IMG/VR virus record: IMGVR_UViG_3300004448_000321
Location: 1-51,456 of that record
DNA: 51,456 bases
DNA from: a virus
Reading direction: 5' to 3' (one strand)
Under the pieces are notes generated by a model. It searched no databases and had not been told where the DNA came from. It saw only the letters and a list, made by a program, of their open reading frames with translations. Position 1 is the first letter of the stretch. Every line of letters starts with the position of its first letter. Below are positions 1-51,456 of this stretch, in pieces. Both the position numbers and the translations under genes were made by a program.

Positions 1-24
1 TTAACAAAATTTTAACAATAAATA

Positions 25-57
25 TTTGGTTGCGAATACAAAATGATATTATCTTTG
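25..57 (+). promoter_or_regulatory. Bacteroidetes-type promoter, copy 1
   Basis: TTTG at 25-28 and TATCTTTG at 50-57 fit the -33 TTTG / -7 TAnnTTTG consensus of the Bacteroidetes primary sigma factor. TTGCGA at 30-35 lies between the boxes and recurs at the other rightward promoters. It would drive the leader RNA and the small genes from 351 on. No start site has been measured. Confidence 0.6.
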
Positions 58-151
58 AGTTGTGAAAGAGAGACATAGTAGAAGTTGAAGTTCTTAAAAA
101 AATCGTGGTCAAGTTGTTAAAAAGTCTTTAACAAAATTTTAACAATAATTA

Positions 152-183
152 TTTGGTTGCGATTTGAAAACGATTTATCTTTA
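152..183 (+). promoter_or_regulatory. Bacteroidetes-type promoter, copy 2
   Basis: TTTG at 152-155 and TATCTTTA at 176-183, with TTGCGA at 157-162. The last base of the -7 box departs from TAnnTTTG, so this copy may be weaker. Transcripts from it would begin near 190, just before the structured leader at 191-256. Confidence 0.55.
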
Positions 184-190
184 TATTGTT

Positions 191-256
191 AATGAGAGAG
201 TAAGCCCGACAGGAAGGCTCTCGGCAGGTGTTAAAGATGCGAAAGCAACGGCACCT
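191..256 (+). ncRNA. Structured 5' leader RNA (two hairpins)
   Basis: Hairpin one pairs GAG (198-200) with CTC (220-222) and AGCC (203-206) with GGCT (216-219), with a two-base bulge. Hairpin two pairs AGGTG (226-230) with CACCT (252-256) around TGC-GAAA-GCA (238-247), a GNRA tetraloop. It lies right after the second promoter and about 100 bases before the first gene. I do not recognise it as a known riboswitch. It may be a leader regulator or a small RNA. Confidence 0.4.
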
Positions 257-279
257 AATAACAAGAGAAAAATATATCT

Positions 280-322
280 AATCGCTAATGGTTGTACAGA
301 TGTTCGATTCATCTGGGCGGTT
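280..322 (+). ncRNA. tRNA-like minihelix 1 (acceptor stem plus T arm)
   Basis: AATCGCT (280-286) pairs with GGCGGTT (316-322), with two G-U pairs. After a 10-nt linker, CAGATG (297-302) pairs with CATCTG (310-315) around TTCGATT (303-309). That loop matches the T-loop of tRNAs exactly (GTTCGANTC with closing G-C). There is no D arm or anticodon arm, so it cannot decode. Two other elements with the same architecture follow at 1082 and 2058. It lies between the leader and the start codon at 351. Confidence 0.45.
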
Positions 323-350
323 CATTAATAACCAACTAAAATTTACAACT

Positions 351-560
351 ATGACAAAAGAATTAATTATTAAGGTTTCTTATGACATATACGAAACCTA
401 TTACGGAGCAAATCAAATATGTGTTGTTAAAGATGACTTCGGATATTATGTGTTGGATACCAATAGTGGGTATTCAAGTATGACTTATCGCCTCAAGAGT
501 GATGCAGTAAGCAAGTTGAGAGGTCACATAAAACAATACTATTCAATTACAAAAGCATAA
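351..560 (+). CDS. Small hypothetical early protein
   Basis: 69 residues, unknown function. It begins MTKELIIKVSYDIYETYYG and alternates charged and aromatic residues, suggesting a small beta-containing cytoplasmic protein. The frame is open from 288. I start it at 351 because the recurrent leader (ACTAAAATTTACAACT) sits directly before this ATG, and because the earlier ATG at 288 lies before the tRNA-like minihelix arm. It is first in the rightward cluster. No signal peptide or membrane segment is visible. Confidence 0.6.
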   Translation: MTKELIIKVSYDIYETYYGANQICVVKDDFGYYVLDTNSGYSSMTYRLKSDAVSKLRGHIKQYYSITKA

Positions 561-571
561 AAAATACTAAT

Positions 572-655
572 ATGAAACTAACAGACAGACAACAAGTAAT
601 TATCATCCTAGTAATATTAGTGCTAGGATGTTTCGCAAATAACCTATTTAATTAA
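572..655 (+). CDS. 27-residue membrane peptide
   Basis: Encodes MKLTDRQQVIIILVILVLGC plus seven more residues: a short polar start, then one hydrophobic helix (about residues 8-22). It starts 11 bases after the previous stop and ends 18 bases before the next gene, fitting an operon. It is probably a single-pass membrane peptide of unknown role. The cysteine at position 20 ends the hydrophobic stretch but is not a convincing lipobox. Very short, so moderate confidence. Confidence 0.5.
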   Translation: MKLTDRQQVIIILVILVLGCFANNLFN

Positions 656-673
656 TCATTAAAATTTACAGCC

Positions 674-886
674 ATGAACAACAGAAAAACTATGATTCGC
701 TATAAAGTTGAATCATTCTTCAAAGAAGTAACCAATCACCCTAAAATTAAGGAACAAATCGACCTAGGAGAGTTATTCGAGGCATCAATACAACTTAATC
801 AATACTACGAATACACTCCCAAGCAGTTGAACTACTTCCTTAGTGAATTGATTGGTAAAAAATATAACGAAACCTTTAACTCTTAA
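674..886 (+). CDS. Small hypothetical helical protein
   Basis: 70 residues, charged and mostly helical in appearance, no recognised motif. The start is fixed by the recurrent leader (TTAAAATTTACAGCC) immediately before the ATG. Its stop at 884-886 lies only 11 bases from the next ATG, and the next leader begins within the stop codon. Probably a cytoplasmic early protein. Confidence 0.7.
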   Translation: MNNRKTMIRYKVESFFKEVTNHPKIKEQIDLGELFEASIQLNQYYEYTPKQLNYFLSELIGKKYNETFNS

Positions 887-897
887 AATTTACAGCT

Positions 898-1077
898 ATG
901 AATCATACTATCTTATCAACAAAGACAGCAAAAATCAACGGCAAAAGTGCAATTGTTGAAACCATCTTAGGCACAGCACATAGACAAGATATTAAATATA
1001 TTGTCGATGGGAAGACCTACGAGTACAACAAATTTTGGGCATTGAATCCCAAATTTTCCCCTGACAAAAGTAAATAG
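898..1077 (+). CDS. Small hypothetical protein (59 aa)
   Basis: Begins MNHTILSTKTAKINGKSAIV and ends LNPKFSPDKSK. It starts right after the leader TTAAAATTTACAGCT. Function is unknown; the pattern suggests a small beta-rich cytoplasmic protein (KYIVDGKTYEYNKF). A stem-loop of tRNA-like form begins five bases after its stop, so the transcript may be processed there. The antisense frame over this region has no leader and is taken as a shadow. Confidence 0.6.
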   Translation: MNHTILSTKTAKINGKSAIVETILGTAHRQDIKYIVDGKTYEYNKFWALNPKFSPDKSK

Positions 1078-1081
1078 GGGA

Positions 1082-1126
1082 TGAGGTATATGGTACCTAG
1101 GGAATGTTCGAGTCATTCCTACCTCG
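1082..1126 (+). ncRNA. tRNA-like minihelix 2 (acceptor stem plus T arm)
   Basis: GAGGTA (1083-1088) pairs with TACCTC (1120-1125), extended by a T-G pair (1082/1126). After a 12-nt linker, GGAATG (1101-1106) pairs with CATTCC (1114-1119) around TTCGAGT (1107-1113), a perfect tRNA T-loop. The two stems abut with no unpaired base on the 3' side, as acceptor and T stems do. Only the linker lies where D and anticodon arms should be. It could be a processing signal, a decoy for a tRNA-binding protein, or a decayed tRNA. Confidence 0.5.
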
Positions 1127-1153
1127 CATTTAATAACACTAAAATTTAAAGCC

Positions 1154-1357
1154 ATGTCTACAAAAATCGTATCAGTATCATCTGAAGGTAAATTCAGAAA
1201 AACTAATCAGTATGTACAAAGTGCTCAATCTCGTATCAATCAGATCTTAAATGAGCTAGGAATTGATAAGAAAGAATATACTGAGAAGGCATCGATCAGA
1301 AAATATTACAGATTGTCAGGGAATAAGTACCTAGGCATCAATAATTCATCTAACTAA
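1154..1357 (+). CDS. Small basic hypothetical protein
   Basis: 67 residues, lysine- and arginine-rich (many K/R in the first 20, then RINQILNELGIDKKEY). It is likely cytoplasmic and possibly nucleic-acid binding by charge alone; no family is recognised. The leader CACTAAAATTTAAAGCC directly precedes the ATG. It follows the minihelix at 1082-1126 and is followed 26 bases later by a lipoprotein gene. Confidence 0.65.
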   Translation: MSTKIVSVSSEGKFRKTNQYVQSAQSRINQILNELGIDKKEYTEKASIRKYYRLSGNKYLGINNSSN

Positions 1358-1383
1358 TTTATTAACCACTAAAATTTACAGCC

Positions 1384-1500
1384 ATGAAAAAAACAATCTT
1401 AGCACTAGCAATTATCTTAACTGCATTGATCACCTTTCAATCGTGCTCTTCTAGTAGGGGTGGATGCTCTGCCACTTCGGGATTTATGGGGTATAGATAG
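1384..1500 (+). CDS. Small lipoprotein (38 aa)
   Basis: Starts MKKTILALAIILTALITFQS followed by C: a signal peptide ending in a lipobox (FQSC), so the mature lipoprotein would be about 18 residues rich in Ser and Gly. The leader ACTAAAATTTACAGCC precedes the ATG. The stop overlaps a GTCAGGGAA motif copy that starts at 1500. Small phage lipoproteins often alter the host surface, but nothing in this sequence shows that role. Confidence 0.65.
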   Translation: MKKTILALAIILTALITFQSCSSSRGGCSATSGFMGYR

Positions 1501-1654
1501 TCAGGGAAGACCTCCCACAACATAGCTAGCACTCGGTACAGATTCTACACTTCTGTATGTATTGGGTAAAAACACGAAGTGGCTCGATAGTTTTTTACCT
1601 ATTTTTAAGCCATTCGGTAAACAAATCGGTAGCTTCACCCTGCTAAACGGGGAA
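1501..1654. other. Non-coding stretch with hairpin and an unassigned open frame
   Basis: No gene with a supported start. TACAGA (1537-1542) can pair with TCTGTA (1552-1557). One forward frame is open from 1526 to the TAA just after 1655 and reads protein-like (GKNTKWLDSFLPIFKPFGKQ) but has no ATG and no leader. A 29-codon ATG frame at 1557 overlaps it. It may be a gene remnant or a structured 3' UTR ahead of the terminator. Confidence 0.35.
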
Positions 1655-1681
1655 GGAGGGTAACCAAGCCTCCATTTTTTT
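1655..1681 (+). terminator. Intrinsic terminator
   Basis: GGAGG (1655-1659) pairs with CCTCC (1669-1673) across a nine-base loop, followed by A and seven T. It would end transcripts of the lipoprotein gene. The next gene at 1707 is so close that read-through or attenuation is possible. Confidence 0.6.
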
Positions 1682-1687
1682 ATATTA

Positions 1688-1706
1688 ATCACTAAAATTT
1701 AAAGCC
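1688..1706 (+). promoter_or_regulatory. Recurrent translation leader box (representative copy)
   Basis: ATCACTAAAATTTAAAGCC stands directly before the ATG at 1707. Close relatives stand before the ATGs at 351, 674, 898, 1154, 1384, 2137, 2587, 3099, 3774, 4323 and 4582 (consensus A-CTAAAATTTA-AGCC). Bacteroidota ribosomes use A-rich leaders without Shine-Dalgarno pairing, but here the whole 16-18-base word is kept. I used it to choose starts. Absent from the leftward genes. Confidence 0.7.
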
Positions 1707-1970
1707 ATGAAAAAAGTAATATTAATTTTAAGCCTATTTTTAGCCTCATCCTTGGCATTTAGTCAGTCTAGAGTACAAAGGGATAGCTCAGGTAATTTTG
1801 TGCAAATTAAAGCTACTAGAAAAGCCTCTGAGGACAAACCTACGGGACAGACGTATACAACCTCTAAAGGTGAGGTATACCCCGTGTATGAATCAGAGAG
1901 AGGGAAGCTATATGTTATTCGTACCTCCAAGAGTGGCAATGAATATAAACAATATTTAAAGACAGAGTAG
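1707..1970 (+). CDS. Secreted small protein, PBCV-basic-adaptor-like
   Basis: 87 residues. Residues 1-19 form a classical signal peptide (MKKVILILSLFLASSLAFSQ), so it is exported. The mature part holds YTTSKGEVYPVYESERGKLY and a following SKSGNEYKQYL. This pattern (YPVY..xxGKxY..SxSGxxY) resembles the small PBCV_basic_adap-type domain found in many Bacteroidota mobile elements; that resemblance is my reading, not a search result. The leader CACTAAAATTTAAAGCC precedes the start. Possibly a periplasmic or surface factor made during infection. Confidence 0.65.
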   Translation: MKKVILILSLFLASSLAFSQSRVQRDSSGNFVQIKATRKASEDKPTGQTYTTSKGEVYPVYESERGKLYVIRTSKSGNEYKQYLKTE

Positions 1971-1980
1971 GTGAATGTAG

Positions 1981-1993
1981 GGGAGCACCTCCC
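1981..1993 (+). terminator. Compact GC hairpin after the secreted-protein gene
   Basis: GGGAG (1981-1985) and CTCCC (1989-1993) pair around CAC, 10 bases after the stop at 1970. No T-run follows, so it is a weak intrinsic terminator or an RNA-stability hairpin. Its arms belong to the GGGAA-type word family spread over the window. Confidence 0.4.
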
Positions 1994-1998
1994 TGACG

Positions 1999-2021
1999 TT
2001 GCGAATAAATACCTATATTTG
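1999..2021 (+). promoter_or_regulatory. Promoter box TATATTTG with TTGCGA
   Basis: TATATTTG at 2014-2021 matches the Bacteroidetes -7 consensus. TTGCGA at 1999-2004 repeats the element of the 1-183 promoters but lies 15 bases upstream, not 19-20. Transcription would start near 2028 and include minihelix 3. No clear TTTG -33 box is seen. Confidence 0.45.
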
Positions 2022-2057
2022 TTTTTCAAATTTTAACCCTAGGGTACTAACCCAGAA

Positions 2058-2099
2058 GGTCGGTAAAGTGGCTAAGGCAGAGCAATACTGCCACCGACC
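2058..2099 (+). ncRNA. tRNA-like minihelix 3
   Basis: GGTCGGT (2058-2064) pairs perfectly with ACCGACC (2093-2099). After an 11-nt linker, GGCAG (2076-2080) pairs with CTGCC (2088-2092) around AGCAATA. The 7-bp plus 5-bp stems with a 7-nt loop have the dimensions of tRNA acceptor and T arms. The loop keeps C-A-A at positions 3-5 but not the TT. It lies between the promoter at 2014 and the gene at 2137, so it is in that gene's 5' leader. Confidence 0.5.
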
Positions 2100-2136
2100 A
2101 CAAAAGTAATTTTATAACCATTAAAACCTACAAGCC

Positions 2137-2427
2137 ATGATTAAATTAAGCACCTATGTAAATGCCAAAAAAGACTTGGTAGAAGAAATCCCAAGCACAT
2201 TTGATGCCCTAAAGCCTTATTTTGAACACGACCATTACACTATAAAAAAAGATGAGGTTCATGGGTACATTCACGTTACAAAGAATAATGACGGAAGCAT
2301 GATAAACATAAAATTAGATGCCATTACTGATATTAATCTTAATGTCAGAGACATGATAAGTACTATAAGAACTAAGTATGGGTATCTACATCTGTTCATG
2401 GATGACATAATGGTGGGGATGTCATGA
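2137..2427 (+). CDS. Hypothetical protein (96 aa)
   Basis: Begins MIKLSTYVNAKKDLVEEIPS. It is acidic and mixed alpha/beta with no recognised motif, probably cytoplasmic. A divergent leader (ATTAAAACCTACAAGCC) precedes the ATG. Its stop overlaps the next start as ATGA (2424), so the two are probably translated together. A structured leader and promoter lie upstream, so it may be regulated separately from genes 351-1970. Confidence 0.65.
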   Translation: MIKLSTYVNAKKDLVEEIPSTFDALKPYFEHDHYTIKKDEVHGYIHVTKNNDGSMINIKLDAITDINLNVRDMISTIRTKYGYLHLFMDDIMVGMS

Positions 2428-2615
2428 GGTACGAATTCCCAAGGCATCCTTCTGCCTACCCAAAGCAAAAAGACATACCACCTTCTCCCAAACTAGAGAT
2501 ACAACACAGCTATAATCTTAAAATACTGCATCAGAGAGTCAGGGAAGCTATGGAAAAACAATTGTTAAATAATAAAACTAACAGCCATGAACACAAAAAC
2601 AAAAACAGCGATTAA
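2424..2615 (+). CDS. Small proline- and lysine-rich protein
   Basis: 63 residues; proline-rich start (PRHPSAYPKQKDIPPSPK), then a helical basic middle and a KTNSHEHKNKNSD tail. Overlaps the previous gene by ATGA and the next by 29 bases. The start is chosen for coupling. The C-terminal tail is forced by overlap with the leader and start of the next gene, so it may be poorly constrained. Function unknown. Confidence 0.5.
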   Translation: MRYEFPRHPSAYPKQKDIPPSPKLEIQHSYNLKILHQRVREAMEKQLLNNKTNSHEHKNKNSD

Positions 2616-2838
2616 TGTAACCATCGCATTGGCATTTATTGCATCAGTAGGCATCAATGTCATCCAATACAAAGAGCTGAAAGCAGTTCCTCCCCAACAT
2701 GAATATCAAATGGATATAGTAGGGGAGCACGCCATTGCCGTCTACGATGGAATTACTAGATTAGGAACCATCAGTTATGACCTAGACCAAGAAAATCCAA
2801 CCGAGCTAGATAATCTTATTATATTAAATAACGAATAA
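2587..2838 (+). CDS. Single-pass membrane-anchored small protein
   Basis: 83 residues. Residues about 8-26 form one hydrophobic helix (INVTIALAFIASVGINVIQY), followed by a polar domain with YQMDIVGEHAIAVYDGITRL. No cleavage site is obvious, so it is probably an inner-membrane protein with its C-terminal domain outside the cytoplasm. The leader AATAAAACTAACAGCC precedes the ATG, supporting this start within the upstream gene. Function unknown. Confidence 0.6.
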   Translation: MNTKTKTAINVTIALAFIASVGINVIQYKELKAVPPQHEYQMDIVGEHAIAVYDGITRLGTISYDLDQENPTELDNLIILNNE

Positions 2839-2851
2839 ACAAAAAAGTAAT

Positions 2852-3067
2852 ATGAATACTTACGAAATAAAAGTGACCTACACATTTGATGCTGTAGTTC
2901 ATGTAAGAGCCGAAAGCAAAAGGGAAGCAGTCGAAATAGTTGAAAGCGATTTCAAGGGATTCGAGGCATCAATCGATGAGACCAAGTTAACATCAGACCT
3001 AGCAGATGAGGCAGGCATCTATGGATGTGATTGGGATGGACTGCCTAGTGATGTTAAAATAAGATAA
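2852..3067 (+). CDS. Small acidic hypothetical protein
   Basis: 71 residues. NTYEIKVTYTFDAVVHVRAE followed by SKREAVEIVESDF looks like a beta-strand-rich, ferredoxin-like half found in many phage small proteins (strand, 'A.s..eA...ve' helix, strand). The end is acidic (GIYGCDWDGLPSDVKIR). Cytoplasmic. The leader here lacks the usual AGCC box (AAAAAGTAAT). Function unknown. Confidence 0.65.
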   Translation: MNTYEIKVTYTFDAVVHVRAESKREAVEIVESDFKGFEASIDETKLTSDLADEAGIYGCDWDGLPSDVKIR

Positions 3068-3098
3068 ACACTATTAATAAACATTAAAACTAAAAGCC

Positions 3099-3299
3099 AT
3101 GAAAAGTAATCTAAAAGTAAAGTCAATCTATCCTAAAGACAGACCATCATTCAATGAATGGTGCCAACAATTTAAGGTGAGTAGTATGTATGCTGATCGT
3201 GAGGGAATAAATAATGCACAACTTATTATGAGCCTATGGGATGGACTAACCAATATGAAAGAATTTTTTGTTAAACCTTTAAAAACAGCTGAGTTTTGA
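3099..3299 (+). CDS. Small basic hypothetical protein
   Basis: 66 residues beginning MKSNLKVKSIYPKDRPSFNE, with a helical NEWCQQFKVSSMYADREGI segment. No family is recognised. The leader ATTAAAACTAAAAGCC precedes the ATG. Its last codons overlap the promoter-like block at 3300, so downstream genes may have their own transcript. Confidence 0.6.
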   Translation: MKSNLKVKSIYPKDRPSFNEWCQQFKVSSMYADREGINNAQLIMSLWDGLTNMKEFFVKPLKTAEF

Positions 3300-3318
3300 T
3301 TGCGATTCAGTATCTTTG
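3300..3318 (+). promoter_or_regulatory. Promoter box TATCTTTG with TTGCGA
   Basis: TATCTTTG at 3311-3318 is identical to promoter copy 1, and TTGCGA at 3300-3305 is kept but only 11 bases away. A TTTG at 3295-3298 is closer than usual. A start near 3325 would exclude the ATG at 3323 and favours the start at 3341 for the next gene. Confidence 0.45.
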
Positions 3319-3340
3319 TATTATGAAACAGATAAAAATA

Positions 3341-3514
3341 ATGAACACGGAGCAGTATGCCAAAGAAGTATATTGTAAATATTCTAAGACAAGCACAGCT
3401 AGTCAGCAACGCATCCGTAAGATGATAAAGGACGGCAAACAACTCCCACAAGTTACTAAGATGGAACGTATGGGAAATAATGACTACTTTATATTACTTC
3501 ACGTTGAAATTTAA
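3341..3514 (+). CDS. Putative small DNA-binding (HTH-type) protein
   Basis: 57 residues from MNTEQYAKEVYCKYSKTSTA; the segment SQQRIRKMIKDGKQLPQV has the look of a short winged-helix or excisionase-type reading head, and the end DYFILLHVEI is a beta hairpin-like tail. I chose 3341 instead of 3296 or 3323 because the -7 box at 3311 places transcription start at about 3325. As a regulator with its own promoter it could control the early cluster. HTH assignment is by pattern only. Confidence 0.5.
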   Translation: MNTEQYAKEVYCKYSKTSTASQQRIRKMIKDGKQLPQVTKMERMGNNDYFILLHVEI

Positions 3515-3518
3515 ACAC

Positions 3519-3755
3519 ATGAGACAAACTAACACCGAGAAAATTATTGAACATTTTGGGATTGACCTATGGGCAACTTATTCCTATAAAAGCGAATACC
3601 ATACGGAAGAATGCCATGGGATTTACACAACAGAGTCTGTTGATGTGGAGCTACAAAGTGTGGAGATTGAAATAGATGGAAGGAGGATTGACATCTTACC
3701 ACTTATGAGCACTTCCCAAGAACAAGTAATAATAGGAGAACTACAGATACATTAA
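3519..3755 (+). CDS. Hypothetical protein (78 aa)
   Basis: Starts MRQTNTEKIIEHFGIDLWAT; the first 20 residues are helical, the rest beta-rich and acidic (DVELQSVEIEIDGRRIDILP). The frame is open upstream to 3480, but the ATG at 3519 follows the previous stop by four bases and has the A-rich TTTAAACAC before it. Function unknown, cytoplasmic. Confidence 0.55.
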   Translation: MRQTNTEKIIEHFGIDLWATYSYKSEYHTEECHGIYTTESVDVELQSVEIEIDGRRIDILPLMSTSQEQVIIGELQIH

Positions 3756-3773
3756 CCTTAAAAACTAAAAGCC

Positions 3774-4109
3774 ATGAAACATTATCGAGTAACAAACACA
3801 ACAGACTATGAGTACGCTATGCATGAGTATGACATTCATGTCAGGGAAAATCAGGGAGAGACAATCTACACAATGAACAGGAGCTACAGCGACCATTGGG
3901 CAGAGCAATTTAGAGGCACAGAGGTGCTCAGTATTGCTGATGATGGCAATGGGTATATGTTCCCCAAGAATATGTATAATAAAGAGGTAGATTACTGTTC
4001 AGGGGCAGAGCTCATGATTATGCTAAATTTTATCAATAAAAGTAGTAAGCAGCCTCTTTTTGTCGGGGAAATCGAGGAATATGAGGTAACCAACAAGTAT
4101 TCAATTTAA
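3774..4109 (+). CDS. Hypothetical protein (111 aa)
   Basis: Begins MKHYRVTNTTDYEYAMHEYD, rich in Tyr, Asp and Glu. The middle (NRSYSDHWAEQFRGTEVLSI) and the C-terminal VGEIEEYEVTNKYSI suggest a folded acidic alpha/beta protein. The leader CTTAAAAACTAAAAGCC precedes the start. Contains GTCAGGGAA (3840-3848) and GTCGGGGAA (near 4062), read here as codons for VREN and VGE. Function unknown; acidic small early proteins often inhibit host enzymes, but nothing here proves it. Confidence 0.65.
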   Translation: MKHYRVTNTTDYEYAMHEYDIHVRENQGETIYTMNRSYSDHWAEQFRGTEVLSIADDGNGYMFPKNMYNKEVDYCSGAELMIMLNFINKSSKQPLFVGEIEEYEVTNKYSI

Positions 4110-4135
4110 TCACTAACTAAAAAAACTAATTTTTT

Positions 4136-4297
4136 ATGGAGCCAAAAGCATCTAAATCTAACAAGCACTTTTACATCAGTATGTTTAAATCTGTTACGAG
4201 GATAATGGGAGGAGTGTATCTTTTTGTTGGGGAACTGCAGATTTCTGCATCGCTGTTTGTAGGAGCTGAAGTATTAGGAATTATAGAAGAATTATAA
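4136..4297 (+). CDS. Small amphipathic/membrane protein (53 aa)
   Basis: Begins MEPKASKSNKHFYISMFKSV, then RIMGGVYLFVGELQISASLF and GAEVLGIIEEL. A basic start is followed by one or two short hydrophobic, glycine-rich helices. It is likely membrane-associated. It begins 26 bases after the previous stop; the leader (AAAAAACTAATTTTTT) is not the usual box. Function unknown. Confidence 0.55.
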   Translation: MEPKASKSNKHFYISMFKSVTRIMGGVYLFVGELQISASLFVGAEVLGIIEEL

Positions 4298-4322
4298 TTA
4301 TTAACCACTAAATTTTAAAGCT

Positions 4323-4562
4323 ATGATTTTATCAAAATTCGCTGGGTATCAAGGTAGTTCCATGGAAATAAGAATATCTTATGATATTGAGAACATGGAT
4401 ATCAAAGAAGTACGTCACATATTGGTATGTGATGTGTACGAGGGAGCCTATGTCAACATTGCAGAACTGCTGTTTGAGAAGTTCCCAAGCATATTTCATT
4501 TTATAGTACATTCTATAAATTGGGAGGAAGTATACCAAGAGCATCTTAAAGCAAGTAATTAA
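4323..4562 (+). CDS. Hypothetical protein (79 aa)
   Basis: Begins MILSKFAGYQGSSMEIRISY; acidic with a C-terminal helix (SINWEEVYQEHLKASN). The leader CACTAAATTTTAAAGCT sits directly before the ATG, which selects this start over the internal Met 14. Function unknown, cytoplasmic. Confidence 0.6.
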   Translation: MILSKFAGYQGSSMEIRISYDIENMDIKEVRHILVCDVYEGAYVNIAELLFEKFPSIFHFIVHSINWEEVYQEHLKASN

Positions 4563-4581
4563 TAACCTTAAAACTAAATCT

Positions 4582-4893
4582 ATGCAAAAAGTGTATCAAA
4601 TTAAAAGGTCTAATCGTTCATCTGCATTAGCAGACACTATTGTTGTTATAGCATCTAAAGCCAATAATTCTGAAAATGATTCATCCAGAACTACCTTAGA
4701 TGACATGATAGGGTACATAAAAATAGAGGCTTCTCTATACCCAAGTACTAATAGGGGAGTAGTTGTAACAAAAGTGAATGATTATCACATAATTGTAGAT
4801 CAGGAAAGTAATTTCTTATTAGAAATAATAGAAGTAGAATTATATGACAATGTACCGACATTAGATGTTTATAAAAAAGATAATTTGAACTAG
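4582..4893 (+). CDS. Hypothetical protein (103 aa)
   Basis: Begins MQKVYQIKRSNRSSALADTI; a basic N-terminus, then beta-rich (YIKIEASLYPSTNRGVVVTK, YHIIVDQESNFLLEIIEVEL). Start set by the leader CCTTAAAACTAAATCT. It is followed 16 bases later by an intrinsic terminator, so it is the last gene of its transcript. Function unknown. Confidence 0.65.
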   Translation: MQKVYQIKRSNRSSALADTIVVIASKANNSENDSSRTTLDDMIGYIKIEASLYPSTNRGVVVTKVNDYHIIVDQESNFLLEIIEVELYDNVPTLDVYKKDNLN

Positions 4894-4909
4894 GTTGTTT
4901 TAGTGATAA

Positions 4910-4943
4910 ACTCCCTGCTTAGTCTTAGGCTGGGGATCTTTTT
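4910..4943 (+). terminator. Intrinsic terminator
   Basis: CCC-T-GC pairs with GC-T-GGG across a loop TTAGTCTTAG, followed by GATC and a run of seven T. The same architecture (CCCTG / CTGGGGAT then T-rich) recurs at 5411, so the two 3' ends look like diverged copies of one cassette. A GTCGGGGAA motif follows at about 4948. Confidence 0.65.
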
Positions 4944-5010
4944 TTATGTCGGGGAATTGGTCTGCATCTTAAAAATATAAATCTATTTTTTAACAATTAA
5001 AAATACTATT

Positions 5011-5397
5011 ATGAAAAAACTAATATTTATTCTGTCAGTAATACTGATATCGACCAATACATTTTCCCAATCAGACATACATACTAATTATTCATACATG
5101 GGATGGTGGAATTCTTCTAAGAATGATTTTGAATTTGGAGATAAAGAATTTACAAATGCAAAATTTACATTTAAAGGAGATATGATTTATTCATCTGATA
5201 AGGAAATTTCTTATTATAAAGTATTAAGATCTCCCACTACAGATACTACCGAAAAATATAAAATGATAAAGTCAGAATGTAAAGACGAAAAAGGAATTTT
5301 TTGTTCATTTAACATAAAAATATATTCAGATGGAGAAAAGTACGTTATTATTATGTATGAAAATGTTTGTTTTATTTATCATATAGATGAAATATAA
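5011..5397 (+). CDS. Secreted hypothetical protein (128 aa)
   Basis: Residues 1-19 are a signal peptide (MKKLIFILSVILISTNTFSQ), so the product is exported to the periplasm or beyond. The mature part has many aromatics, FEFGDKEF, and two cysteines (SECKDEKGIFCSF), which could form a disulphide outside the cytoplasm. It is flanked on both sides by related terminators, so it is a self-contained unit, probably with its own promoter in 4944-5010, although no TAnnTTTG box is clear there. More AT-rich than its neighbours. Function unknown. Confidence 0.65.
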   Translation: MKKLIFILSVILISTNTFSQSDIHTNYSYMGWWNSSKNDFEFGDKEFTNAKFTFKGDMIYSSDKEISYYKVLRSPTTDTTEKYKMIKSECKDEKGIFCSFNIKIYSDGEKYVIIMYENVCFIYHIDEI

Positions 5398-5410
5398 TTT
5401 ATGTAGACAT

Positions 5411-5440
5411 ATACTCCCTGTTTATTCTTATTCTGGGGAT
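5411..5440 (+). terminator. Intrinsic terminator
   Basis: TCCCTG and CTGGGGA can pair as CCC-T-G/C-T-GGG around TTTATTCTTATT, followed by TTTTATTT. It closely parallels the terminator at 4910 in sequence and in position 13-16 bases after a stop codon. Confidence 0.5.
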
Positions 5441-5493
5441 TTTATTTCTGTCTGGGAACTCATAACATTATTAACAATTAAAAAAGATTAATT

Positions 5494-5760
5494 ATGACAT
5501 CAATAGAATGGCTAAAAAACAATTATGAAAATTCGCACATTCTTACAGATAGAGATTTTAGAATGGCAATAGATATGCACAAGCAAGAAATAGCACAACT
5601 TCCCAAACAAGAAGAAGAAGTAATAGTAATTAATGATATCTCAGACAATGAAATAATACAGCAAGTTGACAAAGTCTGGATGTACACATTAAATGAAGAC
5701 TTCATGAAAGGATTTGAAAGTGGAGCTAAGTGGTATCGTAATCAATTAAAAAATAACTGA
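5494..5760 (+). CDS. Small protein with C-terminal GAKWYRNQLK tag
   Basis: 88 residues. N-terminal helical half (MTSIEWLKNNYENSHILTDR), a linker LPKQEEEVIVINDISDNEII, and the end ESGAKWYRNQLKNN. The same linker and tail style (LPQQEISDEEI ... GAQWYREQLK) occur in two leftward genes at the other end of the window (50835-51269 and 51272-51456). It is a recurrent phage module of unknown role. It is the last rightward gene, ending 38 bases before a strong terminator. Confidence 0.65.
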   Translation: MTSIEWLKNNYENSHILTDRDFRMAIDMHKQEIAQLPKQEEEVIVINDISDNEIIQQVDKVWMYTLNEDFMKGFESGAKWYRNQLKNN

Positions 5761-5798
5761 CTATAAGATGGATAATATCCTAGAGGACTTATGGTACG

Positions 5799-5825
5799 GA
5801 GCCTATTTTTATAGGCTCTTTTTTT
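5799..5825 (+). terminator. Strong intrinsic terminator at the convergence point
   Basis: GAGCCTAT (5799-5806) and ATAGGCTC (5811-5818) form a perfect 8-bp stem with a TTTT loop, followed by seven T. It stops rightward transcription exactly where the leftward lysozyme gene ends (5824). In the leftward sense there is no T-run after the stem, so it acts mainly on the rightward side. Confidence 0.85.
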
Positions 5826-6282
5826 ATGCACAATAAAGTTGATACTCTCGCTTCCTTCTATTCATTAAGCCTTTGTTGACTTCCTTCTTACCATTTATGG
5901 TAACTTTATTCCAAGATAGCCAAGCATCTTTTATATTAGGATCTAGAGGGTTAGCCTTTATTAATTTACAAACAATAGAATCGGAGAATCCTTTTAAGCC
6001 TATATTGTATGTCAGGGAAATGATGGCAGAGCATTGGTTCTCATTAAGATTAACTCCTGCAAGTACTTTATCTAAGCCCTGAACCTTTTTATTAACTTCG
6101 TATTCAAGAAAATTAAAAGCCTGCTCTTCAGTACAAACATCTCCTATCTTTACTTTAGTGCCATCTGGGTATTGAATTGTGCCTATGCCAATCGTTGGAA
6201 TGCCTACGCTATCTTTGTATGCCTTTGTTCTTAACCCTTCAAATAAGGTAATAATATTCAGGGTGCTGTGGGTAGCTTTCAT
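5824..6282 (-). CDS. Endolysin: GH24 (T4-type) lysozyme
   Basis: 152 residues, the usual size of phage GH24 muramidases that hydrolyse the MurNAc-GlcNAc bond of peptidoglycan. The catalytic triad spacing E-8-D-5-T is visible: E15 (LFEGLRTKAYKDSVGIPTIG), D24 and T30, followed by GIGT. Near the end, GLMNRRKREYQLY matches the conserved R-R-x-E-x-x-L-Y helix. There is no signal peptide, so release depends on a holin. The start overlaps the spanin stop by four bases (ATGA). It is last in the leftward transcript, in the standard lysis position. Confidence 0.95.
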   Translation of the reverse strand: MKATHSTLNIITLFEGLRTKAYKDSVGIPTIGIGTIQYPDGTKVKIGDVCTEEQAFNFLEYEVNKKVQGLDKVLAGVNLNENQCSAIISLTYNIGLKGFSDSIVCKLIKANPLDPNIKDAWLSWNKVTINGKKEVNKGLMNRRKREYQLYCA

Positions 6283-6779
6283 AGTATACGTCTAAATTGT
6301 AAATAATTTACAAATATAGAAATAATTAATGCAATAACTAGCCACCAAATCCATTTTAATCTGTGAGTAGATTGTTTAGTTTTATCTTTTAAGTCTTCCG
6401 AACATTTAATGTTTTCGGATGTCATTATTTTAATCTTGGCACTATCTTCTATGTAGTGGTTTATTGTTTGTGTGCGTTGGGGAACTGCTACTCTTACTTG
6501 CTTTGTCACAGTTTGTGGAAGAATTGTGAAAGACTTTATTGTATCTCTTATAATTACGGGAGCAGTATAATCTGGGCAGTCTACATTAACATACTCGTAA
6601 GTAGTATCTACTTTGTAGGTAGTGTCTAAGGACTTTGTGATGCAAGGGTATTTATCCCTAGTGAATTTGGCTACAACGTCAGGGAACTTGTCATTGGCTT
6701 TGTTCATAGCCTTGTTTGCTTTGTTCGGAGTGTAACAACTTCCCAGAACTACTAACGCAAAAAGTAAGTATTTATTCAT
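6279..6779 (-). CDS. Probable unimolecular spanin (u-spanin)
   Basis: 166 residues from MNKYLLFALVVLGSC: a lipoprotein signal with lipobox VLGSC, predicting outer-membrane anchoring. A periplasmic middle (DTTYKVDTTYEYVNVDCPDY and following) leads to a C-terminal membrane helix WIWWLVIALIISIFVNYLQF. Lipid at one end and a membrane helix at the other is the hallmark of one-piece spanins such as T1 gp11, which fuse inner and outer membranes after endolysin action. It sits directly before the endolysin. The frame is open from 6839; the start at 6779 gives the signal peptide and couples to the upstream stop. Confidence 0.75.
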   Translation of the reverse strand: MNKYLLFALVVLGSCYTPNKANKAMNKANDKFPDVVAKFTRDKYPCITKSLDTTYKVDTTYEYVNVDCPDYTAPVIIRDTIKSFTILPQTVTKQVRVAVPQRTQTINHYIEDSAKIKIMTSENIKCSEDLKDKTKQSTHRLKWIWWLVIALIISIFVNYLQFRRIL

Positions 6780-7062
6780 CGTCTTCATTATTTTCATCTT
6801 CAAACATTTCGTCATAAATCTCTCCGATATACACATCAATTATCCTCAATGACTTTCTTTTAATTCTTTTTATCCTTCTAGCTTGAGTTGGATTAAGCAA
6901 ACCAAGATCAAAATCTTGACAAGCTCCTATCGCTGCACAGGCTGAATGAACTGCCTCTGCTCTAGTAGTAAATTCTACTTCGTATTCCATCTCTTCCCCA
7001 ACCTCTTCAGTTTCTTCTTTTACTTCCTCTTGTTCGGGAAGTGGTTGTGTTTCTTCAATCAT
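6772..7062 (-). CDS. Acidic hypothetical protein (96 aa)
   Basis: The N-terminus is extremely acidic (MIEETQPLPEQEEVKEETEE), the middle is helical with ACAAIGACQDF, then a basic patch (QARRIKRIKRKSLRIIDVYI) and an acidic end. The ATG overlaps the stop of the 59-residue gene upstream (ATGA). Context is the lysis region, but no lysis motif or membrane segment is seen. The LPEQ stretch is written with a GTTCGGGAA motif copy (7032-7040). Confidence 0.65.
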   Translation of the reverse strand: MIEETQPLPEQEEVKEETEEVGEEMEYEVEFTTRAEAVHSACAAIGACQDFDLGLLNPTQARRIKRIKRKSLRIIDVYIGEIYDEMFEDENNEDDE

Positions 7063-7238
7063 TTTTTCTTAGATTTTAATGATTCTAAATCAGGTCTATC
7101 TAAATCAAGTAAAGACTTATCGCCACTATTTATTCTTACCGAGTTTTTTCTTCGTAGCTCCTTCCCTATGCTTTCTATTAATTGGATTGCGTCTGATGGG
7201 TGAAGCTGTTCTAACATTTTCTTGATTTGTTGTCTCAT
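7059..7238 (-). CDS. 59-residue protein overlapping the exonuclease 3' end
   Basis: Reads MRQQIKKMLEQLHPSDAIQL, then helical and basic to LESLKSKKK. It starts inside the upstream exonuclease gene in another frame and overlaps it by 113 bases; its stop overlaps the next start as ATGA. The amphipathic helix pattern and tight coupling on its 3' side argue it is real. The overlapped tail of the exonuclease is low in structure (after its zinc ribbon), so this frame may be the constrained one. Function unknown. Confidence 0.6.
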   Translation of the reverse strand: MRQQIKKMLEQLHPSDAIQLIESIGKELRRKNSVRINSGDKSLLDLDRPDLESLKSKKK

Positions 7239-7968
7239 TTGATTCTAATTTAGTATGAAATTTATGGCAATTTTTGCAATTATAAAGTATTTTTTTTACA
7301 CCACTTGCAGATATTCTAGGCATAGACCTTACAAGATTATCAGAGCCACATTCTGGGCATGATCCTCTGTCTTTCCCATTAATCATAGCATAATTAACTT
7401 TAGGCAAAACGTGAGTTGCTAATTGGTTATGAATCTTTTCTAATAAGATTACATCCATTTTGCAATACTTGATCATTTTATCCATAGCTTCCCTGTCATT
7501 ATTCAACAATATGTCTTTCCACATGCCGAACTCTGTCTTTATCTTACTTCCCATTCCTAAGAACTTAGCTATGTAGTCTAATTTGTTAGAGTTGAACTTA
7601 AACTTAGATCTGCTTATTTTTAATGTGTCTATGGTAACATAGTTGGGGAACATATGGATTCCATGAAATAAACATCTGGTACGAACAAATGCTAAATCAT
7701 ATCGGTCTCCATTATGTCCCACTAATTCCTGTGCCGAATTGGCTACCTTAATAAATTGCTCTAATAGTTTTTTGTCGGATTGTTTAGCGTCCCAATGTAG
7801 TGAGTGGACTTCTTTTTCGCCTTCCCATTTATAACATATACAGATGATTGCTCTCTCCTTAATAATGTTAGAATGGTCTATATTTTTCTTGTAGCCAGCC
7901 TCCCAGAAGAGACCAATGTTAGGGCTTGTTTCTATATCGAAGTATAGACGTTTTTTAGGTGTACTCAT
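7126..7968 (-). CDS. DEDD-type 3'-5' exonuclease with zinc ribbon
   Basis: 280 residues. Exonuclease fold: motif I YFDIET (D11, E13), motif II VGHNGDRYDLAFV (D88 or D91), motif III YCKMDV (Y168, D172), the DEDDy set used for two-metal removal of nucleotides. The domain resembles the RNase_H_2/YprB-like exonuclease group. C-terminally C204-x2-C207 and C231-x2-C234 make a zinc ribbon, likely for nucleic-acid contact. Being among lysis and tail genes rather than in a replication cluster is unusual. It may act in genome degradation, repair or recombination. Confidence 0.8.
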   Translation of the reverse strand: MSTPKKRLYFDIETSPNIGLFWEAGYKKNIDHSNIIKERAIICICYKWEGEKEVHSLHWDAKQSDKKLLEQFIKVANSAQELVGHNGDRYDLAFVRTRCLFHGIHMFPNYVTIDTLKISRSKFKFNSNKLDYIAKFLGMGSKIKTEFGMWKDILLNNDREAMDKMIKYCKMDVILLEKIHNQLATHVLPKVNYAMINGKDRGSCPECGSDNLVRSMPRISASGVKKILYNCKNCHKFHTKLESNETTNQENVRTASPIRRNPINRKHREGATKKKLGKNK

Positions 7969-7983
7969 GAATTGGTATTAATA

Positions 7984-8004
7984 GTCGGGGAAGTCTTCCC
8001 TGAC
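7984..8004 (-). terminator. GGGAA/TTCCC hairpin between genes
   Basis: GTCGGGGAA and TTCCCTGAC pair around GTC with one mismatch, filling the space between the 57-residue membrane gene and the exonuclease. The arms are two opposed copies of the dispersed word family. It may limit read-through or protect RNA ends; there is no T-run. Confidence 0.4.
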
Positions 8005-8009
8005 ATTGT

Positions 8010-8183
8010 TTATCTATCTTTCGCCAAATATCCTAATAAAGCTATAGCCCCAATAAAAATAACTCTACACATACTAGCTTTATCTAAATGATAACCAGTT
8101 CCACTTAATACAGGTTCTACTGCTGTCATAACAGCAAGTATAATACCCATTAAAGTTGTCTTCCAATTTCTATCTTTTATCAT
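8010..8183 (-). CDS. Two-helix membrane protein, holin candidate
   Basis: 57 residues: a polar basic start (MIKDRNWKTT), helix one LMGIILAVMTAVEPVLSG, a turn GYHLDKAS, helix two VIFIGAIALLGYLAKDR. Small size, two membrane segments and closeness to the spanin and endolysin suit a class II-like holin, which would set lysis timing by opening the inner membrane. A second candidate is at 9307. Its start overlaps the stop of a 31-residue frame (ATGA). Confidence 0.6.
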   Translation of the reverse strand: MIKDRNWKTTLMGIILAVMTAVEPVLSGTGYHLDKASMCRVIFIGAIALLGYLAKDR

Positions 8184-8275
8184 AATAGAATCATTTTTTT
8201 AATGATTATTGAGTTAATAATACCATTATTTTCTATGGTGATTATTCCTTTTTCTATATCTATTTTTACTGACAT
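8180..8275 (-). CDS. 31-residue peptide
   Basis: Reads MSVKIDIEKGIITIENNGII then NSIIIKKMILL. Begins 11 bases after the large tail gene ends and overlaps the holin candidate by ATGA, which is why I keep it. Alternating beta-type residues, no membrane helix. It could be a leader peptide that controls holin translation, or chance; function unknown. Confidence 0.4.
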   Translation of the reverse strand: MSVKIDIEKGIITIENNGIINSIIIKKMILL

Positions 8276-8285
8276 TATTTATTAT

Positions 8286-9290
8286 TTAAGGCACTATAAA
8301 ATAAGCTTCAGGACTCATTGCAATAGATCCACTATTAGTTGCATAGGCTCTATAGTACACTTTAGTTCCAGAAACTAAATTTGTAAGTAGACAAGAACCA
8401 TTACTTTCTATATCAGTTCTTAATTCACTAAATGTTCCTATAGTTGTTCCACCTTCTACAGAAAGACCATCAGATATACCAACAGGATGTCCTAAGCTCC
8501 ATAGTGTACCTCTATATACAACTGGATCTCCACCATCTGATGTTATAGTGGCACCTAATGTAACATCTACATACCCTGCACCAAAAGTTCCTGGATATGT
8601 AATTCCTGTAGCTGTAGGGTTTATTAATATACAAGGAGCAAAATTTGTTGAAGTCCCAGTAGCTGTAGGAGCTCCTGCTGTTAAATAATTATATGTTTCA
8701 GGATGTGTTCCATCCCATGTAAATGGAATTAATAAGAAATTATATGTAGTTAATGGAGAAAGTCCTGTAGCATCAGCAAGAGATTTACAAACATCTATAT
8801 CATCATAAACAATTGTTGTATTTGCATCACATGAGGGAGCCTGTCCATTTGTTGCTGTAAATACAGGAAGGTTGGGATCTTCTGCTCTTAATAATATATA
8901 TCCACCCACAGCTAAGTTAGGACTAGGAAAAATAGCAGGTGTCCATGTTAAATCTATTTCCTGATTTGAAAAAGGAACAGCACTTAAATTAGATGCTTGA
9001 GAAATGGGAGGAGGGACAGGATGTATAATTATTTTTTCTGCTTTCAACGACATTGCCGCACAAAGATTATAAAGATAATTAGCTGATTTATTTAATGATT
9101 TTTTTTGTTCTGTTGTGGGAGCTTGTGGATGATTTTTATATGCCCATTCTACGCTTCGTCTTATGTTGTATATTTTGTAGGGGAGTTCAATATCAACTCC
9201 CCCACTATACAATCCTTTTAATTGATTTGAGTTCAAAAATAAGTATTCGCTTACCTTAGCTATATTTATTATATCTAATACGGTTCTCAT
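8286..9290 (-). CDS. Tail-associated protein with fibronectin-III-like repeats
   Basis: 334 residues. Residues 1-90 (IAKVSEYLFLNSNQLKGLYS, IELPYKIYNIRRSVEWAYKN) are clearly homologous to most of the 112-residue protein at 12964-13302. Residues about 95-334 hold two Ig/fibronectin-III-like beta domains (IDLTWTPA..., SPLTTYNF; later GTKVYYRAYATNSG). Such domains commonly decorate phage fibres and bind host surface sugars. The N-terminal part is probably a docking module onto the tail, with the C-terminal part exposed. It sits in the fibre cluster. Confidence 0.65.
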   Translation of the reverse strand: MRTVLDIINIAKVSEYLFLNSNQLKGLYSGGVDIELPYKIYNIRRSVEWAYKNHPQAPTTEQKKSLNKSANYLYNLCAAMSLKAEKIIIHPVPPPISQASNLSAVPFSNQEIDLTWTPAIFPSPNLAVGGYILLRAEDPNLPVFTATNGQAPSCDANTTIVYDDIDVCKSLADATGLSPLTTYNFLLIPFTWDGTHPETYNYLTAGAPTATGTSTNFAPCILINPTATGITYPGTFGAGYVDVTLGATITSDGGDPVVYRGTLWSLGHPVGISDGLSVEGGTTIGTFSELRTDIESNGSCLLTNLVSGTKVYYRAYATNSGSIAMSPEAYFIVP

Positions 9291-9306
9291 GAGTTCCCTG
9301 ACGGGA

Positions 9307-9612
9307 TTATTTCTTTAAATTAGCAACGATATTAACAACATATTCTACAGCTATAAATAGTCCTACTATTATAGCTCCAGCCCAATATATTTTCTTTTTA
9401 AAATCATCATATTGGATTTGTTTTTTCTCTATCTCTTCTATCTTACTTTTTAGTACATCTATATCATGAATAAATCCTCCTGTTTTTGTCAGGGGATTAC
9501 CTAAAATTGCGTCAACAACTTGTGTCAACTTAACATCTAGTTTGTCTATTTTATCTTCCATTTCAGATAATCTTAAGTCCATTTTGTCTAAATCTTCTTT
9601 AAAGTTTTCCAT
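9307..9612 (-). CDS. Coiled-coil protein with C-terminal membrane helix (XhlA/holin-like)
   Basis: 101 residues. Residues 1-45 are a heptad-patterned coiled coil (DKMDLRLSEMEDKIDKLDVK), a second helix spans 55-70, and the C-terminus is one membrane helix (WAGAIIVGLFIAVEYVVNIV) with a basic end. This layout matches XhlA/hemolysin-type holin accessories. With the endolysin, spanin and the 57-residue protein nearby, it is a second holin or an antiholin. A coiled-coil chaperone for fibres is an alternative. Confidence 0.6.
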   Translation of the reverse strand: MENFKEDLDKMDLRLSEMEDKIDKLDVKLTQVVDAILGNPLTKTGGFIHDIDVLKSKIEEIEKKQIQYDDFKKKIYWAGAIIVGLFIAVEYVVNIVANLKK

Positions 9613-9630
9613 AATAAAGATAACTTGTTA

Positions 9631-10497
9631 TTAGTTATAAACTCTTATTTCAAATGTGTAATTTGTTAATATATCATCAGCATAGTCTGCTGAATCAGGA
9701 CTCCATACATATATCTTATAAACTGTACTATCATCAACCTCTCCATATATGCTTCCTATTACTGCTCCATTGCTAATTGTCAATATACCTTGTATTATTG
9801 TTGTAGTTATATTCCCATCAATATTAAATAAATTAATATTTCCAGCACTTATCCCGTATCTACCAGATGCATTATATCCCCAAGCTAAATCTGGATGAAT
9901 AGTATTTTGTAAAACAGTAGCTACTGGAGCATTATTTGCTGATTGATTAAGAATTGCTGTGTATACTTTATAAGGTTGCCCTGAAACGCCAATTAGTAAA
10001 TTAGATAATAAAGTCATAGCATCAGATAAATTTGCTGGGGAAGTGCCATTAATCACTAAATTGCTCCATTGAACTTGATAATCATCTCCTCCTACAACAA
10101 ACAAAATGCCATCTAAAAATAAGTTAGTTACCTTTATAGCAAGAGTTCCCGAACCCCCTTCTATAACATCAGAACCATTTATATAAATAATATCTCCTAC
10201 AGCATATCCGCTACCTGAATGTAAATTCCCATAACTAACAACTCCGCTAGATACACCAAAATCAAAAAGACCATTTATTCCACTACCAGAAGTGCTACTT
10301 TGTGAAATATCAGAATAATAATCATCTGGAACTACTAAAGTACTTGATATTATTGATCCTGAAAATAATTCTCCATTAATAGATCCGCTAGGGTATATCT
10401 TCCCTGACGCACCTATAGCTCCAAAGTAAGTTCTAGGAGCCTCTCCTGTTTCATATATATTTATCCCTCCATTTACTAAATCAATATTAAGTGCCAT
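9631..10497 (-). CDS. Tail fibre/appendage protein with split docking domain
   Basis: 288 residues. The start (NIDLVNGGINIYETGEAPRT, FGAIGASGKIYP) and the segment VVGGDDYQVQWSNLVINGTS match two adjoining pieces of the next protein's N-terminus. Here they are separated by about 90 extra residues rich in Gly and Ser (GSGYAVGDIIYINGSDVIEG). So a small beta domain appears inserted into a shared docking module. The C-terminal 130 residues differ, as receptor-facing parts do. Both proteins encode the SGK of this module with TCAGGGAAG. Confidence 0.65.
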   Translation of the reverse strand: MALNIDLVNGGINIYETGEAPRTYFGAIGASGKIYPSGSINGELFSGSIISSTLVVPDDYYSDISQSSTSGSGINGLFDFGVSSGVVSYGNLHSGSGYAVGDIIYINGSDVIEGGSGTLAIKVTNLFLDGILFVVGGDDYQVQWSNLVINGTSPANLSDAMTLLSNLLIGVSGQPYKVYTAILNQSANNAPVATVLQNTIHPDLAWGYNASGRYGISAGNINLFNIDGNITTTIIQGILTISNGAVIGSIYGEVDDSTVYKIYVWSPDSADYADDILTNYTFEIRVYN

Positions 10498-10522
10498 TTT
10501 GTATTTATTTTTATAAAGTTAG

Positions 10523-11425
10523 TTAAAAATTCCCAAACAAAGTACTACCAACATATCCATTAAATGGACTATCTGAACTAAATGTAGTATCAATATTTGT
10601 TATTGTATTTTCGTATCCACTGTTGTCTGTTAATTGAGCTGATAAGTCAGTTCCTTGCAATATTAATAATCTAGTATCATCAACAACTTCTAATGGAGCT
10701 GTAGGAGGTGTAAAATTATTTATATAGATAGCAGTTCCCTTAACCCATCTAAAATTACTCATCTTACCATCTAAGTATGTTTCTTGTGCATTTTCTGAAC
10801 CTAAATAAAGATCATTAGCTCCTGGGATTGCATCTGGATAATCTGCATTGCCTAATTGTATTCCATCAAAGAAAATAGTTACTCCTCCAAAATATCTAGA
10901 TATAGCTACATGGTGCCATGCATTTAAGAATTCTGGCAATTGAACTTGCAATTGAAGACCTGAATTAGCCCACCAAATAAATGTACCACCTTCTACAGAA
11001 AGGGCATTTGATGCTGAAGGATATGCTCCTATGCTATATGCTCTAGGGAAATAAGCATCAGAAGACATATTCATAAAAAATTCTATTGTAAAGTCTTCGT
11101 TTTCATCTATATCAAAATTAACGCTTTGATCTATTTTTAATGTTGTGGGAGTTGGCGATGGAGCTTGTGTGGCTGCTCCTGTAGTAAATATTTCTCCTAA
11201 CAATCTTCCTGCGTCTAAAAAAGTTATCGGTTGTTGTCCTCCTACTACTAAGTCTTTCCAATAGCATTCATAATTATCTCCTCCTATATTAATAAGGTAT
11301 CTATCATAGGGGATAGGGTAGAACTTCCCTGACGTTCCCCCTTGACCATAATAAGAACGAGGAGCTTGACCTCCATCTACATAGATTTGAATTATCCCAG
11401 AAGTATTATCAATATTTATTGTCAT
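10523..11425 (-). CDS. Tail fibre with LamG/concanavalin-like lectin domain
   Basis: 300 residues. N-terminal docking module (INIDNTSGIIQIYVDGGQAP, RSYYGQGGTSGKFYP, NIGGDNYECYWKDLVVGG) shared with the preceding protein. Residues about 100-260 form a laminin-G/concanavalin-like jelly roll: FTIEFFMNM, NAWHHVAISRYFGGVTIFFD, a LYLGSENAQ strand, FRWVKGTAIYINNFTPP. This fold binds sugars, so the protein probably recognises host glycans. Encoded leftward with 25-base gaps on both sides. Confidence 0.75.
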   Translation of the reverse strand: MTINIDNTSGIIQIYVDGGQAPRSYYGQGGTSGKFYPIPYDRYLINIGGDNYECYWKDLVVGGQQPITFLDAGRLLGEIFTTGAATQAPSPTPTTLKIDQSVNFDIDENEDFTIEFFMNMSSDAYFPRAYSIGAYPSASNALSVEGGTFIWWANSGLQLQVQLPEFLNAWHHVAISRYFGGVTIFFDGIQLGNADYPDAIPGANDLYLGSENAQETYLDGKMSNFRWVKGTAIYINNFTPPTAPLEVVDDTRLLILQGTDLSAQLTDNSGYENTITNIDTTFSSDSPFNGYVGSTLFGNF

Positions 11426-11447
11426 TTTATATTATTTTATTTTTTAA

Positions 11448-12962
11448 TTACCAACAAGCTTGCCATATTGTTCCATCATATACATATAAATTATGTAAGG
11501 TTGTATCGTATACACATAATCCTTCTGCTGGGGAAGATATGGCATTTCTTTGTGCTGTATTCATTCTAGGAGGCAAAAATCCTGAAGTTGTACTATCAAC
11601 TTGTAATCTTGCCGAAGCCGAAGGGCTTGAGTTCCCTATCGAAATAGTATTAGCATTATCACTAAGTAATGTAGAAGCCCCAACAGATGTTGCTGAAGTC
11701 CATCTTGTCATAAATCCTGATACTCCTATTCCGCTTGTTAATGTGAATGTTCCGCTTGTGTCAGGGAGTTCGTAAGTTCTGCTAGCTGTTAAATTTATAT
11801 AAGATATTCTAGCATTGTTTGATCCATTAGATAAAACTAATTGGCTAGCTGCATTTGCTGTTGCTGATTTCCCTAACAATGTTACATGACTAAATGAATT
11901 AGATACCCCTGCTTGATAACCTATTGCATTTACATTACTTCCTGTATTACTTTTGGCAGCTTGATAACCTAATCCATTTATAGAATTTCCTGTATTATAA
12001 GATCCAGATAATCTTCCAAGAAAATTAACATCAGATCCACTATTATGTTCTCCCGAACTTAATCCAAGTGCATTTACATTTCCTTCTCCAGAATTTGAAA
12101 TAGCTGCATTATTACCCAAGGCATTTACATTATCAGAAGTATTATTATTTGCAGCAGAATTACCTAGTGCATTTATATCACTCTTGGTATTTGTAGATGC
12201 GGCATTAGTTCCCAAGGCATTTATATTTGTTCCGCTATTGGTTGTACCTGCTCCTGATCCTTGTAAATTTATGCCATTTGTTAAATTCTTATTTATTCCT
12301 GTTGTTACTTGTTGTAATGTGCTTGGTATTATATCTGTTGTTAAAGCTATTGTTCCACTTGCGTCAGGGAGTTCGTAATTTCTATTATCACTTATATTAC
12401 CAAAATATATTCTAGCTTGGTTTGCTGTGCTATAACTTGCTAGGACTAATTGCATATTATCATCAGCAGTTGCTCCATAACCTAATAATGTTACATCGCT
12501 ATATGTATTATTTAAACCAGCTTGATAACCTAATGCATTTACATTAGTCCCTGTATTTCCTTTAGCGGCTTGATTTCCCAAGGCATTGACACTATTAGCT
12601 GTGTTGTTTTGAGCAGCTTGATAACCTAATGCATTTACATATAATCCATGATTACTTTGAGCCGCTTGTGTTCCCAGAGCATTAATTAAATCTCCAGTAT
12701 TCGAAGCTGCCGCATTAGCTCCCAAACCATTTATATTTTTTCCAGAATTGCCACTTCCTGCTCCTGTCCCTTGAAGATTTATTGCGTCTAATAAATTGTG
12801 ATTATTATTAAGGACTTGCTGTAATGTTGCTACAGGCAAAAAGGTAGTTAGATTATTTACAGTAGCCTTTACTGTATTTCCTAACTGAACTACTGGCAAT
12901 TCTTCTGCTCCTGTTAAAGGAGTTGAAGCTACTGGTAATTCTGATATTTTTATATTTGCCAT
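11448..12962 (-). CDS. Repeat-rich trimeric tail fibre
   Basis: 504 residues. After a start typical of fibre N-termini (IKISELPVASTPLTGAEELP) come about 16-17-residue repeats with the core NALGxxAAxxNTGxxV, like trimeric-autotransporter head repeats. They lie in two long blocks (about 60-165 and 215-360), each ending with YELPDxSGTxxLT, so half the fibre is an internal duplication. The C-terminal GFLPPRMNTAQRNAISSPAE and a Y-D-G-x-x-W tip are usual in Bacteroidota fibres. A triple beta-helix shaft with a small tip domain is expected. Confidence 0.75.
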   Translation of the reverse strand: MANIKISELPVASTPLTGAEELPVVQLGNTVKATVNNLTTFLPVATLQQVLNNNHNLLDAINLQGTGAGSGNSGKNINGLGANAAASNTGDLINALGTQAAQSNHGLYVNALGYQAAQNNTANSVNALGNQAAKGNTGTNVNALGYQAGLNNTYSDVTLLGYGATADDNMQLVLASYSTANQARIYFGNISDNRNYELPDASGTIALTTDIIPSTLQQVTTGINKNLTNGINLQGSGAGTTNSGTNINALGTNAASTNTKSDINALGNSAANNNTSDNVNALGNNAAISNSGEGNVNALGLSSGEHNSGSDVNFLGRLSGSYNTGNSINGLGYQAAKSNTGSNVNAIGYQAGVSNSFSHVTLLGKSATANAASQLVLSNGSNNARISYINLTASRTYELPDTSGTFTLTSGIGVSGFMTRWTSATSVGASTLLSDNANTISIGNSSPSASARLQVDSTTSGFLPPRMNTAQRNAISSPAEGLCVYDTTLHNLYVYDGTIWQACW

Positions 12963-12963
12963 T

Positions 12964-13302
12964 TTATGTATTTTCTGTTATAATTAATAAGCCATTTTCT
13001 GTAGTTAATTGACTTCCCGTAACATTAGTAACTATAACTACTTTTGTTAATAAATTTTGGGCTGTTATATTATATGGAGTACATATAGCATACAAATAAT
13101 TTAATGTAGCCTCAAATGTATTCCTATCATATCCCTCATAACCATTTAAGTAAGCCCATTCTACACTTTTTACTATATTATATATTTTGTAAGGGAGTTC
13201 AAGATCAGTTCCCTCACCATATAATCCACCTCTCTGTATTTTGCCTAAGAATAAATACTGACTAACTTTAGCTATTTGTATGGTTTCAGAAGCTGTATGC
13301 AT
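12964..13302 (-). CDS. Small docking protein, paralogue of the 8286-9290 N-terminus
   Basis: 112 residues. IQIAKVSQYLFLGKIQRGGL and LELPYKIYNIVKSVEWAY align along their length with residues 1-90 of the protein at 8286-9290. The last 25 residues are a short beta tail. So the module exists both free and fused to beta domains, suggesting an adaptor that fixes fibres to the tail. The start overlaps the stop of the upstream gene at 13302. Confidence 0.6.
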   Translation of the reverse strand: MHTASETIQIAKVSQYLFLGKIQRGGLYGEGTDLELPYKIYNIVKSVEWAYLNGYEGYDRNTFEATLNYLYAICTPYNITAQNLLTKVVIVTNVTGSQLTTENGLLIITENT

Positions 13303-13904
13303 TAACTATTTGCATTAAAGTAATAAACCGATTGTAACCTTAAATTAGTAGCTTGATCATAACATTCTTGAGCTGAGAATATATCTACTCCATATTCTAT
13401 TGCTTGATTACCTGAGTCTATGCAGGTTCTTAATTTGCTTTTGTTAGGGAAGAAATTGTTGTCATTTATGACTAACGGATTCCCTGACAATATTTGCGTA
13501 AGCTGATAATCAAATGTTTCATTATAGAAAGTATATCCTATTAATTTTGTAACAGTATATTGAGCAGCAGCATTTTCTATATTATCAACAACTTTTACCC
13601 ATTCAACAATTACTTGTAAAGCATAATCCTTATCAAGAACATTTGATAAAGTTTTTGTTATAGGATCTAAAGTATTTGGAGTATCTATAGCCCATTCGGT
13701 AAATGCAGCTCCATACAATAAACTGTTTTGATTCATATTAACTGTAGTAGTTCCATCAGCTACTAAATATGTAGAAGCCGCAGTTCTTAAATAAACTCTG
13801 CGGCTAGTTACATTACTATCTGATCCTGTAGAATTATCTACAAAATTTATTGATTCTGGAAAGCCCAATGTTTGGCTAGTTGAAAAATCTGCTGTTAAAC
13901 TCAT
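13302..13904 (-). CDS. Tail/structural protein with PKD-like start
   Basis: 200 residues. The N-terminus (SLTADFSTSQTLGFPESINF, VDNSTGSDSNVTSRRVYLRT) resembles PKD/Ig-type beta domains (ADF...FVDNSTG...). The C-terminal 70 residues are mixed and contain CIDSGNQAIEYGVDIFSAQE. It lies between structural gene 13988 and the fibre cluster and has its own promoter 40-70 bases upstream, so it heads the fibre transcript. Exact role unknown. Confidence 0.55.
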   Translation of the reverse strand: MSLTADFSTSQTLGFPESINFVDNSTGSDSNVTSRRVYLRTAASTYLVADGTTTVNMNQNSLLYGAAFTEWAIDTPNTLDPITKTLSNVLDKDYALQVIVEWVKVVDNIENAAAQYTVTKLIGYTFYNETFDYQLTQILSGNPLVINDNNFFPNKSKLRTCIDSGNQAIEYGVDIFSAQECYDQATNLRLQSVYYFNANS

Positions 13905-13943
13905 TTTTTTTATTTTTTTAAAAAATTAAAAAGGGCAGTAGTA

Positions 13944-13973
13944 CAAAGGTACCCAACTTAGCCGTATTACCAA
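13944..13973 (-). promoter_or_regulatory. Leftward Bacteroidetes-type promoter for the fibre genes
   Basis: On the minus strand TTG (13973-13971), 19 bases, then TACCTTTG (13951-13944) fits TTTG/TAnnTTTG spacing. It lies in an 83-base gap just before the gene starting at 13904; the leader would be about 35 bases. It is the clearest leftward promoter in the window. Confidence 0.6.
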
Positions 13974-13987
13974 TTCAAAATCAAGAT

Positions 13988-14908
13988 TTATTCAGCAGAA
14001 ATTTTTTCTTTTTTTCCGCCTTTTACTAATGACTTTAATTTCTTATATAGATCATCTCCTTTGTTCCCAGACGTTTGCATCCATTCAGACAGCTTTTGTA
14101 ATTCATTTCCTGTTCCTGTTGGGGAAAGGGCGGTAATCACTTGCTGGTTCCCTGACCATACAAACTTGTATTCTGAAAAATTAAAAGAGATTAGGTCTTT
14201 ATTCATCGCTTGTTTTATTAATGATTGGTATTCAACAGCCTTGCTTTGAACCAAGTCATTAAAATATATTGGATTCATATCCGCTAATTCTTCTATCTTA
14301 TTTCTAAGAACTTCATAGCTCTCTGCACTATCCCATTGCATTGCATCTGCAAAATCCACTAAATCAGCATCTGACATTCCTTGTGCTGCATTTAGAGCCT
14401 TCAATCTTTCACTTCTAGCAGTTCTTGCTTCTGTTGCTGCTGCTGTTTCATCTATTCTATAAAATATAGAAGACATCATTCTATTTGCAAATTTTCCACC
14501 TTTTAATTTAGGGTGCAATTCTAACATCATTGCCATATAAAAATCATCTCTGTTGTCTTCTAGATTTAAAGTTAATACAGATTTATCTGATCCTAGTACT
14601 TTTACTTTTTTAAATCTAGTTGGCAAACCATTTTCATCTAAGAAATCCGATTCAACCAAGGCAATATTTTTTGTTTTACTTTTTTCGTCCCTATTTTCAT
14701 AAGGATCTTGAATTGTAAATCTTGTTGGATCTAAGGTATACACATTTGGATATACTGTATCTCCGTTGTATTTTTCTGGATCAGGGTTTGGTCTAGCTAT
14801 ATCGAACTTGTACCTAACTCTTCTTCCGTATGACGCTACTTTGTTTTCTAACTCTATTCTCAACTTAGGAGATAGATCGTTAAAGTTACCGAAATTTTCT
14901 AATGACAT
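13988..14908 (-). CDS. Virion-associated protein downstream of capsid genes
   Basis: 306 residues, soluble, mostly helical after residue 120. The N-terminus (FNDLSPKLRIELENKVASYG) is followed by a beta segment NVYTLDPTRFTIQDPYENRD, and the C-terminus is basic (KKLKSLVKGGKKEKISAE). No motif is recognised. Position after the capsid and the 332-residue beta protein suggests a head-completion or neck role. Confident as a gene, not in function. Confidence 0.6.
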   Translation of the reverse strand: MSLENFGNFNDLSPKLRIELENKVASYGRRVRYKFDIARPNPDPEKYNGDTVYPNVYTLDPTRFTIQDPYENRDEKSKTKNIALVESDFLDENGLPTRFKKVKVLGSDKSVLTLNLEDNRDDFYMAMMLELHPKLKGGKFANRMMSSIFYRIDETAAATEARTARSERLKALNAAQGMSDADLVDFADAMQWDSAESYEVLRNKIEELADMNPIYFNDLVQSKAVEYQSLIKQAMNKDLISFNFSEYKFVWSGNQQVITALSPTGTGNELQKLSEWMQTSGNKGDDLYKKLKSLVKGGKKEKISAE

Positions 14909-14946
14909 TTGATTTTGATTTTAAATTGGTGAATTGGTTATAATTA

Positions 14947-14973
14947 TGTAGGGGAAGTAGAACCTCCCCTACA
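14947..14973 (-). terminator. Strong hairpin after the 332-residue protein
   Basis: TGTAGGGGA (14947-14955) and TCCCCTACA (14965-14973) form a perfect 9-bp stem, nine bases after the gene's stop. The same sequence builds the hairpin at 16008-16031, so the gene between is bracketed by two copies. No long T-run follows leftward. It may be a partial terminator or an mRNA-stabilising end. Confidence 0.55.
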
Positions 14974-14981
14974 ATATTTTA

Positions 14982-15980
14982 TTAACTTCCGCTTACTATA
15001 GAAGCAAGAGTTGTATCTGTAAGATACTTACTATTATCTCTCAATAATGTTATTTGCGTTACACAAGCTGTTGAACCTATTGTAATTGAAGGTATTGTTG
15101 TTAAAGAAATACCATCAGTAGGGAAAGCCATAGTAACTGCTGTTGCAATTGTATCTCCATTTCGTGATGCAACATTAGTTATTGAATACATATTAGTACT
15201 TGCCTGAGAAATAACATTAGCTACTGTTGAATCTGTAAAATATACAGCTCCACTTTGTAATACTGTTATTATAGCATTGCAAGTTGTGCTTCCTACTACT
15301 ATACCAGGAGATGGAATAGCTCTTACTATAATGTTGTTTGTAGGGAATACAATTGTACTAGGAGTAGAATATACTTGCCCATTTTCACTAGCTACACTTG
15401 CAGTAAACATTCCTGCTCCAGCATTACCGCCTGTAGTTAAGTCTGCAATTAAACTAGTAGAACAATATATAGTATTAGTAGCTAAATCTACGATTTGAGT
15501 CATATAAGGTATTGAACCACAAACTCCATTTACAGCTCTTAATAATGTATCTCTTACTGGGAAAGCCCATTGAGTTGCAGTAGAAGCTCCTATAGCACTT
15601 ATGGTGATTTTAACCGTTCCATTAAATCCAGTAGTAGGAGTAATAGCCAATGTACCAGTACTTGTACTTAATATTGAAAAATCACTACTAGCACTTAATG
15701 CACTTGAAGTAACTCCTCCAAAACCTACAGTTAATGTACCTGCAGTTCTACCTGTGATAGTAATACTAATGCTATAATAAGTAGCCGATGTTGCAGCCAA
15801 AGTATTTGTTAAAGCAGTTGTATTTCCAGTACTATGAGTAAAACCAGCAGCATAACTACCTGTCCATCCAGTGGATGTCCATCCTGTACCAGCACTTAAT
15901 AGGTCAGCACCTAATGTACCTCCATTAAATGGAGAACCATTAAGACCTACTACGGTAGCTGTTATTAATTTTGTTGCCAT
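14982..15980 (-). CDS. Beta-rich virion protein next to the capsid gene (decoration-like)
   Basis: 332 residues, very rich in Thr, Ser, Gly and Ala with almost no charge in the first 130 (LTVGFGGVTSSALSASSDFS). The last 170 residues contain three similar strands-and-loop units, each with a single Cys (GSIPYMTQIVDL; STTCNAIITVLQSGAVYFTD; STACVTQITLLRDNSKYLTD). Directly downstream of the major capsid gene and bracketed by strong hairpins, it is likely made in large amounts: a head decoration or head-fibre protein. A tail tube role is less likely. Confidence 0.6.
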   Translation of the reverse strand: MATKLITATVVGLNGSPFNGGTLGADLLSAGTGWTSTGWTGSYAAGFTHSTGNTTALTNTLAATSATYYSISITITGRTAGTLTVGFGGVTSSALSASSDFSILSTSTGTLAITPTTGFNGTVKITISAIGASTATQWAFPVRDTLLRAVNGVCGSIPYMTQIVDLATNTIYCSTSLIADLTTGGNAGAGMFTASVASENGQVYSTPSTIVFPTNNIIVRAIPSPGIVVGSTTCNAIITVLQSGAVYFTDSTVANVISQASTNMYSITNVASRNGDTIATAVTMAFPTDGISLTTIPSITIGSTACVTQITLLRDNSKYLTDTTLASIVSGS

Positions 15981-16007
15981 TTTATTTTATTTAAATATTT
16001 AAAAGTA

Positions 16008-16031
16008 TGTAGGGGAATTACTTCCCCTACA
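16008..16031 (-). terminator. Perfect 10-bp hairpin after the major capsid gene
   Basis: TGTAGGGGAA (16008-16017) and TTCCCCTACA (16022-16031) pair perfectly around TTAC, 16 bases after the capsid stop. On the minus strand it is followed by TACTTTTAAATATTT, partly T-rich. It could reduce read-through or protect the capsid mRNA 3' end. Near-copy of the hairpin at 14947. Confidence 0.6.
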
Positions 16032-16047
16032 TTATTATTAATAACTA

Positions 16048-17439
16048 CTAGATAACTCTGTACTTTTGGAAATGTTTAACTGCCAAGCACTCAAGACCTT
16101 GAGCAGTTTCCCAGTCAGTATGCAATTGCATAGTTGATGAAGTTGGGATTTCAGCCAAAGCTCCAGTTCTCCACTCAGTGATCATACCATTAGAAGATTT
16201 GTTAGCTGCACTACCCATGAATGGAGTAGGAGTGTAACGAATCTGCATACGTGGTTGTCTTCCGTTATCAACTGTATCTACTTGATCTTTTGGTACAAAG
16301 TACATTGAACCATTTACATCAGCAACTAAAGTTGCAGAGAACAATTGTGGATGATCGAAGATAGGTACATGAACGAAATCAAATTCGTAACCACCATAAG
16401 AAAGGTGTTCTACGTTGAAATCGAAAGACTTACCATCAACTGAAAGACGGCGAGAGTCAACTGAAGATGAACCTAATTGCTTTAAGAATTTGCTGATCAA
16501 ACGATAAGCACGGCTTCCCATAAACACCATCATGTCTGTAGGAGCTTTATTAGCGATAAAGTTATCGATAATCTCGTCTAATTCTACGAAACCAAATGTA
16601 CCTAAAACAGCTGCACTATCATTGATACCATAGTTAATGCAATACCAGTCAAGACCACCTGTAGTCTGAACAGGCAATGTAACACCATTACCAGCAGTAG
16701 CTGTTAAAGCAGGACTAGAAGCACCAGGAGCTGCATTTGTAAACAATGTATTGTTTGTGTATGGGCTACCATTTAAAGAAGAAGCTGAAGCAGTACCTGC
16801 TAACATTTGTACAGAGATATCACCATTTAATTTGATAACTTTTTGTACTGTTTGGTAAGGGAGGATATGATAATCACCACCTACGTTAACTTCAATTTTA
16901 GCAACTTTTTGTACGTCAGAAATCTCATCAACCTCACGGAAGATTTGGATGTTATTGTAGTACTTAGTTAAACCATATCTTCTGTTAGCTGGTGCACCTG
17001 ATTGTTCAGGGAACGCATTAGAACCAAATTGAACTTTATCTGTTGCAACTGCATAGAAGTTACTGTTATCTACAGACTGAACTGTAATAACGTTACCAGA
17101 TACGATTTGCACTAAAGCTTGTTTTCCAATGTTTTGAGCATTTGAAGTTTTAATCAAATCACCAACTCTTGGGAAACTAGTTGCATTAAGAGTAATTGCA
17201 ACTGTAGGAGTACCACTACCAGTAGCAGAAGCAACTGTAGCAACCTCATAAACATCGTTATTAACGAAGTTATTGTAAAAAAACATTTTTGCTGGCTTAG
17301 TACGGTTTACCATTTTCATGATATCTGTAAAAGCTCTATCTCTACTTTGATCGTAGATGTTTGGATCGATATCCCTTTGATCCAAGAAATCAATCGCTGA
17401 GACGAAGGATTTCACCATTGTACCTTGTGAAACTGCCAT
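16048..17439 (-). CDS. Major capsid protein (HK97-fold type)
   Basis: 463 residues, the usual size for this role. N-terminal helix with SRDRAFTDIMKMVNRTKPAK, a beta insertion around 70-140 (PTVAITLNATSFPRVGDLIK), then YYNNIQIFREVDEISDVQKV, a long helix region, and a C-terminal beta section with NGMITEWRTGALAEIPTSST. It lies after portal and scaffold genes, the standard order. Base composition is visibly richer in G+C and its codons look favoured compared with neighbours, as expected for the most abundant protein. Assignment rests on position, size and pattern. Confidence 0.8.
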   Translation of the reverse strand: MAVSQGTMVKSFVSAIDFLDQRDIDPNIYDQSRDRAFTDIMKMVNRTKPAKMFFYNNFVNNDVYEVATVASATGSGTPTVAITLNATSFPRVGDLIKTSNAQNIGKQALVQIVSGNVITVQSVDNSNFYAVATDKVQFGSNAFPEQSGAPANRRYGLTKYYNNIQIFREVDEISDVQKVAKIEVNVGGDYHILPYQTVQKVIKLNGDISVQMLAGTASASSLNGSPYTNNTLFTNAAPGASSPALTATAGNGVTLPVQTTGGLDWYCINYGINDSAAVLGTFGFVELDEIIDNFIANKAPTDMMVFMGSRAYRLISKFLKQLGSSSVDSRRLSVDGKSFDFNVEHLSYGGYEFDFVHVPIFDHPQLFSATLVADVNGSMYFVPKDQVDTVDNGRQPRMQIRYTPTPFMGSAANKSSNGMITEWRTGALAEIPTSSTMQLHTDWETAQGLECLAVKHFQKYRVI

Positions 17440-17479
17440 TTTTATTAAATTTTAAATTTTTAAATTTTGTTGTTTGTTT

Positions 17480-18703
17480 TTACCAACCTCCTGAATTCAA
17501 TCTTCCGTATTTTGCCATTGCTCCAGCCAGGGTTGACGGCTCTGGAGATGCATTAGATACGTTTCTAGACTCTCTTGGTTTTGCATTGTCTATAGGTTCT
17601 ATAGCAGCTTTACTTCCCAGAGATTTGTAATGTTTAGCCAATTCTGTTATAAATTTTTCTCCATACTTATTTACAGTAGCAACTAATAATTGATGTTGTG
17701 CCCTGGGAATTAATTGCTCAACTCCATTTGCGTCAACTTTTTTATCAAACATTAAATCGCCATTTGCATCACCATATAAAGCCAAATTAGAAATATCATC
17801 AGCATCTACTTTGAATGTGAACTTATCAGCTCCTTCTCCAATTGTAATAGCTTTATTAGATAAAACTTCTTTCGTATAAGGGTTCTCGTTAAACTGACTT
17901 ACGATTTTTTCTCTATACTCATTAAGAACTGCTTCTTGTTTAGCTTTTTCTTCTCTCAAAGAAGTGCTGTCTGGAAACATTTTGTCTTGCTGAGTTTTAG
18001 CTAAATCATCTCTGTATTTATCAGCCTTAGCTTCTAATAACAGTTTGCCTTCATTAACTTCGTCTTCATCATACGAACTCAAATTGTACTTTTCTACAAT
18101 CTCCTTCTTGTAAAGAACTTCTAGTTGAGCTTCTGATGCTTTCGGATAGTCCAACCTAAGCTGATGACGCATCACGTCTTCGGCAGGCATACCTGAAAAA
18201 TCTTTCGACATTTCATCAAAAAACTCTTTTGCATTTCCTCCATCTTTCCAGTGGTTTAAGAAATTAACCATTTTAGGATCAACTTCTTTTAAACCATTTA
18301 CAAAAGATATTGTACTTTCATCGAACCCTAGTGCTTTCAAAACCTCTTCAGGTTGTTGATTTTTTATTGCACTTTGCCAGTCTTGAGAACTAGATCCTTC
18401 CTCTTTTTGAGGTTCGGGAACTGATTGCTCAAACCAAGCTGAAGCATCGCCAGCTTTTTCAGATTTAGATTCTTCTTTCGTTGGCTCAACGGGAGATTCA
18501 TCTTTCATTGAAGAAACCTTAAAACTTCCATTATTTATACTAGGAGGCATTGCTACCTCTTCGCCTAAACCACTTTTTACACCTTCTCTAGCCATTATTG
18601 CAGCTATAGATTCTGGTGCTGAATTGCCACTTTGTGGGGCACTTGTTTCATTTGATGATGCAGGCTCTGCTGCATCTATGTCATAGAACTTTTTAATATA
18701 CAT
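17480..18703 (-). CDS. Scaffolding protein
   Basis: 407 residues, acidic and mostly helical. The first 120 residues are low-complexity Ser/Pro/Glu (DESPVEPTKEESKSEKAGDA), the middle is coiled-coil-like (EGKLLLEAKADKYRDDLAKT), and the end is polar (PEPSTLAGAMAKYGRLNSGG). Acidic helical proteins between portal and capsid genes are scaffolds that direct capsid assembly and then leave. No protease gene is evident in the window. Confidence 0.7.
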   Translation of the reverse strand: MYIKKFYDIDAAEPASSNETSAPQSGNSAPESIAAIMAREGVKSGLGEEVAMPPSINNGSFKVSSMKDESPVEPTKEESKSEKAGDASAWFEQSVPEPQKEEGSSSQDWQSAIKNQQPEEVLKALGFDESTISFVNGLKEVDPKMVNFLNHWKDGGNAKEFFDEMSKDFSGMPAEDVMRHQLRLDYPKASEAQLEVLYKKEIVEKYNLSSYDEDEVNEGKLLLEAKADKYRDDLAKTQQDKMFPDSTSLREEKAKQEAVLNEYREKIVSQFNENPYTKEVLSNKAITIGEGADKFTFKVDADDISNLALYGDANGDLMFDKKVDANGVEQLIPRAQHQLLVATVNKYGEKFITELAKHYKSLGSKAAIEPIDNAKPRESRNVSNASPEPSTLAGAMAKYGRLNSGGW

Positions 18704-18773
18704 TTTGATTTTGAATTTTGGTTAAGTAAAAATATCGATATCTTTCAATAAAAAAAAATTTTATTTAGATTTT

Positions 18774-21128
18774 TTACATTAAAGAATGTTTACCTTTTTC
18801 ATTAGCCACTTGTTGCTTCATTATTGATGACTGACCTGCGATATGAGTAGATGACTGTTTAGCATTACTTGTATCTTGAGACACCTGTAATTTCACATTA
18901 TTTGTAGCCATAGCTATTCTTTCTGCAGACTCGATTCTCATTTTTTCTTTTTCCAATTCTCCTTGAATTCTCATTTGTTCCTTTTGCAATTCTAACTGAG
19001 ATTGCATTTGGAATTTCTGAGCTTCTGCTTCCTGAGCAATTTGAGCTGCCTGTTGATTGCCTTGCTGTTGTGCTTGTATTTCTTGCATTCTTTGTTGAGA
19101 CTGCCTTTCCTTGCCTTTCTTTACTTTATAAGCCCAAATTATTTGAGCTTCTTTTACATTTTTAGTATTAATAAGTAATATAGCATCAGAAGAATCCAAA
19201 AATCCATTTGCAATATCTTGTTGCATAGCTTGTAATAACCATGCCTTTTGATCGTTTGAAGATCTTTTTTCTAATTCTATTCCATAATCTCTTAATGAAA
19301 TGCTTGGGGAAATCTCGATAAAGTGCAAAAGATTAGAATTTAATGCAGGGGCAAATCCTTCTATATTTCCTCTCTTTAAAGCTTGCTGAGTTCTGCATAA
19401 TAGATTTTCAGAAAGACGAAGCAATATATTTTCTTCAGAAAAAACTAATGGGAACAATGCTTCATTAGTAGCTTGTTGACCACTTTCATACCCAGGCACT
19501 AATGTCTTAGAAGATGCTTGACCTAAAGTAACATCATTATATCCTGTTAATCTTTCTATTGCGGAAATAGTGTTAACTAAATCATTATAGAACATATTAA
19601 GTTCACTTGCTGCTGTGTTTTCAATAGGTATTACAGGCTTCCAATTAGGGCTTTGCGGAGTACCACCATCTGTATCACTTCTTCCCAGTAAAACCCCTGT
19701 ATCAAAGAACATTTTCAAAAGCTCTTGTGGCTCCATGTCTTGACCACCTTTAGTCATTGCGATTTTCTCAAGTGCAGAAAGATCTATCCACCATCCTGAA
19801 GGAACAGCTCTATTTTTAAAGTTCTGTATCTTCAACATTGTTAATTGATAATCATCAATGTAAGGGATCAAACGTTCCATCATACCTTGAGCCTTCATTT
19901 GATAGAAGTTATATGCATAGAATGTGTAAGATAATTTTGTCTGTGCCTTTTGCTTTATATCGTTAGGTCTTTTTTGATCGTAAGCCATGCCAAAATCATA
20001 ACACTTATCTGTTCCTATAACCCACTTGCATTTATAAACATATTGAATTCTTTTTCTAATATATTTTTCTGATTTCTTGCCTCTATTAAAATCTGCTTTT
20101 CTGAAATCTGGATTTCCCATTTCATCAGCTGCATCTCGGTAAACTCTTTCATTGTAAGTATAAAACTCAATATCTAATACTTTACATTTAAATTTATCGT
20201 ATGGTTTCATCCAACCAGTTCCCAAGCCTAACAAACGAGGATTACCATATTGTCCTGCTATAGTAGATGCAAACTCTGTTAACTCTTGATCTGTAAACAT
20301 TATATTACCTTGATCATCTTTTACTTCAGCAAGCTCTATTAAAGGAACGTCTATGATTTCCCCAGCATGAGCAATATGCTTAAAGTCTCCACTTTTATCA
20401 TAAGATGTTATTATACATTCAGGATCTACAACTCTAAAGCATGGCTTATCATTATCATCTAAATAATCTTTTACTCCAGATACACCTAAGTCAAATAAAT
20501 CTTCAAATATTTTTCTTCTATTTGTTTTGTAATCGTTTTGATATAAAGCTAATTGGATAGCAAGTTCAGCATCTTTGCTTCTATTAAACTGTTCCCCCAT
20601 CATCATCCTCATTTCTAATTCTTCTATATCTTGAGGCTCCCCTGGGTTCATTGCTAAAGCTGGATGATTACCCATCTCTGGATCTTTCTCCATCATAGCT
20701 TCTCTCATTACTAATTTTGTTTTCAACATACTATAGTACTCATCCATTTCAGTTTTAGCCAATTGATCTACTGGAGTAGCAATAACATTGTACTCTTGAG
20801 TCATCAATCTTGATATAGCTTTGTCTCTATATGGAGATATGATTGATCTAATAGACCAATCTAAACTTAACCAAGTATTGTTAGTAGTTTCATCAACTCC
20901 CAACCATTTTTTATACTGAGAGTTTGGTTGCTTTGCTAAAGCATACAATTTGAATTTAGAATAATCCCCTCCATTGCCTGAGAATATTCCTTTAGGATAA
21001 ACGAATTGCCAATCGTAGTATGCGGCTCTTGCGTAATCCATGCACCATTCACGTCCTTTTTTTGATGGATCTATGTTGTGATCTGGATAAGGATGTTGTC
21101 CTGCACTACTAATTTGTTGATACCTCAT
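18774..21128 (-). CDS. Portal protein
   Basis: 784 residues. N-terminal part (FKLYALAKQPNSQYKKWLGV, WLSLDWSIRSIISPYRDKAI) leads to a long stem region with PYIDDYQLTMLKIQNFKNRA and a helix-rich crown. Residues about 690-760 are Gln/Met-rich coiled coil (RMQEIQAQQQGNQQAAQIAQ). Location directly after the large terminase and before the scaffold is the usual place. Twelve copies would form the DNA entry channel at one capsid vertex. Larger than most siphophage portals, as in Bacteroidota podoviruses. Confidence 0.85.
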   Translation of the reverse strand: MRYQQISSAGQHPYPDHNIDPSKKGREWCMDYARAAYYDWQFVYPKGIFSGNGGDYSKFKLYALAKQPNSQYKKWLGVDETTNNTWLSLDWSIRSIISPYRDKAISRLMTQEYNVIATPVDQLAKTEMDEYYSMLKTKLVMREAMMEKDPEMGNHPALAMNPGEPQDIEELEMRMMMGEQFNRSKDAELAIQLALYQNDYKTNRRKIFEDLFDLGVSGVKDYLDDNDKPCFRVVDPECIITSYDKSGDFKHIAHAGEIIDVPLIELAEVKDDQGNIMFTDQELTEFASTIAGQYGNPRLLGLGTGWMKPYDKFKCKVLDIEFYTYNERVYRDAADEMGNPDFRKADFNRGKKSEKYIRKRIQYVYKCKWVIGTDKCYDFGMAYDQKRPNDIKQKAQTKLSYTFYAYNFYQMKAQGMMERLIPYIDDYQLTMLKIQNFKNRAVPSGWWIDLSALEKIAMTKGGQDMEPQELLKMFFDTGVLLGRSDTDGGTPQSPNWKPVIPIENTAASELNMFYNDLVNTISAIERLTGYNDVTLGQASSKTLVPGYESGQQATNEALFPLVFSEENILLRLSENLLCRTQQALKRGNIEGFAPALNSNLLHFIEISPSISLRDYGIELEKRSSNDQKAWLLQAMQQDIANGFLDSSDAILLINTKNVKEAQIIWAYKVKKGKERQSQQRMQEIQAQQQGNQQAAQIAQEAEAQKFQMQSQLELQKEQMRIQGELEKEKMRIESAERIAMATNNVKLQVSQDTSNAKQSSTHIAGQSSIMKQQVANEKGKHSLM

Positions 21129-21145
21129 TTTTTATTTTTTTTGTT

Positions 21146-23233
21146 TTATATCGCTTGCCTATAAGGCATAAAAGACTCTATTGACTTTTTTGCTTCTTGT
21201 GGTTTGTAATATCTTTTTGTTTTTGTTGCTATAAGAGCAAATCCTGCTGCCATAGCATCATCAAATTTCTGTGTATCTGCAACATCAAAACCCAGCCAGC
21301 CTGATTTGTCTCCTAGGAGGCTTGGGAAGTAGACCTTGTCAATATTCCGTTCAATATATGCTTCCGTATAGTCACATATTTGCTGAACAACCTTGCCAGT
21401 TCCCCCACCCGAATATATCCCAGGCTCTACCTCATTGGGCAACCACATTAAGAAGTTGCTACACAATTTATCTTCAAAGTACTTTTTCCAACCGTTTACG
21501 TTCCTCTCAAATAAGACTTGACAACCACAGAACCAAGCCATTTTTAGAACCTTATCGTATTGTATATCTGTTGTTGCCGCCCTATCTACATATCTCATAA
21601 CAAACATATCATTATATTTGCTATCTGGATCAGCCATATCTTCCATTTGATAGGCATAAGCGGCACAATTTGATTTTCTATTGTCTTTTGTTTTATCATA
21701 CTTAAATGGATCGCATCCAATTCTTACAGCATAATTACCATTTGGTTGAAAATATCCACCTCTCTGAAAAACGTTGTTCATTTCTTTTGGCATCCAGCCC
21801 ACTACTTTCTCATAATTGCCATTAGGATTACTTACCCATAGCAATTTGTTTAGCTTCATTTCCCTGGCACCGTTGCCATGCATTACTTCTTTATAAAACT
21901 CATCACCATTTTCCCACACTAAGTTACCTCTTTCTACGCAATTATTATTAAAATTTAACCAATCTATTTGTTCGTTTAGTTTAAAAGTGTTATATACACT
22001 TCCTTGTATGCTAGACATGAACATTTCTCTTTCGTCAAAAGGATTCATACGAATCTCTTCTTCTAGTAAAGATCCTTCTAGTCCAGATCTTTTATCTATC
22101 AAGTAATCTCTAGCTCCTAGCTTTACGTCTTCTTCTGTTAGATCACCTAGTCCTACGAAATTATCTACTAAATATTTATATTGTTCGGGAGTTGGTGAAT
22201 CAATAACACTCATCCCGTATTTATCAATAAAACCTAAATATCCGTCAAAGGCTGGAGTAAAATATTTAACCATTCTGTTTGGAGTTCTTTCAAACTTTTT
22301 TGAGTCTGCCAATTCCCAAACTTTTTTATACTCAGCTCCACCTCCCTTAGTCATGTCATTCATTGTAGAAGGACATTCCATAAAACCTACTTTCTTTACC
22401 CCCTTTACTAATGTCTTACTTACAATTGATAAAAATTCAGAAAATGGAACCTCCAATGGGAACTTTCCTCCTTCATCGAATAAACCTCTGGTCAATCTAC
22501 CTGAGTCATACGAGTTCTTCCCTGGTGCACGATAATCTACCTTGCTTCTATGCCCTGTATCATTATCTATTGTGCTACCTTTTGTTCCCTTAACATTTAC
22601 AGACTTGTGTGCAAATATTAATTCTGTTACACTGTCTTTATTATTTAACTGCTTAGGTTTAAGGAAGACAGGGAGTTGGCGATATCCAAATGCAACCATA
22701 TTAGTAAAAGTTACTTTAGCATCTTTTTCCGTCTTGCTTGTTAACCCACAATTACTATTTTTATAAAATACGCATTCATACACAAGATTTGATGTACCTA
22801 TAGATGTTTGCCCTTGTCTTCTTTTCTTACCGATTAGAACACCTAAACACCATGGTATATTTTCCCAGTGATTCAAGTATAAAAAGTATCTCCTATCCAA
22901 GTCCCTGTAGTCTGGGTAAATGTCATCCTCAAGTTTCCAGAATTGTAAATAAAAATAGTTCTTGCCTGTGATATAAATAGGCACTCCATTATTCATAAAC
23001 CAAAAACCTTCTTTACATCTTTTCACTTCCTCCATAGCGTATTCCCTTTGCGTATAATCTAGCAAAGCATCGCCATTTTTATCGTATTCTACTAATTCAA
23101 AGAACTCTGGTAGAGGTATTCTCCTCCAATATTGTTCTGAGGCATCATCAGTTCCCCAACATTCTATTTCCTCAATAGGTGGTTGTTCGGGAAGAACTAT
23201 CTCAGTATTATATATGTATATCTTTTCCCCCAT
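21146..23233 (-). CDS. Terminase large subunit
   Basis: 695 residues. ATPase part: deviant Walker A GKKRRQGQTS (residues 135-144), adenine-side motif TSKTEKDAKV, Walker B LFDEGG (251-256) after GRLTRG. A C-terminal nuclease domain begins near VRIGCDPFKYD with its acidic metal ligand. It translocates DNA into the prohead and cuts the concatemer. Its start overlaps the stop of the 145-residue gene (TAATG). Confidence 0.9.
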   Translation of the reverse strand: MGEKIYIYNTEIVLPEQPPIEEIECWGTDDASEQYWRRIPLPEFFELVEYDKNGDALLDYTQREYAMEEVKRCKEGFWFMNNGVPIYITGKNYFYLQFWKLEDDIYPDYRDLDRRYFLYLNHWENIPWCLGVLIGKKRRQGQTSIGTSNLVYECVFYKNSNCGLTSKTEKDAKVTFTNMVAFGYRQLPVFLKPKQLNNKDSVTELIFAHKSVNVKGTKGSTIDNDTGHRSKVDYRAPGKNSYDSGRLTRGLFDEGGKFPLEVPFSEFLSIVSKTLVKGVKKVGFMECPSTMNDMTKGGGAEYKKVWELADSKKFERTPNRMVKYFTPAFDGYLGFIDKYGMSVIDSPTPEQYKYLVDNFVGLGDLTEEDVKLGARDYLIDKRSGLEGSLLEEEIRMNPFDEREMFMSSIQGSVYNTFKLNEQIDWLNFNNNCVERGNLVWENGDEFYKEVMHGNGAREMKLNKLLWVSNPNGNYEKVVGWMPKEMNNVFQRGGYFQPNGNYAVRIGCDPFKYDKTKDNRKSNCAAYAYQMEDMADPDSKYNDMFVMRYVDRAATTDIQYDKVLKMAWFCGCQVLFERNVNGWKKYFEDKLCSNFLMWLPNEVEPGIYSGGGTGKVVQQICDYTEAYIERNIDKVYFPSLLGDKSGWLGFDVADTQKFDDAMAAGFALIATKTKRYYKPQEAKKSIESFMPYRQAI

Positions 23234-23670
23234 TATCTTCTATCTTGAGCTATAGTATCAACAAATGGCTTTTTTTCTGCTTCTTCTTTCTTATCTGCTC
23301 TAAGTACTCCTGACATTTGTCCTAGTTGTGTCAGGGAAATGGCGATCTCCGATGCCCCCTGCCAGATTACTTTTAGACGATCAAAAGACTTACTCTTTGG
23401 ATCATCAATGTCAAGGTCTCTTAAGTTTATAGCATTCATAAGTTCTGCCATCTCATTTGCCTTTCTGTTTAAACTATAATATAGTTTAGCCATTCCGTTG
23501 TCCTCATACTTTGCTAATCTCCCCTCTAGCTTCTCTATCTTTGATTTAAGATACTCTGGAGAACTTTTGTCCACAATTACTTCACTTGGCTCTATGTATT
23601 CTTCTCCGTTATCTTTAGATCTTTGCTTCTTTCTTTTTTCTATTAATTCGCTTAGTTGTTCGTCTGTCAT
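23233..23670 (-). CDS. Helical protein coupled to the terminase (small-subunit candidate)
   Basis: 145 residues, charged and helical (QLSELIEKRKKQRSKDNGEE; PEYLKSKIEKLEGRLAKYED), with a second amphipathic region near the C-terminus (GASEIAISLTQLGQMSGVLR). Small terminase subunits are helical oligomers of this size encoded just before the large subunit, and the TAATG overlap supports a joint function. No HTH is obvious, so a packaging accessory or head protein is possible. Confidence 0.5.
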   Translation of the reverse strand: MTDEQLSELIEKRKKQRSKDNGEEYIEPSEVIVDKSSPEYLKSKIEKLEGRLAKYEDNGMAKLYYSLNRKANEMAELMNAINLRDLDIDDPKSKSFDRLKVIWQGASEIAISLTQLGQMSGVLRADKKEEAEKKPFVDTIAQDRR

Positions 23671-23747
23671 GATTTTGAATTTGGTTAGGGAATTGGTAAT
23701 ATAAAATGACCTATAAGCAGTTCTTATGGTATGCTTATAGGTACTGT

Positions 23748-24248
23748 TTACTTATTTTTGAAAGCTCTTTTTTCAAATTCATAAACCCAATTTTTGTCTT
23801 GTTTATCAATAGTTTCTAGTTGATTCAAAAATGTTGAATATTCTGCTACAGCCAATCTTTGAATTGTTCTGTATGCTTGTAGAAAATCAAAGGTACATAA
23901 ATCTTTCTTATTAAAGATATCCATACTAATATTTTCATATTCTTCATACAAATTGTATTCCATTTCGTATGCTTTTTCAATAGCATCTACTAATCCAGAA
24001 ACTTTTTCAGGAACTCCTACTGGAGCTAAAGATGGCTGAATATTCCAATCTGTTAGATACTTTTGAATGCCTTCTGCGTGCTTTAACTCATCTTCAGCCT
24101 CTCCTTTAAAATATTCTGCAGCTTTTAGATAGCCAACATTTTCGCAATAATTTGCTACTTGTCTATAGAAATAATGAGCATCATACTCATTGTTTATTCT
24201 TTGGTTTAGCAAGTTTGCAATGTCTGATGGTAATTTCTTTGGTGTCAT
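23748..24248 (-). CDS. Ferritin-family protein
   Basis: 166 residues, four-helix ferritin pattern. E21 in helix A and E54-x2-H57 in helix B (KGEAEDELKHAEGIQKYL) have the same 33-residue spacing as E17/E50/H53 of bacterial ferritin FtnA. Helix D (FDFLQAYRTIQRLAVAEYST) parallels FtnA FLQWYVAEQ with Q130 kept, but the usual second acidic ligands there are Ile and Ala. So one iron site is near complete and the other weakened. It would oxidise and store Fe(II) or protect DNA. It sits between packaging genes and the giant virion protein, which may mean it is a virion part. Confidence 0.8.
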   Translation of the reverse strand: MTPKKLPSDIANLLNQRINNEYDAHYFYRQVANYCENVGYLKAAEYFKGEAEDELKHAEGIQKYLTDWNIQPSLAPVGVPEKVSGLVDAIEKAYEMEYNLYEEYENISMDIFNKKDLCTFDFLQAYRTIQRLAVAEYSTFLNQLETIDKQDKNWVYEFEKRAFKNK

Positions 24249-24265
24249 TTTTTTATTTTTTATTA

Positions 24266-27200
24266 TTAATCAAGTTTTGTTACTTGCCTTTTTGATTTAG
24301 GGGATATACCCATTTCTTCTAAAATTTTTGATGAAATATCTCCTTCTTTATCTTTTACTTTACTTTCAAGATCTTTACCTTCTAAATCTTTGCCCATTTT
24401 ATAAGAGTAGTCATTCCCTTCTTTTATTTGATATTGAGTATTTAATACTTCGTCTATACCAGATTTTACATTTTTATTTAATTTTTCTGCATATGTATCA
24501 TACTCTTCTTTACTCATTATGCCATCTGGATGAGATTCATCTTGAATTACTTTTATTTTTCTTCTTTCTCTTATAAATGGAATTTCTACTCCTTTTTCTT
24601 GCAGTAGGTTGAAATTTTCATCTTGCATCTCTTCTTTTGTAAATAATTCTTTTTTAGCTTCCAGTCTGTTTCTAAGTGGAGTACCTTCCATAAACTTCTC
24701 AACAATTCCTGATGGTAATCTTTTTATGCTTTTACCTTCTTCTGTATCAGTCCAATCTGAAATATTTTGCAATAATTGAGGTTCACCAATACCTGTTCCC
24801 AAACCTGCTAAATAATCAGTAAATTTATCTCCATTCTGGAATGACTCTTCAATTCTTGCTGCACCACCAAATAATGGTATTTCTTTAATAACATTTTTAA
24901 ATACAGTAGGTATCCCTTTAACTATTGATGGTTCATTCCCTTTTAATACTTCTGCGTCTGAAGATCTTCTTATTGTAGCCCCTACTTGTAACATTTCTAA
25001 TAAAGGAGAGTGACTCATCCAGTGAGGAAGTTTTTTACCAAATAATTCTATTTCTCCTGCTTCTAAATCTCCTTCTTTTCTTTTACCAGAATAATAACCT
25101 CCTAAAGCTTGTGGATTAAGATATCCTAAAAACATAAATGCTGCTCCAATAGATTGTTTTTTTAATGCTCTCATAAAATAATCTTTCTGCTCAGGAGTCA
25201 TTTTAGAAACTCCATTTTTTAAAGCATAAAGAGCCTTTACTGAACCTATCATATATGATGATGCTTCAGCAACATAGTTAGTAGGTACTTTTACGATAGG
25301 GAATATAAATTTTAATGCATTTGCTACTTCTTTAGCCCCTTGTATTTTTGATTTTTCTAATTTTTCTACTCCTGCCTTATACCAATCTGTTATGTAGTTA
25401 TCCTGCATAAATACAGCTCTTAATGCATCATTATAAGCACCAACAGCTAATTCTTGTTGAACAATTGGATCCATCGGATCTAATCCTTTCTTTATAGCAT
25501 TTTCAGTTCTCATTTCAAGAGAACGAAAGAATTCAGCTCGTTTGGGAAGTAGTTTCATAGCTGCGTGCATTCTACCAAAGAATTCCATCCAATGTGGTAC
25601 TTTTGGTGCGAACTCTTTTTTATCTCCATACAAATAATCCAATTCCCCAACACCAGTTTTTAAAACTTGCTTCATATCTTGTATGGTCATCTTATCAAAC
25701 CATGTTGTAAATGCTTTAGCTTCTGCTTTAGGGCTTAATCTTCCTTCTCTTTCTGCTCCTTTAGCAATACCTCTTATCCCTGGTATATATGATAATCCTT
25801 GACCAATAACACCTTCTAATCTTGATGTAACACCTCTCATAGTTGCAGCTGTTGCAATTTTTCCAAGTGAGGGAATACCTGATAAAATAGCTAAACGATG
25901 CCATCCATGTAGGTAATCCATTGCTACTTCTCCCTTAGACCTTTGATCTAACTTAAATTGATCTTTCATTAAATCAATTTGAGTTTGAACTTTTTTAACA
26001 TTAGCCATAGCTTGTATTTGCTCTGGAGTAAGAGGAGTTTTAACTGGTTCTTTTGAGTACTTACCTATTACTACGTCTTCTATGTCTTTTCTTGTTAGTT
26101 CGGGAAGTACTGATGATACATCAGCATGAATATCATCTATAATACTTTTTAAATTAGTGTTACCAGCTTCAGCGTATGATTTAACTAAATCTTTAACATC
26201 TTTTGTTATAGATTCCAATTGAGCCTGTTTTTCTGGAGTGATAGGTTCTTCTTTAGAAAAAAGAACTTTACCTTCTCCTGTTTCAGACTTAGATTTAGAA
26301 GCTAAACTTTTCCATGCATCTATTATTTTCTTTTTTAAAGAAGTTCTTTCTTTTGTAACTTCTTCTGGGCTTTTAGATACTTTTTTAGTTTTAGCTATTT
26401 CTTTTTGTGCTTGGTTAGCTAAGTTCTTTTTTTCTAGTTCTTCAATTCTTTGATTAGCTTCATTTAATTTTCTAACTAATTCTTGTAATTGAGTTCTTTT
26501 TTCTGCAGGTATATCTTCCCCTCCATTAGCAGCTTTCATTCTTTGCAATTGAGTAGCTAATGAATAATCTCTATTTATTAACATTTTTCTTGCTGCTAAT
26601 CCTAATCCTTGCTCATACCCTGATTTTCTTGCTGCATCGTCATTTATTTGCATTCTTTGCTCAAGAACATCTAATTGAGATTGCAAAACTTGTGCAGTCA
26701 TTTCATCCCCTTTTCTTTGAGCATCTATCATTTGATCGGTAAGCATACCATAATCTTTAGAAATTTTCATTCTATCCATTAATAATACTACACTTTCTTC
26801 TGCTGATAATGGTCTTGGCTTTGCTGCTATCTGAGCTGCAAATACTGCTGGATTTATTTCTTCATTATCAACCATTTTTTTAGCATTATCAAATGCCTTA
26901 CCAAATGATCTTTTAGCTTCTATCTCTACTGGCTCTAAATCTCTTTCAGCTCTTTCTTTTGTTGTTATTTCTTTTTTAATTCCTGTAGTTGTAAGATCAT
27001 GATATGCTTGCTCTATCACTGGCTCTTCGACATCATAGTCTTCCCCAAACTCATCTCTCATTATTTCTTTAACATCATCTAAACTATATCCTTGATTAGT
27101 ATATTCTTTAAGAATACCTTTCATTTCATTTAGATCTGATTCATCTACTTTAGAAAGTTGTGTTTTATCTTCAGTAGGAATGATATCTTTTCCAATTACT

Positions 27201-30200
27201 TCATTAGAAACAATATTTAAATTCTTAGCATATTTACTTAATATAGTTCTAACTTCTGGATTACTTACAGCATATGTCAAAATCTCTTGTGGAGAATTTG
27301 TTGCCTCGATCATAAACTTATATGCATTAGACTGTTCTTTAGTCATACCTTCTGGCATATTGTTTTTTAGATCTTCTTTTATGTCTGCTAAAGTGTTTTC
27401 TATTTCTTTTTTCTTCTCACTATTCTCTATTAAATGATGTGTATATTCATGTGCTAAAGCATTTGATAATTGACCTGATTCTACTTCTTGCCAATGTGTG
27501 CTATTTTTATTTACATCAATTGATTTGTTTTTAGTATCATAGAATGCAGCTCCTTCTGATGGTCTTTTGCCTGATATTTTTATGTTAGGGAATTCCTTCT
27601 TAAAATTATCTAATACACTTTTTATTACAGGATCAGATGTTTTTTCATCACTTACTAATTCATTAGAATCTATATTAGATCCTTTTTCATACTTACTTAA
27701 AATATCTGATGCTTTTTGTTTAGGAGTTACTTCTTCTCCGACTTTGCTTTCAATTCCTTTGCCTTCCCCTCCAGCCCCTTGTGCTTGAAGTACTCTACCA
27801 CCGCTAGTCTCTTGTGTGCCTCTGCCTTTGACAGATTGGGCTTTGACAGGTTCTCCCCCGACTCTGATACTACTTGGTATCCTTGACTTGTTTTCTTTAT
27901 CATATGTTAATAATTGTTTGGGAACTTCTTTAATTGTTTTTTCATGAAACTTAGATATATCTGTAAACTCTGGAGGAAGCAACATCGCTTTCTGTTGAGC
28001 AAATACAAATTTATCATATACTGTAGATAATAGATCTTCCCCAGCCTTCACCATTTCTTCATCTCCTATCTTCTTACCTTCTTTTTTTAATGCTGATCCT
28101 TTCTTTATATCACTTAATACTTGATCATTTACTCCTGAGTAGTTAACCCATGAGTTTTGTCCTCTTGTCTCTGATGATAAAGCCCATTGTGCTAATGGTG
28201 AGAACATTTTACTATGCTCTATCCATGCATTCTCTTCACCATCTTTACCAAATTGATATCCTTCTACAGAGTGACCATAATAATCATGCACTGCTCTAAA
28301 TTTATCATTTGCAGTTAGATCATTTTTATCTCTTGTTTTGCTTCCAAGCTCTGTATGATCATCACCTCCTTTGTATACCCATAAGTGATTGAAATTATGA
28401 ACGTCATCAAGCATCTCAAAGTTATTCTCATAGTTACCTTCTCCATTTTCATGGAATGTAACTTTAACTGGAAGCCTGTCATATTGATTTTGAGTCTCCT
28501 CTATTAATTGAGAATATGCTTTGTGTGTTAAGTCTTTATAATCTTTTATATCATATTGTTCTATGATCTTAGGGAACTTCTGCTTATAATCGCTAAATAT
28601 TTTTCTTTCTAAATCTGTTTCTTTATAATCTGGAGAATTTACATCCTGTAATTTAGGATATAACTTAGCTATCTTAGCTTGTTGCACTGGATCAGATGGC
28701 TTATACTTATGTGTAGTAACCTCTGGCAATCCTGCCTCTTGATTATAAGAATTAGCTGCCTTTAATGAAGCATTTTTTTCTGGATCTTTTATTTTTTCTT
28801 TGGCTTCATTCCTTGCATTATTCGTGTCGGACTCTGTTCTTGTTCTGCTTCCGATAGCATCTTTGCCGTTATATTGTACTCCTTCGGCATTAACTTTTCT
28901 TTCTTCTTGTTTTGCATTTGTTTCTATTTTTTCTTCTTTTGAAAATTGAGTTTCTTGTTTTTTAGCTAAAGTTTCTACACCTTTTTCAAATCCTTCAGAA
29001 GCCATTCCTGGAGCTGAACTTTCTGCTCCAAGCTTTTGCCATAATTTTTTCTCAAAATCCCAAACTCTTTGTTGTATTACAGCTGGACTAGTATTTAATT
29101 CTTTAGCTACTTGATTCCATGCCTCATCTGCTAATTTTCTTCTTCTATTTCCTTCTACAGTTGTAGCCCATGGATTTTTTAATACTTCTCCATTTTTGTC
29201 AATTAATGGTTCCCCAAACAATCTTGCCATTGTTCTAGCATACCATAAATCCTTAGTAACTGTAGAATATTCACCAACTCTGTTTAATATATAAGATCCT
29301 AATTTGGGCCCCGATATTGCAAATACACCAAAACCACCATTTTCTTTTGTTAAATTTTCATGTGCAGATAAACTCTTTGTTCCTTTTAAAGGAGTACCCA
29401 TAACATTTGATAATTCTTCATAAGAATGCTGAGATTCAATCCATTTAATTGCTTTTTTTATATCTCCATCAAAATGACCAACTACTTTATTAAATTTTTC
29501 TAAAGATTCTGTTGCATATGCTCTAGCTATTTGAGACATTACAGGTTTACCTTCACTATCAAATTTTAATTCTCCTGTATCATATCTTTTACCTTTGTTA
29601 TCTGTAGACCATACCGTTGCTTGCTTATCTGTATAAGGAGATAATTCCCCTGTTCTTAAATATCTATCAAATATTTGTAATCCTATATTAGAATCAAATA
29701 CAGGAGTTGCAGATGGGGATGCAAAAGAACTTAATACATGATACAAAGAAATTTCCTCGTTAGTCAAATCTCTACCATGTGTTTTTTTAGCCCAATCAAC
29801 AAGTTTAGGATTTAATGTTTGGGGAATATCTTCATCATAAAATCCTTGATATCCATCATTAACTGTTTCCCAAGCCTGTAACTCTTTTTTAGTATGATCA
29901 ACTAATTTTTCTACAAATTTCTTATCGCTTACTCCTGTTAAATCGCCTTTGAATAATCTATTTTTCTTAGACCATTTACCAATCCAATTTGCTACATCGG
30001 TAAGATTTTTAAATGCAGGGTGTTCTTCCTCTCCTGTCATTAATTTTTCAGCTTGATATTGAGGTTTTCTACCTTCTATGTCTCCTACTCTTGTTTTATT
30101 TTTATATTTAATCTCTTCTCCCTTAGCAAATTTTTGAGATACTTCTTTAGCTAAATCTTGAAGATCTTTTATAGAATTAATATCCTTGCCTATGTTTATA

Positions 30201-33200
30201 CCTAACTTGCTTAATATAGCTTTAAAGAAATCTTTTACTTTTTCAAAGTTTGTCTTGTCTAGCTTTATAGATCCGTCTGCTACCTTAGCTACAAAATCAG
30301 TAATAGCTTCTTTCTTTATTGTAGTTTCTGATGATCCTTTGTAAATTCTATTAGCATCATCAATTATTTTTTGCCCACCTTCAATTCCCTTTAACTGATT
30401 ATGGAATTGATTTATAATTTCTGGTCTATGAATAGCCATAAAATCTAACAATGGATGGAACCCTTCATGCTTCATTGTTTCAGGAGTTACTCTAGGCATA
30501 TTCAAGTGAATTATACCTTCTGGAGAGAAGTAAAATCCTTTTGCTGCAAGTTGATCTTGTTTTTTACCAGATGCTTCTTCAGCAGCCTTTCTAAAGCTTT
30601 CATCATTACTATGTATAACTACCTCTGCATTTTTACCTGAGATTTCCCTAACAACATTATTAATAGATTTTAAAACTTTACCTGCATCTTCTACTACTTT
30701 CTTTTGTGTCTCATCATATCCTTTAGTATCTACTGATGATATTGTTTGTGAGTTATGTGTTTGTGGGGGAAGATCTGATTGTGGTCTTCCTGGTGGCGGT
30801 GCTGTTTGCGTACCTTGAGTTTGCTCTTGCTTCTTTCTCTCTCTTCTTTCTTTTATTTTTTCTGAAGCTGTTTTTATTTTTGCTGGCTTACCTGTTGGTT
30901 CTCCTTCTTTTTGTTGGGGAACTTCTGTTTTAACTTCTTCTTTCTTTTCTACTTTAGGCTTTTCTACTGGGACTTCTACTTTTTGAGTTTTAACTACTTC
31001 TTGATATGCTTTATCAAATGCCGCATCTGGGACTTCCCCAACAACATCTGCTCTCATTTTTATTGCTATATCTAATGCCTTGTCTCCTTTTATCTCTACT
31101 GTATGACCATCTTTAGTTTGTACTGTAACAGACTCTAGGTTGCCGTCTTTATCCATTTTAAATGGTTCGGGAACTCGATCTTCTGATGGTAATGTCAAGT
31201 CTCTATCTGTCATTGCCTTTTCACCAATAACAACAGGTTCTTTTCCTTCTGTTTCAACTACATAGTTGCCATCTTTTATTTTTAAAGTTCCTGTGTGGGT
31301 TGTTCCATCTGCGAGGGTGACTGTTGTTTCACTTCCTGTTGAGGCTTCGAGGGCTGGTCTTTTTTCGAGCTTTGTTTTAGCTCCAAAAGTACCTTCAACT
31401 GGAGTTTTTTCGGTAGTTTCGACAGTTTCAGTCTTTGTGACAAATTCATGTTCTTGTAATTTTGTGATTAATGGTTCTATTAAATGAGCTGCCTCTGGAT
31501 GCTTATCAAGAGCAGTATAAAGAATGTCTTCAGTTTTTTTAATTTCATCTTGATTTATATTCTCAGCATTATTAACTTTTGTTATTGTGCCTTGAGCAGC
31601 ATCTAAATCTTCTTGTGGAATAAATTCAGAAGCTTTTTTAAATGTAGGAATTATTTCTGTATCAGATATAGGCTTTACTTCTTTCCTAACAGTCATGTCA
31701 GGTTCAGGAACTTTTTTAGTTGGTTTTGCTTCTAAGTATGTTCCTTTGTATATTTTATCCATTTTCTCATCAAGAGCAACAATTCTATCTCCTAATTTAG
31801 AAGCTAAATCTTTAGGAATATCTTTTTGTAATAAAGATTCCGCATCTATTTTTTGCATTTTTAAAAATAGTAAATCTCTTTGTTGTTCTTGATTTAAAGG
31901 ATCTCCATTAGCATCTAACATAGGAGTTGAAGCCAAAACTCTATTAGCATTCATTATGTTGCTAGAAATTTGTTTAGCTTTCTCTGGAGTATATTCACCA
32001 CTATTTAATTTATCTGAAGTTAATTTTAAAAATAATGTTGGATTTTGTGCAGCTGCATGAATTGCATCTTTATTAATTGAAGTAGTATTTGTTATACCTC
32101 CCTCTTTAGTTAACTGACGAGAAGTACCTAATACTGTATTAAATAGAGACATATTCATAAGCTCTAACATACCTTCTTTTGTGTATTCTTCTGGTGATTT
32201 TAAATCATTCATTACAGCATCATTAACAATCTTACCTGTTGTAGTTGCTGCTACAAATTTACCTGCTTCTTTTGTCCCTTCTAATGCAACATTAGTTACA
32301 TTTTTGGCTGCATTTAATGTTTTATTTAATAAACCAAGAGACTTTGGTTCAGTCCTTAATGCAGTTAATATTTGTTCATCAGATAATTTATCTACTAATT
32401 TACCTATTGCTGTTTTGTTACCTAGCATTTTTCTAATAGCATCAGGTGCACCTGCTCCTGCCATAGCTGCTGAATGTATTGCAGTAGAAGTCATTGCATC
32501 ACTATATGGATTTTTACTGCCTCTTTCTATAGCTGCTGCATATTCATCATTAAAACTAGATAAAGCTGCTGCTGTAAATGTTCGCATGAAATTACTTGCA
32601 TATGCTCCTGTAGCTCCACCGCCAGTTGCATATTCAGCTAATAAAAACGGAGCCAATCCTGCTGCCATGTTTCCTAACCCATATAGTAATGATGTAGATG
32701 ATATATTAGATTTACCTCCTTCTATAGGTTTTGCTTCTACATCAGAAGGATTATCATAAATTAAATTAGTAGTTTTTTTTATTTTTTCTTCTTGTGTTAT
32801 AGAATTATCAGCATTAATAGCATCAATTTGCTTTTGTAATTTTGGGCTTAATTTATAATCTATATTTTTAGTAAATCCAGTTTCTTGTGTTTGGTATAAA
32901 ACATTTTCAATTTGTGCTCTTTCACCTAATAATGATGCTTGATCTATTTCATTCTTAACATCACTTTGAAAAGGAGTTTTTATCATATTCCATCCTCCTT
33001 TCACTGTATTTAATAATCCAATACCTGTTTTGCCTAATATATTAACTATTCCTCCAGTTCCCTGACCAACTAATTCTTGTGCAACTTTTCTTGATTCCAA
33101 ATAAGTAGCTGTAGGAAATTTTTGCGATAAATTTTTTTCATCATCATCTAATGTAGTATAAGCTTCTTTATATGGAGTTATTTGTTTTTCTAATTCAAGG

Positions 33201-34534
33201 GCTTTATTATATTCTTCTTGAGTAGCTGTACCATCTTTTACTTTACCATATAAAGTTTCATATTCTTGCTGATAATTATTTATATTCCATAAAGTATTAT
33301 TTTTTTTCATTTGAATGCCTAACTCTTCTAATCTTTTTCCAGCTATTTCTTTTTGAACTTTAGCATCATAATTATCTGCAATATCATTATTATCAATAAA
33401 AACAGATTTATATCTATTTGCTTCAGTTGGTTGCAAATCTTCTAATAATTTATATGCTATAGCCTGATTAGGGCTTAATTTAGTAAGCAGAGGATCTGCT
33501 GGATCTATTTTTTGACCAGCATATACTGGAGAAAATGCTGTATACATATTAGATAAAACATCTTCTGATTTATCTCCACTTACAGTTTTTGCTATATTTA
33601 CTAAAGACTGTACATTACCTCTTACACCTTCTAGATCCAATCCTAATTGATTACGATTCGCTATATTACTGCTATATTGTAATGATAATTTTTTTAATCT
33701 ATTTTTTTCTTGATCGTCAATATTTTCATCTGCATTTATAGAATTAAAAACAGAACTTCCCCATTTAGCTGTAGATATAGCTATTTCATATTTTTGAGGA
33801 TTCTGTTTATAATATTGCAACATTTTTGCTGGAGAATATTCTGGAGTTTTCCAATAAACAGGATTAATTCCTTGAGCATCTTCAAATAATTTATCAGCAT
33901 TATATCCTGCAGCTTCTATTTGTGATTTTAAATTATTTGCTTGATTTATATTATCTTGATCTACTACTTTAGATACAGCAGCTCCGCCAGTTCCCCCAGA
34001 CACAGATACAGAAGTAGCTGTATTTCTAAGAGTATTAGCTTCTATTGCTTTTTTAAATAAATCGTTTGGATCTTCTTCAGGAGTTACTGGTACTGGCTGA
34101 CCATTAGCATCTTTTGGCAATTCTGATAATGCACGAAATTTCGATGGGTAAGCATCTGCCATACCATCCTGAGAAGATTCGCCACCATTTTTTTTTTTAC
34201 TTACAAATGTTGATAAGAATTCGTTCTTATCTCCTAAGTCATCTGTAGTATATCCGTCTGCTATTAATTTAGAATAAACCTTATCTGCTTTTGAACTATC
34301 AGATAATGCTGTCAAGAATTCATCTTCTGATCCTATATCATCTGTAGTATATTTTGATGTACCATCTGATTTCTTGGCTCCTATTAAATTTCTATAAAGT
34401 TTTTGTGCTTTTGTTGGGGGATCTTGTGCCTCTACAGCATCTATATCAATTATAGGATTGCTATTTGTAGATATATTAGATTCTGGAGTTTCTTGTTGAG
34501 ATTGATCTATATCTTGAATATCTTCAAATGCCAT
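24266..34534 (-). CDS. Giant polyvalent internal virion protein (3,422 aa)
   Basis: One unbroken frame, a fifth of the window. Residues 40-110 have a repeated YTTDDxGxxxEFL unit. About 610-720 is hydrophobic and glycine-rich, possibly membrane-inserting. HEGFH at 1356-1360 and HEYTHH at 2362-2367 are two zinc-peptidase-type HExxH sites. Around 2083, HDYYGHSVEGYQFGKDGEEN and ETRGQNSWVNYSG form a conserved domain known from phage polyvalent proteins. Residues 2580-2740 are coiled coil. About 2900-3110 contain PKRAEFFRSLEMRTE and FIFPIVKVPTNYV, typical of the C-terminal membrane-associated part. Such proteins are packed in the head and injected with the DNA. Confidence 0.8.
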   Translation of the reverse strand: MAFEDIQDIDQSQQETPESNISTNSNPIIDIDAVEAQDPPTKAQKLYRNLIGAKKSDGTSKYTTDDIGSEDEFLTALSDSSKADKVYSKLIADGYTTDDLGDKNEFLSTFVSKKKNGGESSQDGMADAYPSKFRALSELPKDANGQPVPVTPEEDPNDLFKKAIEANTLRNTATSVSVSGGTGGAAVSKVVDQDNINQANNLKSQIEAAGYNADKLFEDAQGINPVYWKTPEYSPAKMLQYYKQNPQKYEIAISTAKWGSSVFNSINADENIDDQEKNRLKKLSLQYSSNIANRNQLGLDLEGVRGNVQSLVNIAKTVSGDKSEDVLSNMYTAFSPVYAGQKIDPADPLLTKLSPNQAIAYKLLEDLQPTEANRYKSVFIDNNDIADNYDAKVQKEIAGKRLEELGIQMKKNNTLWNINNYQQEYETLYGKVKDGTATQEEYNKALELEKQITPYKEAYTTLDDDEKNLSQKFPTATYLESRKVAQELVGQGTGGIVNILGKTGIGLLNTVKGGWNMIKTPFQSDVKNEIDQASLLGERAQIENVLYQTQETGFTKNIDYKLSPKLQKQIDAINADNSITQEEKIKKTTNLIYDNPSDVEAKPIEGGKSNISSTSLLYGLGNMAAGLAPFLLAEYATGGGATGAYASNFMRTFTAAALSSFNDEYAAAIERGSKNPYSDAMTSTAIHSAAMAGAGAPDAIRKMLGNKTAIGKLVDKLSDEQILTALRTEPKSLGLLNKTLNAAKNVTNVALEGTKEAGKFVAATTTGKIVNDAVMNDLKSPEEYTKEGMLELMNMSLFNTVLGTSRQLTKEGGITNTTSINKDAIHAAAQNPTLFLKLTSDKLNSGEYTPEKAKQISSNIMNANRVLASTPMLDANGDPLNQEQQRDLLFLKMQKIDAESLLQKDIPKDLASKLGDRIVALDEKMDKIYKGTYLEAKPTKKVPEPDMTVRKEVKPISDTEIIPTFKKASEFIPQEDLDAAQGTITKVNNAENINQDEIKKTEDILYTALDKHPEAAHLIEPLITKLQEHEFVTKTETVETTEKTPVEGTFGAKTKLEKRPALEASTGSETTVTLADGTTHTGTLKIKDGNYVVETEGKEPVVIGEKAMTDRDLTLPSEDRVPEPFKMDKDGNLESVTVQTKDGHTVEIKGDKALDIAIKMRADVVGEVPDAAFDKAYQEVVKTQKVEVPVEKPKVEKKEEVKTEVPQQKEGEPTGKPAKIKTASEKIKERRERKKQEQTQGTQTAPPPGRPQSDLPPQTHNSQTISSVDTKGYDETQKKVVEDAGKVLKSINNVVREISGKNAEVVIHSNDESFRKAAEEASGKKQDQLAAKGFYFSPEGIIHLNMPRVTPETMKHEGFHPLLDFMAIHRPEIINQFHNQLKGIEGGQKIIDDANRIYKGSSETTIKKEAITDFVAKVADGSIKLDKTNFEKVKDFFKAILSKLGINIGKDINSIKDLQDLAKEVSQKFAKGEEIKYKNKTRVGDIEGRKPQYQAEKLMTGEEEHPAFKNLTDVANWIGKWSKKNRLFKGDLTGVSDKKFVEKLVDHTKKELQAWETVNDGYQGFYDEDIPQTLNPKLVDWAKKTHGRDLTNEEISLYHVLSSFASPSATPVFDSNIGLQIFDRYLRTGELSPYTDKQATVWSTDNKGKRYDTGELKFDSEGKPVMSQIARAYATESLEKFNKVVGHFDGDIKKAIKWIESQHSYEELSNVMGTPLKGTKSLSAHENLTKENGGFGVFAISGPKLGSYILNRVGEYSTVTKDLWYARTMARLFGEPLIDKNGEVLKNPWATTVEGNRRRKLADEAWNQVAKELNTSPAVIQQRVWDFEKKLWQKLGAESSAPGMASEGFEKGVETLAKKQETQFSKEEKIETNAKQEERKVNAEGVQYNGKDAIGSRTRTESDTNNARNEAKEKIKDPEKNASLKAANSYNQEAGLPEVTTHKYKPSDPVQQAKIAKLYPKLQDVNSPDYKETDLERKIFSDYKQKFPKIIEQYDIKDYKDLTHKAYSQLIEETQNQYDRLPVKVTFHENGEGNYENNFEMLDDVHNFNHLWVYKGGDDHTELGSKTRDKNDLTANDKFRAVHDYYGHSVEGYQFGKDGEENAWIEHSKMFSPLAQWALSSETRGQNSWVNYSGVNDQVLSDIKKGSALKKEGKKIGDEEMVKAGEDLLSTVYDKFVFAQQKAMLLPPEFTDISKFHEKTIKEVPKQLLTYDKENKSRIPSSIRVGGEPVKAQSVKGRGTQETSGGRVLQAQGAGGEGKGIESKVGEEVTPKQKASDILSKYEKGSNIDSNELVSDEKTSDPVIKSVLDNFKKEFPNIKISGKRPSEGAAFYDTKNKSIDVNKNSTHWQEVESGQLSNALAHEYTHHLIENSEKKKEIENTLADIKEDLKNNMPEGMTKEQSNAYKFMIEATNSPQEILTYAVSNPEVRTILSKYAKNLNIVSNEVIGKDIIPTEDKTQLSKVDESDLNEMKGILKEYTNQGYSLDDVKEIMRDEFGEDYDVEEPVIEQAYHDLTTTGIKKEITTKERAERDLEPVEIEAKRSFGKAFDNAKKMVDNEEINPAVFAAQIAAKPRPLSAEESVVLLMDRMKISKDYGMLTDQMIDAQRKGDEMTAQVLQSQLDVLEQRMQINDDAARKSGYEQGLGLAARKMLINRDYSLATQLQRMKAANGGEDIPAEKRTQLQELVRKLNEANQRIEELEKKNLANQAQKEIAKTKKVSKSPEEVTKERTSLKKKIIDAWKSLASKSKSETGEGKVLFSKEEPITPEKQAQLESITKDVKDLVKSYAEAGNTNLKSIIDDIHADVSSVLPELTRKDIEDVVIGKYSKEPVKTPLTPEQIQAMANVKKVQTQIDLMKDQFKLDQRSKGEVAMDYLHGWHRLAILSGIPSLGKIATAATMRGVTSRLEGVIGQGLSYIPGIRGIAKGAEREGRLSPKAEAKAFTTWFDKMTIQDMKQVLKTGVGELDYLYGDKKEFAPKVPHWMEFFGRMHAAMKLLPKRAEFFRSLEMRTENAIKKGLDPMDPIVQQELAVGAYNDALRAVFMQDNYITDWYKAGVEKLEKSKIQGAKEVANALKFIFPIVKVPTNYVAEASSYMIGSVKALYALKNGVSKMTPEQKDYFMRALKKQSIGAAFMFLGYLNPQALGGYYSGKRKEGDLEAGEIELFGKKLPHWMSHSPLLEMLQVGATIRRSSDAEVLKGNEPSIVKGIPTVFKNVIKEIPLFGGAARIEESFQNGDKFTDYLAGLGTGIGEPQLLQNISDWTDTEEGKSIKRLPSGIVEKFMEGTPLRNRLEAKKELFTKEEMQDENFNLLQEKGVEIPFIRERRKIKVIQDESHPDGIMSKEEYDTYAEKLNKNVKSGIDEVLNTQYQIKEGNDYSYKMGKDLEGKDLESKVKDKEGDISSKILEEMGISPKSKRQVTKLD

Positions 34535-34590
34535 AATTTATTTTTTATGTAAATTAATGAAAATTATTGATTTAAAAGCATTTTTTTATG

Positions 34591-36048
34591 CTACTCCCAT
34601 AATTTTTTCTTGACTCCTTTTACTTTAGGAACTATACTTGATTGTGGTGTTGGGGAAGCTGCAGATGCTGCAGGAGCATTTTTACCAGGAGTATATTTTC
34701 CTATTAAAGAAACAAACTTAACATCATCTTTTGGATTTGCTGTTTGTATTGTACTTATAAACTTACCAAATGGCATTCCACTTTCTAGTTCTTTGCCATT
34801 ATTGTCTATTATACTAACTAATTTTTTATTAGGATCATATTTAACTTTAATTCCCTGACCTGCTTGTATTTTACCATATGCTTGTACACCTGTTAAATAA
34901 GGTGTTACATCTATTCTATTTTTATCATCTCTTTTCTCTATATCTAATGAAGGATATAAATAATTCTTTCTATCTTGTAAATCTTTCTCAGATTGAGTTC
35001 CCCCAGCATTAACATTAACTCCTATTTTTGTTCTGTCTACTTTTTCTGCTTTTAACTTTAATTTAGAAGATGTTTCAAGTTCATGATAAGCTAAAGCTTT
35101 TTGAAATTGATGTATTTGCGTAGGATTTGGTGGAGTTGGAGATTGTGCAACAAACTTTGCTGTTTCTTGATCTAAATAAGCTTTTTGAGTTGCATTGAAA
35201 TCATTAAATATATCTTCATCAACCATTCTTATTTCTTTTTGTTGTGGCTTACCATCTTTTATAATAGTATGCATTAATGGAGCCCCATCATCTGTAGCTA
35301 TTTCATATTTAGGTACAAATGTAACTTGCCCATCCTGTGTTTCAGATACAAAATTAGTAGGAGCATTTGTCCTGTATTCAGTATCTACTTTATTTTTACC
35401 AACTTGTGTTGAATGAACAACAGATCTAGTTGCAGTACCTGATTTTGCAACATAATCATCAAAAGATCCAGAATTATAAACATTTCCCGAACCTAATAAT
35501 ATTTTAGGGATATCATTTGCATCTACTTTAACATCAGAAAAATCAGTTTTAAGATTTCCCTGACTATCTCTTAAATAATAATTTCTTATTTGATTATAAG
35601 CTGCATCTCCATCTATCCCAGGTTTATTAGCCATTTCTTTTTTAGCTGTTTCTGCTATTTGATTTACTGCAGATAATCTTGTGCTTTTATCTAATAGAGG
35701 GAATGCTTCTTGTCTTGCATTTATTTTAAATTGATTTATATCCATTCCTGGATTTTGTTTCAATTGGTTTTGCAATTTAGAAAGAGAACTGTTTAATTCA
35801 TTATTCATGTATACATCATCAGCAAAATTACCAGTAGCATATTTTTTATTATTATATAAGTCTTCTAAATAAGAAAGCCCTGTAGCAACTCTAGCTTGTT
35901 CTTTTTCTTGGGCTTCTTTTGCTGCTTTTGCTGCTTCTGTTGCTTTTTTTTCTTTTAAAAGCTGATTTTCTTGAATAGCATCTCCAAGTTTATATAGCCC
36001 TTCAAACTTACGTTCTGGTACTGCAAATCCTGATAAATCTAATGGCAT
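34591..36048 (-). CDS. Internal virion protein candidate (485 aa)
   Basis: Starts MPLDLSGFAVPERKFEGLYK. Residues 25-60 are an Ala/Lys/Glu helix (KKATEAAKAAKEAQEKEQAR); the middle mixes helices and beta; the end is proline/alanine-rich then basic (KVKGVKKKLWE). Together with the 209-residue gene before it and the giant gene after it, it makes a three-gene set reminiscent of the T7 gp14-gp15-gp16 internal core by order and size trend only; no sequence similarity is claimed. Confidence 0.6.
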   Translation of the reverse strand: MPLDLSGFAVPERKFEGLYKLGDAIQENQLLKEKKATEAAKAAKEAQEKEQARVATGLSYLEDLYNNKKYATGNFADDVYMNNELNSSLSKLQNQLKQNPGMDINQFKINARQEAFPLLDKSTRLSAVNQIAETAKKEMANKPGIDGDAAYNQIRNYYLRDSQGNLKTDFSDVKVDANDIPKILLGSGNVYNSGSFDDYVAKSGTATRSVVHSTQVGKNKVDTEYRTNAPTNFVSETQDGQVTFVPKYEIATDDGAPLMHTIIKDGKPQQKEIRMVDEDIFNDFNATQKAYLDQETAKFVAQSPTPPNPTQIHQFQKALAYHELETSSKLKLKAEKVDRTKIGVNVNAGGTQSEKDLQDRKNYLYPSLDIEKRDDKNRIDVTPYLTGVQAYGKIQAGQGIKVKYDPNKKLVSIIDNNGKELESGMPFGKFISTIQTANPKDDVKFVSLIGKYTPGKNAPAASAASPTPQSSIVPKVKGVKKKLWE

Positions 36049-36056
36049 ATTTTTAT

Positions 36057-36686
36057 TTATTTTGCTGTTTTTGCAAATATATTAGCAAGTCCCATTCCCA
36101 TATTCCCTATACTTCCAAACAATCCTTGTGTATTAGCTGCTTGTTGACCTCTTAATTGTGTTTCCATTTGGAATCTATTTAATTGATCAGCATATCTTTT
36201 ATCTAATTCATCTTGATATGCTTGTTGAGAAGCCATAACATTTTGTTGCCTTTTTTGATAATCTTCAGACTCTAATTGCCCTAATTTATCAAATCCTTCA
36301 TTTGTTTGCCCTTGAACTGCACCAGCTCCTAATATAACTGCATTAGGATCTGTTGCTCCTCTTTGTATATTAGACATTGCATTTGCACCAGATTGATATA
36401 TATTTCTTTCTGCTGCTGCTGCTCCAGACATTCTAGCATTTAATAATGATTTAGCCATTGCTAATTGTTTTTCTGGGAGATCGCTTTCTTTTCTTTTGGG
36501 CATATTTGCAATCATACTATTGATTGCACTATCAGATTTTCCCAAACCAAATAAACTTCCTAATAAATCAACACCTGCTGATGCGATCCCTACTCCTGCT
36601 GCTAATGGTAACATATTGCTATTATTTTTATTTAAATTCTTACTAAGCCCTAATAAAGATCCTGAACTAATACCTAATAATGACAT
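36057..36686 (-). CDS. Small internal virion protein, membrane-active
   Basis: 209 residues. Residues about 25-52 (MLPLAAGVGIASAGVDLLGS) and the C-terminal GLFGSIGNMGMGLANIFAK are hydrophobic and glycine-rich. The middle is a long Gln/Ala coiled coil (VMASQQAYQDELDKRYADQL). Two membrane-prone ends with a helical middle fit a T7 gp14-like ejection protein that makes the outer part of a DNA channel. Position between the tail protein and the large internal proteins supports this. Confidence 0.6.
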   Translation of the reverse strand: MSLLGISSGSLLGLSKNLNKNNSNMLPLAAGVGIASAGVDLLGSLFGLGKSDSAINSMIANMPKRKESDLPEKQLAMAKSLLNARMSGAAAAERNIYQSGANAMSNIQRGATDPNAVILGAGAVQGQTNEGFDKLGQLESEDYQKRQQNVMASQQAYQDELDKRYADQLNRFQMETQLRGQQAANTQGLFGSIGNMGMGLANIFAKTAK

Positions 36687-36698
36687 ATTATATTTTTT

Positions 36699-39600
36699 TT
36701 AAACTGTATGCCCTCTACTTATAGATGTACCAAGTTGTAATAATCTAAGTTCTAAAGGATCGGATGTTGGGGAAAATGTAGCCATCACATACATATTTTT
36801 GTTCCTCATCACGTCTCCTTGTAATAAACCATTTGCTACTCCTGGTGTAAATTGATCTCTTAATATAGTAGCATACCAAACACCTTCTTTATTTACAAAA
36901 TCACTACCAAATAAATCAGACGATTGAGCAATTGGATTATTATTATAAAAGTACACATAATTTGGCACTAAATTACTTTCTGAAACAAAATTTTCATAAA
37001 TTTTTGGCATTTGTGGCAAAATATTCGAAGTAAACATTATTTTAGAATCTGAATATCCTCCATAAAAAGAATTTTGTTGATTCTGATTATGTACCCATAT
37101 GTTCCCTGACTTAAATGAATAAAGTTTATTTTGTAGAGTTACAAAGTTTTCTGTACTAAAAGTAAATGCTGATTGCCAATGAGGCATAGCTACAGCTCCT
37201 GTGCCCAATTTAAATGTTATTGTTTTGCCTTGGTAGTCAAGCATATTAAATGGAGCAGGAGTTCCAAAACCTTCTGGTGTTGAATTTGAAAGTTTGGGAA
37301 GTGACAGTAATAGCTCATCATGATTTGGATCTACTATAGTAAATATGTATGGTCTATCTCCTGTATAAACATTTAATTCTTCTATGGCACTTATTCCCAA
37401 ACGTAAATACTCCTTACACCAATTCTTCCAGAATATAGACATTTTGTAGAGGGAAATGCTGTCTAACCCATTATCTGAATATTGAACAACTCTTCCATTG
37501 TTTATATCCACAAAATACACATGACCTCTATATTGACATACAGATTCTGGATTCATACATCCGTAATTACCCTTTAGTGTATTTATTGTACTAATAACTT
37601 GAGATGAATTAGCTCCAAAGAATTGCGTTTTACCTGTACTATCTGTAATTTGAGTTTCTCCAAGGTACATAGAAACAGTTTCAGCAGAACATAACCCTAA
37701 CATCACGTTACCTTGTCCTGAGTCTTTTACCTTTGATGTCAATTGAAGCTTAGTAATTCCCCCACACTCATCAGGAACAAATACACTATTACCTGCTCTA
37801 AATGTACTAGATCCTGTAACTTTAGTGCCTAATATATAAGTATCACTCCATAATATACTTGTAGATTCTTTAGTTTGCCCTATAGTAGTAGTTACATTGG
37901 ACTTGCCTGCATCAGTCTCCCATTTTTTATAAAGTGTATCATTTGGAGACATTGCTCCAGAATAGTAAGAAGTACCATTAAAATTTCTTTTTATTATCCA
38001 TGCATCAGATCTAAAATCTCCAGTAGTGACACCGTACGATGGATAATTTGTTCCTGGATCAATAACATTGCAAATCTGCCCCATTTCATAATAAGGCTCT
38101 TGTATTTGTTCTCTATATGGACTAAATAATTGATAAGCTATTTTTACATTTTGACCTAAAGTTCCTATATTAAAAGGACTTAAATATACATTCCCATCAG
38201 AAGACCCAATAATAGGTAATTCATAAAATGTACTTCCATTAAAGGCGCTAGAAAGAGTTATTACACATTGATCCCCTTCAGCATAATTATACCCAAGCCC
38301 ACTGGCAGTTAATGCTGTTAAATCTAATTTTATTTTTACTACAGATGTACTATAAAAATTTGTAGGGTTATCTGTACCATCGCTATTTTTTAAAATATAT
38401 TCAGGCTTTACGGCAATAGATTCAACAAAAAATCTTGTTCTAAGATTCAATGTTTTTACTACTGAATAATAATAAGCCCATTTAGGTATTTCAAGTTCTG
38501 GATAATCATTACTTAAAGTCCAAGAAATCCTAGTATTAGCTGATGTATAATTAAAATCTCTATAAGATGTACTTATTTCTATTATTTCCTTATCAGAAAC
38601 TATTGTTACAAGGGTTCCATCAGGTATTGCTCCATCAAATATATTTTCTAATAGTTGAATTTTATAATTTAATCCATCTTTAAACGCAACCCATACGGTA
38701 TATGTTCCATATATAAAACCTGTAGATGTTTGTGATATTGTTATTTTTTGATTTGCTCTTAATATAAAATTTGAATCATATGGTATGTAAAATCCGTTTA
38801 GCGGATAAGATGTTGGAGTGTAATTTGTTAAGGGTACATTTGCAACTTTTTCAGTAGCATTTGTATTTATACATACACCACATTTTCTCATAGCATAATC
38901 ATAAAATACAACCCCTAATTTATATCTAGATAACTGAGACATAGCCTTATAGGAAAAAAGAGAATCATCTAAAAAATTAACTTGTTGCCAATGCACCAAA
39001 TCAGTTGGATTATTACTCCAAGGTGTAACATTGCACCCTCCCCAAGATCCACCTCTTATTGTACCATAAAATTTTCTTTGTAAATAATATGAACATTCCC
39101 ACCAATCAGCAGATGGGGTAACAAAATCAAGACTTGCCATTGTTAGCGGAACTGGACTCCAATTATTAAAAGGATTTGAATTACCTTGAATTAATGAAGA
39201 TCCGCTACCAATTATATAATACCATCCATGTTGTCTATTCCCCCAATCTATCCATACAAATGTTCCGCAAACAGCCCAATCAAATAAAAGGGTTTGAAGG
39301 TCTCCCCACTTAAATCCTAATGGACTTACTGATTTTAATGTTTGATCAAGCTGTATAGTTCCTGAAATAGAAGCATTTAATGATGTATAATCTGGAGTAC
39401 TATATCCTAATGTGTTATTTCCTAAAAAATATCTTCCCTTTGATACTTCATGTGCTTGGGAATATATGGGAACATTATCAAATGCTCTTAATAAATCATC
39501 TGTAGCTAATGTTCTACCAGATAAATTATTATAGAAAAAATACGTTAAAGGATTTGATCCTGAATTATGGTTTTCTATTTGTGATAAATCTAATGGATTT

Positions 39601-41045
39601 CTTTTATCCCATACTTTTACTATGTGACCATAATTTCCACCATCTGGTGTTCCATCTCGTTCTCTTACTATTAGATAAATTATATTTACCGTATTTGGTA
39701 TTATTTCTCCATTACTCATAGTAACAGTAATAAGATTATAATTTATAGCATCATTATTAACAATATTCAAATCGCTATTTATGCTATAAGATCCAGGAAC
39801 CGATATTTCCCCATCATAATATTCATATTGAAAAGAAAACTCAAATCCTGTATTATATATAAGATTATCTAAAAAAGATGGATCATATGACTTTATTATA
39901 CTTGGAGTATATGCTGGAGGTCTTTTAATAATTGTTATTTCAGAAAACCACAATGGTAATTCATATGGATCTATATTATCAAATGGCAATACGTCATTTG
40001 GATAATTAGCTGTTATACCTCTTTCTATATTTATTTTTCTTGGCTCATTATTTATTCCATCTACCCATGATAATATATTGCCTTCTATTTTTGCGGAATG
40101 TATTAGCGAGTTTTTATTAAAATTAAGATACCCTACGCTATAAATTATTTCTATTCTATATACTTCTACAGTAGCATTAGTAGGACTTGATATAACAGCA
40201 GGTAGATTTGGTGTTACAGATATATTATAAAAACCTTGATTTGTAAGATTGTTGCTTATATTAGATACTGTGTATGTGCCATCTATAGATGTACCTCCGC
40301 TTATATCTATTTGCTCCCCTACATTTATGTCTGCAAATATAGAATTTGTTGAAAAATTTATTCCATTTTTAGAATATATATTAGCAGTTCCAGTTACTGT
40401 TTCTGCAACAATATTTTCAAATACATATATATCTGTTCCGCCAGGAGAATAAACAATACTAGATACTGTATATGTACCATTATTTAAAGATGTACCAGAT
40501 ATTTGAATTGTATCTTTAGCAAATATGCAATCTTTTAAATTTAAAAAAGGTATGTAAATATGATTAGGAGTAGAAAAAATCATATCATAATTAAGAAACT
40601 GAATTGTTTTGATTTGATTTGTTATAGAATTTATCAAAGTTCTTGTTGTGCTTGCTATTGAGCCATCTGTAACTTGATCAGAATTTAAAACTAAATATTG
40701 AGTGCCTCCATTCAATTCTGGATATATGCAAATTATTTGATCTAGTCTGTTATTAGAATCATCATAATTAAAATATATTATTCTGTTGTTTTCTACATCT
40801 TCTACTGATCCTATGGTTATATATTGATGTTCGTTTGGTAGTGTTGATTGTATGGGAAGCGATTGCGGAATTTTTGTATTCCCTCCAACACTTTCCACAA
40901 TACCTGTAAATCCTCTATCACTACTTCCCGTACGTACATTCTCTGCATTAGTCCATTCATTTGTAGTTATGGCAAATGGAGAATCGTCAGAGTTTAATCT
41001 GCCTGATTGAGGATCTCCAAAATATTTCTTATCAACTTGTCTCAT
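36699..41045 (-). CDS. Large tail protein (1,448 aa)
   Basis: Begins MRQVDKKYFGDPQSGRLNSD followed by FAITTNEWTNAENVRTGSSD, a start style shared by big podovirus tail-nozzle proteins that open with a beta-propeller-like segment. The body is beta-rich, low in Lys/Arg, with many Asn/Tyr/Thr and repeated strands (ISGTSLNNGTYTVSSI; ISGGTSIDGTYTVSNI) that are internal copies around residues 180 and 250. No coiled-coil tape-measure pattern. Likely the tail tube/nozzle or hub. Start overlaps the previous stop (TAATG). Confidence 0.65.
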   Translation of the reverse strand: MRQVDKKYFGDPQSGRLNSDDSPFAITTNEWTNAENVRTGSSDRGFTGIVESVGGNTKIPQSLPIQSTLPNEHQYITIGSVEDVENNRIIYFNYDDSNNRLDQIICIYPELNGGTQYLVLNSDQVTDGSIASTTRTLINSITNQIKTIQFLNYDMIFSTPNHIYIPFLNLKDCIFAKDTIQISGTSLNNGTYTVSSIVYSPGGTDIYVFENIVAETVTGTANIYSKNGINFSTNSIFADINVGEQIDISGGTSIDGTYTVSNISNNLTNQGFYNISVTPNLPAVISSPTNATVEVYRIEIIYSVGYLNFNKNSLIHSAKIEGNILSWVDGINNEPRKINIERGITANYPNDVLPFDNIDPYELPLWFSEITIIKRPPAYTPSIIKSYDPSFLDNLIYNTGFEFSFQYEYYDGEISVPGSYSINSDLNIVNNDAINYNLITVTMSNGEIIPNTVNIIYLIVRERDGTPDGGNYGHIVKVWDKRNPLDLSQIENHNSGSNPLTYFFYNNLSGRTLATDDLLRAFDNVPIYSQAHEVSKGRYFLGNNTLGYSTPDYTSLNASISGTIQLDQTLKSVSPLGFKWGDLQTLLFDWAVCGTFVWIDWGNRQHGWYYIIGSGSSLIQGNSNPFNNWSPVPLTMASLDFVTPSADWWECSYYLQRKFYGTIRGGSWGGCNVTPWSNNPTDLVHWQQVNFLDDSLFSYKAMSQLSRYKLGVVFYDYAMRKCGVCINTNATEKVANVPLTNYTPTSYPLNGFYIPYDSNFILRANQKITISQTSTGFIYGTYTVWVAFKDGLNYKIQLLENIFDGAIPDGTLVTIVSDKEIIEISTSYRDFNYTSANTRISWTLSNDYPELEIPKWAYYYSVVKTLNLRTRFFVESIAVKPEYILKNSDGTDNPTNFYSTSVVKIKLDLTALTASGLGYNYAEGDQCVITLSSAFNGSTFYELPIIGSSDGNVYLSPFNIGTLGQNVKIAYQLFSPYREQIQEPYYEMGQICNVIDPGTNYPSYGVTTGDFRSDAWIIKRNFNGTSYYSGAMSPNDTLYKKWETDAGKSNVTTTIGQTKESTSILWSDTYILGTKVTGSSTFRAGNSVFVPDECGGITKLQLTSKVKDSGQGNVMLGLCSAETVSMYLGETQITDSTGKTQFFGANSSQVISTINTLKGNYGCMNPESVCQYRGHVYFVDINNGRVVQYSDNGLDSISLYKMSIFWKNWCKEYLRLGISAIEELNVYTGDRPYIFTIVDPNHDELLLSLPKLSNSTPEGFGTPAPFNMLDYQGKTITFKLGTGAVAMPHWQSAFTFSTENFVTLQNKLYSFKSGNIWVHNQNQQNSFYGGYSDSKIMFTSNILPQMPKIYENFVSESNLVPNYVYFYNNNPIAQSSDLFGSDFVNKEGVWYATILRDQFTPGVANGLLQGDVMRNKNMYVMATFSPTSDPLELRLLQLGTSISRGHTV

Positions 41046-41299
41046 TATGCTAATTCTTTTAAGTATATTTTATCTTCTGTTATTAAACTATAAGGATCTC
41101 CTTCTACAATCATTGCGGTAGATCCGCCTGTATCATATATTATAAGATCCCCAGCACTATAATTATCAGATAAATCACTTACCTTTCCTATTAACCCAAA
41201 TAAATAATTAGAACCATATAACCCGACAGTCGAATAAGAATATGGCACCTCGGTTACTAAAACCTGATTGTTTTGTAATATTATTTTATCTAATGCCAT
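41045..41299 (-). CDS. GroES-like single-domain protein
   Basis: 84 residues. FGLIGKVSDLSDNYSAGDLI, IYDTGGSTAMIVEGDPYSLI and TEDKIYLKE follow the GroES fold core: a G-x-V strand, a V/A-GD-x-V/I turn, then Y-x-L-I-x-E-x-x-I. The mobile loop region of GroES is missing or very short, so chaperonin binding is doubtful. It may be a capping or adaptor domain of the tail, encoded directly ahead of the 1,448-residue tail protein with a TAATG overlap. Confidence 0.5.
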   Translation of the reverse strand: MALDKIILQNNQVLVTEVPYSYSTVGLYGSNYLFGLIGKVSDLSDNYSAGDLIIYDTGGSTAMIVEGDPYSLITEDKIYLKELA

Positions 41300-41320
41300 A
41301 TCTAATAATTATAGTTAAAA

Positions 41321-41485
41321 TTACTGAATTTCTTTAACTTCTTCTACTATTTCTTGAGTTTTACTTTGTTCTTTTATTTTATCGTTTAAATAATTAAGTA
41401 AGGGAAGTCCATATTTTAATGGCATCTCTTGTAAAAATACATTGATTTCTTGTAAAGCTTTTTCGTCTAATAATACTCCTTTCAT
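41321..41485 (-). CDS. 54-residue helical protein
   Basis: Reads MKGVLLDEKALQEINVFLQE, MPLKYGLPLLNYLNDKIKEQ, then a Glu/Lys end. Two amphipathic helices joined at Pro-Leu-Lys, cytoplasmic. Similar tiny helical proteins often lie between phage tail genes, perhaps as assembly chaperones. It starts 11 bases after the previous stop; the ATG is preceded by AATCAAAAAAA, an A-rich Bacteroidota-type leader. Confidence 0.6.
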   Translation of the reverse strand: MKGVLLDEKALQEINVFLQEMPLKYGLPLLNYLNDKIKEQSKTQEIVEEVKEIQ

Positions 41486-41496
41486 TTTTTTTGATT

Positions 41497-41676
41497 TTAT
41501 TGGTTTGTTAATTGAATATAATTTAAGTATTGATATTCTTCTGGTATTTCACAATCAGCAATTTCAAATACTTCAGGATGCTCCAAAATAGAAGGATGTT
41601 CTTCTAATGGGTTATCCAAATCAGTAGTTATTACAATTGTGTAAATGGTTAAATCTTTTTGTCTTATATGTTTCAT
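41497..41676 (-). CDS. 59-residue acidic protein
   Basis: Reads [20 protein letters not shown], then an acidic stretch (DNPLEEHPSILEHPEVFEIA) and a C-terminal Tyr-rich end. Its ATG shares a base with the stop of the fibre gene (TAATG), so it is translationally coupled to that fibre. Small genes right after fibre genes are often fibre-assembly chaperones; this is only contextual. Confidence 0.6.
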   Translation of the reverse strand: MKHIRQKDLTIYTIVITTDLDNPLEEHPSILEHPEVFEIADCEIPEEYQYLNYIQLTNQ

Positions 41677-44225
41677 TATGCTGCATAATATTGAATAGTT
41701 GCTCTTGCTGTTGCATATGCTGCTGCAAATCTATAAATTTGTATTTCATATCCAGTACCACCTGAATTTATTTTTAATTCCGAAATTCCACCATTAATAG
41801 TTGCACTCATACCAGCATTCACAACAGCAGTTGATAATGTCCCACTACCCTCATATAAAAAAGAACCATTTGCAGATGAACCAGTAGGTATTTCAGGTGT
41901 AGGACAATCAGTAGGTAATGTACAATTAACTGAAGTTAACGCTAACCCCGCTACTGAATAAATTAAAGTAATTCTAAGTGTAACTAATTTACCAACTTGT
42001 GACCACCTATAAGAATGGGTTGCTGTTCCTGATGGTGCAGTTGTTCCAGTCCATGCTATTGTTCCGCTATATGTTTGTTGTGCAATACTTTTAAATGTAT
42101 TATCGGTAGCATTAGCTGTTCCAGCAGTATTATTTGCCCTAAATGTGTAAGCAGATAAGGATATGTCTTGTTTAGTTCCTATTTGAGTTTGAATAGCAGA
42201 TGTTACACCCTTTACATAACTTAGTTCAGTTAGGGAAGGATAAGTTGCTGTTGTCAGGGAACCTATGGTGCTTCCTGTAGTATTAAAATAAGCTATCTCA
42301 TTATTAGTACCAGTTCCTGTAACAGGATTAGTAAGAGTTGCTTGCTTACCGCTTAGCTGTGTCTGTATTGCAGATGTTACTCCTTTTACATAAGATAATT
42401 CTGTAAGACTTGGATATGTAGCTACAGCTAAAGATTGTATATTGCCACTACCATCTAAAGCAAGTATTTGTGATGCTGTTAGGGAGCTTAATATAGGAGC
42501 TGTACTAAATGTTTTAGCTCCTGCAAATGTTTGTCCATTTATAGTTACAACACCTCTTGCTGTAGCACTAGCTGAAGGAAGATTTAATGTATGTGTAGTT
42601 CCTGTAGAACTAACAGCAAAATCAGTTCCTGATGTACCTGTGGTTAATGTTTGAGCAGACCCTGTAAGAGAGTTAATAGCAGTTATACCTGTTCCTGCCA
42701 TTATACCACTCTGTTGTGTTATAGTAAGTATAGTAGATTGTATAGCAGGATGTGGATATGGACTTGTCTGAACAGCTTCAGAATATATAGTCATGTTAGC
42801 ATCAGAACTTGCCCAATATAGTTCTATTATATCTCCTGCCACTAATTGAATAACATAATTCCAAGCAGCCATCATATATGCAGGAGAATTACCTTGTAAA
42901 GATAAATTACCTGCACTGTATGGAACATCAGTTCCATTTCTTCTTAACCAAAAGTTTGCAGTATCAACACCTGAATCACTCTTATCTAATTGAGAAGAAA
43001 ACTGTATATTATATATACCTGTATTAGCAACAACAATCTGAGAAGTCATTGTTCCTGTATATGTAGCAGATGTTCTATTTTGTGATACCGATACCACATA
43101 AGTACCTACTCCTCCCGTACCACTTGTAAATGCAGATATAAATGTTCCTGCAGTTATACTACCACCTGTTAATACCATCCCCACTTTTAATGTTCCTGAT
43201 GTAACACCTGTAACATTTAATATAGTTCCTGCTCCTGCTCCACCATTATTTATAGTTCCTGTAAAAACAGCAGTTTCTGTTTGTAAAGAAAATCCATTTG
43301 CTAAATCTGTAGTATCAAATTTAACTGCTCTTGGTGTGTCTGCAGTTGGATTAGTTTGTGTTGTACTATCTGATATTGCTAAATAATATCCTGTAGGTGT
43401 AGCAGCTGTATTACTTCCCCATTTAAGACCTGTTGCTGTTGTACTATCTGCTATAAGAACTTGTGTATCAAGACCTACAGGAAGTCTTGTATTTGTTGTA
43501 TTATATGTATATAAATCTCCTTTGGTTGTAAGGGGAGATGTACCTGAAGAATTAAGTGTTGTTCCTGAAAAAGAAAGTCCCGTTCCAAGAGTAATTTCCT
43601 CCATCGCACCTGTGCCTGCTGTACTTCTACCAATCAATTTATTAGTAGACATTGATGTAGAAATTACAGGAGTTGTTCCACCTGATGATGTTATAGGGCT
43701 TGTTGCTGTAACTGATGTTACAGTTCCTCCACTTGAAGGGCTAGTATTTGTTATAGTGAAATTTGGATAAGTTCCTGTTACACCAATTCCTGTACCAGGT
43801 GTAAGCGCTACAGTTTGGTCAGGAGCTGAATTAGTTACTGTTATTGTTCCTGATGTAGTTATAGGATTTGTTCCTGTAAGGGAAATGCCAGTACCTGCTG
43901 TTAATTGAACAGATGTTACGGTGCCACTTCCCTTACCATTAAATGTATTCCAATCAGTACTAGATAAGTATCCATCAGTTGATGTGGTTGCTTGGGAAAT
44001 CCCAATAGTACCCGTTGTTGTAATTGTACCTCCTGTTATTGGAGATGTAGTTGCAATAGATGTAACGGTACCACTTCCCCCACCTCCACCTGTAACCCAT
44101 TCCGTATCATAATCATCATTACTTGCTTTAGCTAATACCTGTCCTGTTGTTCCTCCATCAGGAACACCATTGCCCATTTGGTCATCTATGTATTTACCAT
44201 TATTTAATTCTAATTTAGAACTCAT
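41676..44225 (-). CDS. Large tail fibre with C1q-like domain (849 aa)
   Basis: Residues 1-50 end in a glycine run ([15 protein letters not shown]), a hinge. Residues 50-240 have repeated TSPIT/GTGIS beta units typical of fibre shafts. About residues 400-510 ([51 protein letters not shown]) fit a C1q/TNF-like jelly roll used for receptor contact. A 21-residue unit ([20 protein letters not shown] core) occurs twice near 610-680 with very different codons. The C-terminus has another small beta domain. Confidence 0.75.
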
Positions 44226-44227
44226 TA

Positions 44228-44509
44228 TTAGCTAATTGAAAAATAGTAATAAACTGTATCAGATGTATATATATTTATAAAATTCCCTGGCAAAACTAAA
44301 ATTTGAGAATCTCTTATATATGCTTGATTTGGTTTTAATGTATAATCTATGGCTGTTATGGGAACTTCTGCTACATTATCTCCAATCGTTATAGTAATAG
44401 TTATATTTCCAGCACTTCCGTTTACAATAGAAAACGAATTAATTGTACTAGCTATATTTTTAGCTGTAGATGTAATAGTACCAGTTCCCGTACCTTTAAA
44501 AACAGGCAT
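44228..44509 (-). CDS. Small beta-rich tail protein
   Basis: 93 residues, Thr/Ile-rich beta strands ([50 protein letters not shown]). No cysteines, few charges. It precedes the 849-residue fibre by two bases and follows connector genes, so it could be a fibre collar or trimerisation factor. No family recognised. Confidence 0.6.
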
Positions 44510-44515
44510 AATATT

Positions 44516-45289
44516 TTAATTTTTAACTGCTGCTGTAAATCCTTGTCTAAGTGCATTCTTAACATCTACTAATGTTAATCCACTTAATCTCGATCTCAAT
44601 TGCTTCTTTCTATTATAGAAAGATACCGCTTCTGGCGAATAATCATTATTACTAGCTTTCTTATTAGACTTCCACTCTTGCCATGCTCTTATGCATTGAA
44701 TGGCTTGTGAATCTATTTGGGTTGCTGTATTTATACTTTGACCATCAGAAATATATTGTAAAATAATACTTTCTCCTGTATAGTCATAACTCATTTGAAT
44801 TTGTCTTCTTTCTTTTATTACCTTATAACCTCTATTAGTTCCTCCCGTACTTCCAAAGAATCTTCCTGTAGGCTCTCCAAAGTCGTTTACGTTCCAATAC
44901 CATAACCAACCAGCTGATCCCCAAAAAAAACTATCATCTACTCCTGCCTTATTATATCCTTTAGCTGTGTTTGGAATTTGTTGAGTAAATTCGCTAGTTT
45001 TTGGATTGTGTATTCTAACTGGGTTTATCCAATTTTGATGAGGCAATGGCTGCAATACAGCTCCTCCTGGCAAACATACAGCTACATCGTCTACAAAATC
45101 ATCTGGTAAATCTACGGCTCCATAATTATCTACAGGTAAAGATATTGTGTTAACTATTTTAAGTGTATCAAAAGATAATTCTCTTAGACAAGTAGATGCA
45201 TGGATTAAATACTCAAAATAATAGTGTATGGGAAGTCCTGCTTCTAAAAGACCTCTACGAGTTATTATATCTAAGGTTGATAATCTCAT
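44516..45289 (-). CDS. Structural connector-type protein (257 aa)
   Basis: Starts MRLSTLDIITRRGLLEAGLP with helices, then a beta domain (VDLPDDFVDDVAVCLPGGAV), an aromatic Gly-rich loop (FFWGSAGWLWYWNVNDFGEP) and a helical, basic end (FYNRKKQLRSRLSGLTLVDV). The combination helix - VDLPxDFVD - helix resembles head-tail adaptor or ring proteins of short-tailed phages. It overlaps the 53-residue gene by ATGA. Confidence 0.6.
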   Translation of the reverse strand: MRLSTLDIITRRGLLEAGLPIHYYFEYLIHASTCLRELSFDTLKIVNTISLPVDNYGAVDLPDDFVDDVAVCLPGGAVLQPLPHQNWINPVRIHNPKTSEFTQQIPNTAKGYNKAGVDDSFFWGSAGWLWYWNVNDFGEPTGRFFGSTGGTNRGYKVIKERRQIQMSYDYTGESIILQYISDGQSINTATQIDSQAIQCIRAWQEWKSNKKASNNDYSPEAVSFYNRKKQLRSRLSGLTLVDVKNALRQGFTAAVKN

Positions 45290-45447
45290 TTCTTATTTTT
45301 TATCTTTTTTTCTTGTTTTAACATTTCTTTAGTTGGTTTTTTACCAGAACCTTTATTTTCTCTGATAGAATCCCATAATCCATGTTTAGAATATGAGCCA
45401 TCTTTGCGCTTCATCATTCCTTTTGCTGCGTCTAACATTCCTTTCAT
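45286..45447 (-). CDS. 53-residue basic protein
   Basis: Reads MKGMLDAAKGMMKRKDGSYS, KHGLWDSIRENKGSGKKPTK, then EMLKQEKKIKNKK. Strongly basic with a GLWDxIRxNKGSGKKPTKEM core. A basic tail of this kind beside connector genes could bind DNA in the virion. The stop overlaps the next start (ATGA) and it begins two bases after the previous gene ends. Confidence 0.7.
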   Translation of the reverse strand: MKGMLDAAKGMMKRKDGSYSKHGLWDSIRENKGSGKKPTKEMLKQEKKIKNKK

Positions 45448-45449
45448 AA

Positions 45450-46157
45450 TTAACTTGCTTTTTGTTGGTTAGTAGGTGTATTTTTAGATTCATCTGCTGT
45501 AGGATCAACAATTTTATCTGGTATAACTTGACTTGCGTAAAGTTTGTATACTTCTTGTATTACATCCATTTCTTGTTCGGGAAGTATTGGTAGAATGTCA
45601 TAATCACCATACAACGATACATCCATAATAGCAAGTCTCATTGCTACTTTTATACCGCTAGGATATATAGCAGGCAAATCTTTTGTAAAGATAACATCCA
45701 TTCCAAAATTCTCGTAACCAATTTGCCCTAATAAATCATTTATTAATGGCTGAGACTTTAAAAGTCCCCCTTGCCCCATTTGTAAAGGTATAAATTCATT
45801 ATCAAGGTCTAAGCCATAAGGTCTGTCTGAATTATTGATTGTATACTTAGGATAAATAGCCCATATGCCCATATTTCTTGGCAATTTTATGGGTTTTATA
45901 GGAATCGTTGCCTTGCTTTTACCATTATAAGAAACAACATCTATATCTTCGTATAGTGCTAATGTAGTTCCGTTAGGTATCGTTTCCCCTAACGCACCAT
46001 TAATAGAAATATACTCTGTCTTAAGTAATTTATTTATTACTTGACAGCAGGCAATCTTTATCTCATTGTAAGTTACACTAGATCCAACTCCCCTAGATCC
46101 ACCTTCAACAAGTCTTATTATTTGTTCTGCTAAACGATATATAGTTGTTCCTGCCAT
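45450..46157 (-). CDS. Structural connector-type protein (235 aa)
   Basis: N-terminal helices (TIYRLAEQIIRLVEGGSRGV; IKIACCQVINKLLKTEYISI), a beta middle (NGTTLALYEDIDVVSYNGKS) and a helical C-terminus with LPEQEMDVIQEVYKLYASQ and a polar tail. It lies in the connector block between the 173-residue and 53-residue genes. Its shape (helix - beta - helix, 25-30 kDa) suits a ring protein between portal and tail. Confidence 0.55.
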   Translation of the reverse strand: MAGTTIYRLAEQIIRLVEGGSRGVGSSVTYNEIKIACCQVINKLLKTEYISINGALGETIPNGTTLALYEDIDVVSYNGKSKATIPIKPIKLPRNMGIWAIYPKYTINNSDRPYGLDLDNEFIPLQMGQGGLLKSQPLINDLLGQIGYENFGMDVIFTKDLPAIYPSGIKVAMRLAIMDVSLYGDYDILPILPEQEMDVIQEVYKLYASQVIPDKIVDPTADESKNTPTNQQKAS

Positions 46158-46161
46158 TATA

Positions 46162-46683
46162 TTATTGTTTTACGCCAGCTTTTTTCATAACAACAGTTAA
46201 GAAATCTGGATACATTTTTTGAAAATTAGCATTCATCATTATATCCTTTACTGCAGGATCAGAAAATAAATAATCAGTAGCACCTCTTACCTCTGCACTA
46301 TTTTTTAATCCTTTTTCTTTTATTTTATTTGCTATATCATCTGCAGCGTATGTTAATTTAGCAGCCAAATTACCTCTTGTTACTCCACCAATTAAATCAC
46401 CTCCTTGATGTTGTATTTTTGAACTTGATGATAAATCAGAAGATAATCTATTTAATTGATTATACATTTCAGATGCCCCAGAAAAACCTAAATTAGATAG
46501 TTCATCAACTCTTTTTTTTACTTCTTCTATTTTTGGCTCTCCACTTTCTACATCTTTTTCTTTTTCATCTGCTTCATTATCTTCTATCATTTTTACTTCT
46601 CCTGGTTTACCAGTTGGTACATATTTTACTTTCTTTTTTGAAGCGTTTTGTTGCTCATTCCATTGTTCTTTTGTCATTGCCAT
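46162..46683 (-). CDS. Helical structural protein (173 aa)
   Basis: The first 60 residues are charged and likely disordered (GEVKMIEDNEADEKEKDVES); then helices with SGASEMYNQLNRLSSDLSSS, a glycine turn (GGDLIGGVTRGN), and a compact helical end (LFSDPAVKDIMMNANFQKMY). Known only by context in the connector block. A cargo or internal head protein is possible. Confidence 0.5.
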   Translation of the reverse strand: MAMTKEQWNEQQNASKKKVKYVPTGKPGEVKMIEDNEADEKEKDVESGEPKIEEVKKRVDELSNLGFSGASEMYNQLNRLSSDLSSSSKIQHQGGDLIGGVTRGNLAAKLTYAADDIANKIKEKGLKNSAEVRGATDYLFSDPAVKDIMMNANFQKMYPDFLTVVMKKAGVKQ

Positions 46684-46702
46684 TGTTGTATTATTTTATT
46701 TT

Positions 46703-47497
46703 TTATAAATGATTAACTCCTTGATAATTTTCTTGTGATTTTAATTCTGCGAATTGCATAATTTCTTGGTCTCCTAAATTTATTCCTAAACTTGATAATG
46801 CTTTTAATAATATTATATTAACATCATTAGTTCTCCATTCTAATTGTATTGATTGTTCGGGAAGATATTCTATAGATCTACCGTTTATATTATATGCATA
46901 TACTGGCTTTAATGGTCTTCTCATATAATTTACAGTTCCTGTATACTGATCAACTTGAGGATATAATTGTATGTTATAAGAAACATTAGAATTATATGGA
47001 ACATTATTATATGGGGAAATAGGTGTAGGTCTAATACTATATCCATTATATGTTAATTCAGTAAACATTTGTGCTACTGGAGCTGTAACTGTTGGAGGAT
47101 TTATTTGGCTATTTAATCTATCGGCAAGTTCATCCTCGTTACTCATTTTTATAGAAAAATAAACATCTCTGCCTCCTGCTTGATATGTTATTGTGCAATC
47201 TAATAAATCTAAATAATCTGGATCTAACCATTTTAATACATTCCCTTGACTATCTAAAATATAGCCTATATATATAACTCCATTAACAGTTGATGTAGGA
47301 TCAAAATAATAGGTTTTTTTAAATGGCTGTAATGTATCTTTTACAATTTGAGAAGTAGCGTATCTAGGCATAATATCATTGAAATATGCCATTTGAGCAA
47401 GGTCTATAATATTTACAGATTCTTCAATAGTAAAGAACGAACCTCTTTCTTTTTTTATCCAGAAGTTTAAATAGTCTACTGCTTCTTTTATGTTCAT
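46703..47497 (-). CDS. Structural protein (264 aa)
   Basis: Starts MNIKEAVDYLNFWIKKERGS, with an N-terminal helical bundle, then beta-rich (YYFDPTSTVNGVIYIGYILD, TITYQAGGRDVYFSIKM), a Pro/Asn/Tyr-rich arm (ISPYNNVPYNSNVSYNIQLY) and a helical end. Same size and alpha-beta-alpha style as the two connector candidates; a third ring or tail-completion protein. LPEQ in LPEQSIQLEW carries a GTTCGGGAA copy. Confidence 0.55.
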   Translation of the reverse strand: MNIKEAVDYLNFWIKKERGSFFTIEESVNIIDLAQMAYFNDIMPRYATSQIVKDTLQPFKKTYYFDPTSTVNGVIYIGYILDSQGNVLKWLDPDYLDLLDCTITYQAGGRDVYFSIKMSNEDELADRLNSQINPPTVTAPVAQMFTELTYNGYSIRPTPISPYNNVPYNSNVSYNIQLYPQVDQYTGTVNYMRRPLKPVYAYNINGRSIEYLPEQSIQLEWRTNDVNIILLKALSSLGINLGDQEIMQFAELKSQENYQGVNHL

Positions 47498-47551
47498 TAG
47501 GAATGATTATATTTATCAAATTTAATAATATTCCAAAGAAAAAAATTTTTT

Positions 47552-48187
47552 TTACTCAATTATTTCTTTACCTAGTATTTTTTCTTGCTGTAGGATGATA
47601 AAATTTTTATCATTTATTTGATAATGTTGAGCTTTTTGAGAGTTGAAATATACAGTATCTCCTTGTTTTGCATTTATGGGTGTTAGGGAAGTTCTTGGAT
47701 TTCCAATGTGCATAATTTGAGATTGCTTTGCTTTTTTATGCTTTTTCATTGCCTGAGGTGTAATTATCTTGTCTTCCTCATACTCTGTTAGCATTACATA
47801 TCCATTTACCATTACTATATCTTCGCCTCTAATAACTCCAAATAAATTTCTTATGTCGCAAAGAAAATATTCATTTCCATTGTAAGGGATTAGATTTCTG
47901 TAAACTGGCTCTCCGTTTTCTTGCTTTATGATTAAGTCATAAATAACCTTGTATGAGAATATTGCAATATCCCCTATTTGCAAATCTTCTGTAGTATATC
48001 CTTCGTAATCTTTTATATCGCTAACTGTTGCTGGTATTGACACTATTTCCCCAACAATATTTACCACATCACTAGGATCTACAGATGCTCCATTTTGTAT
48101 TGAAGATCTCTTCATTAAGTCTGTTATATGTCTTATGTATTTAGTTTTAGGATGTACGATAACTTTATTAGCTGGGGATTGTATCAT
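47552..48187 (-). CDS. Tandem GroES-like protein (211 aa)
   Basis: Two GroES-type domains. First (about 1-125): NKVIVHPKTKYI, VGEIVSIPATVSD, LQIGDIAIFSYKV, NGNEYFLCDIRNLFGVIRGE. Second (about 128-205): NGYVMLTEYEEDKIITPQ, SQIMHIGNP, AKQGDTVYFNSQKAQ, INDKNFIILQQEKILG. Each shows the strand - G(E/K)(I/V) - (Q/V)GD - Y/F-x-I/L order of co-chaperonins. Duplication inside one chain is unusual; it could be a dimer-mimicking cap for the host chaperonin GroEL or a structural ring piece. Overlaps the preceding gene by 20 bases. Confidence 0.55.
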   Translation of the reverse strand: MIQSPANKVIVHPKTKYIRHITDLMKRSSIQNGASVDPSDVVNIVGEIVSIPATVSDIKDYEGYTTEDLQIGDIAIFSYKVIYDLIIKQENGEPVYRNLIPYNGNEYFLCDIRNLFGVIRGEDIVMVNGYVMLTEYEEDKIITPQAMKKHKKAKQSQIMHIGNPRTSLTPINAKQGDTVYFNSQKAQHYQINDKNFIILQQEKILGKEIIE

Positions 48188-48491
48188 ATTTGAACTTTTT
48201 GTATTTTTTTTGTTCGGGAATTACTCGATTAGCATAGTACCAAATTGCCATATCGTTAATTACAAATTTAATATCTTCTCCTATATTTCTGTAGCCTGGT
48301 ACTGAATTTCCTCTTAATGTTCCATTGAAGTTAACCCAAATATAATAACCTGTTACCTGTATTGGTGGAATTATGCTTTCTTTTGGTATTGTTATTACTT
48401 GTCCTATGTAGTGTGGGAAGTCACGCTGTAAAATAAAATATCCTAATTCTCCATTGCTGTCAATATCTCTATAAGTTATATATGGACTCAT
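48168..48491 (-). CDS. Hypothetical protein (107 aa)
   Basis: Aromatic, beta-rich (MSPYITYRDIDSNGELGYFI; IQVTGYYIWVNFNGTLRGNS), with a short basic end. The start overlaps the previous stop (ATGA) and the C-terminus overlaps the tandem GroES gene. Lies among GroES-like genes, so it may be a partner; no family recognised. Confidence 0.6.
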   Translation of the reverse strand: MSPYITYRDIDSNGELGYFILQRDFPHYIGQVITIPKESIIPPIQVTGYYIWVNFNGTLRGNSVPGYRNIGEDIKFVINDMAIWYYANRVIPEQKKYKKFKYDTIPS

Positions 48492-48682
48492 TTTTTTATT
48501 TCAAACGTAACGTTATAATGCATCCTTAATTGAGATGTGTTATAATGTCTAATAATACCTCCATCACACAAAACAACACACCAAACATCATTCTCAAACA
48601 TACCTGAAGACTCAACATATATTGCATACCCTTCCTTACCATCTTCGGTAATAACAGGTATCGGTTTATTAAATTCCAGCAT
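48488..48682 (-). CDS. Small SH3/KOW-like protein
   Basis: 64 residues starting MLEFNKPIPVITEDGKEGYA, then IYVESSGMFENDVWCVVLCD and GGIIRHYNTSQLRM. Five short strands with GxxGYxxYV and WxVVLxDGxxxxH fit a small barrel as found in many Bacteroidota phage genomes. The frame is open to 48736, but this start gives the domain exactly and a 14-base overlap with the GroES-like gene instead of 68. Function unknown. Confidence 0.6.
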   Translation of the reverse strand: MLEFNKPIPVITEDGKEGYAIYVESSGMFENDVWCVVLCDGGIIRHYNTSQLRMHYNVTFEIKK

Positions 48683-48965
48683 TCTCATCTTCCCTAACAA
48701 TAAACCAAACATCTCCTTCTGGAGCTGCCTTGGCATCTATCCATAAACAACTTTCTCCATTATATGCTTGACCAACTCCTGTGTTTGAGCTTATCACTAC
48801 TATGTTCCCTGGCATATACATATTGGAATACTCTTTACTTACCTCTACCACCTTGGCTTTAGTAAATTCTAACTGTACTAATTCAAGACCACTAGAAGTC
48901 TTGTAATTTTCTTCTTTTAGAGGCAGAACTAACATTTTTCTACCTACTGGTTCAAACTTTTGCAT
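48669..48965 (-). CDS. GroES-like co-chaperonin
   Basis: 98 residues, the length of GroES (97). MQKFEPVGRKMLVLPLKEEN parallels the GroES start; YKTSSGLELVQLEF is the region of the mobile loop that contacts GroEL; TKAKVVEVSKEYSNMYMPGN is the G-x-V strand with the usual GD turn replaced by GN; then CLWIDAKAAPEGDVWFIV. Phage T4 gp31 is a precedent for a phage co-chaperonin needed for capsid folding. Of the GroES-like proteins here, it is the likeliest to work with host GroEL. Confidence 0.65.
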   Translation of the reverse strand: MQKFEPVGRKMLVLPLKEENYKTSSGLELVQLEFTKAKVVEVSKEYSNMYMPGNIVVISSNTGVGQAYNGESCLWIDAKAAPEGDVWFIVREDENAGI

Positions 48966-48981
48966 TGCTATTTGGTTTTAA

Positions 48982-49092
48982 TTATATACTTTGTTCAGTA
49001 TGGGTTTCCCATTCAAGCTCTTCTTCGCTTTCTGCCCCTTCACCTCCCCAACAATTTAATTTATATAGTAGTACCTTTGACCATTTGTCCAT
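48982..49092 (-). CDS. 36-residue acidic peptide overlapping the HTH gene
   Basis: Reads MDKWSKVLLYKLNCWGGEGA then ESEEELEWETHTEQSI. It begins inside the HTH gene in another frame and fills the gap to the GroES-like gene. Protein-like composition and gap-filling position support it, but there is no independent start signal. Confidence 0.35.
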   Translation of the reverse strand: MDKWSKVLLYKLNCWGGEGAESEEELEWETHTEQSI

Positions 49093-49316
49093 AGTATAAA
49101 TCCGTTTAATTTTATTGTTTTCATAATTTTGGATAATACTTCATCACTTACTATTTGAGCATCTTTTCTAAATGCATTTTTAATAGTAGCTGTAGTCTTA
49201 ACTCCTACCTTTATCGCTATTTCAAGTTCTGTTAAAACAGATTCAGCCATAGCTTGATCTAGTGCATTCTGAAATTCAGAATAACTAACTTCTTTGTAAT
49301 TATTTACTTGTATCAT
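49056..49316 (-). CDS. HTH transcription regulator
   Basis: 86 residues. TELEIAIKVGVKTTATIKNA followed by FRKDAQIVSDEVLSKIMKTI is a helix-turn-helix of the XRE/Cro type (helix, G-V turn, recognition helix, LxxI). The C-terminus (GFILWTNGQRYYYIN) is a short beta wing. First leftward gene after the divergent region, so it probably controls itself and the rightward gene at 49395. It may act as the switch to the late block. Confidence 0.7.
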   Translation of the reverse strand: MIQVNNYKEVSYSEFQNALDQAMAESVLTELEIAIKVGVKTTATIKNAFRKDAQIVSDEVLSKIMKTIKLNGFILWTNGQRYYYIN

Positions 49317-49394
49317 AAAATAAAATTAAAATAAATAAATGAAATTTCAAAGTTTTAACTAAAATTATTTTAACTTCGTGTGAAAATAACGCTT
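49317..49394. promoter_or_regulatory. Divergent control region with TTTTAACT repeats
   Basis: 78 AT-rich bases between the HTH gene and a rightward gene. TTTTAACT occurs at 49353-49360 and 49369-49376, sixteen bases apart, likely operator half-sites. A weak -7 box TAACTTCG (49371-49378) could serve the rightward gene; AAACTTTG on the minus strand could serve the regulator. Similar TTTTAAC words occur in the promoters at 1-183. Confidence 0.4.
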
Positions 49395-49649
49395 ATGACA
49401 GATCCAATCGTAGATGAAGTAATAGCTAAGTTTAAAAATAGGAGCAATATTGGTATTTCTAAATACAATACAACTTTAAAAGATAATAACAAGGACAATT
49501 ATTTATACCATGCTCAAATGGAGGCTATGGACTTTGTACTTTACTTACAAAAATTAATAGATTTAAAAGCAGAAATGACATCAATGGCTAAAGAATATCC
49601 TAACGATGCAGATTTAGGCAAAGCTATCAGAAAATTTATTAATTCTTAG
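49395..49649 (+). CDS. MazG-like small protein
   Basis: 84 residues from MTDPIVDEVIAKFKNRSNIG. The segment SKYNTTLKDNN and YHAQMEAMDFVLYLQKLIDL match the phage family with KYGTTL ... HxxEExxD, a half of the MazG nucleoside-triphosphate pyrophosphohydrolase helix pair. Only E and D of the second ExxD motif are clear; the first motif is absent, so activity is doubtful or needs dimerisation. It is the only rightward gene in this part, set against the HTH regulator. The ATG at 49395 is preferred over GTG at 49380. Confidence 0.55.
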   Translation: MTDPIVDEVIAKFKNRSNIGISKYNTTLKDNNKDNYLYHAQMEAMDFVLYLQKLIDLKAEMTSMAKEYPNDADLGKAIRKFINS

Positions 49650-49827
49650 GCTTACACCCTTCACAATATTGTGGTGGAAGCATATTTTTATCTTTACCTA
49701 ATGTAAGATCAAGCTCTTCTTCTGTAAAATCTTTACCTATTTTTATAATAACTCTGCATCCGCTGCAAAGCATAGCTAGAGCACCTCCATTAAATTTTAT
49801 AATTGCTTTTTCTTGTTCTTGTCCCAT
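49639..49827 (-). CDS. Small zinc-ribbon protein
   Basis: 62 residues. CSGC (residues 21-24) and CEGC (residues 55-58) make a four-cysteine zinc site, with GKDFTEEELDLTLGKDKN between. Ends PQYCEGCKPKN. Likely a structural zinc fold, perhaps nucleic-acid binding. Its end overlaps the convergent rightward gene by 11 bases, so the two mRNAs overlap antiparallel. Confidence 0.65.
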   Translation of the reverse strand: MGQEQEKAIIKFNGGALAMLCSGCRVIIKIGKDFTEEELDLTLGKDKNMLPPQYCEGCKPKN

Positions 49828-49830
49828 ATA

Positions 49831-50169
49831 TTACACAGCTTTAGTATTGTCATGTTCGTTTAATGACACATTATCTCCTATTTGATCCATAAGTTCCCCT
49901 ACAGAAAAGTCAGTATCGCTACAATCTTCTATTAATTGCATAAGTCTATCAATATCTTCATCTCTGATTGCAAATCGCGAACTGAGAAAATACTCATAAG
50001 GCAATTCGTTTTCTGTTAATTGTATTTCAGATAGGTCAAATGCTAGTTCACGTTGGGGAAGTACTATCGTAGTAAATATTACATGGTATTTTTCCCCTTC
50101 TTTTAGCCATTTTTTGTTTGGTATTTCATTTGGCTTATTTGATGCATCTATGCAAATTGCAGGTATCAT
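49831..50169 (-). CDS. Hypothetical protein (112 aa)
   Basis: Starts MIPAICIDASNKPNEIPNKK; KWLKEGEKYHVIFTTIVLPQ and RELAFDLSEIQL make a beta core, followed by PYEYFLSSRFAIRDEDIDRL and an acidic tail. It looks like a small beta barrel with C-terminal helix seen in Bacteroidota phages near regulatory genes. Function unknown, cytoplasmic. One GTTGGGGAA copy (50052-50060) encodes part of LPQ. Confidence 0.65.
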   Translation of the reverse strand: MIPAICIDASNKPNEIPNKKWLKEGEKYHVIFTTIVLPQRELAFDLSEIQLTENELPYEYFLSSRFAIRDEDIDRLMQLIEDCSDTDFSVGELMDQIGDNVSLNEHDNTKAV

Positions 50170-50175
50170 ATTAAT

Positions 50176-50301
50176 TTATTTATTTAAAAATACTCCATAC
50201 GAAAGTATGTTAGAAAATCTACCTTGCCTACCTCTTTTTAAATAAGAATCGCTTTTATAATAAAAAAAACTGATTCTAAGTGTTTCATTTAGTTTTTTCA
50301 T
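50176..50301 (-). CDS. 41-residue basic peptide
   Basis: Reads MKKLNETLRISFFYYKSDSY then LKRGRQGRFSNILSYGVFLN and K. Aromatic and basic; begins by an ATGA overlap with the upstream gene's stop and ends six bases before the next start, which supports it. Possibly RNA-binding by charge; unknown. Confidence 0.55.
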   Translation of the reverse strand: MKKLNETLRISFFYYKSDSYLKRGRQGRFSNILSYGVFLNK

Positions 50302-50654
50302 TCTTCTTCTTTGTTTATGATTTGAATTAATTCTCCTTTAGCCATAAGATCTATTATTTCTTCCAGGTCTTCCCTTTGTTTAGTAGAAAAGTGTATTACT
50401 TTATCTTCTATACTATCCAAAAATAAGGAATCTGATATTTCTTTGTCTATTTCTTTTAATAATTGTTCGGGAAGTCGATGCCTAATATTATCAATAATCC
50501 ATTTACACTTGTTGGCATAAATAAGCATTATTTGCTTTGCCCCATACTCATATCCGCTTGCTACATCTTCAAAATATTGCATTGCAATTTTAGTGTGGTG
50601 CATTCCTTTTAGTAAGGAATAGTTTTCATCTGTTAATTTTTCTTTGTAGATCAT
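50298..50654 (-). CDS. Hypothetical helical protein (118 aa)
   Basis: Starts MIYKEKLTDENYSLLKGMHH; helices with a GYEYGAKQIMLIYANKCKWI stretch and LPEQLLKEIDKEISDSLFLD. Acidic end (ELIQIINKEEE). Likely a soluble helical bundle; the LPEQ is spelled with a GTTCGGGAA copy. Coupled by ATGA to the next gene. Function unknown. Confidence 0.6.
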   Translation of the reverse strand: MIYKEKLTDENYSLLKGMHHTKIAMQYFEDVASGYEYGAKQIMLIYANKCKWIIDNIRHRLPEQLLKEIDKEISDSLFLDSIEDKVIHFSTKQREDLEEIIDLMAKGELIQIINKEEE

Positions 50655-50698
50655 TGTCTTTGTTTTAATTGTTCTCTATAAAATGGCACAAAACTCAT
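50651..50698 (-). CDS. 15-residue mini-frame ending FYREQLKQRQ
   Basis: MSFVPFYREQLKQRQ, ending by ATGA overlap with the 118-residue gene. Its tail matches the WYREQLK tag of neighbouring genes, so it may be the remnant C-terminus of a deleted tag-bearing gene, or a leader peptide. Very short. Confidence 0.3.
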   Translation of the reverse strand: MSFVPFYREQLKQRQ

Positions 50699-50724
50699 TT
50701 TACTGCCAAGTTATAGTTTTTGTT

Positions 50725-50838
50725 TTAGTTATTTATAATATATAAAAGTATAACTCCAATTAATGAAATTATTCCTAATATAATCATCATTAAGCATCCT
50801 TCTTTACGTTTTTCTTTATTTAGTGGTAAATCTCTCAT
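50725..50838 (-). CDS. 37-residue membrane peptide
   Basis: MRDLPLNKEKRKEGCLMMII then LGIISLIGVILLYIINN: a basic, polar start and one membrane helix to the end. The ATG overlaps the upstream stop (ATGA). It could be an antiholin-type or host-membrane factor; unknown. Confidence 0.5.
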   Translation of the reverse strand: MRDLPLNKEKRKEGCLMMIILGIISLIGVILLYIINN

Positions 50839-51269
50839 AATTTTAATTTTAATTGTTCTCTATACCATTGAGCTCCAGTTATATATGCAGCCATTTGTCC
50901 AAAATCAGTTATATTATATTCTCGCATACTTTTCTTTATTTCTTCATCTGATATTTCTTGTTGGGGAAGTTGTTCCTTTAGTTCTTTTTCTTTTTTCATA
51001 AAATCAATTATTTCTTTTGTCAAGCTATCACTTCCCTTACTTACATTATATAATTTTCTGTAATTCTCCATTGAATTAATAAACCAAAAAATATGTTCAA
51101 CTTCTATTCTTAATCTTCTTAAATCATGCATTCTACTTTCAAACATTGAATAATTAAAAGGTTGTGTTATACATATTTTATCAAGTTCTTTTATAATTTC
51201 TTGTATTTCTTCTTTTCTTGTTTTTTCTACACTTTTCCAATGTTCTATGCATTTTTCTATTGATGTCAT
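50835..51269 (-). CDS. Coiled-coil protein with LPQQEISDEEI and GAQWYREQLK modules
   Basis: 144 residues. The first 100 are helical (IEKCIEHWKSVEKTRKEEIQ; RRLRIEVEHIFWFINSMENY), then EQLPQQEISDEEIKKSMREY and the tail ITGAQWYREQLKLKL. The middle linker and tail are shared with the truncated gene upstream and, in part, with the rightward gene at 5494-5760. Probably a family of small proteins with a common C-terminal interaction tag and variable heads. Confidence 0.65.
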   Translation of the reverse strand: MTSIEKCIEHWKSVEKTRKEEIQEIIKELDKICITQPFNYSMFESRMHDLRRLRIEVEHIFWFINSMENYRKLYNVSKGSDSLTKEIIDFMKKEKELKEQLPQQEISDEEIKKSMREYNITDFGQMAAYITGAQWYREQLKLKL

Positions 51270-51271
51270 AA

Positions 51272-51456
51272 TTAATCTTTTTTAGGTTGTTTAATTTGTT
51301 CTCTATACCATTTAACTCCATAGAAAAAACCTTCTAATTTATTTTTTACATCATTATTTATCATCCCTTTCTCAACATCAGAGTCGTTTAAACTTTTTAT
51401 AAATTTCAAAGCACCTTCGTCTATTTCTTCATCTGATATTTCTTGTTGGGGAAGTT
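51272..51456 (-). CDS. Partial gene of the WYREQIK tag family (cut by window end)
   Basis: The visible 61 codons read LPQQEISDEEIDEGALKFIK ... GFFYGVKWYREQIKQPKKD then stop. The start lies beyond 51456. The same LPQQEISDEEI linker as the next gene is encoded at the very edge with a GTTGGGGAA copy (51445-51453). It ends just before the start of the 144-residue gene, so the two are adjacent paralogues. Confidence 0.65.
   Translation of the reverse strand, partial: LPQQEISDEEIDEGALKFIKSLNDSDVEKGMINNDVKNKLEGFFYGVKWYREQIKQPKKD

Follow-up and report, generated by a model that had tools for sequence, protein, structure and literature searches.

The window, by which we mean the whole 51,456-nucleotide stretch of viral DNA analysed here, encodes on its minus strand a 166-residue protein that is strongly supported as a true full-size ferritin, and the ligand set of an H-type two-iron ferroxidase centre is, as judged by alignment, complete in it and almost invariant in its phage family. 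The reading we prefer, to which we give a probability of roughly 0.55, is that this is a working maxi-ferritin dedicated to the phage, which would be made late and would remove Fe(II) around phage DNA. An earlier note on this DNA had put forward a phage ferritin at 23748-24248, naming a predicted fold unlike ferritin, or a profile search without ferritin relatives, as outcomes that would speak against it. A minus-strand open reading frame does occupy these positions, the profile search matched PF00210, and the structure prediction, when compared with FtnA, returned a ferritin fold.

The Pfam Ferritin profile matches the window protein at 83.6 bits against a cut-off of 24.5 (E 1.6e-23), with Rubrerythrin as a weaker match (4.9e-8), and it is matched at an E of 0.001 or better by all 58 family members scanned. 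The same 58 members all match phrog_16594, a PHROG without a function, for which the window protein scores 46 bits (8.3e-12) and for which a function can now be suggested. H. pylori ferritin is the top PDB sequence match (7.2e-16). The protein falls outside the narrower NCBIfam families, reaching 44.5 bits with the FtnA equivalog NF007638, far under the cut-off of 178, and 17.1 bits with the bacterioferritin model TIGR00754, under the cut-off of 125.55. The gene is under purifying selection, with dN/dS values of 0.05-0.15 in the four unsaturated pairs of the seven that involve the window (the other three are saturated) and of 0.03-0.09 in three further ferritin pairs, among the pairs listed.

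An AlphaFold2 model of the window protein from a 58-sequence input reached a pLDDT of 96.5 and a pTM of 0.90; an earlier model from a 10-sequence input had a pLDDT of 80, and Foldseek with that model ranked bacterial ferritins first. Four long helices (8-38, 41-67, 86-113 and 117-144) are followed in the 58-sequence model by a fifth, short one (152-162). VIA-align superposes this model on V. cholerae FtnA with a Z of 24.2 and 1.2 Å over 162 residues, and on human H and frog M ferritins with Z values of 23.5-24.1 over about 160-166 residues. As the superposition on these 24-mer maxi-ferritins is full-length, the model contains helix E, which forms the lining of the cage channel in 24-mer ferritins, and helix E and the fold together suggest that the phage protein would assemble into a 24-subunit cage. 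Two other identities were considered and set aside. Dps mini-ferritins are four-helix bundles that have no C-terminal helix E and an inter-subunit iron site, and are ruled out by the helix at 152-162 and by the intra-subunit ligand set. In bacterioferritin the haem-ligand Met sits two residues before the helix B His; the window protein has L55 at this position, nearly invariant in the 58-sequence alignment.

For the iron site, the sequences of E. coli FtnA and human H-ferritin, verified against PDB chains, served as references, and conservation was read from 88 family rows (73 distinct) comprising loci L010, L050-L127 and L002-L009 and the window, with L128 excluded as it lies on the same contig as L005. 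The five ligand positions are given in Table 1. E21, E54, H57 and the helix D pattern FLQ.Y...Q are as the earlier note described them, the window reading FDFLQAYRTIQ, and the helix C ligand E97, missing from its list, completes the set. The loss of helix D ligands that it reported stands in so far as FtnA E126, E129 and E130 are absent, but these are third-site residues and the two-iron ligand Q130 is kept; the half-dead iron site that such a loss implied is not supported, the H-type di-iron centre being complete. Y28, which corresponds to human H Y34 and FtnA Y24, is kept in 88/88 rows, and position 133 of the family, the counterpart of human H A144, is A or S in every row.

In the window, FtnA E126, E129, E130 and E131 are replaced by I129, L132, A133 and V134, and E49 by D53; the third iron site of FtnA, site C, we take to consist of E49, E126, E129 and E130. 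All four of E126, E129, E130 and E131 are kept in 72/72 aligned Bacteroidota cellular ferritins, these being the loci, out of 80, that contain EERMH, or DEE together with NFLQWY, a string criterion biased towards the helix B ligands. With the two-iron ligands kept and the third-site glutamates changed, the phage centre resembles the H-type rather than FtnA. A degenerate ferritin was rejected, since the missing residues are third-site and not two-iron ligands. Human E61 is changed as well as the third-site glutamates, and turnover may therefore differ from that of known ferritins. Furthermore, the phage family has invariant or near-invariant residues of its own, H25 (87/88), E50 (88/88), Y94, E136 and Y137, and these might form a candidate extra metal site near E21/E54.

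The window protein thus shares its fold, length, helix E, site A/B ligands and FLQ.Y...Q pattern with FtnA (E. coli, V. cholerae and H. pylori) and with the Bacteroidota cellular ferritins, whereas the phage family is set apart from the latter by the lack of E126/E129/E130, by low identity and by its separate clade. With vertebrate H/M ferritin the family has E27, Y34, E62, H65, E107, Q141 and A/S at 144 in common; identity is, however, about 22-24%, human E61 becomes N, S, D, T, G or A, and H25 and E50 are additional. Dps and Mn-catalase are known from phages (Gratiaviridae and Lactobacillus phages, in the available text of PMC8008677 and PMC6669764) and belong to the ferritin superfamily too, but as a mini-ferritin or a catalase, not as a maxi-ferritin with helix E. 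Two unreviewed database entries already bear a ferritin label: A0A6J5MFB8 ('Ftn', uncultured Caudovirales phage), with 45% identity over the structural match, and A0A8D9C9X5 ('bacterial non-heme ferritin', marine phage), with 22%. A literature search, mostly without subscription papers and preprints, found no published description of the phage ferritin family, and exact-phrase searches for phage or viral ferritin returned only a paper on a giant-virus ferritin.

A single query brought up nine viral contigs, and a second search gave the same nine; a relative at 48% identity, used as query, brought 99 matching stretches, of which 80 were kept. Contigs carrying ferritin relatives span 4 to 385 kb and include small podovirus-like contigs as well as phages of 100-385 kb, many with a T4-type portal and prohead protease. 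A maximum-likelihood tree was built from 58 phage proteins (the 73 distinct rows after near-copies and partial rows had been removed by hand), 25 cellular proteins (a random pick from the 72 filtered loci) and 2 reference proteins. All phage rows lie on one side of a branch supported at 99/100, and the window clade is supported at 100/100; the placement of human H-ferritin is unsure owing to its very long branch. On this sequence evidence the family is a virus-only branch of ferritins, found in dozens of uncultured viruses, and its significance lies in the apparently complete H-type centre that small podovirus-like and very large phages have in common.

Of the 296 host-order genomes, 152 contain a ferritin match, with 25% identity (E 6.5e-12) for the best, and the ferritins of these genomes are about 20-29% identical to the phage query among the matches listed. 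Recent capture from a present host is not supported, given these low-identity cellular matches and the 99/100 separation of phage from cellular rows. The nearest named relatives of the portal and terminase are Flavobacterium elemo-type and Cellulophaga phages, which makes a Bacteroidota host likely. A profile search of five Bacteroidota genomes with the 58-sequence alignment came back empty, which we take as a failure of sensitivity; hmmsearch with the 58-sequence profile matches the ferritins extracted from those five genomes. A scan of genome contigs with alignment A1 found nothing. No family member was found by tblastn among 50,697 named phage records with the window protein, L010 or L119 as query: the last two gave zero matches, and the sole match of the window protein (26.7%) is in a record that looks like a bacterial contig. 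E. coli FtnA matched six records without annotation, one of them this same bacterial-looking record. Judged by its ORFs, locus L018, which is the 4.2-kb 'Bacteriophage sp.' record MT839617.1, looks bacterial, and its ferritin adjoins genes that we named by eye as desulfoferrodoxin-like and thioredoxin-reductase-like.

On the minus strand the ferritin gene lies in a block (Table 1) that runs from the muzzle-like protein through the 209-aa, 485-aa and giant proteins to the ferritin, and on through the 145-aa protein, terminase, portal and a 407-aa protein to the capsid protein. Between the end of the giant gene and the start of the ferritin, on the same strand, are 17 nt. The placement described in the earlier note, near packaging genes, recurs in the window clade, and among ten near contigs compared at ORFs of at least 80 aa the ferritin directly follows a giant ORF in nine (the window and G001-G008, the giant ORF being truncated where the contig of G005 ends); G009, the remaining contig, has a different arrangement. 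G006, which has no match to the window's portal, carries a 71% identical ferritin, again directly behind a giant ORF; further upstream G006 has a weak homologue of the muzzle protein, 22% identical over 641 aa. The giant protein diverges strongly between contigs, with identity of the ferritin remaining near 80%. Many large relatives have the ferritin among nucleotide-metabolism, lysis or unknown genes, not head genes.

Table 1. Coordinates of the ferritin gene, its ligand codons and neighbouring features in the window
Feature	Position	Strand	Evidence
Phage ferritin, 166 aa	23748..24248	-	Pfam PF00210, AlphaFold2 model, VIA-align
E21 codon (human H E27 / FtnA E17), putative helix A di-iron ligand	24186..24188	-	E in 88/88 rows
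E54 codon (human H E62 / FtnA E50), putative bridging ligand	24087..24089	-	E in 88/88 rows
H57 codon (human H H65 / FtnA H53)	24078..24080	-	H in 88/88 rows
E97 codon (human H E107 / FtnA E94), putative helix C ligand	23958..23960	-	E in 88/88 rows
Q130 codon (human H Q141 / FtnA Q127), helix D	23859..23861	-	Q in 86/88 rows, N in 2
Giant protein, 3422 aa, candidate virion/ejection protein	24266..34534	-	phrog_3170 (unknown function) 1.2e-16
485-aa protein, same block	34591..36048	-	ORF and position
209-aa protein, same block	36057..36686	-	ORF and position
Muzzle-like virion protein, 1448 aa	36699..41045	-	phrog_14478 virion structural protein 1.5e-26
Conserved 145-aa protein, gene located between those for ferritin and terminase	23233..23670	-	ORF and position
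Terminase large subunit	21146..23233	-	phrog_6681 1e-82
Portal protein	18774..21128	-	phrog_6547 6.7e-67
SU10-type major capsid protein	16048..17439	-	PF17236 7.7e-11
Hairpin with conserved loop, just 3' of ferritin stop, in gap before next gene	23709..23742	-	perfect 11-bp inverted repeat

In the mechanism that we favour, the ferritin would be made late together with the giant/virion gene block, its subunits would assemble into a hollow cage, and this cage would oxidise free Fe(II) and store it as ferric mineral. Fenton damage to phage DNA would thereby be suppressed as genomes accumulate and are packaged, the stage at which host iron metabolism would also break down. Purifying selection and the conserved two-iron centre both argue for real iron chemistry. 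We regard as very unlikely a reuse of the ferritin fold as a structural or scaffold part devoid of such chemistry: the loss of the FtnA third-site glutamates and the position of the gene between the giant protein and the terminase would suit it, but few residues of the protein are conserved as strongly as the two-iron ligands. It is also improbable, if less so, that the gene is an auxiliary metabolic gene through which iron storage and release alter the iron supply of the infected cell in favour of phage replication. This idea has been proposed for the ferritin of NCLDV (giant viruses) in the available text of PMC7136201, and the complete ferroxidase centre is in its favour; the ferritin is nevertheless placed in the virion gene block, and Pfam scans of 29 window proteins found no iron transport, siderophore or ribonucleotide reductase families.

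The DNA-protective role that we prefer does not require the ferritin to be in the virion. A virion location is nonetheless plausible, and it is possible, though we hold it only tentatively, that the ferritin sits in the head or cargo zone of the particle, where it would protect the packaged DNA from iron-driven oxidation, or that its subunits are ejected and reassemble once in the new cell. A 24-subunit ferritin cage measures about 12 nm. Tail constrictions in a crassvirus are under 50 Å (in the available text of PMC10172136), too narrow for a folded 24-mer, which, if packaged, would be retained in the head or exit in the form of subunits. The same text reports gp45-gp50 of crAss001, numbered just after the muzzle, as virion cargo by mass spectrometry; the order of genes in the window, with the ferritin near the giant and muzzle-like proteins, fits this arrangement, and by analogy a virion role for the giant protein may be inferred. 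The muzzle-like protein scores 26.4 bits with crAss_MUZ_C, for which the cut-off is 27. The suggestion in the earlier note of a virion-borne ferritin beside an injected protein was not borne out by the window clade, in which no capsid-targeting tag was found, nor by the named phage records, where tblastn with three members found none of the family.

In T4-like relatives the protein would enter the head by means of an N-terminal capsid-targeting tag, which a gp21-type protease would then remove. T4 itself directs proteins to the prohead through a short tag at the N-terminus, and proteases of the T4 type cleave behind Glu (available text of PMC3012670 and PMC5694885). No targeting tag of 10-20 aa is present in the window ferritin, which starts MTPKKLP without an extension. 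Among 86 of 87 relatives' loci, with the most upstream ATG taken as the start (one locus runs off its contig), 63 have an extension and 23 do not. The motif [ILVM]xE occurs in 15/21 dissimilar extensions, against 9.5 +/- 1.9 in shuffles, of which 21 of 5000 reach 15; an earlier count, with some wrong starts, gave 12/18 (reached by 28 of 2000 shuffles), and [ILV]xE lies within the first 22 residues of 624/1323 other ORFs at the same loci. T4-type prohead protease (PF03420) exceeded its cut-off in 21/41 records and a T4 portal in 23/41, but neither turned up in the five records of the window clade that were included, or in G006 and G009; absences among these 41 hand-chosen records are weak since many are fragments. 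Similar genome-wide N-terminal tags in the seven large genomes examined would fit the same route. The tag score of the ferritin N-terminus is above most interior segments, which reach it in 1/140, 21/204, 3/56, 4/288, 4/196 and 0/183 cases in six large genomes, and is middling among N-termini, ranking 27/140, 69/205, 20/56, 51/291, 48/196 and 53/185 (G039 was not scorable); this middling rank counts against a packaged ferritin. A targeting tag in the large relatives is therefore suggestive, and the window protein is silent on it. We are doubtful of the wider proposal that tailed phages unrelated to one another, on Bacteroidota-type hosts, pack their heads with a dedicated H-type ferritin, the T4-like ones by means of a cleavable N-terminal tag; if true, the particle would carry its own iron-detoxifying cage beside its DNA. 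It becomes testable whether, and by what means, lytic phages keep free iron and oxidative damage to phage DNA in check, and whether virions include iron proteins.

Several minor observations were made alongside. Genome-specific N-terminal tags common to dozens of proteins of differing length were seen in G012, G013, G015, G018, G032, G033 and G039, and several such tags in large phages end in [ILV]xE. Examples are MKHIKLFEQF[IV]NE (G032), MKNIPTFEEFINES (G039) and MKIIITESQ (G033), and N-termini above 4 bits compare with interior segments as 69 v 20, 97 v 18 and 75 v 6. The giant protein (24266-34534, minus strand) contains two stretches that look metalloprotease-like by eye, MKHEGFHPLLD and LAHEYTHHLIE. 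A protein with a C-terminal GroES-like (Cpn10) domain (9.9e-10) is encoded at 47552-48187 on the minus strand, and GroEL/GroES are annotated in the elemo and Manatee Spring phages, which are distantly related to the window.

The hairpin behind the ferritin gene recurs in contig G001 with the same loop and a compensated stem. Rfam gave no match over the gathering score for it, and scans for promoter-like and terminator-like signals gave no more than chance expectation. Its invariant core, GCATACCATAAGAACTGC, has exact copies in at least 119 viral contig stretches (loci L295-L389 among the sites). Among the 78 distinct sites, 12 fall within ORFs; for the remaining 66 the preceding ORF is on the same strand in 60, mostly within 40 nt. 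The stem covaries, with at least 6 of the 7 outer positions paired at 17/56 distinct sites, compared with a mean of 3.7 and a maximum of 9 in 1000 shuffles. Two similar hairpins of the window, at 14939-14981 and 15996-16043, share TGTAGGGGAA / CCCCTACA and lie in intergenic gaps, one 3' of the capsid gene and the other 3' of the gene that comes next.
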